NCBI GenBank assembly: GCA_033439295.1
Contig: JAVTLE010000014.1
Span: forward strand, 496,001-560,000
Length of the DNA stretch: 64,000 bases
From: Deuterostichococcus epilithicus
Taxonomy: Eukaryota; Chlorophyta; Trebouxiophyceae; Prasiolales; Stichococcaceae
Direction: 5' to 3'
Positions 1 through 64,000 of the stretch are shown piece after piece (positions within the stretch are counted from its first letter, which is position 1; every line of letters starts with the position of its first letter). The notes under the pieces were generated by a model that did no database searches, had not been told where the DNA came from, and saw only the letters and a program-made list of their open reading frames with translations. A program made the position numbers and the translations under genes.

Positions 1-2030
1 CACCCATTGTGAAGAGTGCTCTGCTTTCAGATGGCGATGGAGCCCTACCATGTTCACACAGTGTCTGACCAATCCAAATCTGGACGCAGACTATCGTCGA
101 GGCTGCCGAGCTCTGTGGCACGCACCCGTGGTGTGAGAGGACATGTCCGAGCAGTCGGTGTCGGCGGGCTTGCTGGGCGCCGTGGCAGCGCGGCGTGCCG
201 GCAGCTTGAGGCATGCCCGCTTCGCTGGCGGCGCCCCGGTGGCAGCGCCGCCTGGTGCCGCTGGGAAGCGCGCATGCATCGTGCGCTTGTTCTGCGCGCG
301 GCGGCTGGTGCCAAATCGCGGCCCGGCGCTGGCGGTCAGGGCCTCCATGGTCGATCGGCTGTCACCTGAACTTGGCAGCGGGTGCGCGGAATGGGTGCTG
401 TCTGCTGCCTGCAATGAAATTAGTAAACAGCGTCAGGGGATGGAGCAGCGCACTGAAGGCAGTAGGCCTCTTCCAGGCCCACACAGAGGCAGCTAACCTG
501 CTACAAATGATGACTGAAGTTCACGACACAGATGTGTTGGCAGCTGGCACCCGGGGCAGGCCGGCTGTAGCCTCGGCCGCACCAGCGTGCGTGGCCTCAT
601 CGATGGCTGGCACCGCCCCCAAAGTATGCATCGGATGAGATTCGCTGTGTGCACTGTGCCTGCTCGCTGAACCCGTATACGGCACGCACGGCAGACAACG
701 CTGAGAAGGCACCGCACAATCAGTCGGCTGCAGTCTCAATGGTGAGAGGTTATTGCGGCAGGATGGCACTACGCGATTGAAGGGCCGCGTTGGCAACCTC
801 CGACGGAGGTCTATTGAGGTGAGCCAAGCGTCCACATACCAACAGCGGCACCGCGCCCTTGGCCGGTCAATGCGACAGGAGACGATAATGTGCGAATAGG
901 AATCAGACACCGAGACACTGCGGCGCGGCCACGAGCGCATGAAAAGTGCCTCGCGCGCCTAAAAGTGCTCGCTGCAGCGCAATCGACGTGTCCCCCAAAA
1001 GCCCCAACATAACAGCGGCCGACCGCCAGGCGATACGATTGGCGCGAGTACGCGAATCGGCAGCAGATGAGAGGTGCAGCGCCTAGGCCGCAGATCAGCG
1101 GTTGCTGACTCCGGTCAGCAAGCGCCGAAGAACTCGTCTCGAAAGTCAAAGTACAGCCGAACCCCCCGTTTGAAACAGCTGGTCCCAGGCGGCCCAGGCG
1201 GCGACAGCCTGACGGCTGAAGAGCACTTGGCAGCAGCTCGACGCCCGTATGAGCCCCGTAATGGCACCGTTACGCGCGCGCCAGAAGGAGTGCCGTCTAC
1301 CAAACGACTTGAACCTGGACGAAGGCCGGGGCTGGTGCGCACGGTCGCACGACCAGACGGCACCCGTGAAGCGAAGGTCGCCTAGCTAAGCAGCCCCAGA
1401 GTGGCGCTTGCGTGGTTCGGGCGGCTGGAGGCTCCGACAGCGAGGTTGTTGGAGGCAGCGTCTCGTGAAGCGGAGGTGTGGCGCGGCTCTATTGCCTCGG
1501 CGCAGCTGCCGGCACGCTGGATGCGTGCCCCGAAAGACATACGAGGGCACGCCGGCTGTGGGGAGGCGTCAGCAGCCGGCCGCTTGTCAGACTGCAGCTG
1601 CGAACCAGTCAGACTTGCCTGGGGGCCGAGGGGGTCGAGGCGGGGACGTCCGGGGCTCAACAGCTCGCCGTGCGGGAGGCCATGGCGTGGCGGCGACGGC
1701 GACGCCGGAGCGGGACGGGCCCGGAGGCGGGTGAGACCGGCGCACTGCCTTGCGCAGGCCCGACGGCAGCGGCTTGCACCGCGGCAGAAGGGGAATTCTG
1801 CCCTTCACTTGAGTCCCTCCACGTGACATTGCTGACCTGGAGATTTGAACCTACTATTCGTATCAGCACCCGCTGCTGCCAGCTTCGCGTGACGCATGAC
1901 GTGTGTCGGGTGCTGCATGTCGGACGGTGGTCCGTCTTGCACCCTAATCAGCACCTACTCGGCGATCGATAGCGACAATCGAACGGGATGCAGTCATAGC
2001 TAGCCAAGTGGCAGTGCATCAGTGACAACG
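1..2030. other. Unresolved region, no supported gene
   Basis: No exon chain I can defend. Two weak candidates lie on the plus strand. An ATG ORF from 143 begins with an arginine/alanine-rich stretch that looks like an organelle transit peptide. An open frame at 1074-1385 ends in a basic, proline-rich tail. Neither matches a family I know, and GC-rich DNA opens chance frames on both strands here. The region could hold the end of a gene that starts before the window. Confidence 0.3.
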
Positions 2031-5000
2031 TCAGTGACCAAGCGCCGCGCGGAGGGCCGCAAACTGCCACCAGTTGCCCGCCGGCGCCGCCGCGCCGGAC
2101 ACGACCGGCTTTCCTGCCGCCTCGGCGCCTTCCTTTGACTGCCGGCTTGCGCTCGTCGCCACGTCACTGTGCCGCTCCATGATCATCTCCACCATGCGCA
2201 GCGCTGCGGCAGGCTGGTCGATGGGGATCATGTGCCCTATGCGAAGCACACACACATGGTGCTGAGAACAGCACTGCACAGGGTTCTGCCTTCCTGACGA
2301 GACCCTGCCAGTCCAAAATCCTAACGAGCCAGCGCACGGTTCTTTAGTTCACCACCGCCCGCGACGCCCCGCCTGCAATGAGCCTCCACAGCTGGTGTGT
2401 CCCTCCAGAGGCTGCAAAGCAAGTATGCAGAGGAATCGCGGGCAGCCTCACCGGCAGACATGACGGTGACGAGCGCCAGGGGGCCGTGCTCACGCACGAA
2501 GCCCGCCGTGCGCCGCGGCTGCCGGGCCAGCGGCGCCGCATGCCGCAGCTGCCGCGAGCCCGCCGCGCCGGCCGCATCCTCGGCCTCCTGGCCGCCAGCC
2601 ACCGCGGCCGCCTCCCCTGCCGGCCGCCGGCTGCCGGCACCGGGCCTCTCCTCGCCCCGCGCCTCAGCCTCCCCCCCGCCGCCCTGATAGAAGGGGCGGC
2701 GCTCCGCGGCGCGGAAGCCCCGCATGCCGCGCCACCGCAGCTTGGCCATCCACGCCTCGGCGCCCAGCGTGCAGCAGATGAGGTCCAGCTGGCCTTGGTA
2801 GACTGTGACCGGCACGCCTGCACGACAGGAAACGCGATGAGGAGTCGGCGTCACGGGCGGGTCACGGACGAGGGAGGAGACGCATGCATGCAGTTCCTCT
2901 TGCATCAGCACACAGGGCACGGCGCGGAGCAGCCACGTCCGGCGTGAACTGGGCCGCCAGAACCGCAGGGCGCCAGCCGATCGCCTCCAGGACATGCTGC
3001 GCTCCCAGTGCACTGCCTGGTCCCCCGGTCACGGCCCATTTCAAAAGAAGACTTGGGTCAAGTGCACCAACGCGCGGCAGGCGTTGGCGAGCAGTTGCTG
3101 CTGCTGACGAACTGCAGGTCGGCTGCAGAAGGGACTGGGTTGGATGCGCAGCATGGGCCGCACCGTCGTCCAGCAGGCCGTCAACAACGGAGATGACGTC
3201 CGTCATGAAGTCCTCGCGCAGGTGCTCGAACACCGCGCCCGCCTGCGGCCAGGGTTTTGATGCGATTTGAGGGAATTGTGTTTTCGAGTTGAAAGGCGGA
3301 ATGCCAGCGCGGGGCTCGTGTGCAGCAATGGGCTGATCGCATGCACCCATGGCTGTCGCCGCCGGCATCCACCTCCCTAAGCTGGGGAGCTGTGGCGCCT
3401 AGGCACAGAGTCCATATTCCGTCCGTGAAATGCCCCCGCACGGGCCATCGACGACTGGCAGCCCCCACCTGAGCGGAGATCGCGTGGCCCGACCCAAACG
3501 CATCCTGTCGTGCGGCGGCACTTCACTCCCCGCACCAAGGCCTCCGGACGGAGCTGCCAATCAGAGCTGCCAATCAGAGGACGGTCCTGGGCAGACCGAT
3601 TCCCCACCTGAGCGCCCCAGCGGACGTGGTGTGGCACCACCGGCCGCAGCGCGTCCCGCGCCTCGTGGTTCATCCAGTGCACCAGGCTCGGCGGGTGGCG
3701 ACGCCCCAGATGGCGCGCTGCGCCGACTGCGCTGGCTCCTGCCAAGTTAAGGAACATCCCACTCGAGACTGCATGCTGGACTACGAGTACGGCATAGCGT
3801 CTGATGGCTCCCTTGCGTGTCAGTGTGAGAGGCCACCGCAAGCTGCAGGCGACTGCCAGCGCGATCTGCGGCTGCGTCACCGGATTGCGGCGCAGCAGTG
3901 TTTGGGTGCGGTCAAAAGCCTGGCACTGCTTGCTGGTCATTGTGAAAATCACGTTCCCCGCAGCTACGTGGCCGCCAGTGTTGCGACACCATTACGAAGG
4001 GTCTGATGCAGCAACAGTCGTTGGCGCTTGACACGGCAGACCGCGCAGCTCCTGCTGCGATCCCATGGCTGGATAGGCTCACCCCACAGCTGCCGGGGGG
4101 CTTCCAATGCCGCGGCTTGGTCGTCTGGGATGTGGTGCTCCAGCGCGTTGTACCAGTCCACGTCGTCTGTCGCATTGCCAATGGCCTCCTGGATGACCTC
4201 GTACAAGCGAGTTGCCTCCTCCCCCTTGCCCTTGCGCAGTGCCGTCTGCAGGTAGCAGCGCACCCTCCTGAGGCTGCTGCTAACCCAGGAAGCTGGGAAT
4301 GGATTGCGCCTCCCCATAGCGTAGCGCGCAGGGCTCGGAGTGGGGTTTCGGACCGGTAGCGACAGGTCCTCGCATGGCTCCCTCCCCTGCTCCGCACAGG
4401 CAGCGGCGGTGAAAGCAGGCATCAGTGATGGGGTCGGTCTCGCTGAGTAGCACCACCCGCGCAGATGGCACGCGACCTGCGCCTGAGCATCAGTAGCGGC
4501 CAAAGGCGCCAGACGCCCTCCGGCCTGGTGCCGCCCGCAGCGGGTGCAAGATGGACCATGAGCTCCGCAGAAAATACGCAGTCGGCCATGCGAGATGCTG
4601 AAGCTTCCGTACCGGCAGGGTCCAGCGTCTGCTAAGACCGTACCTGGGCGTTGGACGCGATCGCGGTGACGTTGGACAGCGGCTGCCCGTCCAGCAGGGA
4701 CATGGCGTTGAGGTAGGGCCCCCAGGCTGCGAGGAAGTCCGTCGGTGAAACCCACGAGTCGCCCAGGGCCACCCCCCTGCGGCGAGCGGCGGCAGCGGCG
4801 GAGGTGGCACACAGGACAAACGGGCAACGGGGAGTTGCAGGTCCAGGTCTTGCAGTTCCAGGTCAATGGGCCACCAGAGCTCGGTGATCCTGCACATCGG
4901 GCGCGCTCGCGGCTTGAAGGATGGTCGCAGCACGAGCGACTCCATATGGCAGTGGTGGTCAGACAACAACAGCAGTTGCTCCTCGGGAGCTGGGCCGGGT

Positions 5001-6668
5001 TGCGTTGCAGATCCGCAGGCATTCAGTGCGTGCCGGGGGCGCACTGGAAATTGATCTTAAGCCTCCCCGCGCTCTGCTCTCGTGCGATTGCTCTTGCAAA
5101 GCCGGCGCCCATCTTCCCGCCATAGGATTCGCTGCGCAGATGCACGCAACAAGAGATGATTTGGTCAGGTGCCTGCTTCAGGCTGTCGAAACTGACGCCT
5201 TCTACGCAGACGTCAGAGGGGGGAGCCTCCAGTGCAGCATGCGGGCACTCGACTGCAGGAGGTGCAGGCCTGCAGACGGATGTGTGCTGAGTCTCTGTGC
5301 GCACATGCGCTCGCGTCACTTCTTCATGCCGTCCGAGCATTTGTGCACTACTTGAACAGAACTGCTCACCAGAACAGGTACACGGGCGCGGTGTGGAACT
5401 CGAAGTGGTCCTTGGTCCACTCGGTAAACATGGTCATCAGGTCCTCAACGATGCCCTCGTTGTCCATGGCTGCAATCGCAGTACCCTTTCGACTCGTCGA
5501 GTGCCATTGACCCGTCAAAAGGGGACCTCCGTGGGATAGGCACGTTGCACAACCGTGACGGTTTAGGGTTGAGCAGGCGCGCCGCCAGCGGGGCAGTGCC
5601 GCTGGTCCAGGCGGCGCGCCGCAGTCTGTGAACGTCTGGATTGGCCGCCGCCGCTGTACTTCCGCAGCTGCCCACAGAGGGATACAGGGTTGCTGACACG
5701 TCCGCACCGGAGCGGGAACATAACCCTAAACCCTAAACTCACCGAAGCTGCCGTGCTTGTCGACGTAGGACCAGCCGGTGCCGACGGGGTTGTCGATGAA
5801 CAACAGGTTGGCTTTTTGCGCCCAGGTGTGCTTCCGCCGCTTCCACCCAATGCCAAACGGCCCGATCTCCTGTAGGATGCAGTGTCAAGCGCACCGATCG
5901 TGAGCTTTTCGTGACCGCCAAGAGCTGTCCACATTCGCTGTCCATTTCTGGGTGTGTCCCGGGCCTAGAAGGACCCTGTTTCCCTGTGCCCATCGAAAGT
6001 CCACACTCTTACGACAGCCTGTGCCAGAACCGCACCATGAAGTTGCCGTAGCCGGAACCTGACGCCCCCGGGCCTCCTTGCAGCCAGATGATCAGCGGCT
6101 CCTCGAAGATGCTCATGTGGTGGCACCCGGTGCACGGCTCCAGCATCCTGCGTCATCAATGGGTGCGAGGCGTTCAGGGCAACCGGGGGGCAGACGATGC
6201 TGCGCCACAGGAGGATTTTGCACCGATGATATCCAGCCTGCCAACGGGAGCATATTGTAAACGCACATAACATGCATTCCTGCAACTGACAAGTGCGGCG
6301 GTGCATGCTGCCGTGCAGAAGCATCTGCAATCCACGGAGAACGGGCCAGTGCAGTAGCATGCATATGCTGGACAAGCAGTCCTGACTCTTTCCATGCACT
6401 ATGTCGATGGCCCAAGGCTGGTGAAACCATTGCAAAAGAAGATAACGCACCAGAACATATGTGCACCCTTCCGCACTTCCACATACCCAAAGTCCGCCCG
6501 GCTGTTCAGCTGGCGCACGTCCCCAGGTCTGCCTGCATTCAGATCTGTGCGTGCCAGCGTTTCGGCAGCTGCCGTCACGGCTGTTTCGGCAAGCAGGGCA
6601 AACGCCAGTAGCGCGCATGGAGCAACAGCAGTTGCGAGGTATCTGCATGCCCTGTGTGTCGATGTCAT
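2031..6668 (-). CDS. SCPEP1: Serine carboxypeptidase, SCPEP1/SCPL51 (retinoid-inducible) type, 11 exons
   Basis: Secreted or vacuolar S10-family peptidase that removes C-terminal residues. Exons, minus strand: 6668-6451, 6147-6036, 5869-5743, 5469-5370, 5131-5045, 4776-4644, 4245-4083, 3738-3608, 3242-3164, 2817-2452, 2236-2031. All have GT-AG borders and the sum is in frame (573 aa). The start ATG opens an N-terminal signal peptide with an alanine/leucine core. The oxyanion-loop motif GGPGASG follows at about residue 95. The catalytic triad is visible: Ser188 in CESYGGKM, Asp395 in GQLDLI, and His507 in SAGHMIP. The order and spacing follow animal SCPEP1 and plant SCPL51 rather than the other SCPL clades. 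One oddity is a low-complexity Gly/Glu/Arg/Ala insert between the Asp and the His, making that interval 112 residues where I recall about 60 in human SCPEP1. Exon 7's left border and the donor choices are the least certain parts. Confidence 0.92.
5722..5738. repeat. Interstitial telomere-type repeat beside a splice donor
   Basis: Two and a half CCCTAAA units on the plus strand. On the coding (minus) strand the donor of carboxypeptidase exon 3 reads GTGAGTTTAGGGTTTAGGG, so the telomere-type words run directly into the 5' splice site. The 7-bp unit is the Arabidopsis/Chlorella type rather than the 8-bp Chlamydomonas TTTTAGGG. Confidence 0.8.
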
Positions 6669-7099
6669 GTTTCAAAGTGAATCAAGCAGCTCAGGAAGCA
6701 GAATTGCTTTGTACAAGGCGTATTAATCAATTCCAGCTGGTCACGGAAGCATGCCCTGCGACAGGTCAAGGCGAGGGCCGCTACTGCTGCCGGGTCCAGT
6801 GCAATCCGTAGAAGATGTTTCAAAGGTGCGCAGTATAAGGAACTAGCAGAAGTGCGTGGAGAAGATGCATGTGCGTTCGGAAGAAGTGCTTACGTGCACG
6901 TGCATCAACCGCCCTGGAGCAGATCGATGCCAAATTTGGTCTGCCTTCACATGTCGTCGAGGACAGGTGTGGCATAGGGAGGTTAAACGAGGCGGACAAC
7001 GCTCCACAGGGGATGACAGACAGCACTGACTTCTGCAAAGCCATATACCAGTTCTGGCGATGTCAAACCTGGCGCATCACAGGCTTGATGTCTGCGCCC
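6669..7099. other. Intergenic spacer, two minus-strand genes
   Basis: About 430 bases between the carboxypeptidase start and the stop of the next minus-strand gene. It should hold the carboxypeptidase promoter and 5' leader and the neighbour's 3' end. I see no gene, tRNA or clear TATA element. Confidence 0.5.
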
Positions 7100-10000
7100 T
7101 CAGTCCCATTTGCTGGATTGCTGTCCACCGGTCGCCAGCTCCTTTAACAGCGCGACGCAGCCCCGACAGGCCAGGCGGAATCGTGCAGCCACTGGGTCCA
7201 CTGGCGGCTGTCGCCGCCCGCCATCTGGCGCCTCGGCTGGCGCCGCGACGTCAGCAGGCGACGTACTGCCTCCCGGAGACAGCGGCGGGCCAGCTGCCGC
7301 TGCAATGGCCGCGCCTGCCGCGGCTGTGTTGGCCGCCGATACCACCGCGCCTGCTGACAAAGGCGCGGCAGACGGAGCAGGGCCGGACACCGCCAAGGCA
7401 GCTGCAGGCACCAGTGAGAGCGCTGCACCACTGGTTTTCGGGCTCCCAGTGGCAGCCAAGTCCAGCGCGTTGAGCTCCGCCGGCAGCGCACGAAGTCGGG
7501 CCTCCGCCGCCGGACCCCATGGCCGGCGGCCGCCGCCGGCCGTGCAGCAGTCCGCCAGCAGCTGCAGCGTTGCGTGCAGGTCGGCCACCTTCGAACACGC
7601 CAGTGACTCGCGGTACTGTCTCACGTTCGATGAATTCAAGCTCCATCGTGTTCGTTTCGAGCGGAAACAGCAACGGACCTCCAATTCTGCATGTAGCGCC
7701 ACCCTGTCTTGCACAGGCCACACCCTTCAGAGCATTAGGTGTCAGTATGCAGGCCGCGCAAACCTGTCTTAGACCCTTCCACCACGGCGGCCATGTCCCC
7801 GCGTAGGGGGGAAAACAGACCTGCTGCTCTGGGGAGGCTGCGTCCGCCGAGTGATCTAGTGCCAGCAGCTGCTGCAGCGCCGGCAGCGTGGGCGGGCACG
7901 TGGAAGCGGGAAGCAGGTGCGCCCACACCGCGCCGTGGGCCGCCGCGTCGCCGCCCGCCTGAGGGCACACATGACAACGATCACGCATCGCCAGTCCATC
8001 GGACGTGCGCCGGGCCTTGGATGCACATTGCAAATCCAAGCACAATTCCATCCCCACAGATGCAGGTGGAGTGGTGCCTGAAGGGAGACCGATGCGACTG
8101 CATGTGGCATGCACTGACACAGCAAAGCCAGCAAGCATCGAGGGCTTGCAGGCGATGGCCGTGAAAGCCCTGCCACAAAGCAGTACCTGGAATACTGGGT
8201 GGATGAGCGCCGGGATGAATGTCGGCACAGCCGCCGCCCACGCCGCCAGCGCCGCGTCTGACGCCGCAGCAAGCAGCACCGCAGTCCTGCAGCGATCGGC
8301 AACCAGCACGAGGTCAGCATGTGCCCGCGCCAAAGCGGCCATGTGTGCCGCAGGGGACTTGTGTAAGGTGCCATCGACAGGATGACACCCCTCAGTAGGC
8401 GCCACAGACCCCCACTCATCGTGGCTCACCGTTGGGAAAGCCAAGTGGGCCAGCATTTTCGGTGGTCACTGCAAATCTATGCGAGCACTCATGGAGGGGT
8501 AGTTTGGAGAGATAAGTTCATGCAGCCGGGCTTGCATTAGAGAAAAAGGGTTCCGAAAGGCACCTGAGCTCGTCCAGCTCCTGGAAGCGATTTGTGCCCA
8601 TCAAGACCACCAGTGCCCGGAAGGCGCCGCTGTCGAGCAGGGCTTTGTTGCCGCCGCCTGCGAGCAGGAGGCGGCACCCTCCAGGTGCCGGTGGCATCTT
8701 GCAGCGCGGACTGTGTCGGAAGGGATGCAGCAGCTGTCACGGAAGGCGCAGCGCTTCAGTCGACCGGCCCGCACCGTTCTTGCGCCCATGACAGCGTCCA
8801 CATGCCAGTGAAGGTGCCATTCGCAGACAGTGCAGTCTTGCAAGGTCGGCTGCTGGGGGGCCTGCAGAGCCCCGCTGGCAACGCTCACCTGCGGCCTGCG
8901 AACCCAGCACCGAAGCGGACACGACGCGGCACGCCAGCCGCATGTCCACTTCCACTTCCTCTGCTGCCGCCGCCGCCGCTTCCGCCGCTGCTCCTGCAGC
9001 CGCCGCTGGGCCCTTGGAGGCCGCCGTCCGCCCCAGCCACGCGCCGAGCGGCGGCAGCAGCGCAGAGGTGACGCCCTTCGCCAGGCTNCGGGCNGCCACC
9101 GCCGCCGCTGCTGCCNCCGCCGACGACGATGTGGTGCCGCCGGCGGCCGCCGCTGCGGGCGTGCTCGGCGCCGGAAGCAGTGCCGAGAACAGGCGGGCAG
9201 CAAATGCTGCTGCGGTGCGCAGTCCAGGCGGCATCGGCGGTGCTGCGCCGCGCGTCGCTGGTGGCAGAGGCTCCGACGACCCTGGGGACAAGGCAGGCCC
9301 CAGGAATCGATGTGGGGGCAGGCATCGCTTGGAGTACGCGCCAAAGCTCTGGACCGAAGCAGCTCCATTTCGAAAGGTGATGCGGGTTAGCCCACTCCGA
9401 TGGCATCGACTAGCCCTTCCATCCTGTGTATGAGAGCGCTCACCCAGAGCGGCGCACAGCGGCGCAAAGGCCGACACTGTCGCCGGCGCGTCCACCACCC
9501 GCTCCGCCAGCAGGTCCACATACGTTGTAGACAGTTGTGCCAGCGCATCGGCATGCTCGTGGCTGCGCGCCGCCGCCAGAAAAGCGACGACGTCGTCCGC
9601 CAGGGCCAGGCGCCGCCAGCAGGCGTCGCCGCCGAGGTGGCTGTACCGCGCGTGTGCCGCGAGCGCCACCAGCTTGGCCTGATTGCCATCGGCACAGCAG
9701 AGGGTCGAGGGGCATCGGGGGGCTCTCACGTGACATCGACCAGACATAGCGAATGCTTTCAGATGTCACCGACCAGACTGACAACCTGTCTTAAACAGGC
9801 GACAGCTTGTCTACAGCTGCAAGACTGAAGGTGTCAGGGCTGCCATCGCCCAGCTGTTTCACTTTGGATCTCTGCCTCATTGGGCACTGCCTTGGCACAT
9901 GGTCTGGTCACCTGCAGGACGTCCCACGTGTAGGAGCGCCGGCTGACGCCCTGCTGGCGGCTGCCATCCTGATATGACGGCAGCGGCAGCGGCGGTCGCG

Positions 10001-12107
10001 GCAGGGGTTGGAGGTCCTCGTATGCACAGTCATCTCCATCCTCCTGGAGACATCATGCTGCACTGTCATAACTTTGAACACTGCCGTCTACTACCGCTTG
10101 CCGAAGCACAGTCCGCTCAATGTGACAACGGTCGCAGGTGCGGACTCATTGCATGCCCAACGAAACCCATGGGCCACCGTTGGCGACATCAGCGACACTC
10201 TAATGCAAGTGGTGTAGACATTTTTACGTGAGTGCCATCAAAGTTGCTGGCTGCACCAAGTGTTGCTCTGGGAGCAAAAGCCACAATATCGGAAGACCCC
10301 CAAAATGTCGCGGCTCACCTCCGCCGCAAGCTCTTCGACAATAGTGGCGGTTGCTGCAGCCGAGTCCTCGCATGCAGCTGCCACTGGGCCGGCGGCTGTG
10401 GCGTCTGCAGCGCCTGTCAGCCCGCCCCTACGAGCCGGTGCGTCAGCTGGCACTGCGCCACCAGCGGCTCCCGCCAGCGGTTCGGCTGAGGGCATCACAG
10501 CTGTCGATGCTGCCGCAGAAGAGCTGAACCAAGCGGGTTCCTCGCTGGGTGCGGCAGCAGGCTGCTGCGCCGCCAAGGCTGCCGCAGAGGCCGCCTCTGG
10601 CTCGAAGCTGCACACAGAAGGCCAGCTCCAGTCATCTCCACGCATGCACCGGCCGGCTGTCAGGAAGAAATGCTGGTGTGGTGAGGGACTGGCAAAGACT
10701 GCTGGCAATTGTAGGGCTAGCGGGTTGGCGACCGGACGATCAGCTAGCCAGCGGTTAGTTGGCTAGCCCTGCAAGACAGACATGTAGTCCGAGACGGTGC
10801 CCGGCACTGCGGCGCAAGAGTCTCCGCATAATGGCGCCCCCACCACCAGCCGCGCCAGAGGCACCAGAGAGGGGCGCCGCGCGCTTCGCAGCATGCATCG
10901 GCACCTCCAGTCTGAAGTCGCCTCCACGATCCACAAGGGTCCAAACAATGGCGCAAGCCCACCTGGACAGCTGTTCAAATGCTTCCTGCGGGGGCGCCTC
11001 CACAGCCCGCCGCACCAGCTTGACCGCCAGGCACGCCGCAAGCTGCTGGTACAGACCCTGCAGTCTGCGCGGCCCGTCGCCGCCGCCGGACGCTGGCGGC
11101 GCCGCGACCGCACCACCGGCGGATGCGGCGGGTGCAGAGGCGGAGGCGCCATTGGCGGCGGGGGCGCCGCTTGCCGCGACGCCGTTAACCGGGCGGCGGC
11201 CGTCCTTCATGGCGGGTTTGCCTGTAGGGTTTCAAGTCATTGCATTTCATGTGAAGCGCCATGCGCAACACGGCGCTGCAACCGAGGCTGCAGCGCTGCA
11301 GAGACTATGGACCGCCGCGCCTGTTGGTGGGCGAGTTGCATGCAGCCGCCGACCGGCCTGATTCAGCACGCATGGCCAGCAAGGCCATGCAAGAGGTGAC
11401 GTGCCATATGATTGCATCCGAGGGGAAGCAGACACACAGCTTTTCACATTGGCAAAGCACCTGGCTGCTGTGGCGCGGGCACGGAGCCCTCCAGCGCGTT
11501 CTCCAGCAGCTTTGCGGTCAGCGGGACCAGCGGGCAGCGGCGGGCGTCCAGTGCCACCCGCAGCGATTCCACCAACGCCTCGAGCTCTGTCTCCGACACC
11601 AACTGCGGGACGTGTGTCGAGAAGTTGCCAAAGTCGCTGCTATGGGCGTGTCTCGTTTCTCCCATGTGCGCAAGCAGTGTGTTTGGAGGAATCAAACGTG
11701 TGCCGCTGACTGGAGTGCTGCCGGTGGGACATGACCTGGAGGCCTCAGCCATGAACTGGTCTCACGGTTGCATCGACTGAAAGGCTTGCAACTGAATCGT
11801 CTACTACAGCCGTCCTTTGACCACGCGTAGCACGTCTGCAGCTTTGAAGCCGTGTGTGGCACAATACGGCACGGGAATCGCCAGTGGCACCCACCGGGAA
11901 ATCGAACTGCAGTTTGTCGTATGCCGCGCGCGCCAGCTGGTCGGACGTCTGCGCGGTTGGCGTGCCGGATGCAGCCTCCTCCAGGGCGGCGATGAGCTGC
12001 TTTGAGAAGGCGCGACGGCGGCACTCCTCTGCAGATACCTGCTGCGGCGGAGAGCGGTAGCCAGGCTTGCGCGGGCGCTGCGAGCCGATTGTGTCCTCAT
12101 ACCTCAT
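7100..12107 (-). CDS. Hypothetical alanine-rich, mostly helical protein (multi-exon)
   Basis: I do not recognise the family. The first three exons chain cleanly from the ATG at 12107: 12107-11895 (phase 0), 11602-11461 (phase 1), and 11221 onward with two nucleotides completing a glycine codon. Further exon-like blocks in sensible frames lie near 10.7-10.3, 9.75-9.4, 9.3-8.9, 8.65-8.56, 8.36-8.19, 7.96-7.82 and 7.61-7.10 kb, the last ending at a TGA at 7102-7100. The predicted chain is rich in Ala and Leu with regular amphipathic helices, for example around ALLDSGAFRALVVLM and in the block near 8.3 kb, so a helical-repeat scaffold is plausible. The block at about 8.95-9.25 kb contains long alanine runs and three undetermined bases (9088, 9094, 9115). 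The region could be two genes. Internal borders are uncertain. Confidence 0.5.
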
Positions 12108-12285
12108 GGGTTTCTCCTGAGTGCCAGCAAGTGGCTGCTCTGTGTTTTATGCGACGACTTGTCCACGGTGATCGGACGCAGACGTTCAGGTGCGACTACT
12201 CATCGTGTGCGAAACATATTGAATTCAAGCAAACAGAAAACTGGCTGTTGAATGTCAGTGAATTTCTTTCATCTGCTGATGTAGC

Positions 12286-12306
12286 AGGAAGGAAGGAAGG
12301 AAGGAG
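12286..12306. repeat. GGAA microsatellite
   Basis: About four GGAA units plus partial units (aggaaggaaggaaggaagg), in the spacer between two minus-strand genes. Confidence 0.8.
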
Positions 12307-12369
12307 GGACCTCGGTGGGCGGTGTAAGGGCATCGGTTTCCCTAGCGCTATAGGTAGAAAATAGGCCCA

Positions 12370-13035
12370 CTATGCGGGGTCCACTAGGAACCCCCCACTT
12401 GATTGGCATTCGCCCAAAGACACATCTCCAGATGCAGTAGTTCTTCGTTTTGGGGCTTGCTGCTCCATTTGCACACTATCGAAATCCCTGGGTCGTTTCG
12501 CAGGCGTTAAGAGGGCATTCCATCCACGTCTTGATTCGGTGCCATCCGCGTCCGTGCGCACCAGAGCAATTGACGTCCCGCTGACAATCATGCGCAGCCT
12601 TTCTAGTGGCCCACCAACGTGCGAGATGGCTCGACGACGCTTGCGAGCTGGTGTAACACGAGGCACACTGAATATTGGCGAAGGGCGCTCTATTCCTGGC
12701 TGTTCATCCCCTTGTGCGGCAGCGGTTGCGGATGTGGGGACATCTTCCAATCTCCTCCTCTTGTGGGCTCTGGTCATCACATGGCTCGTTCTATCCAGAG
12801 AGCTCAGCTGATTCTGTGTTGATCCGTCATCGCGCTCGGGGACGACCCAATCACCATCAACACACTCCCTGGGTGTATGGCGCTGCCGCTTCAGCGCAGC
12901 CTCCGCTGCCTTTCTGGCCGCCCCCACGGTAACAGCGGACCTTGCCTCTCGAATCTCCCGGCGAGACCGGAACGTCGTTGGCTGCGCATGCGCTGCTGCA
13001 ATGTTGCCAGTGAAGTGGATGCTGTCCATGTACAT
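12370..13035 (-). CDS. Orphan basic ORF with nuclear-localisation-like motifs
   Basis: A single open frame of about 221 codons from an in-frame ATG at 13035 to a TAG. Upstream of the ATG the frame stays open to 13077 and includes a possible splice acceptor (CTGCAG), so this may instead be the last exon of a longer gene. The protein is hydrophilic and charged, with two basic clusters that look like nuclear localisation signals (HKRRRLED and ARKRRRA) and several Arg/Lys-rich turns. It shows no transmembrane segment, signal peptide or known catalytic motif. Its base composition looks less GC-biased than the flanking genes. It could be a lineage-specific nuclear protein or a remnant of a mobile element; I cannot choose. 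Confidence 0.4.
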   Translation of the reverse strand: MYMDSIHFTGNIAAAHAQPTTFRSRREIREARSAVTVGAARKAAEAALKRQRHTPRECVDGDWVVPERDDGSTQNQLSSLDRTSHVMTRAHKRRRLEDVPTSATAAAQGDEQPGIERPSPIFSVPRVTPARKRRRAISHVGGPLERLRMIVSGTSIALVRTDADGTESRRGWNALLTPAKRPRDFDSVQMEQQAPKRRTTASGDVSLGECQSSGGFLVDPA

Positions 13036-13660
13036 GTCACGCTGCAGCCTGCAGGGCGGTAGCCGCCTCAGGCTCAATGCCCAGGAGATGGAGGTGATCC
13101 CTGGTCCGAGCCCGCATGGTCGGAGTGTTCAACTACAAGTGCTCAACTAACTTAGCATAGGCAGTGTGTGGGCTGCCATAGGAGTCCAAGCAAATAGTAT
13201 GTCAACGAGCGCAAAATATATTTGCACTTCAGGCACGCTGCATCTCCCTATCAAACAACATGTCATAATTATCAGCGCCGCTGGGCAACAGCCATGTCAA
13301 GACAAATTGTTAGGCAAAACAGCCTCCTTCCAGATCTGGGTACCCCCCTAGCTGTACTACACTGCTGCAGGTCACATCCCAGAAGGGAACAGGGTCAACA
13401 GGGCCTCTATTCGTTTGCACACGCTTAAGAGGGCTCATCGACGGTGTGCTGCCAGCATGGCGGCATCCTTAAGATCTGCCTCAGCTTCCAGGCCCCAGCG
13501 CCACTGCCCTTCCGACGCTATTCTGCACCGTTGGCAAACTCTGTGTCCGCATGGCTCCGGGGTATGCCAAGCCTCGATTCCAACTCGATCTGCCATGAAC
13601 TGCAATGACTATGGTTCAAGGTCCCTTGCTGGCTTGTCCCCTGGCTGGCGACTTCGCCGC

Positions 13661-15486
13661 CTACACCCGACTGCGGCCTTCGCCGGTCTTCACCCGCACG
13701 TAGAGGTCCAGCAGGTGGATCAACGCCTGCGCAAGAGGGACGACAAGTCGCGTTGTTCTCGGCTGCCTGTCAGCCGAACCATTCGCAGACAAGGTAAGCT
13801 GTGACAGGGGAGGCAGTGCTCGGCAGGTCCACCATCCCGGGGTGTGGCCGCTTCTGAGATCGCCTCTGACATCATGGCAGCCCAACAGAGACTCTCAACA
13901 GCACCTGTGCTGGGTCACCGCCGCTGACAGTGAGCGCCGCGGCGGCACGCGCCTCCGCAGCCTCCTCCGCAGAGCGAGCGGCCTCAGCAGCCCTGCCGGC
14001 ATTCACGGCCGCAGCTCCGCCAAAGGCCTCTTCGTCTGCAGCACCGTCCACTCCGAGTCATCCACTGACACCATATGGCATCCCCGACCGAAAATTATTT
14101 GCAAGGGCTGGGTAGCTTCAAAGCCAAGGTGAAAACTTTACAATCAAGCACATGTAAGCGCCGGCCGCTTGCTCTGCTGTGCTCTGAGAAACATTGTTCT
14201 CGGTTATTCTCATGCTGCCTTGACCACAGTGCCACAAATGGCGCATGGGAAGGCAGTGTGCAGGGTGCGCACCGTCGCACGCCCCCATGTATCGGCGCTT
14301 GCTTGAGCGCCGGGGCGCGGCGCACGCTGTTGTTGCGTCAAACACCGCCGCGTCCGTGGCGCCGTCCGAGGCCAGCTGCTGTGGGCTCAGGGTTTTGATG
14401 GCCGCCAACGCCGTGGCAACTTTCTCCTCTGGCGCCAGCTCAAAGGCATCCTGCGATTTTAGGATTCAGGGCGTGTGCTCGAGGGCTCGGCCAGTATCAA
14501 CTGCAGGCTGATGGCTGCCGTGATGCAGGTGATGCTAAACTTAAGAGCTGTGGATGGACGTCAAAGACACAGGCGTGCAGTCTGGCAACCGTGTGGGGCG
14601 AGGCGGCTCAATGCAGTGCGCTCAGATCAGGCCCGCCTTCATGTGACAGGCCGTCGTCCCCTGCAAAGCGCGGCGCCGCAGCAGTGCTCCCCCNCCATGG
14701 CGTGATCGGCTGGCACGACATTCTTGCTGGGGGCTCGGCCGGGTTGCTTGCCCAGCCTTGGGCAGGCCGAGTATTCGGACCCAACGCTGCGCCCCTTCCC
14801 CTGCACCTCAAACCCCACCTTGGTGGCCTTGAGCTGCGCCAGCACGCGCCGCATCTGCGCCATCTCCAGCACCGAGCGCTCCGCTCGCGCCTCCAGGTCC
14901 GCCAGCTGGACGTCCAGATGGGCGTTCTCCGCTGTCAGCCGCATGTTCTCGTTCCATGCGGCGTCCATCTCTGCGTCGGCTGGGTCGCCGACGCCGCGCC
15001 TGCGGGCACCCTCACGACTCAGATGCGGGCTCGGTGCACAGCTGCTGCGGCCGCCGTGTTTGTGTGTAACCTTGTGTAAAGACCGCAGGTGTTGATGCGA
15101 CCGCTGCTGTCAACCGCCACGCTGTCACGCGCTCCAACCGCCACGCAATGACGCAAGCCAACCGCAAATACCTCAGCCTGTAATAACTGCTGATTTAGGT
15201 GTGCTTCATCGCCTTCCACCAGGAATGCAGTGCGAGCGGAGAGATAGACAGCGAACCTGCGGCGGGAGGATCCGGCGTCCTCTGGGCCAGGGGGCCACCT
15301 CAGCAGCGGCGCATTGAGCGACAGCTGCCGCAGGTTGCCGGGCTGCTGCTGCTGCTGCTGCTGCTGCTGCAGCGGCGGCGGCATCGAGCCACCATCGGCC
15401 TCCAGCTGCCGCCGCAGCTGCTGCGCCGCCACGGAGCGCTCGAGGACGCTGGCGCCGGCAGTCGCCGGGTGCGCCGGCGGCGGCAT
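13661..15486 (-). CDS. Hypothetical protein with polyglutamine tract and coiled coil
   Basis: Family not recognised. Exon 15486-15257 starts at an ATG, encodes a polyQ run of nine to ten residues and ends in phase 2. Exon 14999 to about 14828 completes that codon and encodes a strong coiled coil, with heptads around ENMRLTAENAHLDVQLADLE and RRVLAQLK. An exon starting at about 14453 (acceptor TCGCAG) begins DAFELAPEEKV and runs to about 14.28 kb. An Ala/Glu-rich block lies at about 14.05-13.92 kb. The last exon ends LIHLLDLYVRVKTGEGRSRV before a TAG at 13663-13661. The first two junctions are in phase; the later ones are not fully resolved. An upstream exon may exist, because the frame stays open slightly above the ATG. 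The coiled coil suggests oligomerisation, but no function can be assigned. Confidence 0.5.
15343..15369. repeat. CTG trinucleotide tract encoding polyQ
   Basis: Nine perfect CTG units on the plus strand, read as CAG (Gln) codons in the minus-strand hypothetical gene. Length polymorphism between strains is likely. Confidence 0.85.
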
Positions 15487-16563
15487 CGCTGCAACCACGC
15501 TACGCTGGTCGGCCGCCGGAGTTGTGTCTCGCGCGGTCTGCCACTCGGGCGTGTTGCTTCAGGCGCAGACCTGCGGCAACAACGGAGGGATAACAAGACT
15601 TAGGAGTGTGAGCATGTCTGCCGCGGCAGAAGGGAGGGTTTGGATGTGCAGCGATGCCGGACATGCACAGGAGCGGCATGAGGAGGCAAGCAGTCGCCGA
15701 TGACGCAGATCGCCGGGAACACCTGCTGACGGAAGGACGAATCAGGACGGTCCTGCACGACCGAGTCATACGAATGTGGACACAACATGCAAGCACCACA
15801 GCACCTTCGTCTGCACACGACAGCATGCGCGTCCTGAAATGCTATTATAGATGCAGTGATGCCACTGCTGCTGTCTGTTTGCGCATCAGCGCCAACAGTA
15901 GGGGTGTCGGAAGTCTCAGCTGTCGCGTGACGAACTTGTACTGCGAGTTGCAGATGCCCTTGCTCCGGCAACTATACGCATGCAACACATGCGAAAGCAT
16001 GAATTCAACATGCATGCAGCATGACTTGACCGGCGCTCCGGCAATCCAGTCCCAGAGTTGTGGCTCACCTGTCGGGGCGTTGCCTCCGAGTCACAAGCGG
16101 TTTGCGCGTTCGACGCACACGCGCGCGGCACTCCAGGCAGCAGCAGAGGATTGCTGCACCTCGCAGCTGCTCTTTGCGGCATGCAGTGCTCCGCACCGAA
16201 GCGCGCGCCTCCACAAGGGAACGTCGAACCCGCGAACGCTCCGAGAGCAGCTATCCAAGACAGACCGCTCGCGCCCCGATAGGCCGCGATGGCAATTGTA
16301 AGACAAGGCGGCAGCTGAAAGCACCGAGCGGCTCGGCGGGAACGGCCAACTGGCAGACAATCGAAACCAATACGCTTGAGTCAAGTCAGATCGGTTCCAA
16401 ACCTTCATCGACCCTCACGCGCCATCTTCTGTCCCTTGTACGGCGACTCGTACAACTTCAATGCCACACAATCTGATTGGGGCTGAGCTGGAAGCCAAAT
16501 CACCCAGCTACAGCTGCCGGAACCAGAGCCCACAACCATGGCAGTGCAGCTTACGCGTTGTTG
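15487..16563. promoter_or_regulatory. Divergent intergenic region upstream of the kinase
   Basis: About 1.08 kb between the start of the minus-strand polyQ gene and the ATG of the plus-strand thylakoid kinase. It must hold both promoters or leaders. I see no supported coding exon and no obvious TATA box. Assignment rests only on gene orientation. Confidence 0.4.
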
Positions 16564-19500
16564 ATGCTGCAAATCACCATGCTGCAAGCGGGGCTGCGCG
16601 CGGCGCCAGCGGCGTCGCCTGCGCGGCAGCATGCTCGGGTTGCAAAGCTGTCAGCAGCCCGAAACAGCTTTCGGAGGGGTCACACGCCCTTCCAGCATGC
16701 GGCTCTGACGGCAGGCAGGCAATCAGCGAGACTGGTTGTCTCTGCAGAGCTGTCGGATAAGGGTCGGCGCTTCAGAGCTGCGGATGTGGAGGTGATTTCG
16801 GGGTCTGGGATGTGCAGTGCCATGCTGCATCTGCGAGCCTTGGCAAACGCAGCCCTGACCCTCACCCTCCTGTGCAACTCCGCAGGTCAAGCGCATCATG
16901 GGGGAAGGCAGCTACGGCGAGTGAAGTGCCTTGTCACAGCTGCAGCCATGTTGTTATGTTTAGCACGCGCGCGCGTGGGGCGTCTTTCACGCATCCCGCT
17001 CTTGCGTTGATTGTGTTCAGCTCACAAGCTTAGTATCCGTCCGGACGCAGGGCAAGTGTTCGAGGTAAGACTTACACGCTCGCAACTCTGTTTCGGGGGG
17101 GACGTGTGCCTGACGCCTGTCAGCTCTTGTCTGCGGCATCCGGCATCCTGTCTTTGCAAACCCCTCAGACAGCAGCCTGACTTGCATAAGCAGCGTGTTT
17201 GACGGCATTTGCATGCCATCCGGCAGTGCACCGAACGTGCACACTCGTATGTATGCAAATGTGGCGGTGGCGGGCAGCAGGGTTTTGCAAGCTGCAGGCT
17301 GCCAGTCCGGGGCTCGGGCCGTGGGAAATGCACCTGCAGCAACACATGGCAGCGTCAGAAGCAGCAGCAGTCGCAGCGACACGGCGTGCAGCCCCCATCA
17401 TAGCCAGTTGCCGTGTGGCCGACGCTCTGAGCTTACTCACCCCTTCGAGAGCGGCGGAGCCACAGCTGAGCCACAGCGAGTGGAACAGCGTCTCCCCCAG
17501 CACCGACGTGCAGGATCCCGTGCCTCAAGTGGTGCTGGGCGGGGCGTAGACGCTGCAGCCGTGCTGGGGCGCAGTGTCGCATTTGACGTCTGCACCCTTC
17601 AGCTGTCAGCGGCAAGCGTGCCTCTGCTTGACGCGCAGGGGGTGCTCCAAACGCGCAACGGCAACGTGCGGGTGGTGCTAAAAAAGGTCAAGGCCCGTGT
17701 GGAGGTGAGCGCAATACAATAATATGCGCCCTTTAGCCTGCACGTCCTGTGGATGCCGCCTGCAGATTCTTTCGACATGTGTTGCATCCCCGGTCTGCGT
17801 GCCTGTCTCGGCATGCATGTTGCGAGTCGGCGCAGGGACACACTGAGGAGCTTGCATGTTGCCTACACGTCACGAACAATGCTGCAGGGCGCGAAGCAGG
17901 TGGGGAAGGTGCGTAACCTGCTGGGGCACAAGCACACATGGGATGGCGCTCTGACCTACGAAATCCGCGACTGTCCTTGACAGCAATGTGTATCTATCGC
18001 AGGGCGCGGAGCAGATGGGGCAGATGGAGCACCTGCTGAACGTGTACGCGACGCGTTCCGCACGCGGCGCCATCGCCGACTTCGTAGGCTACGTGGAGGT
18101 TCGGGAGAGTGAGGCCACCATGCGCCTCACACAGGGCCTGTGGCTGGTGCGCACCCGCTCTTGACATTCCGACAGCGGCCTGGCAGCCCCCGGGCACCGA
18201 ACCACACGGAACGGAGCCCTCTCATGAGTGGGTCGCCACCATGCGCCTCCATGCAGGGCCTGTCGCTGGTGCGTGTCCTGCCGATTTTTGTGGTCTCTCT
18301 GGTCCGGCACTTCCGGGCCCGCCAGTGCAAACATCCACTCCTGGAGGTCTGGGGGATTTCGGAGGCCACCATGCCCCTGACGCGGGGCTTGTGGCTGGTG
18401 AACCCCGCTTCCCGCTGTTGAGGACCTTGCTGAAATGTTTTGGACCCCAAGGCGGGACTGGGCCGCATGAGCTGACAGTCGCGACGGCATGCCCGGCTGT
18501 GAGGAGATTCATGCAACGACGGCGGCTGCGCGGCGGATGTGCCTGGCGAGCGTGGCGGGCGCACATGCAGCTCTGAGCAGCTCGAGAAGCAACTTTAGGG
18601 TCGCCGAAATGTATTGGAGGGCGGCAGTCCCCTTGTGCCCCGCTGGTGTATTGCAGGGTTTAGGTTTGCACAGCATCCGCAGAGGCAGAGGATGACAAGA
18701 GCGACTCGGCACCTGGACGCTCGCAGTCTGGCCGGCCGCCGCATGAACCCTGCAGATATGGCAGTACGACTGCGGCGACACGCTGGCTCTGATCCAGCTG
18801 TCCAGATTCCAGTCGGTTCCAACCGCTGGTCCTCCCCTGCAGATATGGCAGTACGAGGGCAGCAACACGCTGGGCGGCTACCTGAAGCGCCGCGACTGCG
18901 TGCGCGGCCTGGCCGCGGACCTGGGCGTCAGTGAGGCGGCCGCGGTGCCCACCGTCATGAAGCAGATCTTCGAGAACCTCGTGGTGCGATGCTCTGGCAT
19001 GCCGTGCGCCTTTCGACACACCCCACATCCCCTCTGGCGAAGCACCAAGAGCGGGGCTGTGCAGGCGGGGGCAGCGCACCCTCGGAGCCAGTGTAGCCTC
19101 GAACCCAGTGCTGCAGAGCGCAGCGGATCGGCAGGCGGTTTGGCACTGTCATCCAGGATCATCGAGACGGCTTGCGAGACCCGACTTTGGTTTTAAGACC
19201 AGACTCTCCGCCGCATCAAATCTTCAAATTGCCAACTGCATGTCCCAGCACACTGCACCAGGACACTCAACCCCAGATTCATGCTGATTCATCAGACCTC
19301 AAACCCTACAGGCGCTGCATGCGGCGGGGCTGGTGCACCGAGATGTGAAGCCTGCCAACATCATCTTCAGCGAGTCGTCCCGCAAGTTCAAGCTCATAGA
19401 CCTGGGCGCATGCGCTGACCTGCGGAGCGGCACCAACTACATCCCCGACGAGTCCATCCTCGACCCCATGTACTGCCCGCCGGAGCAGGTGATTGCTCTC

Positions 19501-22500
19501 CTCAGCCCTGTTGCCCAGCCACCCTCGCTCACATGCGTTGCCGCCACCTGCGAGCAATCGTCTCACACATCATGTTAACACACACGTGTGGCCCCTCCCC
19601 CCCCCTGCCGGCCCCACACCTCCCTGCCTAGCGACTGCTGCTGGCTCGGCGTCATGCCCCGCTGGGCAAGGCTCTCTGACATCAGTATTGCTTCGTGGAA
19701 GAGAAAGCAGAAGATGAATGGGCCTCCTGCCCTTTGCGCGCAGTACTGCCTCCCGACGGATGCGCCGCACCTCGCCAAGCAGTCGCGTGCGATCGCTGCG
19801 GCGCTGTCGCCCATGGTGTGGGCGACGCACAAGCCAGACCGCTTTGACAGCTTCTCCGCAGGTGCCCTACTCCCGCATGTGTTCTCTCACCTCAGCCATG
19901 CCGTGCGGGCCTCACCGCGAATTGTGCTGTCATGTACTCGTGCTGTGGCTCCGGGCTGAAAGTGTCGCTCCCTGGTCCATTGCTGCCCTGTGTCGATGAG
20001 GCTGTCCTCGAAAAGGCTACAGACGGGCCGCTCACGACCTGCAGCGGCCCTGTGCTGCTTGGATCTCATATGCAGCAAATTTTCACGCTGCCTTGATATG
20101 TTCCATCCCCACTGCCGCGCAGGCCTTGTGCTGATGCAGCTGGCGCTGCCCAAGCTGCGCAGCAGCAACAACCTGAAATCATTTTCGCAGCAGCTGGCTT
20201 CCTGCAATCACGACCTGGATCTGTGGCGCCAGCGGTGCGCCCAATCCTTCATTCCTGTTCCTGTCTTATAACGTTCTGCCGCCGTTCTACATTCACGACC
20301 TGGCGCCAGCATTGCGCATCATCATGCTTTGTTGTTATGCATTCTTTCAGCGTCCTATGACCAATTTCCTTTCCTTCATTCCCTTTTCCTCCGTCGCTCC
20401 CATGCCTGCCTACTTCTCCTGTCATTTTGACATGTTATGTCGTAGCCGGACTGATGACGCCAGCAAAATGCGAATATGCACGGCTGCCATGGTTTTTTCA
20501 ATCTCAGATCCCTTGATGTTACGTCTCTGTGGTAGCACCTGAAACCCGCATCAGTCAAGGCCTGCACCGCACCGCTGTTACGCAGCTTGCGTGCGTGCAT
20601 GGCGCGCAACCAGAAACTCCCTTCCTTCCAAGCGGTCGATCGGGCTGCGGGCCGGCACACAGACCTCCAGCTCTGTGGTGTTGCCCGGGATGTCCTTCCT
20701 AATGGCATTATTCCGCGTCAAGCAGGCGCCGCCGCCAGCAGGAGAGGATACCTTGGCTTAGTCATTGGAGCGGGAGGACGACACTAAGGGATCCGTTCGA
20801 CAGCTGGACCCCTCCTCAACAGCCCGACTCGAGGCCCTGAAACGTGTCCGCAGGCACCCGCCGCCGGCGCGGGAAACAGACATGCTGGATGCCGACGGCG
20901 GCGCGGGCTGGGAGCTGGCGCGCACGCTGCTGCGGCCGCGCGCCGTCATCGCGGACCGCGCCACCGGCGCAGTGGAGTTTGTGCGCGGCGGCGTGCAGCG
21001 TGTCTCCATCCGCGCTGCGCTGCGCCACCCCTTCATCCGGAAGGTGCTGGTCAAATAGTGCCCTCCGATGGTGCCCTCCGGTACTGCCCTCCGGTAGCTG
21101 CAACTCCTGTGCCAGGGTCTGGCTGCGCTGCGGGCGCAGGGGGTGGGGTTGTATCTCAGGCTTGATTCTTCCGCTTCAGTCTTAGGCTTCAGTCGCTGCA
21201 GAGTGCTTCTGGAGCAGGATGCGGGTCCATCTTGCGCCTTCCCCAGAACAGGCGCGGCTGCGACCCGGCACCTCGACCCCAGCCTCTGTGGTCCACGTCG
21301 GCTGTGACGCTGGCATAACGAATGGCATAACGACAAGCCTAACGCTACCCATGGGTATGCGCTTTTCAATTCGAGGTGCAGGCAGAGGCGGATACGCGGC
21401 AGCAGGGCAGCCGTGGCAGATCCGCAAGTGACGGCCCTTCATCTGTGCGCCTGCGATCCGGCTTGACAATGGTGCAAACATCCGCCTCATGCCGTGCGCC
21501 ATGAAACTCCAGTTTCCTCCAATCCCTGAACCCCTAAACCACAGGGGGCGGCGGAGGTGCGGCAGCAGGGCGGCCTTAGCGGCTGGTTCGGGCGCGTTGC
21601 GGGAAGCTTCGACTCTGAAGACGAGGGCACGGGCACGCGGCGCGGCGGCACCGAGCCCGCCGGAGCCGTCAGCGGCCGCCCCGGCTGGGGCAGCGGCCTG
21701 GTCACAGCCATCTCTGGCAGGTGGACTGGCGAATTTATTTGACGAAAGTCCTGAATAGTGCCTGCCACAGACCTAAAGTGCTGCAGCTGTGTCAACACTC
21801 ATCACATGTGGCGCGTCTGCCAGGGGCGTGCTGAGCTGCGGCGGCCGTGGGCGGCGCTCGTGTCGGACGCTTGCATGCATGCGGATGGTTTTTCCGAGTG
21901 AGGTGTTTGACAGCAACTGGGTGACTGACAGCTATTTGGACGAAATGATCAAACGTGCGCTGACACCTGCTCTGCAGCCCCGTTGGCAGTCGGTGGGCCA
22001 GCGGCAGCGACACCGTGTCGGCAGTTGCCGCCAACGTGGCGGCGTCCAAGCCGCCGGGCAGCGCCACCCGCGACGGCAGCGGCTCCGGCAGCAACTATGT
22101 GTCCTCGGGCGAGGCCAAGCGCGCGGCCATCCGCATCGCCCGTGGCGGCAGCTCCGGTGCGGCCGCCAGCTGCCACATGAGTGGCAGGTTTCAATCTGGA
22201 ATCTGGGTCGTTGTGAATATCGTGCATGCTGGCACGGCGCCAGCTTGCAAGATGCACCAGACAGGTTGCAAACAGCTTGCATTGGGGGGCGTCTTATGGG
22301 AGGCACCTTCCCCTCGATGGCCCTGGAAATGCTATGGACTTCCACACATCCTGGCTCGGCCGCGAACATCCAAGTCGCCTCCTGTAAAGCTGCTATGCGG
22401 ATGTTCCATGGCCATCCTGCCTTGTCATCGGCTTTCCTACCTGCTCGCAACCCGCACTGCGAAGCCGGCCGCAATGTCACTGCCCTGAGCGGCATCGGGA

Positions 22501-25500
22501 CACAGCCAGCGGTCTTTCTGACCATTCCCCTGAAAGCTAGGGTTTGAAAACCTTGAACCCTGAACACCCTGCGCGGCAGGGTCGTCCTCCAAGCGGGCAG
22601 GCAGCAGCTCAAGCCGCGGCTGGGGCTCGGGATCTGTGTCTGCCTCGGCCGATGAGGGGCCGCCGCCCAAGCCCAAGCGGCGGGGCATCGGCGCCGCGCT
22701 GTTCTCGGCGATCATGGGCCCCCGGAGGAAGGCAGCGGCGGCAAAGCCGGCGGCGGCGGCGCCCGCGCCGCCTGCGGCGGTCGGCACAGGTTGGCGCTCT
22801 TCTTGGCCAGCAGCTGCTTGCCGCATCCAAAAGAGGAGAGATTGTGCACAGGCCGCTGTCACTGGCCGCAGCAGACCCTGAAGAGTGATCGCCCCTCATG
22901 GTGCAGGTGCTGCAGAGTGGCAGCCACCATTGGCAGTGAGAAAGGGTGTCTGTCATGAAGCAAATGACAAAGACGCAGTGGAGGCGGGGATCAGCCAGCA
23001 AGTGGCAGCGTCAAGCAGCCCGAAAGGCCTTTCTTTTCAAGCTCCTTCGGCAACACACTTCCAAACCGCATCGTGTCCATGCTGCAGGCTCGGTGGCAGC
23101 GGGGGAGCAGCCGGCAAGCGGCAGCACCAAGCAGCTCGCGGGGCTGGGGCGTGCCGTGGGCATCTGGTCCCGCGCCTCGGGCAAGCTTTTCAGCCTGGAG
23201 GAGCGCATCAAGGACCAGGTGGGTTACGGCTCCCGGAGTCTAGGGTTTGACAGGATATGACAACACTTCTACATGGCCGTCGGCAGTTGGTTCTGCGCTC
23301 CCCAGCAAGCTGTCCAGCCTGGGGGAATGCATCGGGGACCTGGCGCATTATTGCTCTCGGAGTCTAGGGTCCGACAGGGTTGACAGGATGTGGCAAGACT
23401 TTCTACTTCCGTCGTCCGGTCCCGCGCCTCGGGCAAGCTGATCATGTTGGAAGAACACATCCAGGACCGGGTGGAGTTCCTGCTAGGGTTTGGAGATCAG
23501 TTGAGACGGGATAAGAACACGTTCGCTGATGCACAGCCTGGGGATGCTAGTTCACCTCAAGGTAACAGCATGCAAGACGGTCAGCGGCGCAGGCGGCGCC
23601 CGCGGGCTCTACAGCTGGCGCACGGTCCTGTGCCGTTGACAGCCTGCAAATTCCCCTCCAGATCAGTCAAGGTCTGAGACCGGGGCTCCACAGTTCAGCA
23701 TTCAGGCAGCGCATTGCTGGTTCTGGCCTGAGCACCCATGCGGGCGCTGGTGGGCTCGCTGATGCAGGTCAACAAGCGTGGCCAACCCCTTCAAATGGCC
23801 ACGCTTGTCTGCTGTTCGAGTGGCCATCCAGCACTTGTGCAGCAGGTCGCCGAGCACAGTAACAATGGAGTGGCAGGCAACGAGCAAGGAAAGCTGCAAT
23901 CGTCTGCGGAGGGGTGACAGCGTTCTTGGAGCTCCTGGACGGACTGACCCGTTCACTTCATCGAAAGCCAGCAGGCTAGCTGCAGCCCAGCGTTTGGCTT
24001 GAGCGGTGGAGGCGCTGGAGGCGCCCCTGCAGCAGAGCACCCCAGAGCCTTAGCTTCAGTCGCAAACCCTGAACATGTCAGTTCCGCTGTAAACCCTGCG
24101 CATTTCCAAATCGCAGGCGGAGGCAACCAGGCGGCAGACGCGGATGGTGAAAGTCCTGGAGGCGCGGGTCCGCCAGGGCGACGCCGCCCCCGAGGTGCTG
24201 GCCTCCGAGCAGTCGGCGCTGGCGTCAATGACGGAGCAGCTGACGAACATGACCTCTGAGTTCCGGACGCTGTATCGCGGGTGAGACAGAGCTGAGGGCG
24301 TGGGACGTAGCGGAACCTCTTATCGTGTGCCTATGCTGCCGGCAGGCTTCAGCTTGGCATGCTGTAGCGCCTCTGCACGGAATGCAGTGTATCGTGTGTA
24401 TTGCTTATGGCGCAAATCTAACAGCGGCCGCCGCAGCAGCCAAGGCAAAACGACAATGGTCCCACTGGGCGCACCGTCTGATGCTGCTGCCGGAGACACA
24501 CCTCGGCCCGCCTGAGCGCCGCTCGTCCTGGTCTGTCGCAGGGTGCTGGGCGGAATCACGGGCCGGAAGAAGCGTGTGACCACCCGCACGCTGCCGCGGA
24601 AGAAGGCGCTGCGCCGAGCCATCGTCGAGGGCCAGACCCCGGAGCAGGCGGCGGCCATGCAGGCAGCCCAGGTGCGACGCATGCTCTCGCACAGCAGGCT
24701 GCACTGGTGTCCTGCGCTGTTGACGCCTTTGGCTCTGTGGGATGAGGGGGCTCTGCAGTGCAGATGTCTTGGGGTCCCCAAGCCGACCTGCGAGCGATGC
24801 CTCCCGATGGTTTCCTTCCCGTTCCTCTTCACCCAGGCGGCGGCGCAGCCGGTAAGCGCGGCGGTCACAGACGCCGCGGCGGCGGCCGAGCTGGCCGNCG
24901 GCGGCGACGCCGGCGGGGCAGCTGACGCGGCTGCGGACGCTGCGGACGACGTCGAGAGCAGCGTCACTGCAGCCGCCAACAAGGCCGTAGCAGCAGGGCT
25001 GGTGGGATTGCCCTGGCTTTGACTCTGCCTCATGTCAGTGCTGTGACTGCATTTTCAGTCATGCCACAGGTTCAAGTGCACGCTGCTTGTACTGTCACTC
25101 CAGTGCCTGTGTGACATACAGTGCACATGCAGTGACTTCCGCCCTGCTACGAACCACCAAGTGTCGAGCTTGTCCTGCTGCAAAATGTTGATGGCCCTTT
25201 CAACCGCATAACATGCTGAGGTGGGGTTCCGTCCTTGGCCCGCAGCGTTTCACGGGGCAGGCACTGGGCATCGCGACCGGCATGGTGGCATCCATAGAGG
25301 GGCAGGCAGAGGCGGCACGGGCACGCGGCCGCGAGTCCGCCGCGGCGCAGGTGAGCAGCGCTCAGGGTTTAGGGTTCAGGGCGAGCCGCGCTGCATCCGC
25401 GACATGAGGCACCAGCTGCACTGCTGCTTGTGGGTCTGCTGCTCCGCTAGGACAGCTGGTTGCCGCGCTGTCATCCAGCGCAAAAGGCAGGCTGCACGTG

Positions 25501-28500
25501 CCTGCTGTCCCCCCCCCGAGAACATTCGGCTGGATGAACCGTGCAACTCTCAAGCTGTGCTCGTATATCCCCTTCTGGCAGGTCAAGGCAGCAGCGGAGG
25601 CGAGCCGCACTATGAGCGAGCAGCGGCGCGGCGCCTCCCCGGTGGCCGTCTCTCGCTCTGGCACCACCATCAACGTGCGGCCCACCACCAGCCCACAGTC
25701 CACAGATCCGCCCGCCATGCTTGTGCTGTGCAGGCACAAATATAGTCTCCCTGGAGTCCCCAGCCTGAAGGGCCGGACTGGGGGTGGTCTCAAAACCACT
25801 TCCTGCTTCCGGACTGAACGTTACTTAATGCCGCCGGTCGGCCGCCTTGTTGCTGCAGACAGCGTGCAACTTCGGCAGCCTGTTGAAGGCCTAGTGATCT
25901 GATGTCGGGCCATCTGATGTCCGTTTCACTCGTCGCCGACAGTGTCCGTCATGTGGGACGGGACCACCAAGGCGGCGGTGTGTCTCACCGCTGCCCGCCA
26001 AAACAGCACCCTGGTCACAGCACCTCTCCCCCAGGGCTGCAGCAGCAGCGGCACACGCAGGCAGCAACACGTGCCCCCGGGGCGTGTACGGGCAGAATCA
26101 CAAGCTGCAGATAATGCAGTCACAGTGCAGCCGGCACACCAGATTCCAGTCAATAATGCCTGTCTGAGGCACAGCCCAATGCCCTCACGAGAACCAAGAC
26201 TCAAATCCTGCTCTTCCTGGCAGGCGGACACGCATCGCAGTTGCCACCGCGTGCTTTCTTGGAGTCGCTGCGGGTTTGATCATTAAACCGCGTCTGATTG
26301 GCAACCCCTTATGAAGCCTTCTGAATTGTTGTTCCCTTTCAGGCGGACTCGGACCTGCGGGTGCTGTCACGCGCATACATGGAGATGCTGCGGGACCTCA
26401 GCCCGCCGCTCAGCACGGCCAGCCGCTGGTCTGCCACTCGCGAGCGAATCCGCACCGACCCGCGCTACACGGTGGGTCCTTAAACAGAAATCAAACCTCT
26501 GGAGGTCATCTGCAGCCTCTAGGGGCAGGTGCAGGACTGTTGACACTGGAGAGGCACAAGCAGATCGCTGGCGGCAACCAGCCGCTGGCTTTTCCCAAGT
26601 GCTGCAGACATGGTGCCGCATGCAGCGATGTGCGGCGGCCGGCGCAGCGGCCGGTGCATCCATCTGACTTTCCAGACTCCCGCCTTTCAGATGCTATATC
26701 CATTGCTGCCGCTTGCCTTGCAGGCGGTGCCGGCAGCGCAGCGGGAGAAGCTGTTCAGCACCTACATGCAGGCGGTACAGCAGCTGCAGGTGCAGGCTCA
26801 GGAGCGCGCCGCTCGAGCCCGCGCCGGCTTCCAGGTGAGAGGCAACCGCACAACAGCACCATGTCATGCAAGTTTTTTGAATGCAAATGAGGCATGCATG
26901 GCGGACGGCACAAATGAGATCTGCCCTCACATAGCGCCCATGCTGGGGCCACAGCCGCCGCGAGCCCGCCACACGCAGCCTGCATAGCCCTTATGACCTG
27001 GCCAGGCTGGTCCACACCTGACCTGACGGCCTTCACCTGACGCATGCGGGCAGCGAGGGTGCAGGGCACCGACACTGGGAAGCCAGCCACAGGCCCGGCT
27101 GCGCCTTTTCCACACCTTTCCAACACGCACACCAGAACTCTCGAACTACAGACCCCAGCAAACCCTGAACCCTGCACAGGAGCTGCTGCGGGAGGCCAAC
27201 ATCGGCGCGGAGAGCACCTGGGAGGACGCGCGGCCGATCCTGGAGCTCAACCCCACCTTTGTGGCGCTGCCGGAGGCGGAGCGCCGCCTGGCGTTCGACG
27301 CCGCCGTCGCCGAGAAGCGGCGCCGCGCTGCCGCCAGCAGCACTGGGGACACCGCATTCCGGCAGCTGCTGGTGGAGCTGTCGCCGCCCATCACAGCCGC
27401 ATCGACCTGGGCCTCCGTCAAGCGCGCGGTGAGGACTCTTGCGTTCCCTTCCTTCTCCTCGTCGTCATTGATTTTCCCCCCTTCCGCCAGCAGCACGGGG
27501 GGACACCGCCTGCCGGCAGCTGCTCGTTGCGGTGTCGCCGCGCGTCACAGCATCCCCAACCTGGGCTCCCGCCAAGAGCGCAGTGAGGGCTTTCTCCACA
27601 GGGTTTAGGGTTTAGTGTTTCGAGCACGAGGTGTAGACAGTGTGCCGAGAGGTGGCTGCCAGGGGGCGCAGCCAGCACGCTCGGGAGCAGTAGATCCCGG
27701 CAGCGGGTCCTGGACTCGGCATGAGGGCAGCCACTGTCCCAGCGGTCGATCATGCCGCTTGGCGCCGCTGGCGCCGCTCCTGCCACCCTGCTGGCTGCTG
27801 TCAGACATCCTGCAGCATGTTGCAGCATGTGCTGCCAGGGCGCCAGCCAGGTCCAGGGCCCAGAGAGTCTCACAACGCACTGCCCGAGCCACAGCCGCTC
27901 TGCACAGCATGCGGTCTGCGTCCACAGCCCGCAAGGGCTGACTAGGCTGCGTGTCACAACTCGGTCAGGTGAACATTTACAAAAAATAATCCAGTGAAAA
28001 CATCAAATCCTGAGGAACTGCACCTTTGCGAATGCGCAGGCGTGGGTGGACTCGCGCTTTGACGCCGTCAGCGAGGACCGGCGGCGGGAGCTGTTTGAGA
28101 CATACCGGGCCATGGTGGCGGAGGAAGCCGCTCCGGCGCCCGCGGCAGCGCAGGTGCGCCTGGACCCTGTAGGCTGTTCTCGCTTCTTGTGGCTAATGTG
28201 CTGCAGGGTGGGACGCCTCAGGACCACGGCAAATGGCGCACATCAGTGTGTTTTCCATCTGTTGGGCCCTTGTGGACCACCCTGCAGCATTCATAAGCAT
28301 GTGTGCATGCATATGCAAGGCGATTGTGGCAGCATCCTGCGGCACCCAAAACGGCGCAACGTCACTCTGCGTGCATCCCGGTCTCAAGGTCGGCAGTGCA
28401 CCACCGCCACCAGCTGCTCCTCGGATTGGCTGCTCCTGACGATCCCGTCTTGACAATCCTCAGACCCACGGCGGCGGCGGCAGCAGCGGCGGCGGCGGCT

Positions 28501-28801
28501 CGACCGACCTGGCCACCCTTGCAGAGGAGCGGCAGCGCATTGCCGCGCAGCTGGCGCAGCTGGATGCCCAGGAGCGGGCGCTGCGGAAAAAGGTGGGCTT
28601 CTTTACTACTGCGCAATTCTCAAAGCAGTACCTGCATGGACACATCGCCAGGGCGCCTGTCGGCAGGCGTGGTGGCCGCAGTCTTGTCGACCTGCCCGCC
28701 CCTCAAGACTGCCTGCTTCGGTGGATGCCTGCTGACTGTGCGGGCTGGCATGCATCCAGGAGTCGATCAACAGCAACGGCGTGCTGCCGGACGCTGAGTG
28801 A
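16564..28801 (+). CDS. STN7/STN8-family thylakoid kinase fused in frame to an FF-domain region
   Basis: Best single model: 25 exons, about 1127 aa. Residues 1-76 are a transit-peptide-like exon (16564-16791). Residues 77-407 are a kinase of the Stt7/STN7-STN8 family. Residues about 408-870 are a low-complexity linker. Residues about 871-1071 carry three FF domains, followed by a Gly-rich, coiled-coil tail. Linker and FF exons: 21545-21720, 21990-22156, 22580-22789, 23088-23218, 24117-24280, 24542-24671, 24837-25001, 25246-25350, 25582-25722, 26343-26471, 26724-26834, 27180-27428, 28040-28153, 28464-28592, 28760-28801. All junction phases agree and the total is divisible by three. If the donor at 21044 is not used, the kinase ends at a TAG (21056-21058) as a 411-aa enzyme. 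The FF part would then need its own start, yet its first 140 or so codons contain no ATG. The fusion is inference; both modules are well supported. Confidence 0.65.
17051..17064 (+). other. 14-nt microexon after a GC-AG intron
   Basis: The exon ggcaagtgttcgag is flanked by gcag and gtaaga. It gives the expected glycine-loop sequence SYGQVFEG only if the preceding exon ends at 16916, just before GCGAGT, that is, at a GC donor. The GT donor three bases downstream (16920) would shift the frame and destroy the conserved QVFEGVL. This makes the upstream intron a GC-AG intron. Confidence 0.75.
17880..18880 (+). repeat. Decayed tandem copies of kinase exon ends inside introns
   Basis: The true exon starts at 18003 with ggcgcggagcagatgggg; a copy lies in the intron at about 17887 (ggcgcgaagcaggtgggg). 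The true exon end near 18115-18150 (gccaccatgcgcctcac then ggcctgtggctg and GT) recurs at about 18237-18275 and 18365-18402, each with the equivalent of the donor. The acceptor side at 18838-18855 (gcagatatggcagtacga) has a copy at about 18754. All copies are diverged and some carry stops. Confidence 0.75.
21059..21100 (+). repeat. Short tandem repeat after the alternative kinase stop
   Basis: Three imperfect copies of a ten- to fourteen-base unit built around tgccctccgRt, directly after the TAG that would end a kinase-only product. Confidence 0.6.
23219..23480 (+). repeat. Two decayed copies of the exon 23088-23218 3' end plus intron start
   Basis: The genuine exon end encodes SRASGKLFSLEERIKDQ followed by GT. 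Related sequences follow at about 23290-23345 and about 23410-23475; the second still reads SRASGKLIMLEEHIQD. Between copies the intron segment is also repeated (gagtctagggt, tgacaggat, then a tctac-ccgtcg stretch). The repeat unit therefore spans the exon-intron junction and is roughly 120-140 bp. Confidence 0.8.
25365..25376 (+). repeat. Telomere-type word in intron near a donor
   Basis: gggtttagggtt begins 15 bases after the donor at 25351. It is one of many such words in this window. Confidence 0.7.
27331..27592 (+). repeat. Duplicated exon end and donor in the FF region
   Basis: The end of exon 27180-27428 (from ccgccagcagcactggggac to the donor gtgagg) is repeated at about 27486-27588, beginning ccgccagcagcacgggggga and ending gcgcagtgaggg. 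The copy shows substitutions and small indels. It lies wholly in the following intron and is followed at 27600 by telomere-type words. Confidence 0.85.
27600..27615 (+). repeat. Telomere-type repeat in intron
   Basis: agggtttagggtttag, slightly more than two TTTAGGG units, directly after the duplicated donor copy described at 27486-27588. Confidence 0.75.
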
Positions 28802-30092
28802 GGCACCCCCCGCGTCCTGCTGTGAGCTGGGAGCGGGCATGCTGCTGAGCCAGGCTGCCTGCCGCTGCACCTCGCTGGCACCACCAGGCCAGTGCAAGGC
28901 GCTGCCCTGCGATGCGCACCAGAAACGACGATGCTTCGCTGGAGGGCCGCAAGAGAGGGGGGAGATGCAAAGAGACTGATGCGTCAGAGATCGCACGTTG
29001 CATCTCGAACGAGGCCCGGCTGCTGCGGCGCACGAGAGTCCGCATTGCAAGAGTCTGACCACAGATTTTGTGCATGATGATCGTTTCGTATATTTTTGCG
29101 CCGACGCCTGTGCCAGGCCACCCCGTGAACTAGTCACGTTGGCCGGCAATGTGGACGGCGTGTGTACTCCAACTTTTGAGTTTCGTATTGGCAAGTTGAT
29201 TGGCCTAAGTCGGCGAATTTTTCTCCACTGGCTGTAACTCCCATTATTTGTTGCTACGCTGTGGCTCTTGCAGTCCCAGCCCATGCGATGATGATTCGCT
29301 TGGTGCCGCTCCTACAGTTGTCGCCCTGTAGAGTTTCGGCCCTGCTGCTTGTGGTAGCTTTCAATACAAGTATTCTTTGAATTCAGATGTGTGGCTGCCC
29401 ACACATCTGAAGGCATACAAACATGCACAACACCAGGACAAATACCATCATTCTGATGAATCGTTTTGGCAGCACGACCAGTCCTGACCAAGTTCAGTGA
29501 CAAGCAGACATAATCTCGAGACAAGTGAAACATGCACGGGCGGCGCTTTCTGCGCCTAGTTCACGCCCGGCGGTCAGTGTGCACGGTCCTGATGCGCCAT
29601 TAGCCGCAAGTTCAATGCATGCTCTGTGGGTGTGGACCCGAAGCATCGTTGCCACACACATGCGGCCTGAACACGTGAAGGTGAGTTGTGCTCTGCGTCA
29701 CAGCGTCTGAACCCGGCGGACCCGAACGCCGCCACCTGAGACGCTGCCAAGTGTCTGAGGCTCTTCTCGCTCCGCCTCACAGTCGGATGTCGTTATGCCA
29801 TGGTGACGCTGTGTGACATGCGCCGGAAAGGGCGGTGGGCACTGCGCCGCGCAGTCAGACGGAGCAGCGGGCGCAGCTGGCTGATGGGTGGAAGTGGCGG
29901 CCCCCATGCACCTGCGGAAGTCAGCGACCTCTGTCGTCAGGCTTGAGGGTTCGAATTCCATCTGCACCGCTGCAGCACCTCGAGAGGCGCGGTGGAGACA
30001 GGCTGACCTGCACGAAAGCAAACCACCCCCACCCGCTCCTTGTTTTTCCCCACGTGCTGGATGTTGTTGACACGTTCGTGCATCAACTGTCC
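28802..30092. other. Convergent intergenic region
   Basis: About 1.3 kb between the stop of the kinase-FF gene (plus) and the stop of the glutamine synthetase homologue (minus), so both 3' ends lie here. The stretch at about 29.05-29.5 kb is visibly more AT-rich than the genes. I see no coding exon, tRNA or mobile element. Confidence 0.5.
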
Positions 30093-33000
30093 TCATCGTG
30101 AAATGTGCACCTGCTGTCCCACGGCAGCCGCCGCAGCGCCCGGCGACGCCGGCGCGCTGGTGGCCTCGCTGAAGGAGCCGCCGGCGCCAAAGTTGTCCGA
30201 CGACTCCCCCACCGCGAGGTAGGCGGGCGGCTGCGGCGGCGTGTCGGGCGCAAAGGCCTCCAGCACGTCCATCTCGTCGAGGATCGCCGAGGACAGCGCC
30301 TCCGACTCCGACTGCTCCGGCTGGCCAGCCTGCAGGATGGCATGATGCAATGCAAGTTTGAGCATGTACAGGCCGGTAGAAGAGCCTAGTGTTGGGGCTG
30401 AGGCGTTTGGAGGTCAAATCATGCAGTGTGGCAGCTCCATATCGTCCGCCGACGTCAGCGGCGGGCGCCGCCCCGCACCGCCGGCGCCCGTCGGTCCCGT
30501 CGGTGGCTGCAGAGCATCACGCCGGCATCTCCGAGTGTCGCAGCTCCAGTGCAGAGTGTCGTTTGTTTTCTGGCAGCACCCACCTGGCCGGCGGACGGCA
30601 GCGGCAGCCCCCCTGTGGTGGCCACCAGCATCATGGAGGCAAGGTACGGGTCCATGTTGGCAGCAGGGCGGCGGTCCTCGTACCCCCCGCAACGCTCCAG
30701 CAGCAAGCCGTGCGGAATGCTGACGCTGGCGGCGCGGTTCTCCAGGCCCCAGGTGAAGGCCATAAGGGCGCTGGTCCTGCGGCAAGGCAAGGGGGGATCC
30801 GGTGAGGAACTGAGGGGTTGGCTGCAGACCGACACCGCTGTCCCTGCTGGGTCAGCTTGCACAAGGTATGCAAACCTTGTGCATGCCAGCATGCCAGTGG
30901 CGCAGGCCGCTGCGGGGCGGCCCCAGGAGCCGATGCCTGCATGCAGATTGTGCATGCACATGCGTAGGAATGCGGCACCTGCGCCCCCGAGTTCATCTGA
31001 TTGCAGCAGATCCCAGGCAACAGGCGGCAGGACGGAGAGCACACTTATCGCGGCCGGTGAGACGGCGGTCGTTGCCGGAGCCATACAGCATGATGTGCTG
31101 CATGTGGGCGGCCGACAGGGCGCGAACGTGCGCCTGAACGGCAAACCAGCCCTTGCCAGGCTCCCGGGTGTCGCGTGTGCTGAAAGTTATGGGCGCACCG
31201 CTGCCACTCCAGCTACCAGGCACCTGTCAGATGGAGCAGAATTTGTCAATAGTACATCAAACATGCAGTCCGGTCTTCTCGAATGTACTATGGAGGAGCA
31301 AACTTGCTGGAGCGCAGTGGCGGCAATGCAAATCAGATGCACCGGAGGACGCACCGTGCGCACGACAGAATATGCAGCATTGTGAGGCTGTGGCATGGAG
31401 CCTGGCGCGCTGACACGCTTCCAGGGTGCAGCGGCGCAGAAAGGAGGGTATCAGCCATTCCCAGCTTGGGTTCGCATGCACAGAGGAAGGGCGCACTGGT
31501 TTGGGGTCCAGGCTGGCGATCAGTTGAAAGTGCTCCGACAGGCGATGCAGGATGAAGCGGCTCATCCACAGCTGGTCGGCAAACTCGATGCCGGAGCAGG
31601 GCCCTATGCTGTACGACCACTGCCCAGGCACTGACTCCGCCTGGCAGCCTGCACAGTCGAAATGACGCGTGAGGTCGAGCTATGGTCACGTCCTTGGCAG
31701 GCACATGCAGCAGCGGCCCGGCCATTGCTGGCCATCTGCTGCAGGGGCCGAGGCAGCTGCAGAACTTCCACTTGCAGCACCACGGGAATCGCTTTGCCGC
31801 AGCTCGACTGCAAGAGTAAAAACCCCACGATGTAAGCCTCGAGACGGCTCAGCACGGTCTCACCTGTGATGTCGATGCCGGCGTGCAAGCATGCCCGCAT
31901 GTGGGCTTCGCTGAACTGCCGCCCCGCAACGTGCGCATGTCCCACATTGCAGTAGGAGCCTGGTGACGGCGGCTGGTTCTGCGCCGGCGGCCATTTCCGT
32001 TCTGACGCCTGCTTGCTTGCCTCCTGCTGTGGCCAGCCTGCGGACGCATGTATCGCGAGGGTCTCAACGACTCGAAGCATGACTGCAGCATTCGTTCAGG
32101 CGGTGGCAGGTTATGGGCGCTGGAGCCGGGCACGGCATCATCACGTCACGTAGCGGTGCAGCTTGGCGAGTTCTCTGGCAATAGCGCACCCAGGGGCCAG
32201 CGCGTCGCCGGGTCCAGCAGCGTGTACTGCTGCTCGACCGCGAAGCTGGGGTCGACGCCGGCGGCGGCCGCCAGCACCGCAGCGGCGGGCGCGCGGTTGT
32301 TCGACGCATGCGGCGCTGATCCGCCAATGCTGCCATGGTCCTGCACGCTCGGCGGCGTGTGCACATCGCACAGCACCAGGACGTGGGTGCCCGCGCGGAA
32401 GGGGTCCGGGTAGACAGCCCGTGGCTTGAGGCACAGCACCGAGGTGCCGACGGTCGCCTGTTGCAGCACGGGCAAGATTGGTGTCAAGCCGGGACACGGC
32501 TAGCACGCTCGGGGGACAACAGACTACTTGCGAGTGTCTCACACAAGTCGGAAGACGGATCAGGCCCCCGGCAGCGTGTGCTCGTGTGCAGCAAAGTCCC
32601 AGCTGGAGCTCAGCAGGCAGGCTAGTCTGTCCGGCGCTCCGCCAGAGTTTCGGTCCAGCATTGCGTTGCTTCAGACTGCGGTGCCCAGTTGGTCTGACCG
32701 TGTGCGTCGCTACACAGCCGCGAAGATGCCCTTTGCTTGGCCCGCAAGATAGGGCCTTCGCACCGCCCCACGTGAGACACCGGGTGCACAGGAGCAAGAG
32801 CGGTCCGCGTGCGTTTGGCCGCGCATCATGCGACTCAGGCCGGAGCTGGGCCTGAAGGGGCGGCGCGCAAGGCGGACAGACTCATGGCAACCGGCGTGAC
32901 GTTGTTTTCATGGTACAGACCATGACGTTGGGAGAAAACCTCGGTGCAAGCTGTTGCTGGCAGCGCGCTCGTCCGACACGGCCGGAGACAGGATGACCGA

Positions 33001-33386
33001 ATCTAGACGCTAAGAGAGTAAGGGCATGGTGGCGAGGACGGGCGCCCGCGGCAGGCGCCGCGTGGCTTGCCCTGCCGTGCCCAGGGTGACAGCGCGATTC
33101 AGTCAGCCGGGGGGCCCACCTGGTTGGTGAGCGAACCGTCGTATGTCCAAACCGGGCACTCCTCCGGCGTGGTTGGCACAAAGTCCAGCACCCGGGTCCT
33201 GGACCTCAGGTCGCCGCCGGTGCCGCCCAGGAAAACATACTCGGCCATGGTCTTGCCCCGCAGGTTGCAACGCTGCTCGAGGGGGCTGCTGGCTGGGACC
33301 GCCGAATTGCATGGCGTTGCATGCACCTGGTCCAATCTGGCCGGCATGGCGAGCCCCGCCACGGCCTCACACTCGCCGCTGACCAT
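30093..33386 (-). CDS. Glutamine synthetase (type II) homologue, probable pseudoenzyme
   Basis: Exons, minus strand: 33386-33120, 32457-32190, 32001-31864, 31648-31497, 31223-31045, 30776-30584, 30329-30093. Phases close and give 477 aa. Fold landmarks run in family order: AEYVFLGGTGGDLRSRTR, VWTYDGSLTNQ, DPFRAGTHVLVLCD, VEQQYTLLD, HMRACLHAGIDITG, PGQWSYSIGPCSGI, SRFILHRLSEHF, DPKP, REPGKGW, RRLTG, NRAASVSIP, and YEDRRPAANMDP. Many residues that bind metal or catalyse in type II enzymes are changed. EQE is EQQ (Gln166), QWEF is QWSY (Ser236), the HTNFST histidine is Pro286, TGxHET is TGRDKT (Asp334, Lys335), and IRIPR is VSIPH. The C-terminus adds about 70 Ala/Ser/Glu-rich residues. Classic ammonia-to-glutamine activity is unlikely. 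The start may lie upstream, because the frame stays open to 33515. Confidence 0.85.
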
Positions 33387-34436
33387 GTGGGTTGGACTGA
33401 GCTCACTGGGCGCTATCACCGTGGGACCGGAACGCTGTTGTACAGCGACCCAGCAGCTGCAGAATGTTGATAGGTTTTGAACGGTCACCAATTGGTCTGA
33501 GTGACGCTGCTGCACACAGACTACACGCCAGACCTCCAGCGGGCCAAGGGGCCACTTGGCCTCTGCGTCCCCATCGTGAAGCGGCTAGATTCCGCACACA
33601 GGGTTTAGGGGGACTGCACTTGAACGCACACTGTTCCGCGTCCGGATGAGCTGACGGTGCTGCTCATCCTTGCCTCACCCAAGTCGTGTCGCTGAGCTGC
33701 CGACGTATGATCTAGCAGAGCGCATTACTGTCTGTCGAGGGCTGCGTGCTACTGTTTGCCGGGCATCGATTCTCTCGAGTGGCCCAGCTGGTCCCAGCAA
33801 CGTGCAGCAGTCATTGTTGATGCCACAACATGCGTTGACAGACACATCTGTACCGTCAGCCTCTCGCCTGTTCTGATTCTGACGTCCAGGAAGTTCAACG
33901 TCCGCGCTGAGTTTGGCTCGTTCCGGTAGGAGCTTGAAACCTGCTGTCTTTCAAAGCGCAGTGCAGCTGTGGACGACTCATACCTCACCTAATACTGCGC
34001 TCAATCAGCCTAGGCTGCCATCTGGTTTTACTCGTGCACCATAACAGGTCGCTGGAAATCTGCGCCACTGCCAGCCAACCAGCCAGCCATGCACGGCTGC
34101 CTTCACTGCAACTTCACGGCTGGGAGCACATTCGCGTCACATGCAGCAAAGCGCTGCATCGCGAGACCGGCGATCAGTGACCTCGAGCGCTCGACCAGCG
34201 GTGGCGGAGTCGCGACCGGTGCAGCCGCCAGGTGCGAACTGCACCTGTGAAAGCACGTCGCCGCCGCTGCGCAGCCGTGAGCTGAGCTTCATCGAGGCCC
34301 AGCAATACATCCAAGACTGGCAAGCAGGGTGACACAGCCAGGAACACGTTCGCTGAGGTCTCGCACGGTCCTCAGCAGGCGGCTGTGTGCGCATTGCCCG
34401 TCGCCGGCGCACCCACCAGCCCCACGGCCACGCAGC
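33387..34436. promoter_or_regulatory. Divergent intergenic region
   Basis: About 1.05 kb between the minus-strand glutamine synthetase homologue and the plus-strand epimerase-like gene; it should contain both promoters. The first 130 bases remain open in the synthetase frame and may be coding. A telomere-type word (gggtttaggg) lies at 33601. I see no defined binding site. Confidence 0.45.
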
Positions 34437-37387
34437 ATGCTGCCGCCGTGCGCCGCCGCGGAGGTGGCCGCCGCTGCCGCGGGGACGTCGTCGTCCGCGA
34501 AAGCGCCCACCAGCAACGACCTGCTGATCGTGGGTCCCGGAGTCCTCGGCAGCTACCTGGGCAGGCTGTGGCTGGATGAGCACCCGGGCGCAACGGTGAT
34601 CGGCCAGACCAACGGCACCTCCAACCACGACAGGTGAGCCGTCAGCGCCGATGCAACGGTGTGCATCTCCTAAGGGTAGATCAGATGGAAGCTGGGCACG
34701 GCCTGTCTTGGCGTGCACTGGCGCAAAGTCCCGCCAAACTCAGCCCCCAATGGTGTGAGGACGTTCGAGCCCACGCTCAGCATTTCAGCAGCAGCAGCAA
34801 TCTGCGGGTGGCGGGCGGCAGCTGCACACATGCCGGCCGTTTCAGGCCCAAACAGCTCAAACCCCATCAGCAGTGATGGATGGACCAGCAGCCTTGCCGC
34901 GCCGGCGGTGTGCCTGCGCTGCACAATCCCCCACGTGGCGTCTGCAGGCTGAAGGCGCTGGGGCTGCAGCCGCGCACGAAGGCGGAGGCTGGCGACCGCA
35001 AGTTTCCCTTTGTGGCGTTCTGCGCGCCGCCGTCCGGCAGTGAGGACTACGCTGAGGAGGTGCGCCTGTGCGGAAACGAGTGGGCGCCTTGAAAGGGGGG
35101 TCTGGCATGGAGGCAGCCTGGGCCTTGGAGCATTGGTCTTAGTCTGGCCCCAGAGCAATGGAAGTCAGGCCCCGCAGCAATGCAGCGGAGCAGCCTTGCC
35201 TGTTGCTCTGCTTTGCAGCAGCAGGTCATCCGCAGCAGCAGCTCGTCCGCTACGCCACAGTTTCGGTATAATCTGGTGCTGGGGGCACTGGCAGCTGCCA
35301 ACCTCTGCGCCGTCGGCGGCACAGACTTCGGCAATTGAGTCCACCGAGCAGGGGCACAAATGCAAAACCTACCACGCAAACTCGATCCGAGCGCCTGCCC
35401 CCGGCCTCGCACACAGATCCGGGCGGCGGCGCAGCTGTGGGATGGCAGCGGCAGCCTGCTGTTCACCGGCAGCGCGGGCATCTTCACCGTCGACGACGGC
35501 TCGCAGTGCAATGAGGACTCGCCCATTGCGCCGCTCGGCGTCTCGGAGCGCAACGACAGGTGCCGCCCAGGGTCTATTTCCTATCTCTTTGTTTGGTTTC
35601 GCTCCTTTAGGTTATCTATCGATAAAATCTGCTCGACAGTGGACGTACTATAGCGGATGCTGCAAACTTTGGCGTCATGCCACCATCAATGGCGGCCTTG
35701 CTGATTTGGCGGCCTTGGCGAATCAGCGGCCTTGGCAGCCTCCAATCGAACGGCTACAGATGCACACGGCTGTGACAATGCGACATTGGCTGCACACCAT
35801 TTCGCAGGCTCATCAACGGCGAGCGGGCGGTGCTGGAGCTGGGCGGCAATGTCGTGCGCCTTGTGGGCCTCTACCACTCCGGCAGGTGTTATTCTCTTGT
35901 GCCGAAACACACTATTGGTCCCTTGCTTGTCACACATGCTCTCTGTTGGCCTGGATCCTGGGTCGCTGCTGCGATTGCACGGCCGGCACTGCCACAGAGG
36001 TGGCATGCAGAGGTGGCGTTGCATGAGCCTTGCCACCGGCGCACGTACGCATTGCGGCAGGGTCACAGCTTCTGCAGCTCAACACAGAAGCGACACGGGT
36101 GGACGGTCCTGCAGGCTCGCAAGCTGTGGGCCTCCTCTGGCGCAGGGGCGCGCACACGTTCTTCCTGAAGACTGGGGAGGTGCCGCGGTGGGGCGGCTAC
36201 ACCGTGAACCTCATACACTACGAGGATGCGGCAAGCTTGTCAGCTGCGGTGAGTCATCGGCGGCGAGAGCTTCTTGTGACGAGCTTGACGCCCTTGTGGT
36301 GCCGGGTGCAGCCAATAGCAATGCATTTCACGGTCCTTGCCCTGCCAGGCGCAGGATGCCTCGGACTGCCTGGAGGCGGCCCCGTTGCTGCAGGCAGCCG
36401 ACCGCCCCGCTGCAGCGACACCTGTGAGCTCGGATCTCGAGGGAGACACGTAGGAGTGTTGGCGTACTCAGCCGCCCGCTCCCATGCCCGACACGCACAC
36501 TCTTTGGGTGCCGCTGCAGATCCTGCGGGGCGATGGCTCGGACAGCTACTATCGCAGCAAAGTGTTCCTGGGCACCGACGGCTCCCCCGTCACCTTCACG
36601 GTGCGGCGCGCGCATGTGCTGGTTTTTCTGACCCTGGCACCGTGGCGCGCGCCATGGCCTGGACGACCTCCTCAGCCATGGGAGCCGGCGCAGAGGATGC
36701 TCGCGCAGAGGACGCGCGCTACGCATGGTCGCAGGCTGTCAGTAAGATGTGGACAGGGCAGAATATCCCCCTGCAGCGCCGGACCGCACGCCTTGGTGTC
36801 CAGACTCCCGATGCATGCCAGATGCGATGCCGCGCCAAGACTTCAGTCGACCTGCTACCATGTTGGCTTCTCGCGGATCCCAGGACATGATGGCAGCGGT
36901 CGAGGCCAGCGGCGCCTACGAGGGCCACGCGCAGTTCACTGGTCCGAAGGGCGACAGCAAGGGGAAGCTAGTCAGCAACTGCCGCACGCTGCGCACGCTC
37001 GGCTGGCGCCCCAAATACAGTGAGCTTTTCCTCGCTACTACGACGCATTTCGTGCTCTGAGGGCTTGAGAGTGCGGTTCTGCCATGAATGCTGACTTTCG
37101 ACAGCCATGGCCGAGCTGCTTTGCAGCGGCATGAGCTGCGGCTCACGGCCGGCGTGCCCGCTGCTGAACCTCGCCTGCTCGCACTGCGTGTTGCTGCATC
37201 TCAATGAGCGGCACTGCTGTTTTCATCTGGTTCGGCAGCGGCAAGCTTGCAAGGAGACAATAAGACTATCAGCTTGAAAATATATGTTTTTTCTGGGCCC
37301 GCAGGCAGCTTCGAGGACTTTATGGCTGCTTGCGCGGATGACTGGTATCGGCAGCAGGCGGGGGTTGAAGCGGTGGTGGGCAGCTAG
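34437..37387 (+). CDS. NAD(P)-binding Rossmann-fold, epimerase-like (extended SDR) protein
   Basis: Exons: 34437-34633, 34948-35059, 35417-35559, 35808-35885, 36146-36248, 36520-36600, 36884-37019, 37305-37387. All phases agree, giving 310 aa. The dinucleotide-binding motif is LLIVGPGVLGSYLG (Gly33, Gly35, Gly38) at the end of the first beta strand, followed by the domain pieces FVAFCAPPSG, SLLFTGSAGIFTVDDG, VVRLVGLYHSGRG, TVNLIHYEDAA and TLGWRPKYSSFEDF. The order matches NAD-dependent epimerase/dehydratase-like proteins related to bacterial YeeZ and plant plastid homologues. I see no clear YxxxK pair, so catalysis may be lost or divergent. The first 25 residues are Ala/Ser-rich and could be a transit peptide. 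Substrate unknown. The ATG at 34437 was chosen because the open frame above it lacks an ATG. Confidence 0.85.
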
Positions 37388-38610
37388 CATGCGTGATGCG
37401 GGGCTTCGGAGCTGGTGTGCAGTGTCGACGTGTGAGGCCACCACGCGCATGCGTGGGTCGTGGAGAGGCTTGCAAGGCACTGCGCTTGCTGTGGCAACGG
37501 CATGGCGGAGGGGTGTGCTTGTGTAGAGGGAGTGTGGGCGTCAGCATGACGGCGGTGCGGTGACGTGGATGCGAGTTGCCCCAGCGCAGGGCAGTGCCTG
37601 CCACGGCCCGGCTGCGCTGGATGGCATTCGGTGGCAATGCTGCAGTCTTGCAGGAGCATGGCGCTCTGTTTGCCGCACGCAGCCAGGATGGCCAGCAATC
37701 ATGACGTACTGGAATCCTTGAGCGATACCGCAGACTGCGGCACAGCTGTTCGCAGATCTAGCTGCCTGGCTAGCCAGGTAGCTAACTTCAGTAAAGTGGG
37801 CGTTGAGCCTGGCCTGCAGCTGGCACCTGCTGCCACACGAACCGCGGCTCATTTGCACTAAACATTATTTGCTGCCAGCTTCATTTGCGACTGCAGATCA
37901 TGTGTTAAGGGTTTTACGTATGGCTACGTACATACAGCGTTGTGCCACGGCCCCAAGAAGTCCACGACATTGTGCAGCCAGCTGCCCGCAGTCTGCGGCG
38001 GCGGCCAGCAGCAGCATCACCAGCAGCTCAGGCAATGCAGCGGCGCTGCCAGGTGATGCCTCCATCCTGGTTGCGCCATGATGCGCAATGATTCTAGACG
38101 CAAATAAAGTCGCAGCTTATAACAGATGCCGAGGTCGTGCTCCTCGCCAAATGCACTGCTGCTGGCGAGATGCGGACTCTCCATATGGTTAATGGGAACA
38201 ACCCTCCGACAGGTTGGTGGGGTTCTTCGCCACTTTAGGGTCGCCACTATAGGGAGGCCAGGGCCCGTTCAGGAGGGAAAGACTTCCTCCTGAAGTCTGT
38301 CTTCATCAGACATCTGATCTGAAAGAGCCCGCCGAGGTATATCTCGACGGACGGTGCCCCCGCCTCCGTCGTTTACCCCGCCATGCAAGAAGCGGCTGCT
38401 GTCAGCCCGAACAGCCACAACAACGCATACATTTACTGCAATTGAAATGCATATGCTACCTTGCTCTCGACGCCGCATGAGAAGTAAGACGAAAGTACCC
38501 TGGGACGTCTCAGAAACGCACTGCTATTTTCCACCGCTGCTCATCAACGGCTTGTGCATCGGTCCAATCGCCGACCACTGTTATGTGCTGTTTTAGGAAT
38601 CCTCCGAACC
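37388..38610. other. Intergenic region
   Basis: About 1.2 kb between two plus-strand genes, holding the 3' end of the epimerase-like gene and the promoter of DBR1. Part of it (38.1-38.6 kb) is less GC-rich. A short minus-strand frame at 38478-38269 has no recognisable content. Nothing else supported. Confidence 0.45.
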
Positions 38611-41600
38611 ATGGCCAGTGTGCAGCAGCACAAGCCGCGCTACGCGGGACTGAAGCAACAGCGGGAGGAGCCCCATGTGGCACAGCGCCGCGGTCTTACG
38701 GTGGGTGTGCATGGCATTGAAACAAGCAAATGGCCTGCTCGTATACCAGCTTCGCTACCAGGTCAGAGACTCCAGCAGCAGACTTGAGGCATGGCGCTGA
38801 TTATCTCAGTAGAGACTCCAGCACTTGAGGCATGGCGCTGTATGTCAGCATGCTGCAGCAGAGCTGTAGGGACGAGCAGCATGCGTTCCTTGCCCTGCAA
38901 AGTCACGAATCCACGACAACACAGCTCTGCAGCCCTTCTGCGTCACCATCTCTATCGCTGCGCCGCCACAGATCGCCGCATTTGGGTGCTGCCATGGCCA
39001 GCTCGACAGTGTCTATGCCCGCCTGCGTGGCATCGAGCGCTCCCAGGGCCGCACGGTTGACCTCCTCATTTGCTGCGGGGATTGGGAGGTGCGAACAGCT
39101 TTCCTGAAGTGCCCCACAAGTCAGCCCGGAGGATGTGTGCCTCGCCACACATCAGGCCTCGTTGGCATACATGGCCGACTGTTCGTGACAATTGAATCGG
39201 AGGGGATGCAAGTCATTGGAGCTCCAACTCCAACCAAACAATTGTAGTCTCAGGCAGAGAGCAACAGCTCATCGTCCAAAGAGCGGCAGCTCATCCACGA
39301 CTGCAGGGCCCCCACAACCTGGATGACCTTGAGTGTATCTCAGTACGGCGGCCGTCGATGGGCGACTTCTGGCGCTACTACTCCGGCGCCTCCGTTGCAC
39401 CTTACACCACCATCTTTGGTGGGTGCTCTAATCTGCAGCTGATGTGCAGGCGTCTGCAGTTCATCCTGCAGGTGTGTATGGTGCGCCTGAAATGCGGACC
39501 GTCATTGTGCCTATGTTTGGTGGAGCCCAATTGCTGTCAGGGGATGACGAGTGCAGTCCCAGTTCTGCTGCCCCAGCAAAACCCAGCTGCAACTGTGCTG
39601 ATTGCACCTAGCATGCAGAATGGCACAACGAGACCTCCGTCCTCGTGCAGAACATGCGGCGACACGGCACTGCTGCTTTCACATATGCCAGTGTGTGCCA
39701 AGTGCTTGCACACTTCCTGCTCCGAAGTGGGCGGCAATCACGAGGCGTCAAACTACCTCTTCGAGCTTTACTACGGCGGCTGGGTGGCGCCAAACATGTA
39801 CTTCCTGGGCGCCGCTGGCGTCGTCAACTTTGGCGGCCTGCGCATCGCCGGCCTGTCGGGCATCTGGCCGCGGCGCGACACGCATCACGTCTACGAGGCG
39901 CGGATGCTGCCATAGTGCTCTGACTGTGCTGTCAGAGCAGTGCAAACATTCGACAGACTGTTACACACCGGTTCATCACAGCATCAGCAGCCATTGCGTG
40001 CGGCATTGCGCATGCGTGCGGTTGCCATTGTCGCCATGCAACATGGCATCGGAGGTTACAGGGATCAAGCAGCAGAAGATTGGGCAGCTTCCTCTTCTTC
40101 AACGGCCAGCACCCTAAAAGCTTCTCCTCTCGTTCTGGCAGCTGCACGGTGCTGATGGGGAAGCAGGGTGTGGCCCATGCTGATGCGCATACATCCACCA
40201 GGCTGCTCCCGCGATTCCTGCTGCAGGGCCGCCATGAGCGGCCACCCTATTCTCGCGAGACAAAGGACTCAGCCTGCTTTGTGCGGACCCTGGAGGTGCA
40301 CCGGCTAGCTCAGGTGTGTAGAGCCATGTTCTCATCCTGTCATCGCCACCTGCTGTGACAGTGCCGCCCTGCCAGCACCAGCACTCCTGCATGGCACTGT
40401 CGGCAGCGACTCACAGGCAGGTCAGGGTACAACTGCCTGGATGCCCGGACTAAACCTCACCAGCAGCATCGCCCGCGTGACTGCCTCACGGCCACGTGGC
40501 CCTGCAGTAAGTGGATGCTGTCCGTATGCCCCCGTGGCACACCCGTTGGACAGCTGCCGAAGCAACCTGTGTCACGTGCTCAGCGGGCTTGATACGGACA
40601 GTATGGACGTTCAATCAGAAGACACCCCCTCATGAAGGACATGCGCATCCGCAGCTTCTGGAGCGTGTGCATGTCGTGGTCAGCCACGACTGGCCGCGTG
40701 GCGTCCCGTCGGCGGCGGACCCCGGCTCCGCACGCGTGTTTGGTGGCTGGACCGGCCGCCGCGCCGGGAATGGCAACGCGCTGCGCTCTGAGGTGGCATT
40801 CGAAGCCCTAACGATTGCTTCTGAACACCAGCACAACACAATCTGGTGTTGCAGCGAACCTGTTTCACCAGGTCACGCAGGGGCGTAGCAGCGGCCGCAC
40901 CTGCAAGGTGTGAGGAGTCGACCAGAAACGATAACTTATTCCTCGAAGCTATGCACGCAGACGGCAATCAGAGCTCGGCAGCTCGCCTGCTTTTGCAACA
41001 GCGTGGGACGTCAGCGTGCTTATTGCAGACCTACCATCGAGCCCTGTTCTGCTTTAATCCTAAGATGGGTGTACGAGGACGGCAACGTCGATTGGACCTC
41101 GTGGGTAAGTTGAGAGTGGCTTCAGCAGCCATGCCGTTTGCGCATGGCAACCCCTAAGAAAACCTGCCCTGCTCACGCGAACAAAAACCGGTCAATTTCT
41201 CCACATCACAGGTGGCAGACGGCACCTTCGGCAGCCTGGCCGGGGCGCAGCTGCTGCGCCAGCTGCAGCCAGACTGCTGGCTTGCCGGCCACATGCACCG
41301 CAGCTACATCAGGCGCATTCAGCACGCCGCGCCGGCGGCGGCGGCCGGCGGGGGCGGCGCTGCCGGCGGCGGCAGCAGTTCGGGTGGCGGCGGCGGCGGC
41401 AGCGGCATTGGACTCACGCGAGAGACGCTGTTCATGGGACTGGACAAAGTCAACAGGCGCTTCCCCTACCTGGAGGTGAGTTGGACCAGCAGTGTGTTTG
41501 GATTTTTGACAGGTTGTTACCCTCACACCAATGCCGCGGTCCACTGCAGGCCAGATGCCAAGAACTGCAGTAGCTGCAGGTAATGAGCCACGAGACCGCT

Positions 41601-42905
41601 GTGCAACTTGGATTGCTTCGTGCATGGCTGTCGAGTGCGAGTGGCTCGTCAGATCTGCTGAGTCGCTTGGTGGTGGCGCTGCCACCACCTGCTCCTACCC
41701 AATGTTGCAAAAGCCGGTTCTGTGTTTCACAGGTGCTGGAGTTTCCAGAGGCCACTGGACCAAAGGAGCTGTGCTATGACGAGGAGTGGCTGGCCATCCT
41801 GCGCAGCACGCACGACCTGCTCAGCCTGGAGCGCCGTGCCAAGCCGCTGCCAGGTCGGATGGTTCCAGAGCGTTTGGACTCGCTCGTCGAGTGAACGAAT
41901 ACCAATAAAAGCTTCGTTGCAGAGCGTTTTCCTGATGCAGGCGTCACGGCCTGCTGTTCAGCCGGGGCTGGGGCACCAAGCCAGATAGCATGTTAGGGCA
42001 ACATGCACGTGGTGCACACTGGTGACGGGCTGCCCGCCGCCGCCGTGAGGCTGCTGGCGGTACATACTCCAACTTCTCAGTCGAGCTTGCCAGGCACTGC
42101 GGCAAGGTCATGAGGCATGCGACTGCCAAAGGCAAGACGGCGCATGCATTACGTAGTCCCTCGACGAGGGGCGGTAGGGGTGTTATTCAGATCACTGCTG
42201 AGACGGGTTGGTGTCAGAGCAGTAACCTGCATCGCCTCCAGGCGATGGCTAGGCAGGCAGTGCTGGTGCCTCCGCCGCGGACCGGCAGTTTGTGTGGGCG
42301 GCGCTGGCGGCGCGCGGCGGCCCTGCCGTTCCCCACAACTTTCGTCCGCACCGCGCCCCTGCACAACCCCCAAGCAGCCCGGGTGCGCCCTGTACAGCAG
42401 AGCACCTGCGGTGGTGGCCGCAGGCTGGTTCTGTTACTGCACTTGCAAGCAAGGCGCTGCTGTCAAGTGGCTCCGCTCACCTGCTCCTGTGCGTCATGTG
42501 TCGTTCACGTCCCAGCGTGTCATCAGCCTGCCGCTTTGTAATTCCGGTCGCCGGTCACCGTTCACCGCTACAACAGCCGCTGAGCAACATGCAATTACCG
42601 GCTCTGAGTTTGTGCTGGTACCCGCAATGTCGCTGATTTGCCTGCATCTCAATGTCATCGGCGCGCAGGGTATTGGGAGGCCCCCGCACGCGGTGCCGCG
42701 CAATCCGCAGACAGTGTCGCTGCTGCAGATGCTAGGCCTGCCTTACAACCTGGACCATGACGCACCACCAGCACCGCGGGCGCCGCTGCAGGTGCCTGCG
42801 GGTGCTGCCAGTAGTACCATTGGCGCTGCCGCCTGTAGTGCTGCCTTCAAGCGCCGCGGGTGGCGATGGCAGCAGCAGCCACCCGATCGAGCTGCTCGAC
42901 TCTGA
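38611..42905 (+). CDS. DBR1: RNA lariat debranching enzyme
   Basis: Nuclear metallophosphoesterase that cuts the 2'-5' branch of excised intron lariats, a relevant job in so intron-dense a genome. Exons: 38611-38700, 38972-39088, 39307-39418, 39728-39888, 40227-40313, 40655-40792, 41212-41475, 41733-41853, 42257-42410, 42680-42905. Phases close at 489 aa. Metal-ligand motifs appear in order: [14 protein letters not shown] (usually CCGDFQ), [20 protein letters not shown] and AGHMHRSY. Other family blocks are [39 protein letters not shown]-like [24 protein letters not shown], and the C-terminal [15 protein letters not shown] Gly/Ser/Ala-rich insert sits after the HMH motif (exon 41212-41475). 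Exon 1 and the 42410/42680 junction are the least certain; an acceptor nine bases upstream of 42680 is possible. Confidence 0.93.
38764..38845 (+). repeat. Short tandem duplication in DBR1 intron 1
   Basis: Two copies of a unit of about 45 bp, each containing agagactccagca, then cttgaggcatggcgctg, separated by attatctcagt. Confidence 0.75.
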
Positions 42906-44041
42906 CTGACGTCTGTCAGCGACAGCGTCCAAAACGGCCAGGTTGAATGCTGATGGGGGGCGGGACATGACCGGGCAGGCGCGGAAACGAATGGCAACGA
43001 TAGGTGTCAGCCGCTGGCACGAGGTATGACCTGGAGCAGATTTGTTATCAACGTTGTTGTATTACAAGGCCGCCGAAATGCATGCATTGTTCAGGGCTCT
43101 CGCAGGTTATCCAGGAAGTCGCCAACTCTTTATTTGGTGTCGTCGCAACAGCTGCCACGCTTGCGCGTCTTACTGCTGCTGCGGCCGACGATGCTACAGA
43201 CCAGAGATGACAATTAAAATAAGCTCATCGCCTCTACAGGCTCGCTCCAAACGAAATATATGATCCTGCTGCAGGCATGAGAGGATGATTATGTGCTGGG
43301 AGATTTGCTCCTTTAGCTCAGTCCCCAAAGATCTGACCTCTGCCGTGTCATCCCACGTGTCATTGCAGGATTTGCACGAGCGACAAGCTAAGCTTCATCA
43401 GCATCAAGCAATTTGATAATATTGAGCCGTGCTGCGTGGCAGTTGCGTTAAGGCTGTCACCCCCGGCAATCAAGGCAGCACCAGCGCCGAATTCTGGCTG
43501 CTTTGTTGACGCTTGACGACGGACGTCGAATGTGCAGGCATCCACACGGCAGAAGGAAAAGCGACTGCTCATGCCCAGCATTGTCAACTTAAGCCGACAG
43601 ATGATGCGCATCCTATTCGCTGTGAAAATGAGGTACCTTGCCATCAATTGCCGAGACTGCATGCCAGGCTGCAATGGGAGCGAGAGACCTCTGAGCTTCA
43701 CAATACGTACTAATGTCAGTCTGCTGCAGGTCCGCACGCGGCAGCAGGGACAACGCGCACAGGATGCGCAGCATGCAGCAGAGCGCACGTGGCAGCAGCG
43801 GCAGTAGCCCAGCAGCGATGCGCTGCATGGCGGCCTGACGGTGGGTGCGCTGCTGGCAGTGCGTGCTGTTTTCGGGCGGTACTTGTCATTTTGCTTTTCG
43901 GGAACGAAGCCACAAACTCTTGACTGACGCTGGGTTCGATGCACACCGGCTGGCCGCTGCCGCTCATCATGTTCTGCCATGCGCCTGCCTGCATGCCATT
44001 GTGCAAGCTGAGCATATGGCAGTAGGTGCTCAACCCACCTC
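42906..44041. other. Intergenic region left of the retrotransposon
   Basis: About 1.1 kb after the DBR1 stop. No exon chain found; the short frames on both strands look like chance. The last five bases (ACCTC, 44037-44041) are the left target-site duplication. Confidence 0.5.
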
Positions 44042-44215
44042 TGTTGAGCCTGTTGTTCTTACAAGCTGACTTAGATTGAATTCAGTCGTGGTTTGGTCTA
44101 AGGTCTCAAAAGTCTAAGTGTCTTGACGAGCAGTCAACGTCTGAGCTTGGCACAGCAAGGGAACTAACCAGCTAGTCAGACAGGCTAGGTGGGTTAATGG
44201 TCCAGGATCGTTACA
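44042..44215 (-). repeat. 3' LTR of the element
   Basis: 174 bp. In element orientation it begins TGTAACGATCC and ends GGCTCAACA, the TG...CA termini typical of LTRs. The same sequence is found at 49676-49849. Confidence 0.96.
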
Positions 44216-44229
44216 TTCCTCCCCCCTCT
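44216..44229 (-). other. Polypurine tract
   Basis: Element-strand AGAGGGGGGAGGAA directly abuts the 3' LTR, the expected plus-strand primer position. Confidence 0.92.
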
Positions 44230-44256
44230 AGAAGCTTTGGCGTCCCGCCAAAGAAC

Positions 44257-47200
44257 TCAGCCATTGTTGGCTGCCATGCGTTTAGCAAGCCCTTTCGCCA
44301 TCGGGTTCAAATTCGTAAGCGGCTCCCATGTGTTGTCCTCGGAAGGATATCCAAGCCACTTGATCAAAAACTCCTGTCGAAAACGGCCTCTGTATTTGCG
44401 TCGTCGAAATGCCAGAATGTCCTCGACTTCGAAATAGCCCGATTTGGGAATTGGTATATCCTGTGTAGCTGAGGAGGCATGCTGCCGAGGTTCAGGTCGA
44501 CCTGGGAATCTGTCAGTATCCTCAACGTACGGCAGAAGTCGGCTAATGTGAAACACAGGATGTATGCTCCAGTTCTTCGGTAATTCGAGTTTGTAAGCTG
44601 TTCTTGAAATCTTCTTGACGATACGAAGAGGTATCCACTTGGGCTTTAACTTGGAAGCAGGTCCTGCCGTCAAAGGCGTGTGCTCGGTCGAAAGTCTCAC
44701 CAAATCGCCTTCTTCAAACTCCATGTCTCGTCTGGATTTGTTAGCGTAATTCGCCTGTCTGGAAATAGCAGATTCCAGTTGTTGCTTGGCATAATCCATC
44801 ATCTCAGCTCGATCGTTCGCAAATGCATTCAGAGCTGGAACATCAGTATTGGTCTGGTTGATCAAAGCATCAGGAGTCCTCGGGTTGTGTCCATATACCA
44901 TTTGGAACGGTGTGAGCTTAGTAGAAGCTTGCTGCGAACTGTTCATCGCAAATTCCACAGCCGGAAGGAAATCTTCCCAATCATCTCCATTGTCATTCAC
45001 AAAATTGCGCAAGATCTGTTCAGCAGTTCTGTTAGCGCGTTCAGTCTGTCCATCAGTTTGTGGATGATACGCGGTCGACATTCGAAGCTTAGTACCCAAT
45101 ATTTTGTGAAATCCTTGCCAGAAATGGCTGGTGAATCGTACATCCCGATCTGATACGATTGATGTTGGTACGCCATGTAGCCGGAAAATGTGATTATAGA
45201 ACAAGGCGGCCGTACCCGCAGCAGTAATCCTCGTTGTCGTCGGAATGATGTGAACCATCTTGCTGAGACGATCAGTGATCATCAATATGGCATCATGCCC
45301 TTCCTTGGTCTTGGGCAAACCAGTGATAAAGTCCATGGCCACTGACTCCCAACAATAATCTGGAACATCCAAAGATTGAAGCAAACCCAACTTTTGTTTA
45401 TTGGTAGACTTGCTTTGCTGACAGAATCCACACGAGTCGATGTATCGTTTGATATCCAAGTCCATCTTAGGCCAGTAGAACTTCTCAGCGATTCCTCGTA
45501 ACGTCTTTGCGAGACCCATATGGCCGCGATAGGGAGGATCATGGAACTCAGATATTATTCGTTGCCGCAAATCATCGACGGCTGGAATGTAAAGACGTTC
45601 ATCCTTGAACCATAGTCTGTCTTTCCGCGTGAGAAACGTCGGAGTAGACTTTAAAAAATCATCGGTATCATAACCTGATGCAATCTCCTGCATGATATCC
45701 TCGTCCAATGTTTGAAAACTAAACTGTAGGGCCTGAATCTCTGGTTTTCTTGATAGGGCATCAGCCACTACGTTTTCTTTCCCAGGTTTATATCTTATTT
45801 CTAGGTCAAACTGATCCAAGTATGCCATCCATCTTTGTTGTCGGGCCGACAGAAACGGCTGTGTTTGGAGGTAGCGTAATGGCTGATGATCAGTATAGAC
45901 AACGATCTTCTTCTCGTGTAGATAGCATCTCCAAATTTGTAAGGATTGGAATATCGCAAGTGCCTCTTTCTCGTGAGTTGCATATTTTCGCTCCGCATCT
46001 GATAATAGGCGGGAATGGAAGGCCACAGGTCGCAAATCGCCATCAATTTCCTGCGACAGTACTGCGCCGATCCCAAAGCCAGAAGCATCGGTAGTTACTA
46101 CAAATTGTTGATTTGGGTCCGGGATGATAAGTATAGGAGCTTGTGTAACACGATGTTTCAGTTCAGTGAACGATTGTTCCGCAATATCGTCCCATTTCCA
46201 AGGAACGGTACTCTTGGTCAGCTCTGTCAAAGGCCTTGCAATGGACGCGAAATCCTTGATGTATTTCCGGTAGAAGTTGGCAAGGCCAAGGAAACTTTTG
46301 ATATCAGTGATGGATCTCGGGGTAGGCCAATCAAGGATTGCCTGTACTTTGTCTGGCATCATCTTCAGTCCATCCTGGCCGACGATAAAGCCTAAGAACT
46401 CCAGCTCGTGTTTGAAGAAGTCGCATTTGCTCAACTTGGCATAGAGTTTGTTTTCTCTCAATAACTGTAGAACCTTGGACAGATGCACAATATGATCCTC
46501 TGCTGTCTTGCTGAATATCAGTATATCATCGAGGTAAACTATCACGAAATCATCCAGATACTCTCGAAACACATCGGTCATCAAAGTGGTGAAGGTAGCC
46601 GGTGCATCAGTCAAGCCAAATGGCATAACACCAAACTCGAAATGCCCATATCTCGTGTTGAAGCCGGTCTTCTCAATATCATCCGGATCGATGCGAATTT
46701 GATTGTAGCCAGATCTGAGATCAATTCTGCTAAAGTATTTTGCACCGTGCAGCCTATCAATCATTTCATCAGCTCGTGGCAAAGCACATCGGTTCTTGAT
46801 CGTGATTTTGTTGAGGGCGCGATAATCCACGCACATTCGCATAGTTGCATCTTTCTTCTTTACGAACAGTATCGGAGCGCCAAACGGAGATACACTTGGG
46901 CGAATGAAGCCTTTGGATAGCAGATCGGTTAATTGTTTCTTCAGTTCGGCCAACTCACTTTGCGAAAGGCGGTAGGCAGGTTTGCAAGGCGGAATAGCTC
47001 CAGGCTCTAAAGGTATCTTGTGATCAATGCTTCTCTTAGGCGGTATGCCTGCAGGTAGATCATCTGGAAATACATCTGTAAATTTCTTCAGCAATTCCTG
47101 GGTCGTCGCTTGATCTTCCTTCTCTTCAAGTGAAGCTTGGGCAAACGAATCATCCGTCTTCGATTGTTCGTTGCTTGAGGAAGAATCGTCTTTCAAATTT

Positions 47201-47847
47201 ATTCCGTACAGATGTAACATGCCAAATGGCGAACCATCTGATTCTGATACTGATTTGAAATACTCTCCTTTGGGTATCAAATTGCCAAGAAACGGGTTAC
47301 CTTGTGTTGCAAGGTGTGCAGGAGTTGTATTGAGGATAGCAGCACCGTCATGATTCCTCATAGTGATGGTCTTCCGGCTCCAATCAATTGTGGGGTTGTA
47401 CTGCTTAAGCCAAGGCATGCCCAGGATCATCTCATGCTTGCTGTCGGGCATATCTGCTATGAAGAACTTTTGATTGCATCTGATGTGAGTAATTTCGCAG
47501 AAGGAGAATTGCATAGAGGCATAGGCATTGCAGGTCCTCGAAGTCCTATCTGCTAATTCGACGGTTCTGGTCCGAAAGCATCTGTGTATGTCCAAGCCCA
47601 GTTTGCTTGCCATATCCGGTCGTAAGAAGTTGCCGGATGCTCCACTATCGATCAATGCTGTGATTTCACGTCCACAAGAATAGATCTTGCATTGTATCGG
47701 TTGGCATAAGTCAGGATCTGCAAGGCCAGTTACTTTCGGTGCAGCAGAAGGGTTGCTTCTCTCAATTGTCGGCTCATTTGTGCAAGCCCCAACGTCAATA
47801 GCCGACGTCGTTAATCCTGACGGCGGGGCTGCCGAAAATCCGATTTC
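44257..47847 (-). CDS. pol: Pol polyprotein: protease, RT, RNase H, integrase, chromodomain
   Basis: Open frame of about 1196 codons. It opens at 47847 right after an in-frame TAA, so there is no natural ATG near the start; expression probably follows Gag by a frame change. Residue numbers here count from the TTG at 47655. The aspartic protease motif is LIDSGAS (around 3-7). Reverse transcriptase spans about 225-400 with the catalytic YLDD at 374-377. RNase H carries TTDAS (about 521) and YTDH (589). The integrase zinc module is H705, H712 (approximate), C742, C745, with the catalytic triad Asp775, Asp836, Glu872 in D-x60-D-x35-E spacing. A GPF/GPY-like region is followed by a C-terminal chromodomain at about 1072-1120 (FEVEDILAFRR then FLIKWLGYPSEDNTWEP). 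Everything needed for reverse transcription and integration looks intact. Confidence 0.96.
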   Translation of the reverse strand, partial: EIGFSAAPPSGLTTSAIDVGACTNEPTIERSNPSAAPKVTGLADPDLCQPIQCKIYSCGREITALIDSGASGNFLRPDMASKLGLDIHRCFRTRTVELADRTSRTCNAYASMQFSFCEITHIRCNQKFFIADMPDSKHEMILGMPWLKQYNPTIDWSRKTITMRNHDGAAILNTTPAHLATQGNPFLGNLIPKGEYFKSVSESDGSPFGMLHLYGINLKDDSSSSNEQSKTDDSFAQASLEEKEDQATTQELLKKFTDVFPDDLPAGIPPKRSIDHKIPLEPGAIPPCKPAYRLSQSELAELKKQLTDLLSKGFIRPSVSPFGAPILFVKKKDATMRMCVDYRALNKITIKNRCALPRADEMIDRLHGAKYFSRIDLRSGYNQIRIDPDDIEKTGFNTRYGHFEFGVMPFGLTDAPATFTTLMTDVFREYLDDFVIVYLDDILIFSKTAEDHIVHLSKVLQLLRENKLYAKLSKCDFFKHELEFLGFIVGQDGLKMMPDKVQAILDWPTPRSITDIKSFLGLANFYRKYIKDFASIARPLTELTKSTVPWKWDDIAEQSFTELKHRVTQAPILIIPDPNQQFVVTTDASGFGIGAVLSQEIDGDLRPVAFHSRLLSDAERKYATHEKEALAIFQSLQIWRCYLHEKKIVVYTDHQPLRYLQTQPFLSARQQRWMAYLDQFDLEIRYKPGKENVVADALSRKPEIQALQFSFQTLDEDIMQEIASGYDTDDFLKSTPTFLTRKDRLWFKDERLYIPAVDDLRQRIISEFHDPPYRGHMGLAKTLRGIAEKFYWPKMDLDIKRYIDSCGFCQQSKSTNKQKLGLLQSLDVPDYCWESVAMDFITGLPKTKEGHDAILMITDRLSKMVHIIPTTTRITAAGTAALFYNHIFRLHGVPTSIVSDRDVRFTSHFWQGFHKILGTKLRMSTAYHPQTDGQTERANRTAEQILRNFVNDNGDDWEDFLPAVEFAMNSSQQASTKLTPFQMVYGHNPRTPDALINQTNTDVPALNAFANDRAEMMDYAKQQLESAISRQANYANKSRRDMEFEEGDLVRLSTEHTPLTAGPASKLKPKWIPLRIVKKISRTAYKLELPKNWSIHPVFHISRLLPYVEDTDRFPGRPEPRQHASSATQDIPIPKSGYFEVEDILAFRRRKYRGRFRQEFLIKWLGYPSEDNTWEPLTNLNPMAKGLAKRMAANNG

Positions 47848-48815
47848 TTATGGTTGGTTGGAGAAAACGGGTTGGGTCGCCAATCAGATTTGAAGTTCGA
47901 AGAGTTCTGGGAACCGTGGCGAGCATCTGCAGGTCTGGTTTGATAGGAGTTGTTGAAAAAACTCGACCTTGGTCTGAAGTTATCTTGACCCTTGGACTTG
48001 TAGTTGCTTGGACCCTGATTTCTGAAAACGTGAGCATTGTTGATCTCCATAGGTACCGGGCCCTGCTGGTGCGAGTTAGATCTGAAAGGAGTGCGGGACG
48101 ATTCACCCCACGGACGATAATCAAACTTGGCCCAGTATTCAGCATTATGGTCAAAGGGAAATCCCCTGGAAGCATAATCAGCTTGTCGTCGCACAGATTC
48201 ATGTGTAGATGCAATGTGCATAGCCTCGGGAAGTGTCTTGGGCCCTCGGATCTTGACTTCCTTGAACAACTCGCGCGACAAGCCTCGCGTGTAGCGGTCA
48301 ATCGATTCGACCTCGCTGATATCAGTGATATGCGAAATTACATCAGTGAAATAGTGATTATAATCCAACACAGAGCCTTTCTGTCTGATGGTAGCAAGCC
48401 GGTCTCGATATACCACATTTGAATCGACTGGCTGAAATCTGTATAAGAAATCCTTCTCGAAATTTTCCCATGTATCAGGCGCGCCAAGGATTATCCTTGC
48501 TCCTTCTCGCTGTTGATACCACGAAGATGCCGCATCGTGTAAGTAAGTGCTCGCTACTTGCACCCATCGTGCTTTGGCCTCGCCGCAAGCCTCAAGGTAA
48601 TTCTTCATTGCAAATAGAAAATCTCTGGGAATTTCTCTCTTTGATCCATGAAACTTCGAAGGAGAACCCAGCTTTGATTTGCTGTTGGATGTACGTCCAC
48701 CTTGCAACTTTTCCAACTCTTCAATCTTCTTGTCCTGTTCTTCAATTTGTCTCTGTAATATTTGGAGAAGCTGTTCGGCAGAAGGAAGAGTACCGCCGAG
48801 AGAAGCACTCGCCAT
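47811..48815 (-). CDS. gag: Gag structural protein
   Basis: ATG at 48815 (MASASLGGTLPS) to a TAA at 47813-47811, 334 aa. A short coiled coil (QRQIEEQDKKIEELEKL) is followed by the retrotransposon Gag core, recognisable from SSWYQQREGA, WENFEKDFLYRFQP, RDRLATIRQKGSVLDYNHYF, and IDRYTRGL, which binds RNA and assembles the particle. The C-terminal 100 residues are rich in Asn, Ser, Arg and Gln, and I find no CCHC zinc knuckle in this frame. The frame is open 24 codons above the ATG and so overlaps the end of the upstream ORF. Its 3' end overlaps Pol by 37 nt in the -1 frame. Confidence 0.9.
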   Translation of the reverse strand: MASASLGGTLPSAEQLLQILQRQIEEQDKKIEELEKLQGGRTSNSKSKLGSPSKFHGSKREIPRDFLFAMKNYLEACGEAKARWVQVASTYLHDAASSWYQQREGARIILGAPDTWENFEKDFLYRFQPVDSNVVYRDRLATIRQKGSVLDYNHYFTDVISHITDISEVESIDRYTRGLSRELFKEVKIRGPKTLPEAMHIASTHESVRRQADYASRGFPFDHNAEYWAKFDYRPWGESSRTPFRSNSHQQGPVPMEINNAHVFRNQGPSNYKSKGQDNFRPRSSFFNNSYQTRPADARHGSQNSSNFKSDWRPNPFSPTNHKKSDFRQPRRQD

Positions 48816-48843
48816 CTTGATATTAATCCAAAAGGAAGGTCGA

Positions 48844-49521
48844 TCAGATTGATTTGAGCTTGCCCTCCAAAGTACCGATCTCACCAATGGTCTTCTTGTA
48901 AGTTTCTCGCAAGTTTGATATCAAAAGGTTGACGGCAGCGATAGTCTCGTGCATCAATTGCAATTGGCGCTCATAGAAATCGTAATCCTTCTTGTATATC
49001 TCGATCTTAGATTGCAGCTTATCAATTTCCTTTTGGATGCTTGCCCTCGTCTGTGAGTCGAATTTGTCTGCCCAATATCTGATATAATCCAAATCCAGCG
49101 ACGGCAATGATGCAGTCGGTGGCGGCGGCACAGTGTCAGGTTGCTTGGTCTTGGCTGATAGCGCCTCAAGAGCCTCTGCAATACCACGCTTGATCTTCGG
49201 CAAGTTCTTGGACTTGAATATCTTGAACCGTTGGGTCTCACTTGGGTCTTTAAAGCCAATTGGTCCCTGGACTTGGTTTGGCTTCTCGGACGGGTTAGTA
49301 GCCAAAAACTGCTGGATCGGTTGGGCGGAAGCCTCAAGTCGCGCCTTATACCGAGGGGTCAGAAGTGCCTTCTTCTGAGCAGCTGCAATCGCGTTCTTGG
49401 ACGTGTTGGGCAAATGGTGACGCAATGTCCGAAAGGCGCCAGGTGCAAGGCGACCGGAAGCTCTGTGGCTCGACTTGCGATCAGTGTCTCGTGAAGAGCG
49501 GTGCCTGTGCTTCAATAGCAA
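48844..49521 (-). CDS. Extra element ORF upstream of Gag, coiled-coil, no ATG
   Basis: Open frame of 225 codons that starts directly after a TGA, with TTG as its first codon. The only methionine is near residue 188, so ordinary AUG initiation cannot make it. The N-terminal third is basic with many Arg/Lys. The middle has a Pro-rich stretch (VPPPPTASLPSL). The C-terminal 80 residues form a strong coiled coil (QKEIDKLQSKIEIYKKDYDF and beyond). It ends 28 nt before the Gag ATG in another frame, and the two open frames overlap by 44 nt. It could be reached by splicing in the leader, non-AUG initiation, or a frame change. Similarity to known Gag extensions not recognised. Confidence 0.6.
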   Translation of the reverse strand: MLLKHRHRSSRDTDRKSSHRASGRLAPGAFRTLRHHLPNTSKNAIAAAQKKALLTPRYKARLEASAQPIQQFLATNPSEKPNQVQGPIGFKDPSETQRFKIFKSKNLPKIKRGIAEALEALSAKTKQPDTVPPPPTASLPSLDLDYIRYWADKFDSQTRASIQKEIDKLQSKIEIYKKDYDFYERQLQLMHETIAAVNLLISNLRETYKKTIGEIGTLEGKLKSI

Positions 49522-49655
49522 TCAAGGATCACCAATATACCAAAGACATCTAACCTTGGATTGAATCTTGGTCGTTGTTGAAGAGCGTCTCACTTGGACT
49601 GCATCTTTCTTGGTCAAAAGTCAAAGGGATCGAACCGTCCCGGAAGGTCGAAAGT

Positions 49656-49673
49656 TTCGCGGATTGCCCCCCA
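49656..49673 (-). other. Candidate primer-binding site
   Basis: Two bases after the 5' LTR the element strand reads TGGGGGGCAATCCGCG. It begins TGG as expected for pairing to a tRNA CCA end, but the following bases are not the usual initiator-Met match and I cannot name the tRNA. Confidence 0.45.
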
Positions 49674-49675
49674 AA

Positions 49676-49849
49676 TGTTGAGCCTGTTGTTCTTACAAGC
49701 TGACTTAGATTGAATTCAGTCGTGGTTTGGTCTAAGGTCTCAAAAGTCTAAGTGTCTTGACGAGCAGTCAACGTCTGAGCTTGGCACAGCAAGGGAACTA
49801 ACCAGCTAGTCAGACAGGCTAGGTGGGTTAATGGTCCAGGATCGTTACA
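49676..49849 (-). repeat. 5' LTR of the element
   Basis: 174 bp, the same sequence as the copy at 44042-44215. It carries the element's promoter in U3; I do not see a clear TATA box. The right target duplication ACCTC follows at 49850-49854. Confidence 0.96.
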
Positions 49850-50465
49850 ACCTCCGCCAGCAGGTCGAGGCAGTGGAGGGCTGCAGTGCTGCCACGGCCG
49901 CATGGCGCTGCAGCAGATGGAGGCGTAGGAAGGGCCGCAAGCTCGACCTGCTCGTCATATGCTGCTGGGGCGACTTTCAGGTGCATGGCCCTATTCTGGC
50001 GCAGCTTCCTTCGCAAGTAGCAGAGTGAGACGATGTCAGTGCATCAACAAGAAGAAGATAATTCTGGTTGCTGCGCCGCCGCTCATTCGTCGCCCGAATC
50101 TCGCCAAAGCTTGGACAGCGAGCTTGGCAAAGGCAGATTTTCGTGACGCCCGTGGAATAGTTGACTGATGGCTAAAAATTAACATAATCTGCCACATACG
50201 AACACTGCTATGCAACGTTCATACCCCGGCTAACATACCCAGCTCCATCAGAACCTGGAAGTCAAGCGCCGGTGGGCGTCGTTAGTAGTGCCATGGGGGA
50301 CCTGGCGCGAATCCGACGTGACGTTGTGTTTTGTTTTGGTTTTGGCAGCGGCGTTGGCACAGGCTGAGTGCCCCTGGTGCGGCATAACGAGGACCTGGTG
50401 CGCAAGAATGCGGCACATGGTGGCATCCAGCGTGGTGCACCTTGCGCGCGCCGGAAACTGCGGCG
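49850..50465 (+). pseudogene. Broken DBR1-like exon fragment(s)
   Basis: At about 49868-49969 the plus strand encodes, in two different frames, the start of a debranching enzyme: CCHGRMALQQMEA followed by a stop, then RKLDLLVICC, an extra Trp codon, and GDFQ before a GT donor. The intact DBR1 at 38972-39088 has GCCHGQLD and LLICCGDWE at the same places. The fragment even keeps the canonical GDFQ that the active gene lacks. A possible next exon at about 50365-50430 reads VRHNEDLVRK, reminiscent of the family's AVRNEADL. The frameshift, stop and inserted codon make it non-functional. The retrotransposon lies just upstream. Confidence 0.6.
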
Positions 50466-52106
50466 GCAGGCCCACCAGCGGCCACAGTGGTGGTGGCTGA
50501 AGGCGGCAGCAGGAGCGGCATCCAGCCATGATGCGCCGTGCTTGCGATCGACAGATGCGTGCCGAGACGGGCCTACCTGCAGGTGACGCAACACGGGACT
50601 GCTGCCATACCCATTTCCATTCTAGCAGTGATGTTTGCTCTGGCCGTCACGGCCACTTGTGCTGCCCGTCAATAGTCACTGAGGCGGCCTGACCCGCAAA
50701 GGCTGCTTCCAAGGAGTTGCCCCCAGCATCTGAAGCCAAGGGCAGCCACTGCCGCATTGCATACTTCAAGCCCCGAAGGCTTGGTGTTTCGCAGCATTTG
50801 AAATCCTCTCTTCGTTGCTGGGCTTCCCGCCAGGGGCCACCAGACATAAAAGCTGTGCTACGAAGGGTGTATGCGGGCGGCGGCAGCAATGCAGGTGGCA
50901 ACGAACAAGACACTCGGGAACCCAAGTCGATCGCCACTGCGCTGGTGACCAGGAGCGGTCTGCTGACGGAGGCTGCACAGCACTGCTCGGCAGCAGCAGA
51001 CCAGTGCGGCTGTGCGCCAGAGGCGGGTGGTGTCAGCGGCGGGTCCAGCAGGTCGTGCATCTGCCGCCGACGCGGATGGGCCTGCAGCGGTTGGTTGCAG
51101 CTGCAAGCTCTGCAGCTGCTGCGGCAGATACGTACCAGGAGCGCCATGCGCATGGCCTCCATGCCTGCCGGCTTGCTGGCCTACAGCAGACGTTTGCTGG
51201 ACGAGCTATTGGCGGCCTTTCAAGCATTCGGAGGCCGCCCATAATCTGATAGCGGCGGCGGCGGCAGGGTTGCAGCAGCGGACAACAATGCCACGCAACT
51301 CCTCAAAATCGGACGCAGTCGATTTTTCCTGCCTGCAGCCAGGCTGCAGGCAGGAATGCCATCTGCAGGGCAAGCGCATGAAGTGGACAAAACACCTTGG
51401 AGCTGGGGTTGGAGGAGTTGAAGAAGCGTGTTGTGCAGTCATACTCAATTACCTGTTGCACTTTGAAGCAATGTCCTGGATGCATGAAAGGGGACGCCAG
51501 CATAAGCAGCTGGCTCGAACGTTGTTTGAATGGCTGCATACCTTACACTCGGTAGTCTCAGATGCTGGCAATGAAAACACAACGAGCCAACAAGCCTGCA
51601 GTGTACGCTGACATGTCAATGACTGCGACGCATCACCTTGCCCCAGCGTGCCCTTGCAAAACACGCAGTAAACCTCGTCCAGCCAAAGCTGCAACGGCAG
51701 CAGCACCCCAATTTCAGCTGCCTCGCTGATCGATGTTGTCGAAGTGTTTGCGAAACATCCGGAAGCCGTCTTGTATGTAAATGAATGGAGCTAAGCCCTC
51801 CGCACGAGGGTGGTTTGCGGCTCAGCCGCTGCTCCGCTCGGCTGCAAATGGGGCCGCACCCAGTAAGGCTTGAGTGGGCGGTTCCATATGTTCCTTTAAT
51901 GTGTGGAGCCACACACGGTACCCAGTGGCGCCACTGAGCCGGATCGCGCCGGCCACGCCTACACATGCAATCCCGCCGCAATGCCCAATGGCGGAGCATG
52001 CTGCTGGAGGACGCCAAACGGATTGCCCACTCCGGCTGTTTGCGGTCTCAGACCCTCCGGCCACCGCCTGAGCGCTGCCAGTTGGTGCTGCGGCTGTGGC
52101 GTTGGC
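50466..52106. other. Intergenic region, no supported gene
   Basis: About 1.6 kb. Open frames exist on both strands, the longest plus-strand one at about 50717-51244, but none matches a family and none has convincing splice partners. It contains the 3' end of the minus-strand NT-C2 gene. A CCTGCAGCCAGGCTGCAGG inverted sequence at about 51330-51348 could form a small hairpin. Confidence 0.45.
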
Positions 52107-55100
52107 TCAGCGGGCAGAGGCCCACAGCTCGCGCAGCAGCAGGTAGCGGTGAGTGCCGTCATCGGTTTCCGCCGCACCCTCCTGTGCATACATCCCTGAC
52201 AGCGCCTCCAGCTCGTCGTCCGAGTCCTCGTCCATCTGCATGTTGGGGCGGGATACTTCAGGGCCTTGTAATTTCGGTGTGACACTCCGAACTAGCAGGC
52301 TCATTGCTCGAGCCGAACCAATTGCCCAACACCGGATAACCCAGGGTGCCACAGCGCGGTGCAGACGACCTCGCATCCGGTTGGCAAGGGAGAGTACAGA
52401 ACACCTGCGTCGCGAAGCCAGACCCCGCAGCCGCAGCAACCGGCGCGGAAGCTGCCGACAGGTCGCAGCGCCCCCCCTGAATGCAGCATGCAGGACGCGC
52501 GGGGCTTACCTCGAGGGAGACTGGCTCGATGAGGCCGCGCTGCAGCAGCACGCCCTCGTCGGGCGGCTCGTAGCGGTCCGGGCCCGGGTCCCGTGCCGCG
52601 TCCGCCGACGTCGGCGTCTCGTTGGCCAGGTACTCCATCAGGCCTGCGCAAGAATGCAATGGTTGACAACCAGTGCTCTGCCAAACGTGTATGCCGACAT
52701 CTGAAAGAGTGCAGACGGATGCGAGTCGTGAGCGCACGAGGTGGCACAGCGTAGCTGGCGCCCCAGAAGCAGTGCGCTGCCATGGCTGTCCCAGGGTGCT
52801 TTCTGGTTTGCAGGCTGCGTGCAAGGCAAAGGCGCTGCTGCTGCGGCGCAGCAGCGCGCAGCTGGCGGGAGACGCTGCGCAGAACACACTACATCATAAA
52901 AGCCCCCTCCTCCCCCCTCCCTCCAAGTGTGCATTGTGATTCGCTCCAGATGCGGTGCCCACGGCACCTGCTTCCCGCGTGCGAGAGTCGTGCACAAGCA
53001 AGAGCAAGACAGCGCCGAGCCCTAGACAGCGAGTGACGCCGCCTCTGTGGCGCCAGGCATCGTCGACCCAAGCACAGGCGTGCAAGGAAACGAGGAACTT
53101 TGGGGCCTAGGGAGGGGCGGCACACCGTGCGGTAGCGGATCGGGCGCGTAGTCGTCGGGTCGGAAGCGCTTGAGGATGGCGCTGATTCGCGGCACACTCA
53201 GCGTGGGCACCACCTCGGCCCGGATGGAGCGGTCTGCCAGAACCTCCTTGGGCATCATCAGCAGGTCAGCGCTGGCGCGCAGGCGTGGGAACAGCGTGAA
53301 GCGCCTGCACAGCGGTTATCAGGTATTAGCTCCTGGGCGCAGTCGCTCCGAGACACCCGCCTGCACAACTAAAGACGTACGCCGGGCTGCCGATGCGCAA
53401 GCGGGCAGCCTGCTCTGGCAGCGCTGACCCAGTTCGCTCTTGATATGTGCGCAAGGACACCTCTGCCACTGGTGCCGCTGGTGGTGCCCTCTGCAGGCAG
53501 TTCACGCTGTTCCCGCGCCTGCGCGCGAGCAGCGGCCTGACTCCCTATGCCCAGATAGGGCTCCTCGGCAGTGCCTCTTCCCCTCATATCCCCATCAGGG
53601 TCGCACAGTCCTCAGCCGTGCGCCAAGCAATGATCTGCTGGCTGCAGAGGCGAGCTGCGACGTCAGCGCCCGAGCACCGGCAGCGGGTGTCGAGCCCACG
53701 GCAGCAGCGGCGGCAGGAGGACGAAAGCGCACCCGCTGCCGGTAAGGTCGCGCAGCCCCACATCGGTGGCCCAGTTGCTCCAGCGGGTGAGCGCCATCTT
53801 CAGCTGCACGCCCGTGCCGCACGTGAGCGGGCCCGGCCCAAAGGGCAGGTACCTGCGCCCGGGGAGGCAGAACGAGTGTTCGGAGGGTTTGTGTCAGGGT
53901 TTCCAAGGTGCACCTAAAGACCAGCTGTCGTTGCAAGACTGCTTCCGTCGCAATCTGCGATGCGCCCTTTGCAGCCTTGCGGGTCTTGCGGCGCTGGAAC
54001 ACAGTGCGGGAGCAGGAGTGTTGCAACAAGAGACGCACGCGTCCTTGATGGGAATGTCGGGCTCCTTGTCGGCGGAGGTGCGGCGGTGGTCCCGGAAGCC
54101 GAAGCCCACCTCGTCCTCGCCTGATGAGAAATCAGACACAGCATGTGTCGGGAGGAGCCCAAGCCGGGAAGGGCGGCCGGCAGATGGGGCGGCCACTCTG
54201 CAGCGGGGGTGAGAACCAGGGGCGGTGCGCGGGACTGACATCCAGTCTGGTATGCGAGCTTCAGCAGTGAAGCAGGATGACGGATGACGGGTCCCATGAG
54301 GGCGGCGCACCGCCGATCATGCGCGAGAAGAGGGTGGCGTCTAGCTTGTGCAGCACCGCTGTCAGCACGCGGTGCAGCAGCAGGTTGACGTGTTGTGCCC
54401 GCTGCGCGCGCTGTGCCGACACTAGCACCCGGTGCGTCGCCTGCGGGCCGGCGCGCAACCGAGGTGAGTGCACAGGAGCGGTGAGAATGGGGGCAAGCAG
54501 AGAAACGAGGCACCAATGCATGCGGGACCCTGTGATGGAAAGGGCACCGTAACTGCCGCCTGCAGGCGCGTCAAGAGTGGCCTGCCCCCTGAGGTGCATG
54601 CCTGCCCGTATGATGCTGCCATTGACTGTCCCCTTGCAGGCAGAAAGGCGCATGCATTCCCAGCTCTTCCATTGAGAACAGAAAGAACAAAAACAAATCG
54701 GTGTTCAGTTCGAGTTCGCTCACCGCCAGGGAGTCGAGCCATCGCTGTGCGGCCAGCTCCACCGGCGAAAACTTGGCGGCCTTGCGGCTGAAGGTGCCGC
54801 TGCCGAAGCTGTTGCGCCGCAGCCCGCGCCGCCCGCGCTCGTCGAAGGGCGCCAGGTTCAGCGCCAGCGGCTGCGCGCGCGGCTCGTCGTCCAGGCCCTG
54901 TACCAGATTCATTGGGTTCTGCACCAGGGCTTTCCGACTGGTATTTCTTGCCGCGTGGGCGGCGCTCGTGCGAAGGGGGTCCCCCCACGTGCATTCGGGA
55001 ACATGAAGCGCACGGCCCCCAGCACTGGCGCCCCAACCGCGGCCGCTCGCCCAGTCCACTGCCGGGGGGTCGGCAATGGGACAGGGCCGCAGCGCTGACG

Positions 55101-58100
55101 AGCCCGCGAGGAGGGGGGGGNCACTGGAACGATGCAGAGGAGCCATTTCCGCGCTACCGCGCCGCACGAGGTGTCCCCATCCCTGTTGCACCCCACACCA
55201 CAGCGGAAGCAGTCGTGCTCGACACGGTGTGGCACACGTCAGTTGGCGGGCGTCCTAAACCCTGAACCTTAATGGCCCCTCACCTCAATGAGGATGCGCC
55301 AGAGGTAGCGGACCATCTGGTCGAACACGTGCGCCTCCATTTCCCGCAGCGGCGGCACCAGCACCTGTGTGTATAATCTAAACCTCAAACCCTGAAGAGT
55401 AGCAGACATGTTTCGAGTCAGAGTCGCATCAAGACCGCGCCGCACCATCATGGATCTGCGCGCAGTGGGGGCTGCGTCCAGGTTGTCTGCAGACGTTAAA
55501 ACAGGGCTTCGGCAGCAGGCAGTTGCGGGCTCGGCTGCTGCGGCCACAGCTGCAGGTGAATCACAACAGCTGGCCAGCGCCCGTCGCTGAACCAGGGTGG
55601 CAGTTCCATGACGCAGCCCCGTGCACTGATCCTGCGGCCTGCCACACACACAAGCCCGCGTGGTGCTCCTCTCTGGACCCCCCGGGCTCAGCAGTGCAGC
55701 GCCTCGCCTGCATGACCCAGTCGAACTCGTCGGGGCCGGCGTCGTCCTCGCCGCGGCACATGGCCCACAGCATCCAGCGCAGGTGCAGGCAGTTCGACCA
55801 CCAATGCGCCAGCCCGGGCACATCCTCCGCGCAGCCGTCCACAGCCGCCTCAATGGCCCTGGTGCCAGGTTTACAAGGTAGTAGAAGTTAGTAGTAAGTG
55901 GTAGTTTCTCGGAATCTGGCTGCCGCTGTCTGTGTCGCAGGTGCGGTGCGCCGGACCGCAAAGTGCCAGTCCCCTACGTGCAGCAGCACCAATATCTAGC
56001 GCCACAACATGTTGTGTGCAACAATGAGAAGCGCTGCTACAATAGCGCCATATTTTAGTTAGCAATATCTGAACAGAAGAGGCTTGACCAATGAGGCGCG
56101 GATGCCCGCCAGGAGGCGACTGCATGTTGGGTGGCGCCGAATAGCGGGAAGTTTCGTTCCCAGCAAGACCGCGGGCCAGACGCTGTGGCGGCGAGTCAAC
56201 ATGGCGGCAGCGGCTGCCTGAACACATGGGGCTGGCACGTGCCGTCTCGTTCTGTGAGATGCGAAAGGAGGTCTGGCAGCACACACCTGACGGAGCGCAG
56301 GCCGAACATGATGCCCTCCTCGGGGCCGAGGCTGATGGTGGTGCGCGCCAGGCGCCGCGCCGGCGCGTGCAGCTGCCGCGGCCGGGCGGCGCCGCCGCCC
56401 TTGCTGAAGCGCGCAAGGTACACTGCGGCCTGCGGGGATATATGTTCAGTCTCAGGCCCTAGTGGACAGGGCCCCCTGCCTGCGCCTCGGGGACGTGTGA
56501 TGCTGCAGCGATTGCTGGCAAACCCCAGGCCCCAGAGCGAGGTCCGCCTGCTCGGAGTCGTCCTTCTTGAGGCCGCGCTTCATGCGCCTGTACGATGTTG
56601 CCGCCCCCGCACAGGCCCAGGCACAGGCGCAGGCAGACACGAAAACCTGTAGCGGCCTGCGAACCACGTGCATGCACTACAGGCTCAGCAGGCTGCTGGC
56701 GGGGCGGTGATGCTGAAGCATCGTCCGCCGCACCTCCAGCGCAGCCACAGTGCGCAGCTCCTTCAGCAGAGCCTCGATCTGCTCCGAGCTATAGTGTATC
56801 TGCCCTGAGCTCTGCCGCTGCAGCCCGGCGGCCTGCGGGGTGGGAGACGACATCCATCAGGTGTCCTGAGGCTGCTGAGGAAGTGCGGAGAGCAAGGGCA
56901 CGAAGCCCCTCAAGACAGCGTCAAGGCCCCTGACGATGCAGTTGCTGGCGGCTTCGTACTGGGCGAACTGCAGGGGGGGTAATTCCCAAGCGCGCGACCT
57001 TCAGACCCAGGTCACACAGTCGATCGACAGATGAGGAGTCAGACGGTTGCCACCTCCTGCTGCGCGACCCGCCGCAGCTGCTGTGGCTGTGCCAGCTGCT
57101 GCTCAGGCTCCGAGCCGGCGTCGCTGTCGTTTGTAGCCGCAGCCGCGAGCGCGCGCATGGACTTGGGGCGATCCGAAAATAGCGACGATGCCCGACGCGC
57201 CCCCCGCGGCTTGCGAGGGCCCGGAGCCGGGGCTGCTGACCCTGAGTCGTCGCTCTGCAGTGCAACAGGCGTGGCCGGGTTTACATTCGATGCCCGACCG
57301 GCTGCGGGCCAGGAAGTGCGCTTTTGTGCCTCTCAGCGGGCACACACCGAGCAGGGAGGTTGGTTCAGGCAGGCAAGGCTTGGGACGTCAGTATGATATG
57401 CTGACCAGGGCTGCGAGCTGGAACCCCAGCGGCACACTCTCTAGCCAGCCTCGAGCTGCATCGAGCGCACACCTTGAAGGAGGCGCCAGACGCATTGGAC
57501 AGCTGCGACAGGCGTTCGACGCCGGTATGGCCCTCTGGCAGACGCCCGTACAGCCCGCCTGGCAGGCTGGCTGCCGCAGCCTCCGCCGCCCGCCGCACAG
57601 CCGCCTCTTTTTCGGCGCGCCCCGGCGGCGGCAAGTGCTGAAACTGCTGCGGGGCCTGCTGCTGCTGCTGCTGCTGCGGCTGTTGCTGCTGGGCCCGCTG
57701 GGCGAGCTGCGGCGGTTGCCGTTGCTGCGGCGGCGACGGCTGCGACAGCTGCTGTCGCACCTGCTGCGGCGGCTGGGGCGGCGGCTGGGGCGGCTGCCGT
57801 GCTTGCGGCAGTGGCTGCTGGTGCTGCTGTGCGTTGCGGAAGCGTGCCACGAGTGCTTTAGGGTCCACCTCGTCGCCCTCGCTCTCCTGCCGGAATGTCA
57901 TTCATTTAAAAATTGAAAGGTGAAGACGCCGAGACAGCGGAATCTGTGAGACGCTTGCACGACCTGTGCAACTCGAACGCCTGGGCCTCCGCCAAGCCCA
58001 CAGGGGCTTCACGTGGGAGCGCTCCTGCGCAGCGCAAGGAGACCTGCACGATTCTTGGCAGAGGCGTCGGCAAGCAGCGTCTCCCACGATGTGCAATGCA

Positions 58101-61100
58101 AAGACGCAGCCCTGGACAGGCGCACCTCCGGCTCTTCTTCCTCCTCCTCTTCGATGATGGCCTCCTCTGCGAGCGGCGGCGGCGGCGGCTGCATGGCGGC
58201 GGCGCGCCGCGGCGGCGCATACGCCTGCTGGTGCTGCCCCTCGTCCTGTTCCTCTTCCTCCTCCTCCTCGGCGGCATCCTGCAGGCAGCAGGCAGCATCA
58301 AGCGGTCGGCGGCGGCTCCACTTTGCATGGGCGGCAGGATTGCAGCGCCGGCGATCCCTTGTTGGCGGAGCGCCACGGCTCCTTCCCTGCAGCTGGCGCG
58401 GCCCCCACGATGGCAGCCTCCAAAGACAGCACAACAGCCACCGCAGGTCACCTGCTGCGCCTGCGCCGAGTAATTGGCGGATCGTCGGGACTCCTCCATG
58501 CGGTTGGCGGGCCCGCCGCCGGCGTTCATGCGCCGCATCCACTTGCGTGAATTGGTCACGGCGCCCGACGTCTCGCGCATCACCCGCCGAGAGTTGGACC
58601 TGCATGATGCACACAGGATGTCAGGGTGTGTGACAGTCAGGGGCTTTCAATGACGACACGGACCAAGCTTTTGCTGGCATGGGCCGCAGGCTCCGTGTGA
58701 CGGCGGCAGGTAGCGACAGGTGGTGACAGCAGACGGGCACATTAGCGGGCAGCAAGAGCTCCTTCACTCGACCGAAGGTGACGTGCCAGGCTTCCCGGAG
58801 CTTTGCAGAGGGTGCGGAGAGGCAGCACACGCGTGCTGGCCAGTGGGCGGGAGGCATGCGGCGTCGCACCTGACAGAGGGGCCGCGGCCGGCGAGCAGCG
58901 TGGCGTCGATGTCCGCCAGGTTGCCGATGGACAGCATCTTGGTGGACTTTTTGGGCGGCGGCGCCGCCGCCGCCGGCGGCTGGAACGGCTGCTGCCCAAA
59001 CTCGTCGTCCTGGACCTGCGCCAGCAGAGGCCGCCACGGGCTTTCCGCGCTGCAATCCCACCCTGCCCCGGTGCGGCGCCGGCAGGGCACCCGCGTGCGG
59101 CTGCGACGGCGCCGCCTGCCGCGCGGGTGCACAGCCCACCAGTCCACCGGCGCACGTCATGCCCGTGCAGCGTGCTCCAACCCATGGGGCTGCCTCCGCT
59201 TGCTGGAACAGGCAGCTCTTGCTGAGGAGTTGGCCCTGCAGCGCCGCACTTGGATCATTGCAGAAACAGCACTGGCACCCTGCATCGTATGGTTGAACCC
59301 CATCTTTCTGATAACGGGTGCCCACCTGAAAGGTGTCTTCCTCGTCGTACTCCTCTCCCTCCACCGCCGACGGCTGCTGGCTCTGCAGGGTGGTGCGCCC
59401 CGCAGCTGCTGCCGCGCCTGCGCAACGCGATGGGCGTCAGCAGCTCACTTGAGAAGCTTTGCTTGTTCCCCCTTGTCGTGCACGGCCTGCTGGCTGCTCC
59501 TCCTGCAGTGCAGCAGGGCACGTACACCTGCTCCTCACACGATTCTCGTGCAGTATGGCACATGCACAATAAAACCCTAAACTGCACCTGCAAAGGCGTC
59601 CCCGCCGCTGGAGCGCTGGCTGTTGCGTCGGACCAGGCGCTCCTCCTCCGCCGCCGCGGCCGACTCCTCACTCTGCAGCGGCACAGGGGGCGGTGAGCGA
59701 CGAACATTCGTGATGGATCCGATGACAAGCCTGAGCCTGAGCACACCCTTGAACCGCGCACAAGATCAGCCTCCAGAGTGGCACACACACGAGTCTTGAA
59801 TGAGGGTTCCGGCTGAGTAGGGGGTTATTGAAGGGCCTTTCAAATGCGTTGCATGCCCCCAATCGACAGCGCACCGGCTGCGGTCCTGCCATGATGTCGG
59901 AGTACAGGCTGAAGCTGCCTGACCCGGACCCGCTTGCCAGCTGTGGCGGTGGCGGTGGCTGTGAAGGAATGCAGAGACAGGGCTTGGGGATGCGGGCAGC
60001 ACTGACACATTGCAAAACTGCATTGTGTGTTGCCAGGTGTAGGGTTTGCTGGGGCCAGGTTTGCAGCGGGCGCTGCAGTTTGTCTCCATGGGCGCAGGGG
60101 CAGCCAGGGCTGCGATGCACGAGGCGTCGGCTGCTGTGCAGCGGCTCGTTCAAGCTGCTCAGCTCGAAACAGTGCGACCGGTCCTGCCTGGAAGCCGAAA
60201 TGTGGTTGCTGCAGGGGCGTTCTGGGGTGGGCACATGGGAGGGCATTTGAGAGCTGTGAGGGCGGGCGTCAGGCTGGTTCTGGACCGGGGCGTAACGGGC
60301 ACACCGGCTTTGGCGCCGCCAGGATGTCGGAGTAGAGGCTGAAGCTGTCGGAGTTGCCAGACCACCGCGCAGCGCCGCTGCCGCGCCGGTAATCCTGCAC
60401 GGGACGTGTGCACAAGACGTCGCCTCAATTGCGCGAGGCCAGCAGGGGGCAAATCCAGCCCGCCTCGAGACCCCGCCCCGCTTGCTCCCCAGGCAATGGC
60501 TCCGCCGAGGAGCCCTCCAGCACAGCTGGCCATGCCCTCGACATGAGGTGACACGCATGGGCGCCAATCTCCACGATTTGCGCCTACACGCAGCACATTG
60601 CATTGCAGGGGTTGACGCATGCATGGAAGGTTCATGCTGGCATGACGCCGGCCGCACGACTGTGCTGCCGATGTGCCCCACATCGATGAGCCCGCCGACC
60701 ACACCTGCACCTGTCTCGGACTGTAGCTCAGGTTTTGAGTTTGACCGCACCTGCACCTGTTGAGCCTCGTCTTGCGGCGGCGTCTCTGGGCCCTCCGCCT
60801 GCGCCCGGGCGCCGGCCTTGACCTTGTTCAGCCGCCCATTGCTGGGCGCGGCAGCCGCAGTCTTCGGCGTCGCCTGGGCCTGCACACAGAGGCACGGAGG
60901 CATGAACAGGTGGCTAGGCCCGGCTTGACCAATGCCCAGCAGGGAGCCCGTCAGCAGGGCTTGCGGTTCCCGAGCGGTGCGCCCTCCCCAAGGCACACCA
61001 AGGCGTGCTGGGGTGCGTGGACGCGTTTCATGCCCGAGGCTGCAGCCTTACTAGCCAGCTACGAAGCTTGCGCAGGGCAGCGTGACAAGGTCGCATCAAA

Positions 61101-63913
61101 GCCCAAAACAAGTGGTTGTGTTGGCGGTCTTCACTTGAAAGTGCAAAGCAGGCACGCACCGCGGAGCGCAAGCCATTGAGGTAATCCAGTGTCGCGGGGT
61201 TGCCACCGTCGTGCGCGGCCGGCGCTGCCGTCGGGAGGCCACCGCCAATGACGGGCGGCCGCGCGCTGCCGCCGCTGCCGACGACCGGGCGCGAGGGGTT
61301 TGGCGACTGGCTCATGCGGCGCAGCGTGGACTTGCCCGCGCTGCCGCTGCCGCCGCTGCCCGGCGGCTTCTGCGCAAGCGGTGAGGCCGCAGCTCGACAA
61401 TGCCGTGCACCGTTCTGAGGGCGCTCCGCGCAAGCCTGGCGGGGCGCTATGTGACATTTGGGAGACACTGCCATCGTGAAGCTACAGACACATGTGCATG
61501 CCTGAAGGATGATGCTGCCACTTTGCGTTTGATGTGCTGTGCAGGTGAACCCAGGGTATAGCAACTGCATTCTGCGGCTCATAGGTGGTGAAGGTGCTAA
61601 AGGTAGAGTATGGGGGCACCTGCGTCTCGCGGATCGCTGCCTGTGCGCCCTGCCGAGCCGCCTTTGCCGCTCTCACAGGCTCCGGCACTGCGGCGGTTGG
61701 CGGCGAGTCCCTGCGGCGCTGCCCCGCCACCGGCACGGCCTGCATCGGTGTCATCCGCGATAAGCCACAAAATGAGACAGGTGCAGGCTGGTGGACCTTC
61801 CCTGCATCAGGAGTGTTCTACACGGCTGCAGTGGCACTTACGGACGTCACATGGTCCTGTGCGGGGGACGCGGCCCCGTGCAAGCCATGCCGGGACACAA
61901 GGCGCAGCCCCTGTCGCAGGCCTGCTGCCCGTTTTGAAGGCGGTGGGCACATCGTGCTGGCAATGCTGCACTGTTCCGTTGCCGCTGTGCTGACTGGAAG
62001 CTCAGACCACGCCCCAGCCCGAGGCCGGCTTCATAGTTCCGACACACCGCGCGCTCAATGCCACCTCCGCCTGTCGAGGCTCCCCAACTGGCGCCCTGCG
62101 ACTTTGGATTGTTTTGCTGGGATTGCGCGCCCACACCTTTGCGCCGAGGCGGCCGCCGGCGGCCACGGGCGCGGGTTCTGCCGCCTCCAGCTCGTGCAGG
62201 GCGCGCGCTGCGGCGGCCACGTCACCGTCCTCGCTGTGTGTCTGCTGCGTGTCCTCCGAGTGGTGGCCTGTGACATCACAATGCGGCCAGGATGTCAGCG
62301 GGCAAGCATTGTGCAATGTTTCAGCTTCCTCGGGCGACGTTGCAGCCTTAGATGGCAGGGCTGGCATGTATGTGTAGCGCAATGTCATGCCCCCCTTTTG
62401 CAACACTACCGTTTACGCCGGCATGTAGTGACCAGCTTGAAAGCCGCGCATGCGCACTGGGCCGGCTCCTGAGTTCACTTGCAGGTTGTGCATGTGCAGT
62501 TGCGGTCGGGAGAGCGGCAGAATAAAGAGGCGCACGGCTGTGGCCGTAGCTGCTGCTAACGTTGTCGCTGGCGGCGTCCGTCGTGCTGCCCCGTGCAAAG
62601 TACATGGGGTGGTGTCGGTCCTTCGGTTGCACCCTGCGCAGATACACACCAGCGAAGCCTCAAAGAGCTGCTCCTGGTCGTCTTCAGATGCTGATGCTGA
62701 GAGGGGTCGCAGCACCTGCCAACGTGCACAAAGTCATAGCTGTGCAGCTTCAGCGTCGCATGGGAGCTGCAGTCACACGTACCCAATGCTGACGAGCATG
62801 CGCGGCTTGTCGTTGGACTTGCATGCCGCCTCCAGCGCCGGCGTCACAGAGATCTCGAAGCTGTGCTGCACCTGCGTGACGGCCATGTCGGCGTCACCTC
62901 AACGGGTCGACGCCACCCACATGTCGACCTCATAGGTCTGCCTGCTGTTCAGGCTGTCCGTCGTTTCTGCCATCCACAGGGACACGTTGAGCACCGCCCA
63001 TCCCAGCCAAGCCGGCAGAAGGCGCGACGCATTGCATGTCACAGCGGCTGCCGCACTTGCATCCGGCGCATGGTTCGAAATGGTGCAAGCACCTGGTCAT
63101 TGCCCAAGGCGGCAAACTCCGCGAGGTCGATGACCACGCGCCCGATGGGCTCCTTCTTCTTAGCTCCGCCAGCCTCCACCACGTTCAGCACCAGCCACTT
63201 TTTGGCGTAGCCGCCCTGAGGGTCCTGCAGTGGCGGCGGATTAAGCGGTCCAGCGCCGGCCAGCCAGACATGCTGCCTCGTGAGGCTGTTGCGAGGCGTT
63301 GCTGTGTCAACACTGCGGCTGCCGTCTGGACACAGAAACGGTGGCAGCGCTGCCACACAAGGGTCCACCTGCCTCCGCACTGGATGCTGTCCCGCCTCTG
63401 TCTGCCGCATGCGGCGGCAGCGGCTTGCTGATCGATTGGCAGACGTCTACGCGACACGTCATGATGGACAGGGCGCGGCAATTCGGCTGCCGCGGTTTTG
63501 CCACTACCCCGGTCTGGGGAACTCTACTTGCTGACTCGCAACGACTACATCGTCCGTCACTTCATACGGGCGTGCGGGTGCCAACGGCCAGGAAAGCATG
63601 CGCGAGGTGATGTGCAGGGAAGGGATTGCGCATCCTGATGCCATCAGGTGCGCAAGCCCGCACGCAGCGTCAAAGGAGGTGCTTGCACCTGGGTCAGCGT
63701 GCACGGCACGACGAGCGTCTCCTCGAACTCATAGAGCGCGAAGGTGCTCTTGATCGCCGGTCTGCAGGTGTCTGTGACGCCCTTGTGGCTGGTGCCACGC
63801 TCCCAGGCGACCGTCAGCGCGCCGGCTCGGCTTGGCCACGGCTCGATGGAGTGGATGTGAACCTGGAAGACGACCTCATTTTTGCCACCCTTTCTCTTGC
63901 CAAAGGGTGCCAT
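52107..63913 (-). CDS. Large NT-C2 (EEIG1/EHBP1-type) and DIL-like domain protein
   Basis: ATG at 63913. Exon 63913-63689 and exon 63224-63093 (in phase), then about 62871-62780, encode an N-terminal C2 domain: FQVHIHSIEPWP, LTVAWERGTSHKG, FEETLVVPCTL, KKWLVLNVVEA, PIGRVVIDLAEFA, HSFEISVTPALEAA. A long Ser/Gln/Pro/Glu-rich middle follows (about 62.7-56.9 kb), with polyQ near 57.65-57.85 kb and a Glu run near 58.15-58.27 kb. The C-terminal part from about 56.9 kb has helical blocks of the dilute type: LAHWWSNCLHLRWMLWAM (about 55.8 kb), MEAHVFDQMVRYLW (55.3 kb), LHKLDATLFSRMIGG (54.3 kb), and VLADRSIRAEVVPTLSVPRISAILKRFRPDDY (53.1-53.25 kb). The last exons are about 52636-52512 and 52257-52107, ending in TGA. 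Such plant proteins link organelles or membranes to the cytoskeleton; the role here is inferred. Middle exon borders are approximate and one undetermined base lies at 55121. Confidence 0.75.
57648..57840. repeat. Glutamine/proline-coding low-complexity tract
   Basis: CTG/CTGTTG-rich on the plus strand, giving interrupted runs of Gln and Pro-Gln on the minus strand inside the NT-C2 gene. The longest pure run is about seven Gln. It is likely length-variable. Confidence 0.7.
59885..60365 (-). repeat. Duplicated exon encoding SFSLYSDI
   Basis: Two similar segments about 430 bp apart in the NT-C2 gene, at about 60319-60350 and 59888-59918. On the plus strand they share atgtcggagta then aggctgaagctg. 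Both read SFSLYSDI(L/M) on the coding strand with flanking Ser/Gly codons. Either both are exons of the protein or one is a decayed copy. Confidence 0.7.
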
Positions 63914-64000
63914 GGCTGCGTGAACGTTGGGATGCTCAGCGCATGCTGCGGCGTCTCAGAAGTGCAGGCTGTTCGACACCATCGACTTCCAAGCTGGCAT
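63914..64000. promoter_or_regulatory. 5' flank of the NT-C2 gene
   Basis: The last 87 bases of the window lie upstream of the ATG and should be leader or promoter; the region continues beyond the window. Confidence 0.35.

What the first reader, a model, noticed from the sequence alone, without database searches (positions are those of the whole stretch)
16564..28801. Thylakoid state-transition-type kinase apparently fused to three FF domains
The kinase module has the specific STN7/STN8 signature. The FF module is normally nuclear (Prp40/TCERG1). The donor at 21044 and acceptor at 21545 join them in phase, and all 15 downstream exons keep phase to one stop. The first 140 or so downstream codons contain no ATG, which argues against a separate gene start. 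I know of no STN kinase with FF domains. If real, FF domains would provide a docking surface in the plastid stroma, or the kinase would have a non-plastid pool.
Basis: partly seen in the sequence, partly recalled or inferred. Interest (0 to 1): 0.82.

Follow-up and report, generated by a model that had tools for sequence, protein, structure and literature searches.

The report
STN-like kinase with FF-domain tail
This green-alga gene really does join a thylakoid-type (STN-like) protein kinase to three FF domains, which are otherwise known from nuclear RNA-processing proteins, and the same joined protein turns up in many green algae including Chlamydomonas, so an apparently unstudied third kind of STN kinase can now be tested in a model alga.

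Summary
The fusion is real. A 25-exon model (16564-28801, 1126-1139 aa) runs in one frame through an STN-type kinase, a coiled-coil hairpin and three FF domains to one stop. An uninterrupted 1102-aa relative on a 4143-base contig aligns end to end at 62% identity, across the disputed junction. A wider search returned 197 relatives; 63 of the 120 listed carry kinase and FF in one chain, including Chlamydomonas reinhardtii CHLRE_16g688526v5, Volvox, Coccomyxa, Trebouxia, Bryopsis and a pedinophyte.
The kinase is neither STN7 nor STN8: this genome has a separate locus for each. It belongs to a third class (99/94 support) with streptophyte, prasinophyte and core-chlorophyte members; among 72 tree rows FF domains occur only in the core-chlorophyte branch. 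The window protein lacks Stt7's transmembrane segment and lumenal cysteine pair.
Most likely it is a soluble organellar kinase whose coiled-coil/FF tail brings it to clients; targets and compartment are unknown. Two papers appear to mention the class, with conflicting predictions (mitochondrion, chloroplast). No paper my searches returned mentions FF domains on an STN kinase. New variant of a known kind.

The parts
16564..16791 (+). Exon 1: start codon, presequence (0 acidic residues in first 40 aa, no Cys, no TM-like stretch) and start of kinase
16886..16916 (+). Exon 2: P-loop (GEGSYG); GC donor at 16917
   Evidence: P0001 alignment
17051..17064 (+). Exon 3 (14 nt, QVFE)
17639..17704 (+). 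Exon 4: VVLKK lysine strand (start moved from 17603 to fit P0001)
18003..18146 (+). Exon 5: kinase N-lobe
18843..18983 (+). Exon 6: kinase hinge region; a decayed copy of its start lies upstream at 18748
19312..19488 (+). Exon 7: HRDVKPAN catalytic loop, DLG and activation segment LRSGTNYIPDESILDPMYCPPEQ
19744..19861 (+). Exon 8: kinase C-lobe
20123..20234 (+). Exon 9: kinase C-lobe
20854..21043 (+). Exon 10: end of kinase (..ALRHPFIRK); read-through gives VLVK and TAG at 21056-21058
21044..21544 (+). Junction intron joining kinase and tail (GT donor 21044, phase 0)
   Evidence: homologue P0001 is continuous across it
21545..21720 (+). Exon 11: first tail exon, GLSGWFGRVAGSFDSEDEG
21978..22180 (+). 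Exon 12: linker; donor uncertain (exon end 22141, 22156 or 22180, all in phase)
22580..22789 (+). Exon 13: linker with GAALFSAIMGPRRK, near-identical in P0001
23088..23218 (+). Exon 14: start of coiled-coil module (GIWSRASGKLFSLEERIKDQ)
24117..24280 (+). Exon 15: rest of coiled-coil module
24542..24671 (+). Exon 16: VLGGITGRKKR linker
24837..25001 (+). Exon 17: Ala-rich linker; holds one N of the assembly
25246..25350 (+). Exon 18: conserved RFTGQALGIATGMVASIE stretch
25582..25722 (+). Exon 19: linker; donor CTT/GTGCTG weak
26343..26471 (+). Exon 20: FF domain 1, first part
26724..26834 (+). Exon 21: FF domain 1, second part and linker helix
27180..27428 (+). Exon 22: FF domain 2 and first part of FF domain 3
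28040..28153 (+). Exon 23: second part of FF domain 3
28464..28592 (+). Exon 24: C-terminal coiled coil by alignment with P0001 (profile of that piece did not hit the window)
28760..28801 (+). Exon 25: C-terminus, stop TGA at 28799-28801
29233..29237 (+). TGTAA, candidate poly(A) signal about 430 nt after the stop
   Evidence: signal recalled

Best explanation
One gene encodes one protein: presequence, third-class STN-type protein kinase, coiled-coil hairpin, a conserved stretch (GLxFTGxAL), three tandem FF domains and a C-terminal coiled coil (shown by sequence and relatives, about 0.97). Its catalytic motifs are intact (shown; activity inferred). Lacking the membrane anchor and lumenal redox cysteines of Stt7/STN7, it is most likely a soluble or peripheral organellar kinase, more likely in the chloroplast than the mitochondrion (inferred, about 0.65 chloroplast). 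The coiled coils most likely make it an oligomer and the FF array binds client or adaptor peptides, so that the tail, not a membrane anchor, brings the kinase to its substrates (inferred from what FF domains do elsewhere, about 0.5).
Against: No transcript or peptide from this organism was available. Several splice sites are weak or chosen because they fit (GC donor at 16917, CTT/GTGCTG at 25722, three options at 21978-22180). Plastid cleavage motif test was weak: [VI]x[AC] in 14 of 28 presequences against a shuffle mean of 8.4, reached by 21 of 1000 shuffles, with related rows counted separately. P0073 has 5 acidic residues in its first 40. The C. reinhardtii tail has an Ala-rich stretch of hydropathy 1.80. 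An earlier paper predicted STN duplicates in these algae to be mitochondrial. Database names call some third-class proteins STN8 (P0009, P0089) or SNT7 (P0122). I know of no FF ligand in an organelle (recalled), so the docking role is untested.
Confidence: 0.6

Rival explanations
1. Two neighbouring genes: a kinase gene ending at the TAG at 21056-21058 and a separate FF gene that starts downstream.
For: An in-frame stop follows 12 bases after the donor; 18 of 108 possible GT-AG joins are in phase, so phase alone proves little; a TGTAA lies at 22383, inside a later intron.
Against: P0001 and 62 other listed relatives have both domains in one chain; similarity to P0001 runs across the junction; no TGTAA between 21056 and 21545; no ATG in the first 125 or 163 downstream codons.
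Confidence: 0.02
2. One gene with two products: the full protein, and a short kinase without the tail made by keeping the junction intron (stop at 21056).
For: The intron starts in frame and gives VLVK-stop, a clean end just after the kinase domain. Short relatives exist (for example P0121 553 aa, P0122 591 aa), though these two end inside the coiled-coil piece and look like cut gene models.
Against: No TGTAA in that intron; no transcript data here.
Confidence: 0.15
3. The protein works in mitochondria, as predicted in 2012 for extra STN duplicates of C. reinhardtii, Ostreococcus and Selaginella.
For: Statement in PMC3525998 (passages); presequence rich in Arg and Ala, compatible with either organelle.
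Against: A moss STN-like kinase, probably of this class, is predicted chloroplastic (PMC9434285, passages); VxA-like site near the presequence end in half of 28 relatives (weak); STN7 and STN8 act on thylakoids. That the 2012 duplicates are this very class is my inference; the passages give no gene numbers.
Confidence: 0.25
4. A dual or nuclear pool in which the FF array binds RNA polymerase II or spliceosome partners, as in TCERG1 or Prp40.
For: FF array resembles TCERG1 by sequence (E 1.1e-11).
Against: No WW domain in the protein, whereas the genome's other FF loci on C1 and C7 each have a WW match nearby (the C7 one is below cut-off); presequence-like N-terminus.
Confidence: 0.1

Closest known systems
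Stt7/STN7 thylakoid kinase
   Same: Kinase fold and sequence; closest solved structure is an Stt7 homologue
   Different: No N-terminal membrane segment, no lumenal CxxxxC, different activation-segment letters, long coiled-coil/FF tail; a separate Stt7-type locus is on C9
STN8/Stl1
   Same: Same kinase family; database names use STN8 for third-class P0009 and P0089
   Different: Separate locus on C11 with a TM-like stretch groups with Riccia P0147 and with an Arabidopsis STN8 sequence that I recalled (unverified), 100/93, outside the third class
Third-class STN-like kinases of mosses, liverworts, Klebsormidium, Selaginella (Physcomitrella Pp3c10_6850 probably belongs here; inference)
   Same: Same clade, 99/94
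   Different: No FF match, TM-like stretches in N-terminus and tail in the rows looked at, no coiled-coil match below E 0.01
Third-class STN-like kinases of prasinophytes (Micromonas, Pyramimonas)
   Same: Same clade; coiled-coil module matched in 5 of 7 tree rows
   Different: No FF match
TCERG1 / Prp40 FF proteins
   Same: Tandem FF domains; a TCERG1 FF structure (3HFH) is the best sequence match
   Different: No WW domains; FF array fused to a kinase with a presequence

Membership tests
STN-type kinases (kinase-domain family) | Kinase domain closest to an Stt7 homologue among solved structures | tested here: met
STN-type kinases (kinase-domain family) | Catalytic motifs HRD..K..N and DLG intact | tested here: met
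   Present in window; invariant in 56 of 56
STN7/STN8 thylakoid-anchored kinases | N-terminal transmembrane anchor (feature from PMC3525998, passage) | tested here: not met
   Highest 19-residue hydropathy 0.64 before the kinase
STN7/Stt7 orthologue | Lumenal CxxxxC pair | tested here: not met
   No Cys in the 81 residues before the P-loop; present in own C9 locus
STN8/Stl1 orthologue | Groups with STN8 in a kinase tree | tested here: not met
   STN8-type rows split off at 100/92; window lies in the other clade at 99/94; only two STN8-type rows, labelled from recall, plus a recalled sequence
Third STN class, core-chlorophyte FF branch | Kinase in the clade plus coiled-coil module plus FF array | tested here: met
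Third STN class, core-chlorophyte FF branch | Organelle localisation | not testable with these tools
   presequence character only
FF-domain proteins | PF01846 above curated cut-off | tested here: met
   100.9 bits against cut-off 22
Prp40/TCERG1 | WW domains together with the FF array | tested here: not met
   No WW in Pfam scan

The most novel reading that the evidence does not exclude
At the base of core Chlorophyta an FF array of the kind used by nuclear RNA polymerase II and splicing factors was fused once to a third, anchor-less STN-type kinase and moved into an organelle, where it works as a substrate-docking array. This would be the first organellar use of FF domains that I know of, and a third branch of thylakoid-type phosphorylation signalling for which I found no study in any alga.
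Probability: 0.5. Interest if true: 0.78.

Novelty: new variant of a known kind. Interest (0 to 1): 0.62.

Why it matters
STN7 and STN8 are the established thylakoid kinases. A third class spread over green algae and early land plants, which in core chlorophytes including the model C. reinhardtii carries a dedicated interaction tail, gives a concrete candidate for phosphorylation events without a known kinase; the moss paper raises its STN-like kinase as a possible answer to who does basal LHCB6 phosphorylation (PMC9434285, passages). It also puts FF domains in an unexpected compartment, so their ligand rules can be tested away from polymerase II.

Tried and rejected
Two-gene reading: rejected by fused relatives. 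STN7 or STN8 orthology: rejected by own C9 and C11 loci and by the trees; the labels rest on the CxxxxC and the tree for C9, and on recall plus a recalled Arabidopsis STN8 sequence for C11 and Riccia P0147. First-pass exon 4 start (17603) and exon 6 end (18980): replaced after comparison with P0001. Plastid cleavage-site test: only weak support. Origin of the FF array (TCERG1 or Prp40): not resolved; TCERG1 gives the best sequence match, own C7 FF locus also scores with the array's profile. Structure searches with the whole model: all 50 listed rows of each are kinases, so the tail fold was not tested there. My FF profile hits 74 of 203 sequences but misses the pedinophyte P0063, which Pfam finds. 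Tree rows: 72 of 202 proteins chosen by hand plus window, C9 and C11 (75 rows); P0127, P0135, P0149 dropped as long or unsettled branches in the second tree; P0151, P0169, P0170 sit on long branches and moved between the two trees, so their place is unsure. Paper searches: no paper for STN7 + STN8 + FF domain, MsStt7d (21), FF domain + chloroplast + kinase + Chlamydomonas (22), Cre16.g688526 (31); a looser search gave nothing on topic in the 10 listed of 2,291 (60); g688526 had 0 occurrences (77). Only open-licence PMC papers were searched, and supplements could not be read.

Full report
The window lies at G000:C12:496001-560000 of an unnamed 46.8-Mb genome in 21 contigs. Its kinase groups with Myrmecia, Trebouxia, Coccomyxa and Botryococcus (9 rows, 96/93), so it is probably a trebouxiophyte alga.

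Observation. I rebuilt the gene from the sequence. Ten exons (16564-21043) encode a presequence and a complete kinase domain; fifteen (21545-28801) encode the tail, all in phase to one stop. Pfam gives Pkinase 1.9e-15 and FF 3.8e-29 with three stretches. The best solved structure for the kinase is the Stt7 homologue MsStt7d, 4e-44; for the FF array it is TCERG1, 1.1e-11. Splice sites are GT-AG except a GC donor at 16917, which restores GSYGQVFEG. In-phase joining alone is not strong: 18 of 108 donor-acceptor pairs tested around the junction keep the frame.

What settles the fusion. A search with residues 225-732 of the tail returned one protein, P0001, 1102 aa on a 4143-base JGI contig, and it carries kinase and FF domains (52% identity over 96% of the query by BLASTP; only the 7,990 candidates sharing most words were scored). 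An ORF of that length without introns on so short a contig suggests an assembled transcript (inference). It aligns with the window protein from end to end at 62% identity, through the junction. A profile of the two returned 197 relatives at E up to 0.001 among 7,993 scored candidates; of the 120 listed, 63 have kinase and PF01846 precomputed in one chain. They include records from Chlamydomonas reinhardtii (CHLRE_16g688526v5, 1518 aa), Volvox, Gonium, Raphidocelis, Coccomyxa, Myrmecia, Trebouxia, Parachlorella, Ostreobium, Bryopsis and a pedinophyte, from Botryococcus and Ulva (read from the record codes Botrbrau1 and Ulvmu1), and one TRINITY transcript (P0024). A kinase-only search gave 89 relatives, none with PF01846 precomputed, but its length limit largely excludes fused proteins.

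Which STN kinase. The same genome holds an Stt7/STN7-type locus on C9, with LPCSSMNCGDAIYR (a CxxxxC) and MSTQTP, and another STN locus on C11 with a TM-like stretch and DFGAAVDMCTGINFNP. In a tree of 72 kinases, STN7-type rows (7, 100/99) and the C11-Riccia pair (100/92) separate from a third class (63 rows, 99/94). I call the C11-Riccia pair STN8: an Arabidopsis STN8 sequence that I recalled, not verified, joins it (100/93) and is 56% identical to Riccia P0147. Database names disagree in places: P0009 and P0089, both third class here, are called STN8. The third class divides into streptophytes (6 rows, 99/97), prasinophytes (7 rows, 99/96), two rows of unsure place (P0078, P0083), and a core-chlorophyte branch (48 rows, 99/97). 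By my FF profile 35 of 72 rows have FF, all in that branch; Pfam adds P0063. Twelve rows of the branch have no FF match: P0061 (Gymnochlora), P0080 and P0084, which are chlorarachniophytes by their record names, and P0065, whose kinase sits at zero distance from P0080; three short models; P0035; P0071; and three long-branch rows. Parsimony counts 8 changes of FF state, which I read as one gain with later losses and cut gene models. The coiled-coil module is older: it matches 5 of the 7 prasinophyte rows, for example Micromonas (4e-8) and Pyramimonas (1e-4; taxon), not P0088 and P0090, and none of the streptophyte rows below 0.01; no shuffled control reached 0.01.

How it probably works. Shown: the gene, the domain order, its conservation, the lack of anchor and redox cysteines. 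Inferred: import into an organelle, probably the chloroplast; oligomerisation by coiled coils; recruitment of clients by the FF array. FF domains elsewhere bind acidic, aromatic or phosphorylated peptides (recalled). The linker just after the kinase, SFDSEDEG here and SMDGEDD in P0001, is an acidic stretch, so self-binding is possible (speculation).

Against known work. A 2012 paper states that C. reinhardtii, O. lucimarinus and S. moellendorffii have extra STN duplicates predicted to be mitochondrial and absent from higher plants (PMC3525998, passages); 'FF domain' does not occur in it. A 2022 moss paper lists an uncharacterised STN-like kinase, Pp3c10_6850, predicted chloroplastic (PMC9434285, passages). 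That these are third-class proteins is my inference. So the class seems noted but I found no study of it, and the FF tail is not mentioned in any paper my searches returned. One database record calls the Coccomyxa protein 'probable serine/threonine-protein kinase STN8, chloroplastic at N-terminal half'.

Noticed in passing
17884-18038, 18111-18400, 18748-18873, 20224-20336, 21379-21580, 23163-23474, 27345-27591: Several introns of this gene hold decayed copies (63-90% identical, 36-93 nt) of the neighbouring exon border, splice site included, the junction intron among them: eight repeat families of 34 nt or more within 700 bp, two of them overlapping (run at 24 nt/1500 bp and filtered by eye). 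At 34 nt/700 bp there were none in window 30000-42000 or the C9 STN7-type locus and one in the C11 locus. It looks like tandem duplication enlarging or creating introns.
   Followed up: partly
18748-18842: The decayed upstream copy of exon 6's acceptor stays open in frame to the true exon 6, so an alternative acceptor could add 29 residues to the kinase.
   Followed up: no
44257-49521: GC falls to 0.45-0.52 where a minus-strand retrotransposon-like element lies: a 1132-aa ORF that reads like Ty3-type protease, reverse transcriptase, RNase H and integrase, next to gag-like ORFs. Read by eye, no domain search.
   Followed up: no
L028 (G000:C9:739000-745500) and L027 (G000:C11:521500-528500): The genome's Stt7/STN7-type and STN8-type kinase loci.
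   Followed up: partly
window 24837-25001: One undetermined base (N) in exon 17.
   Followed up: no
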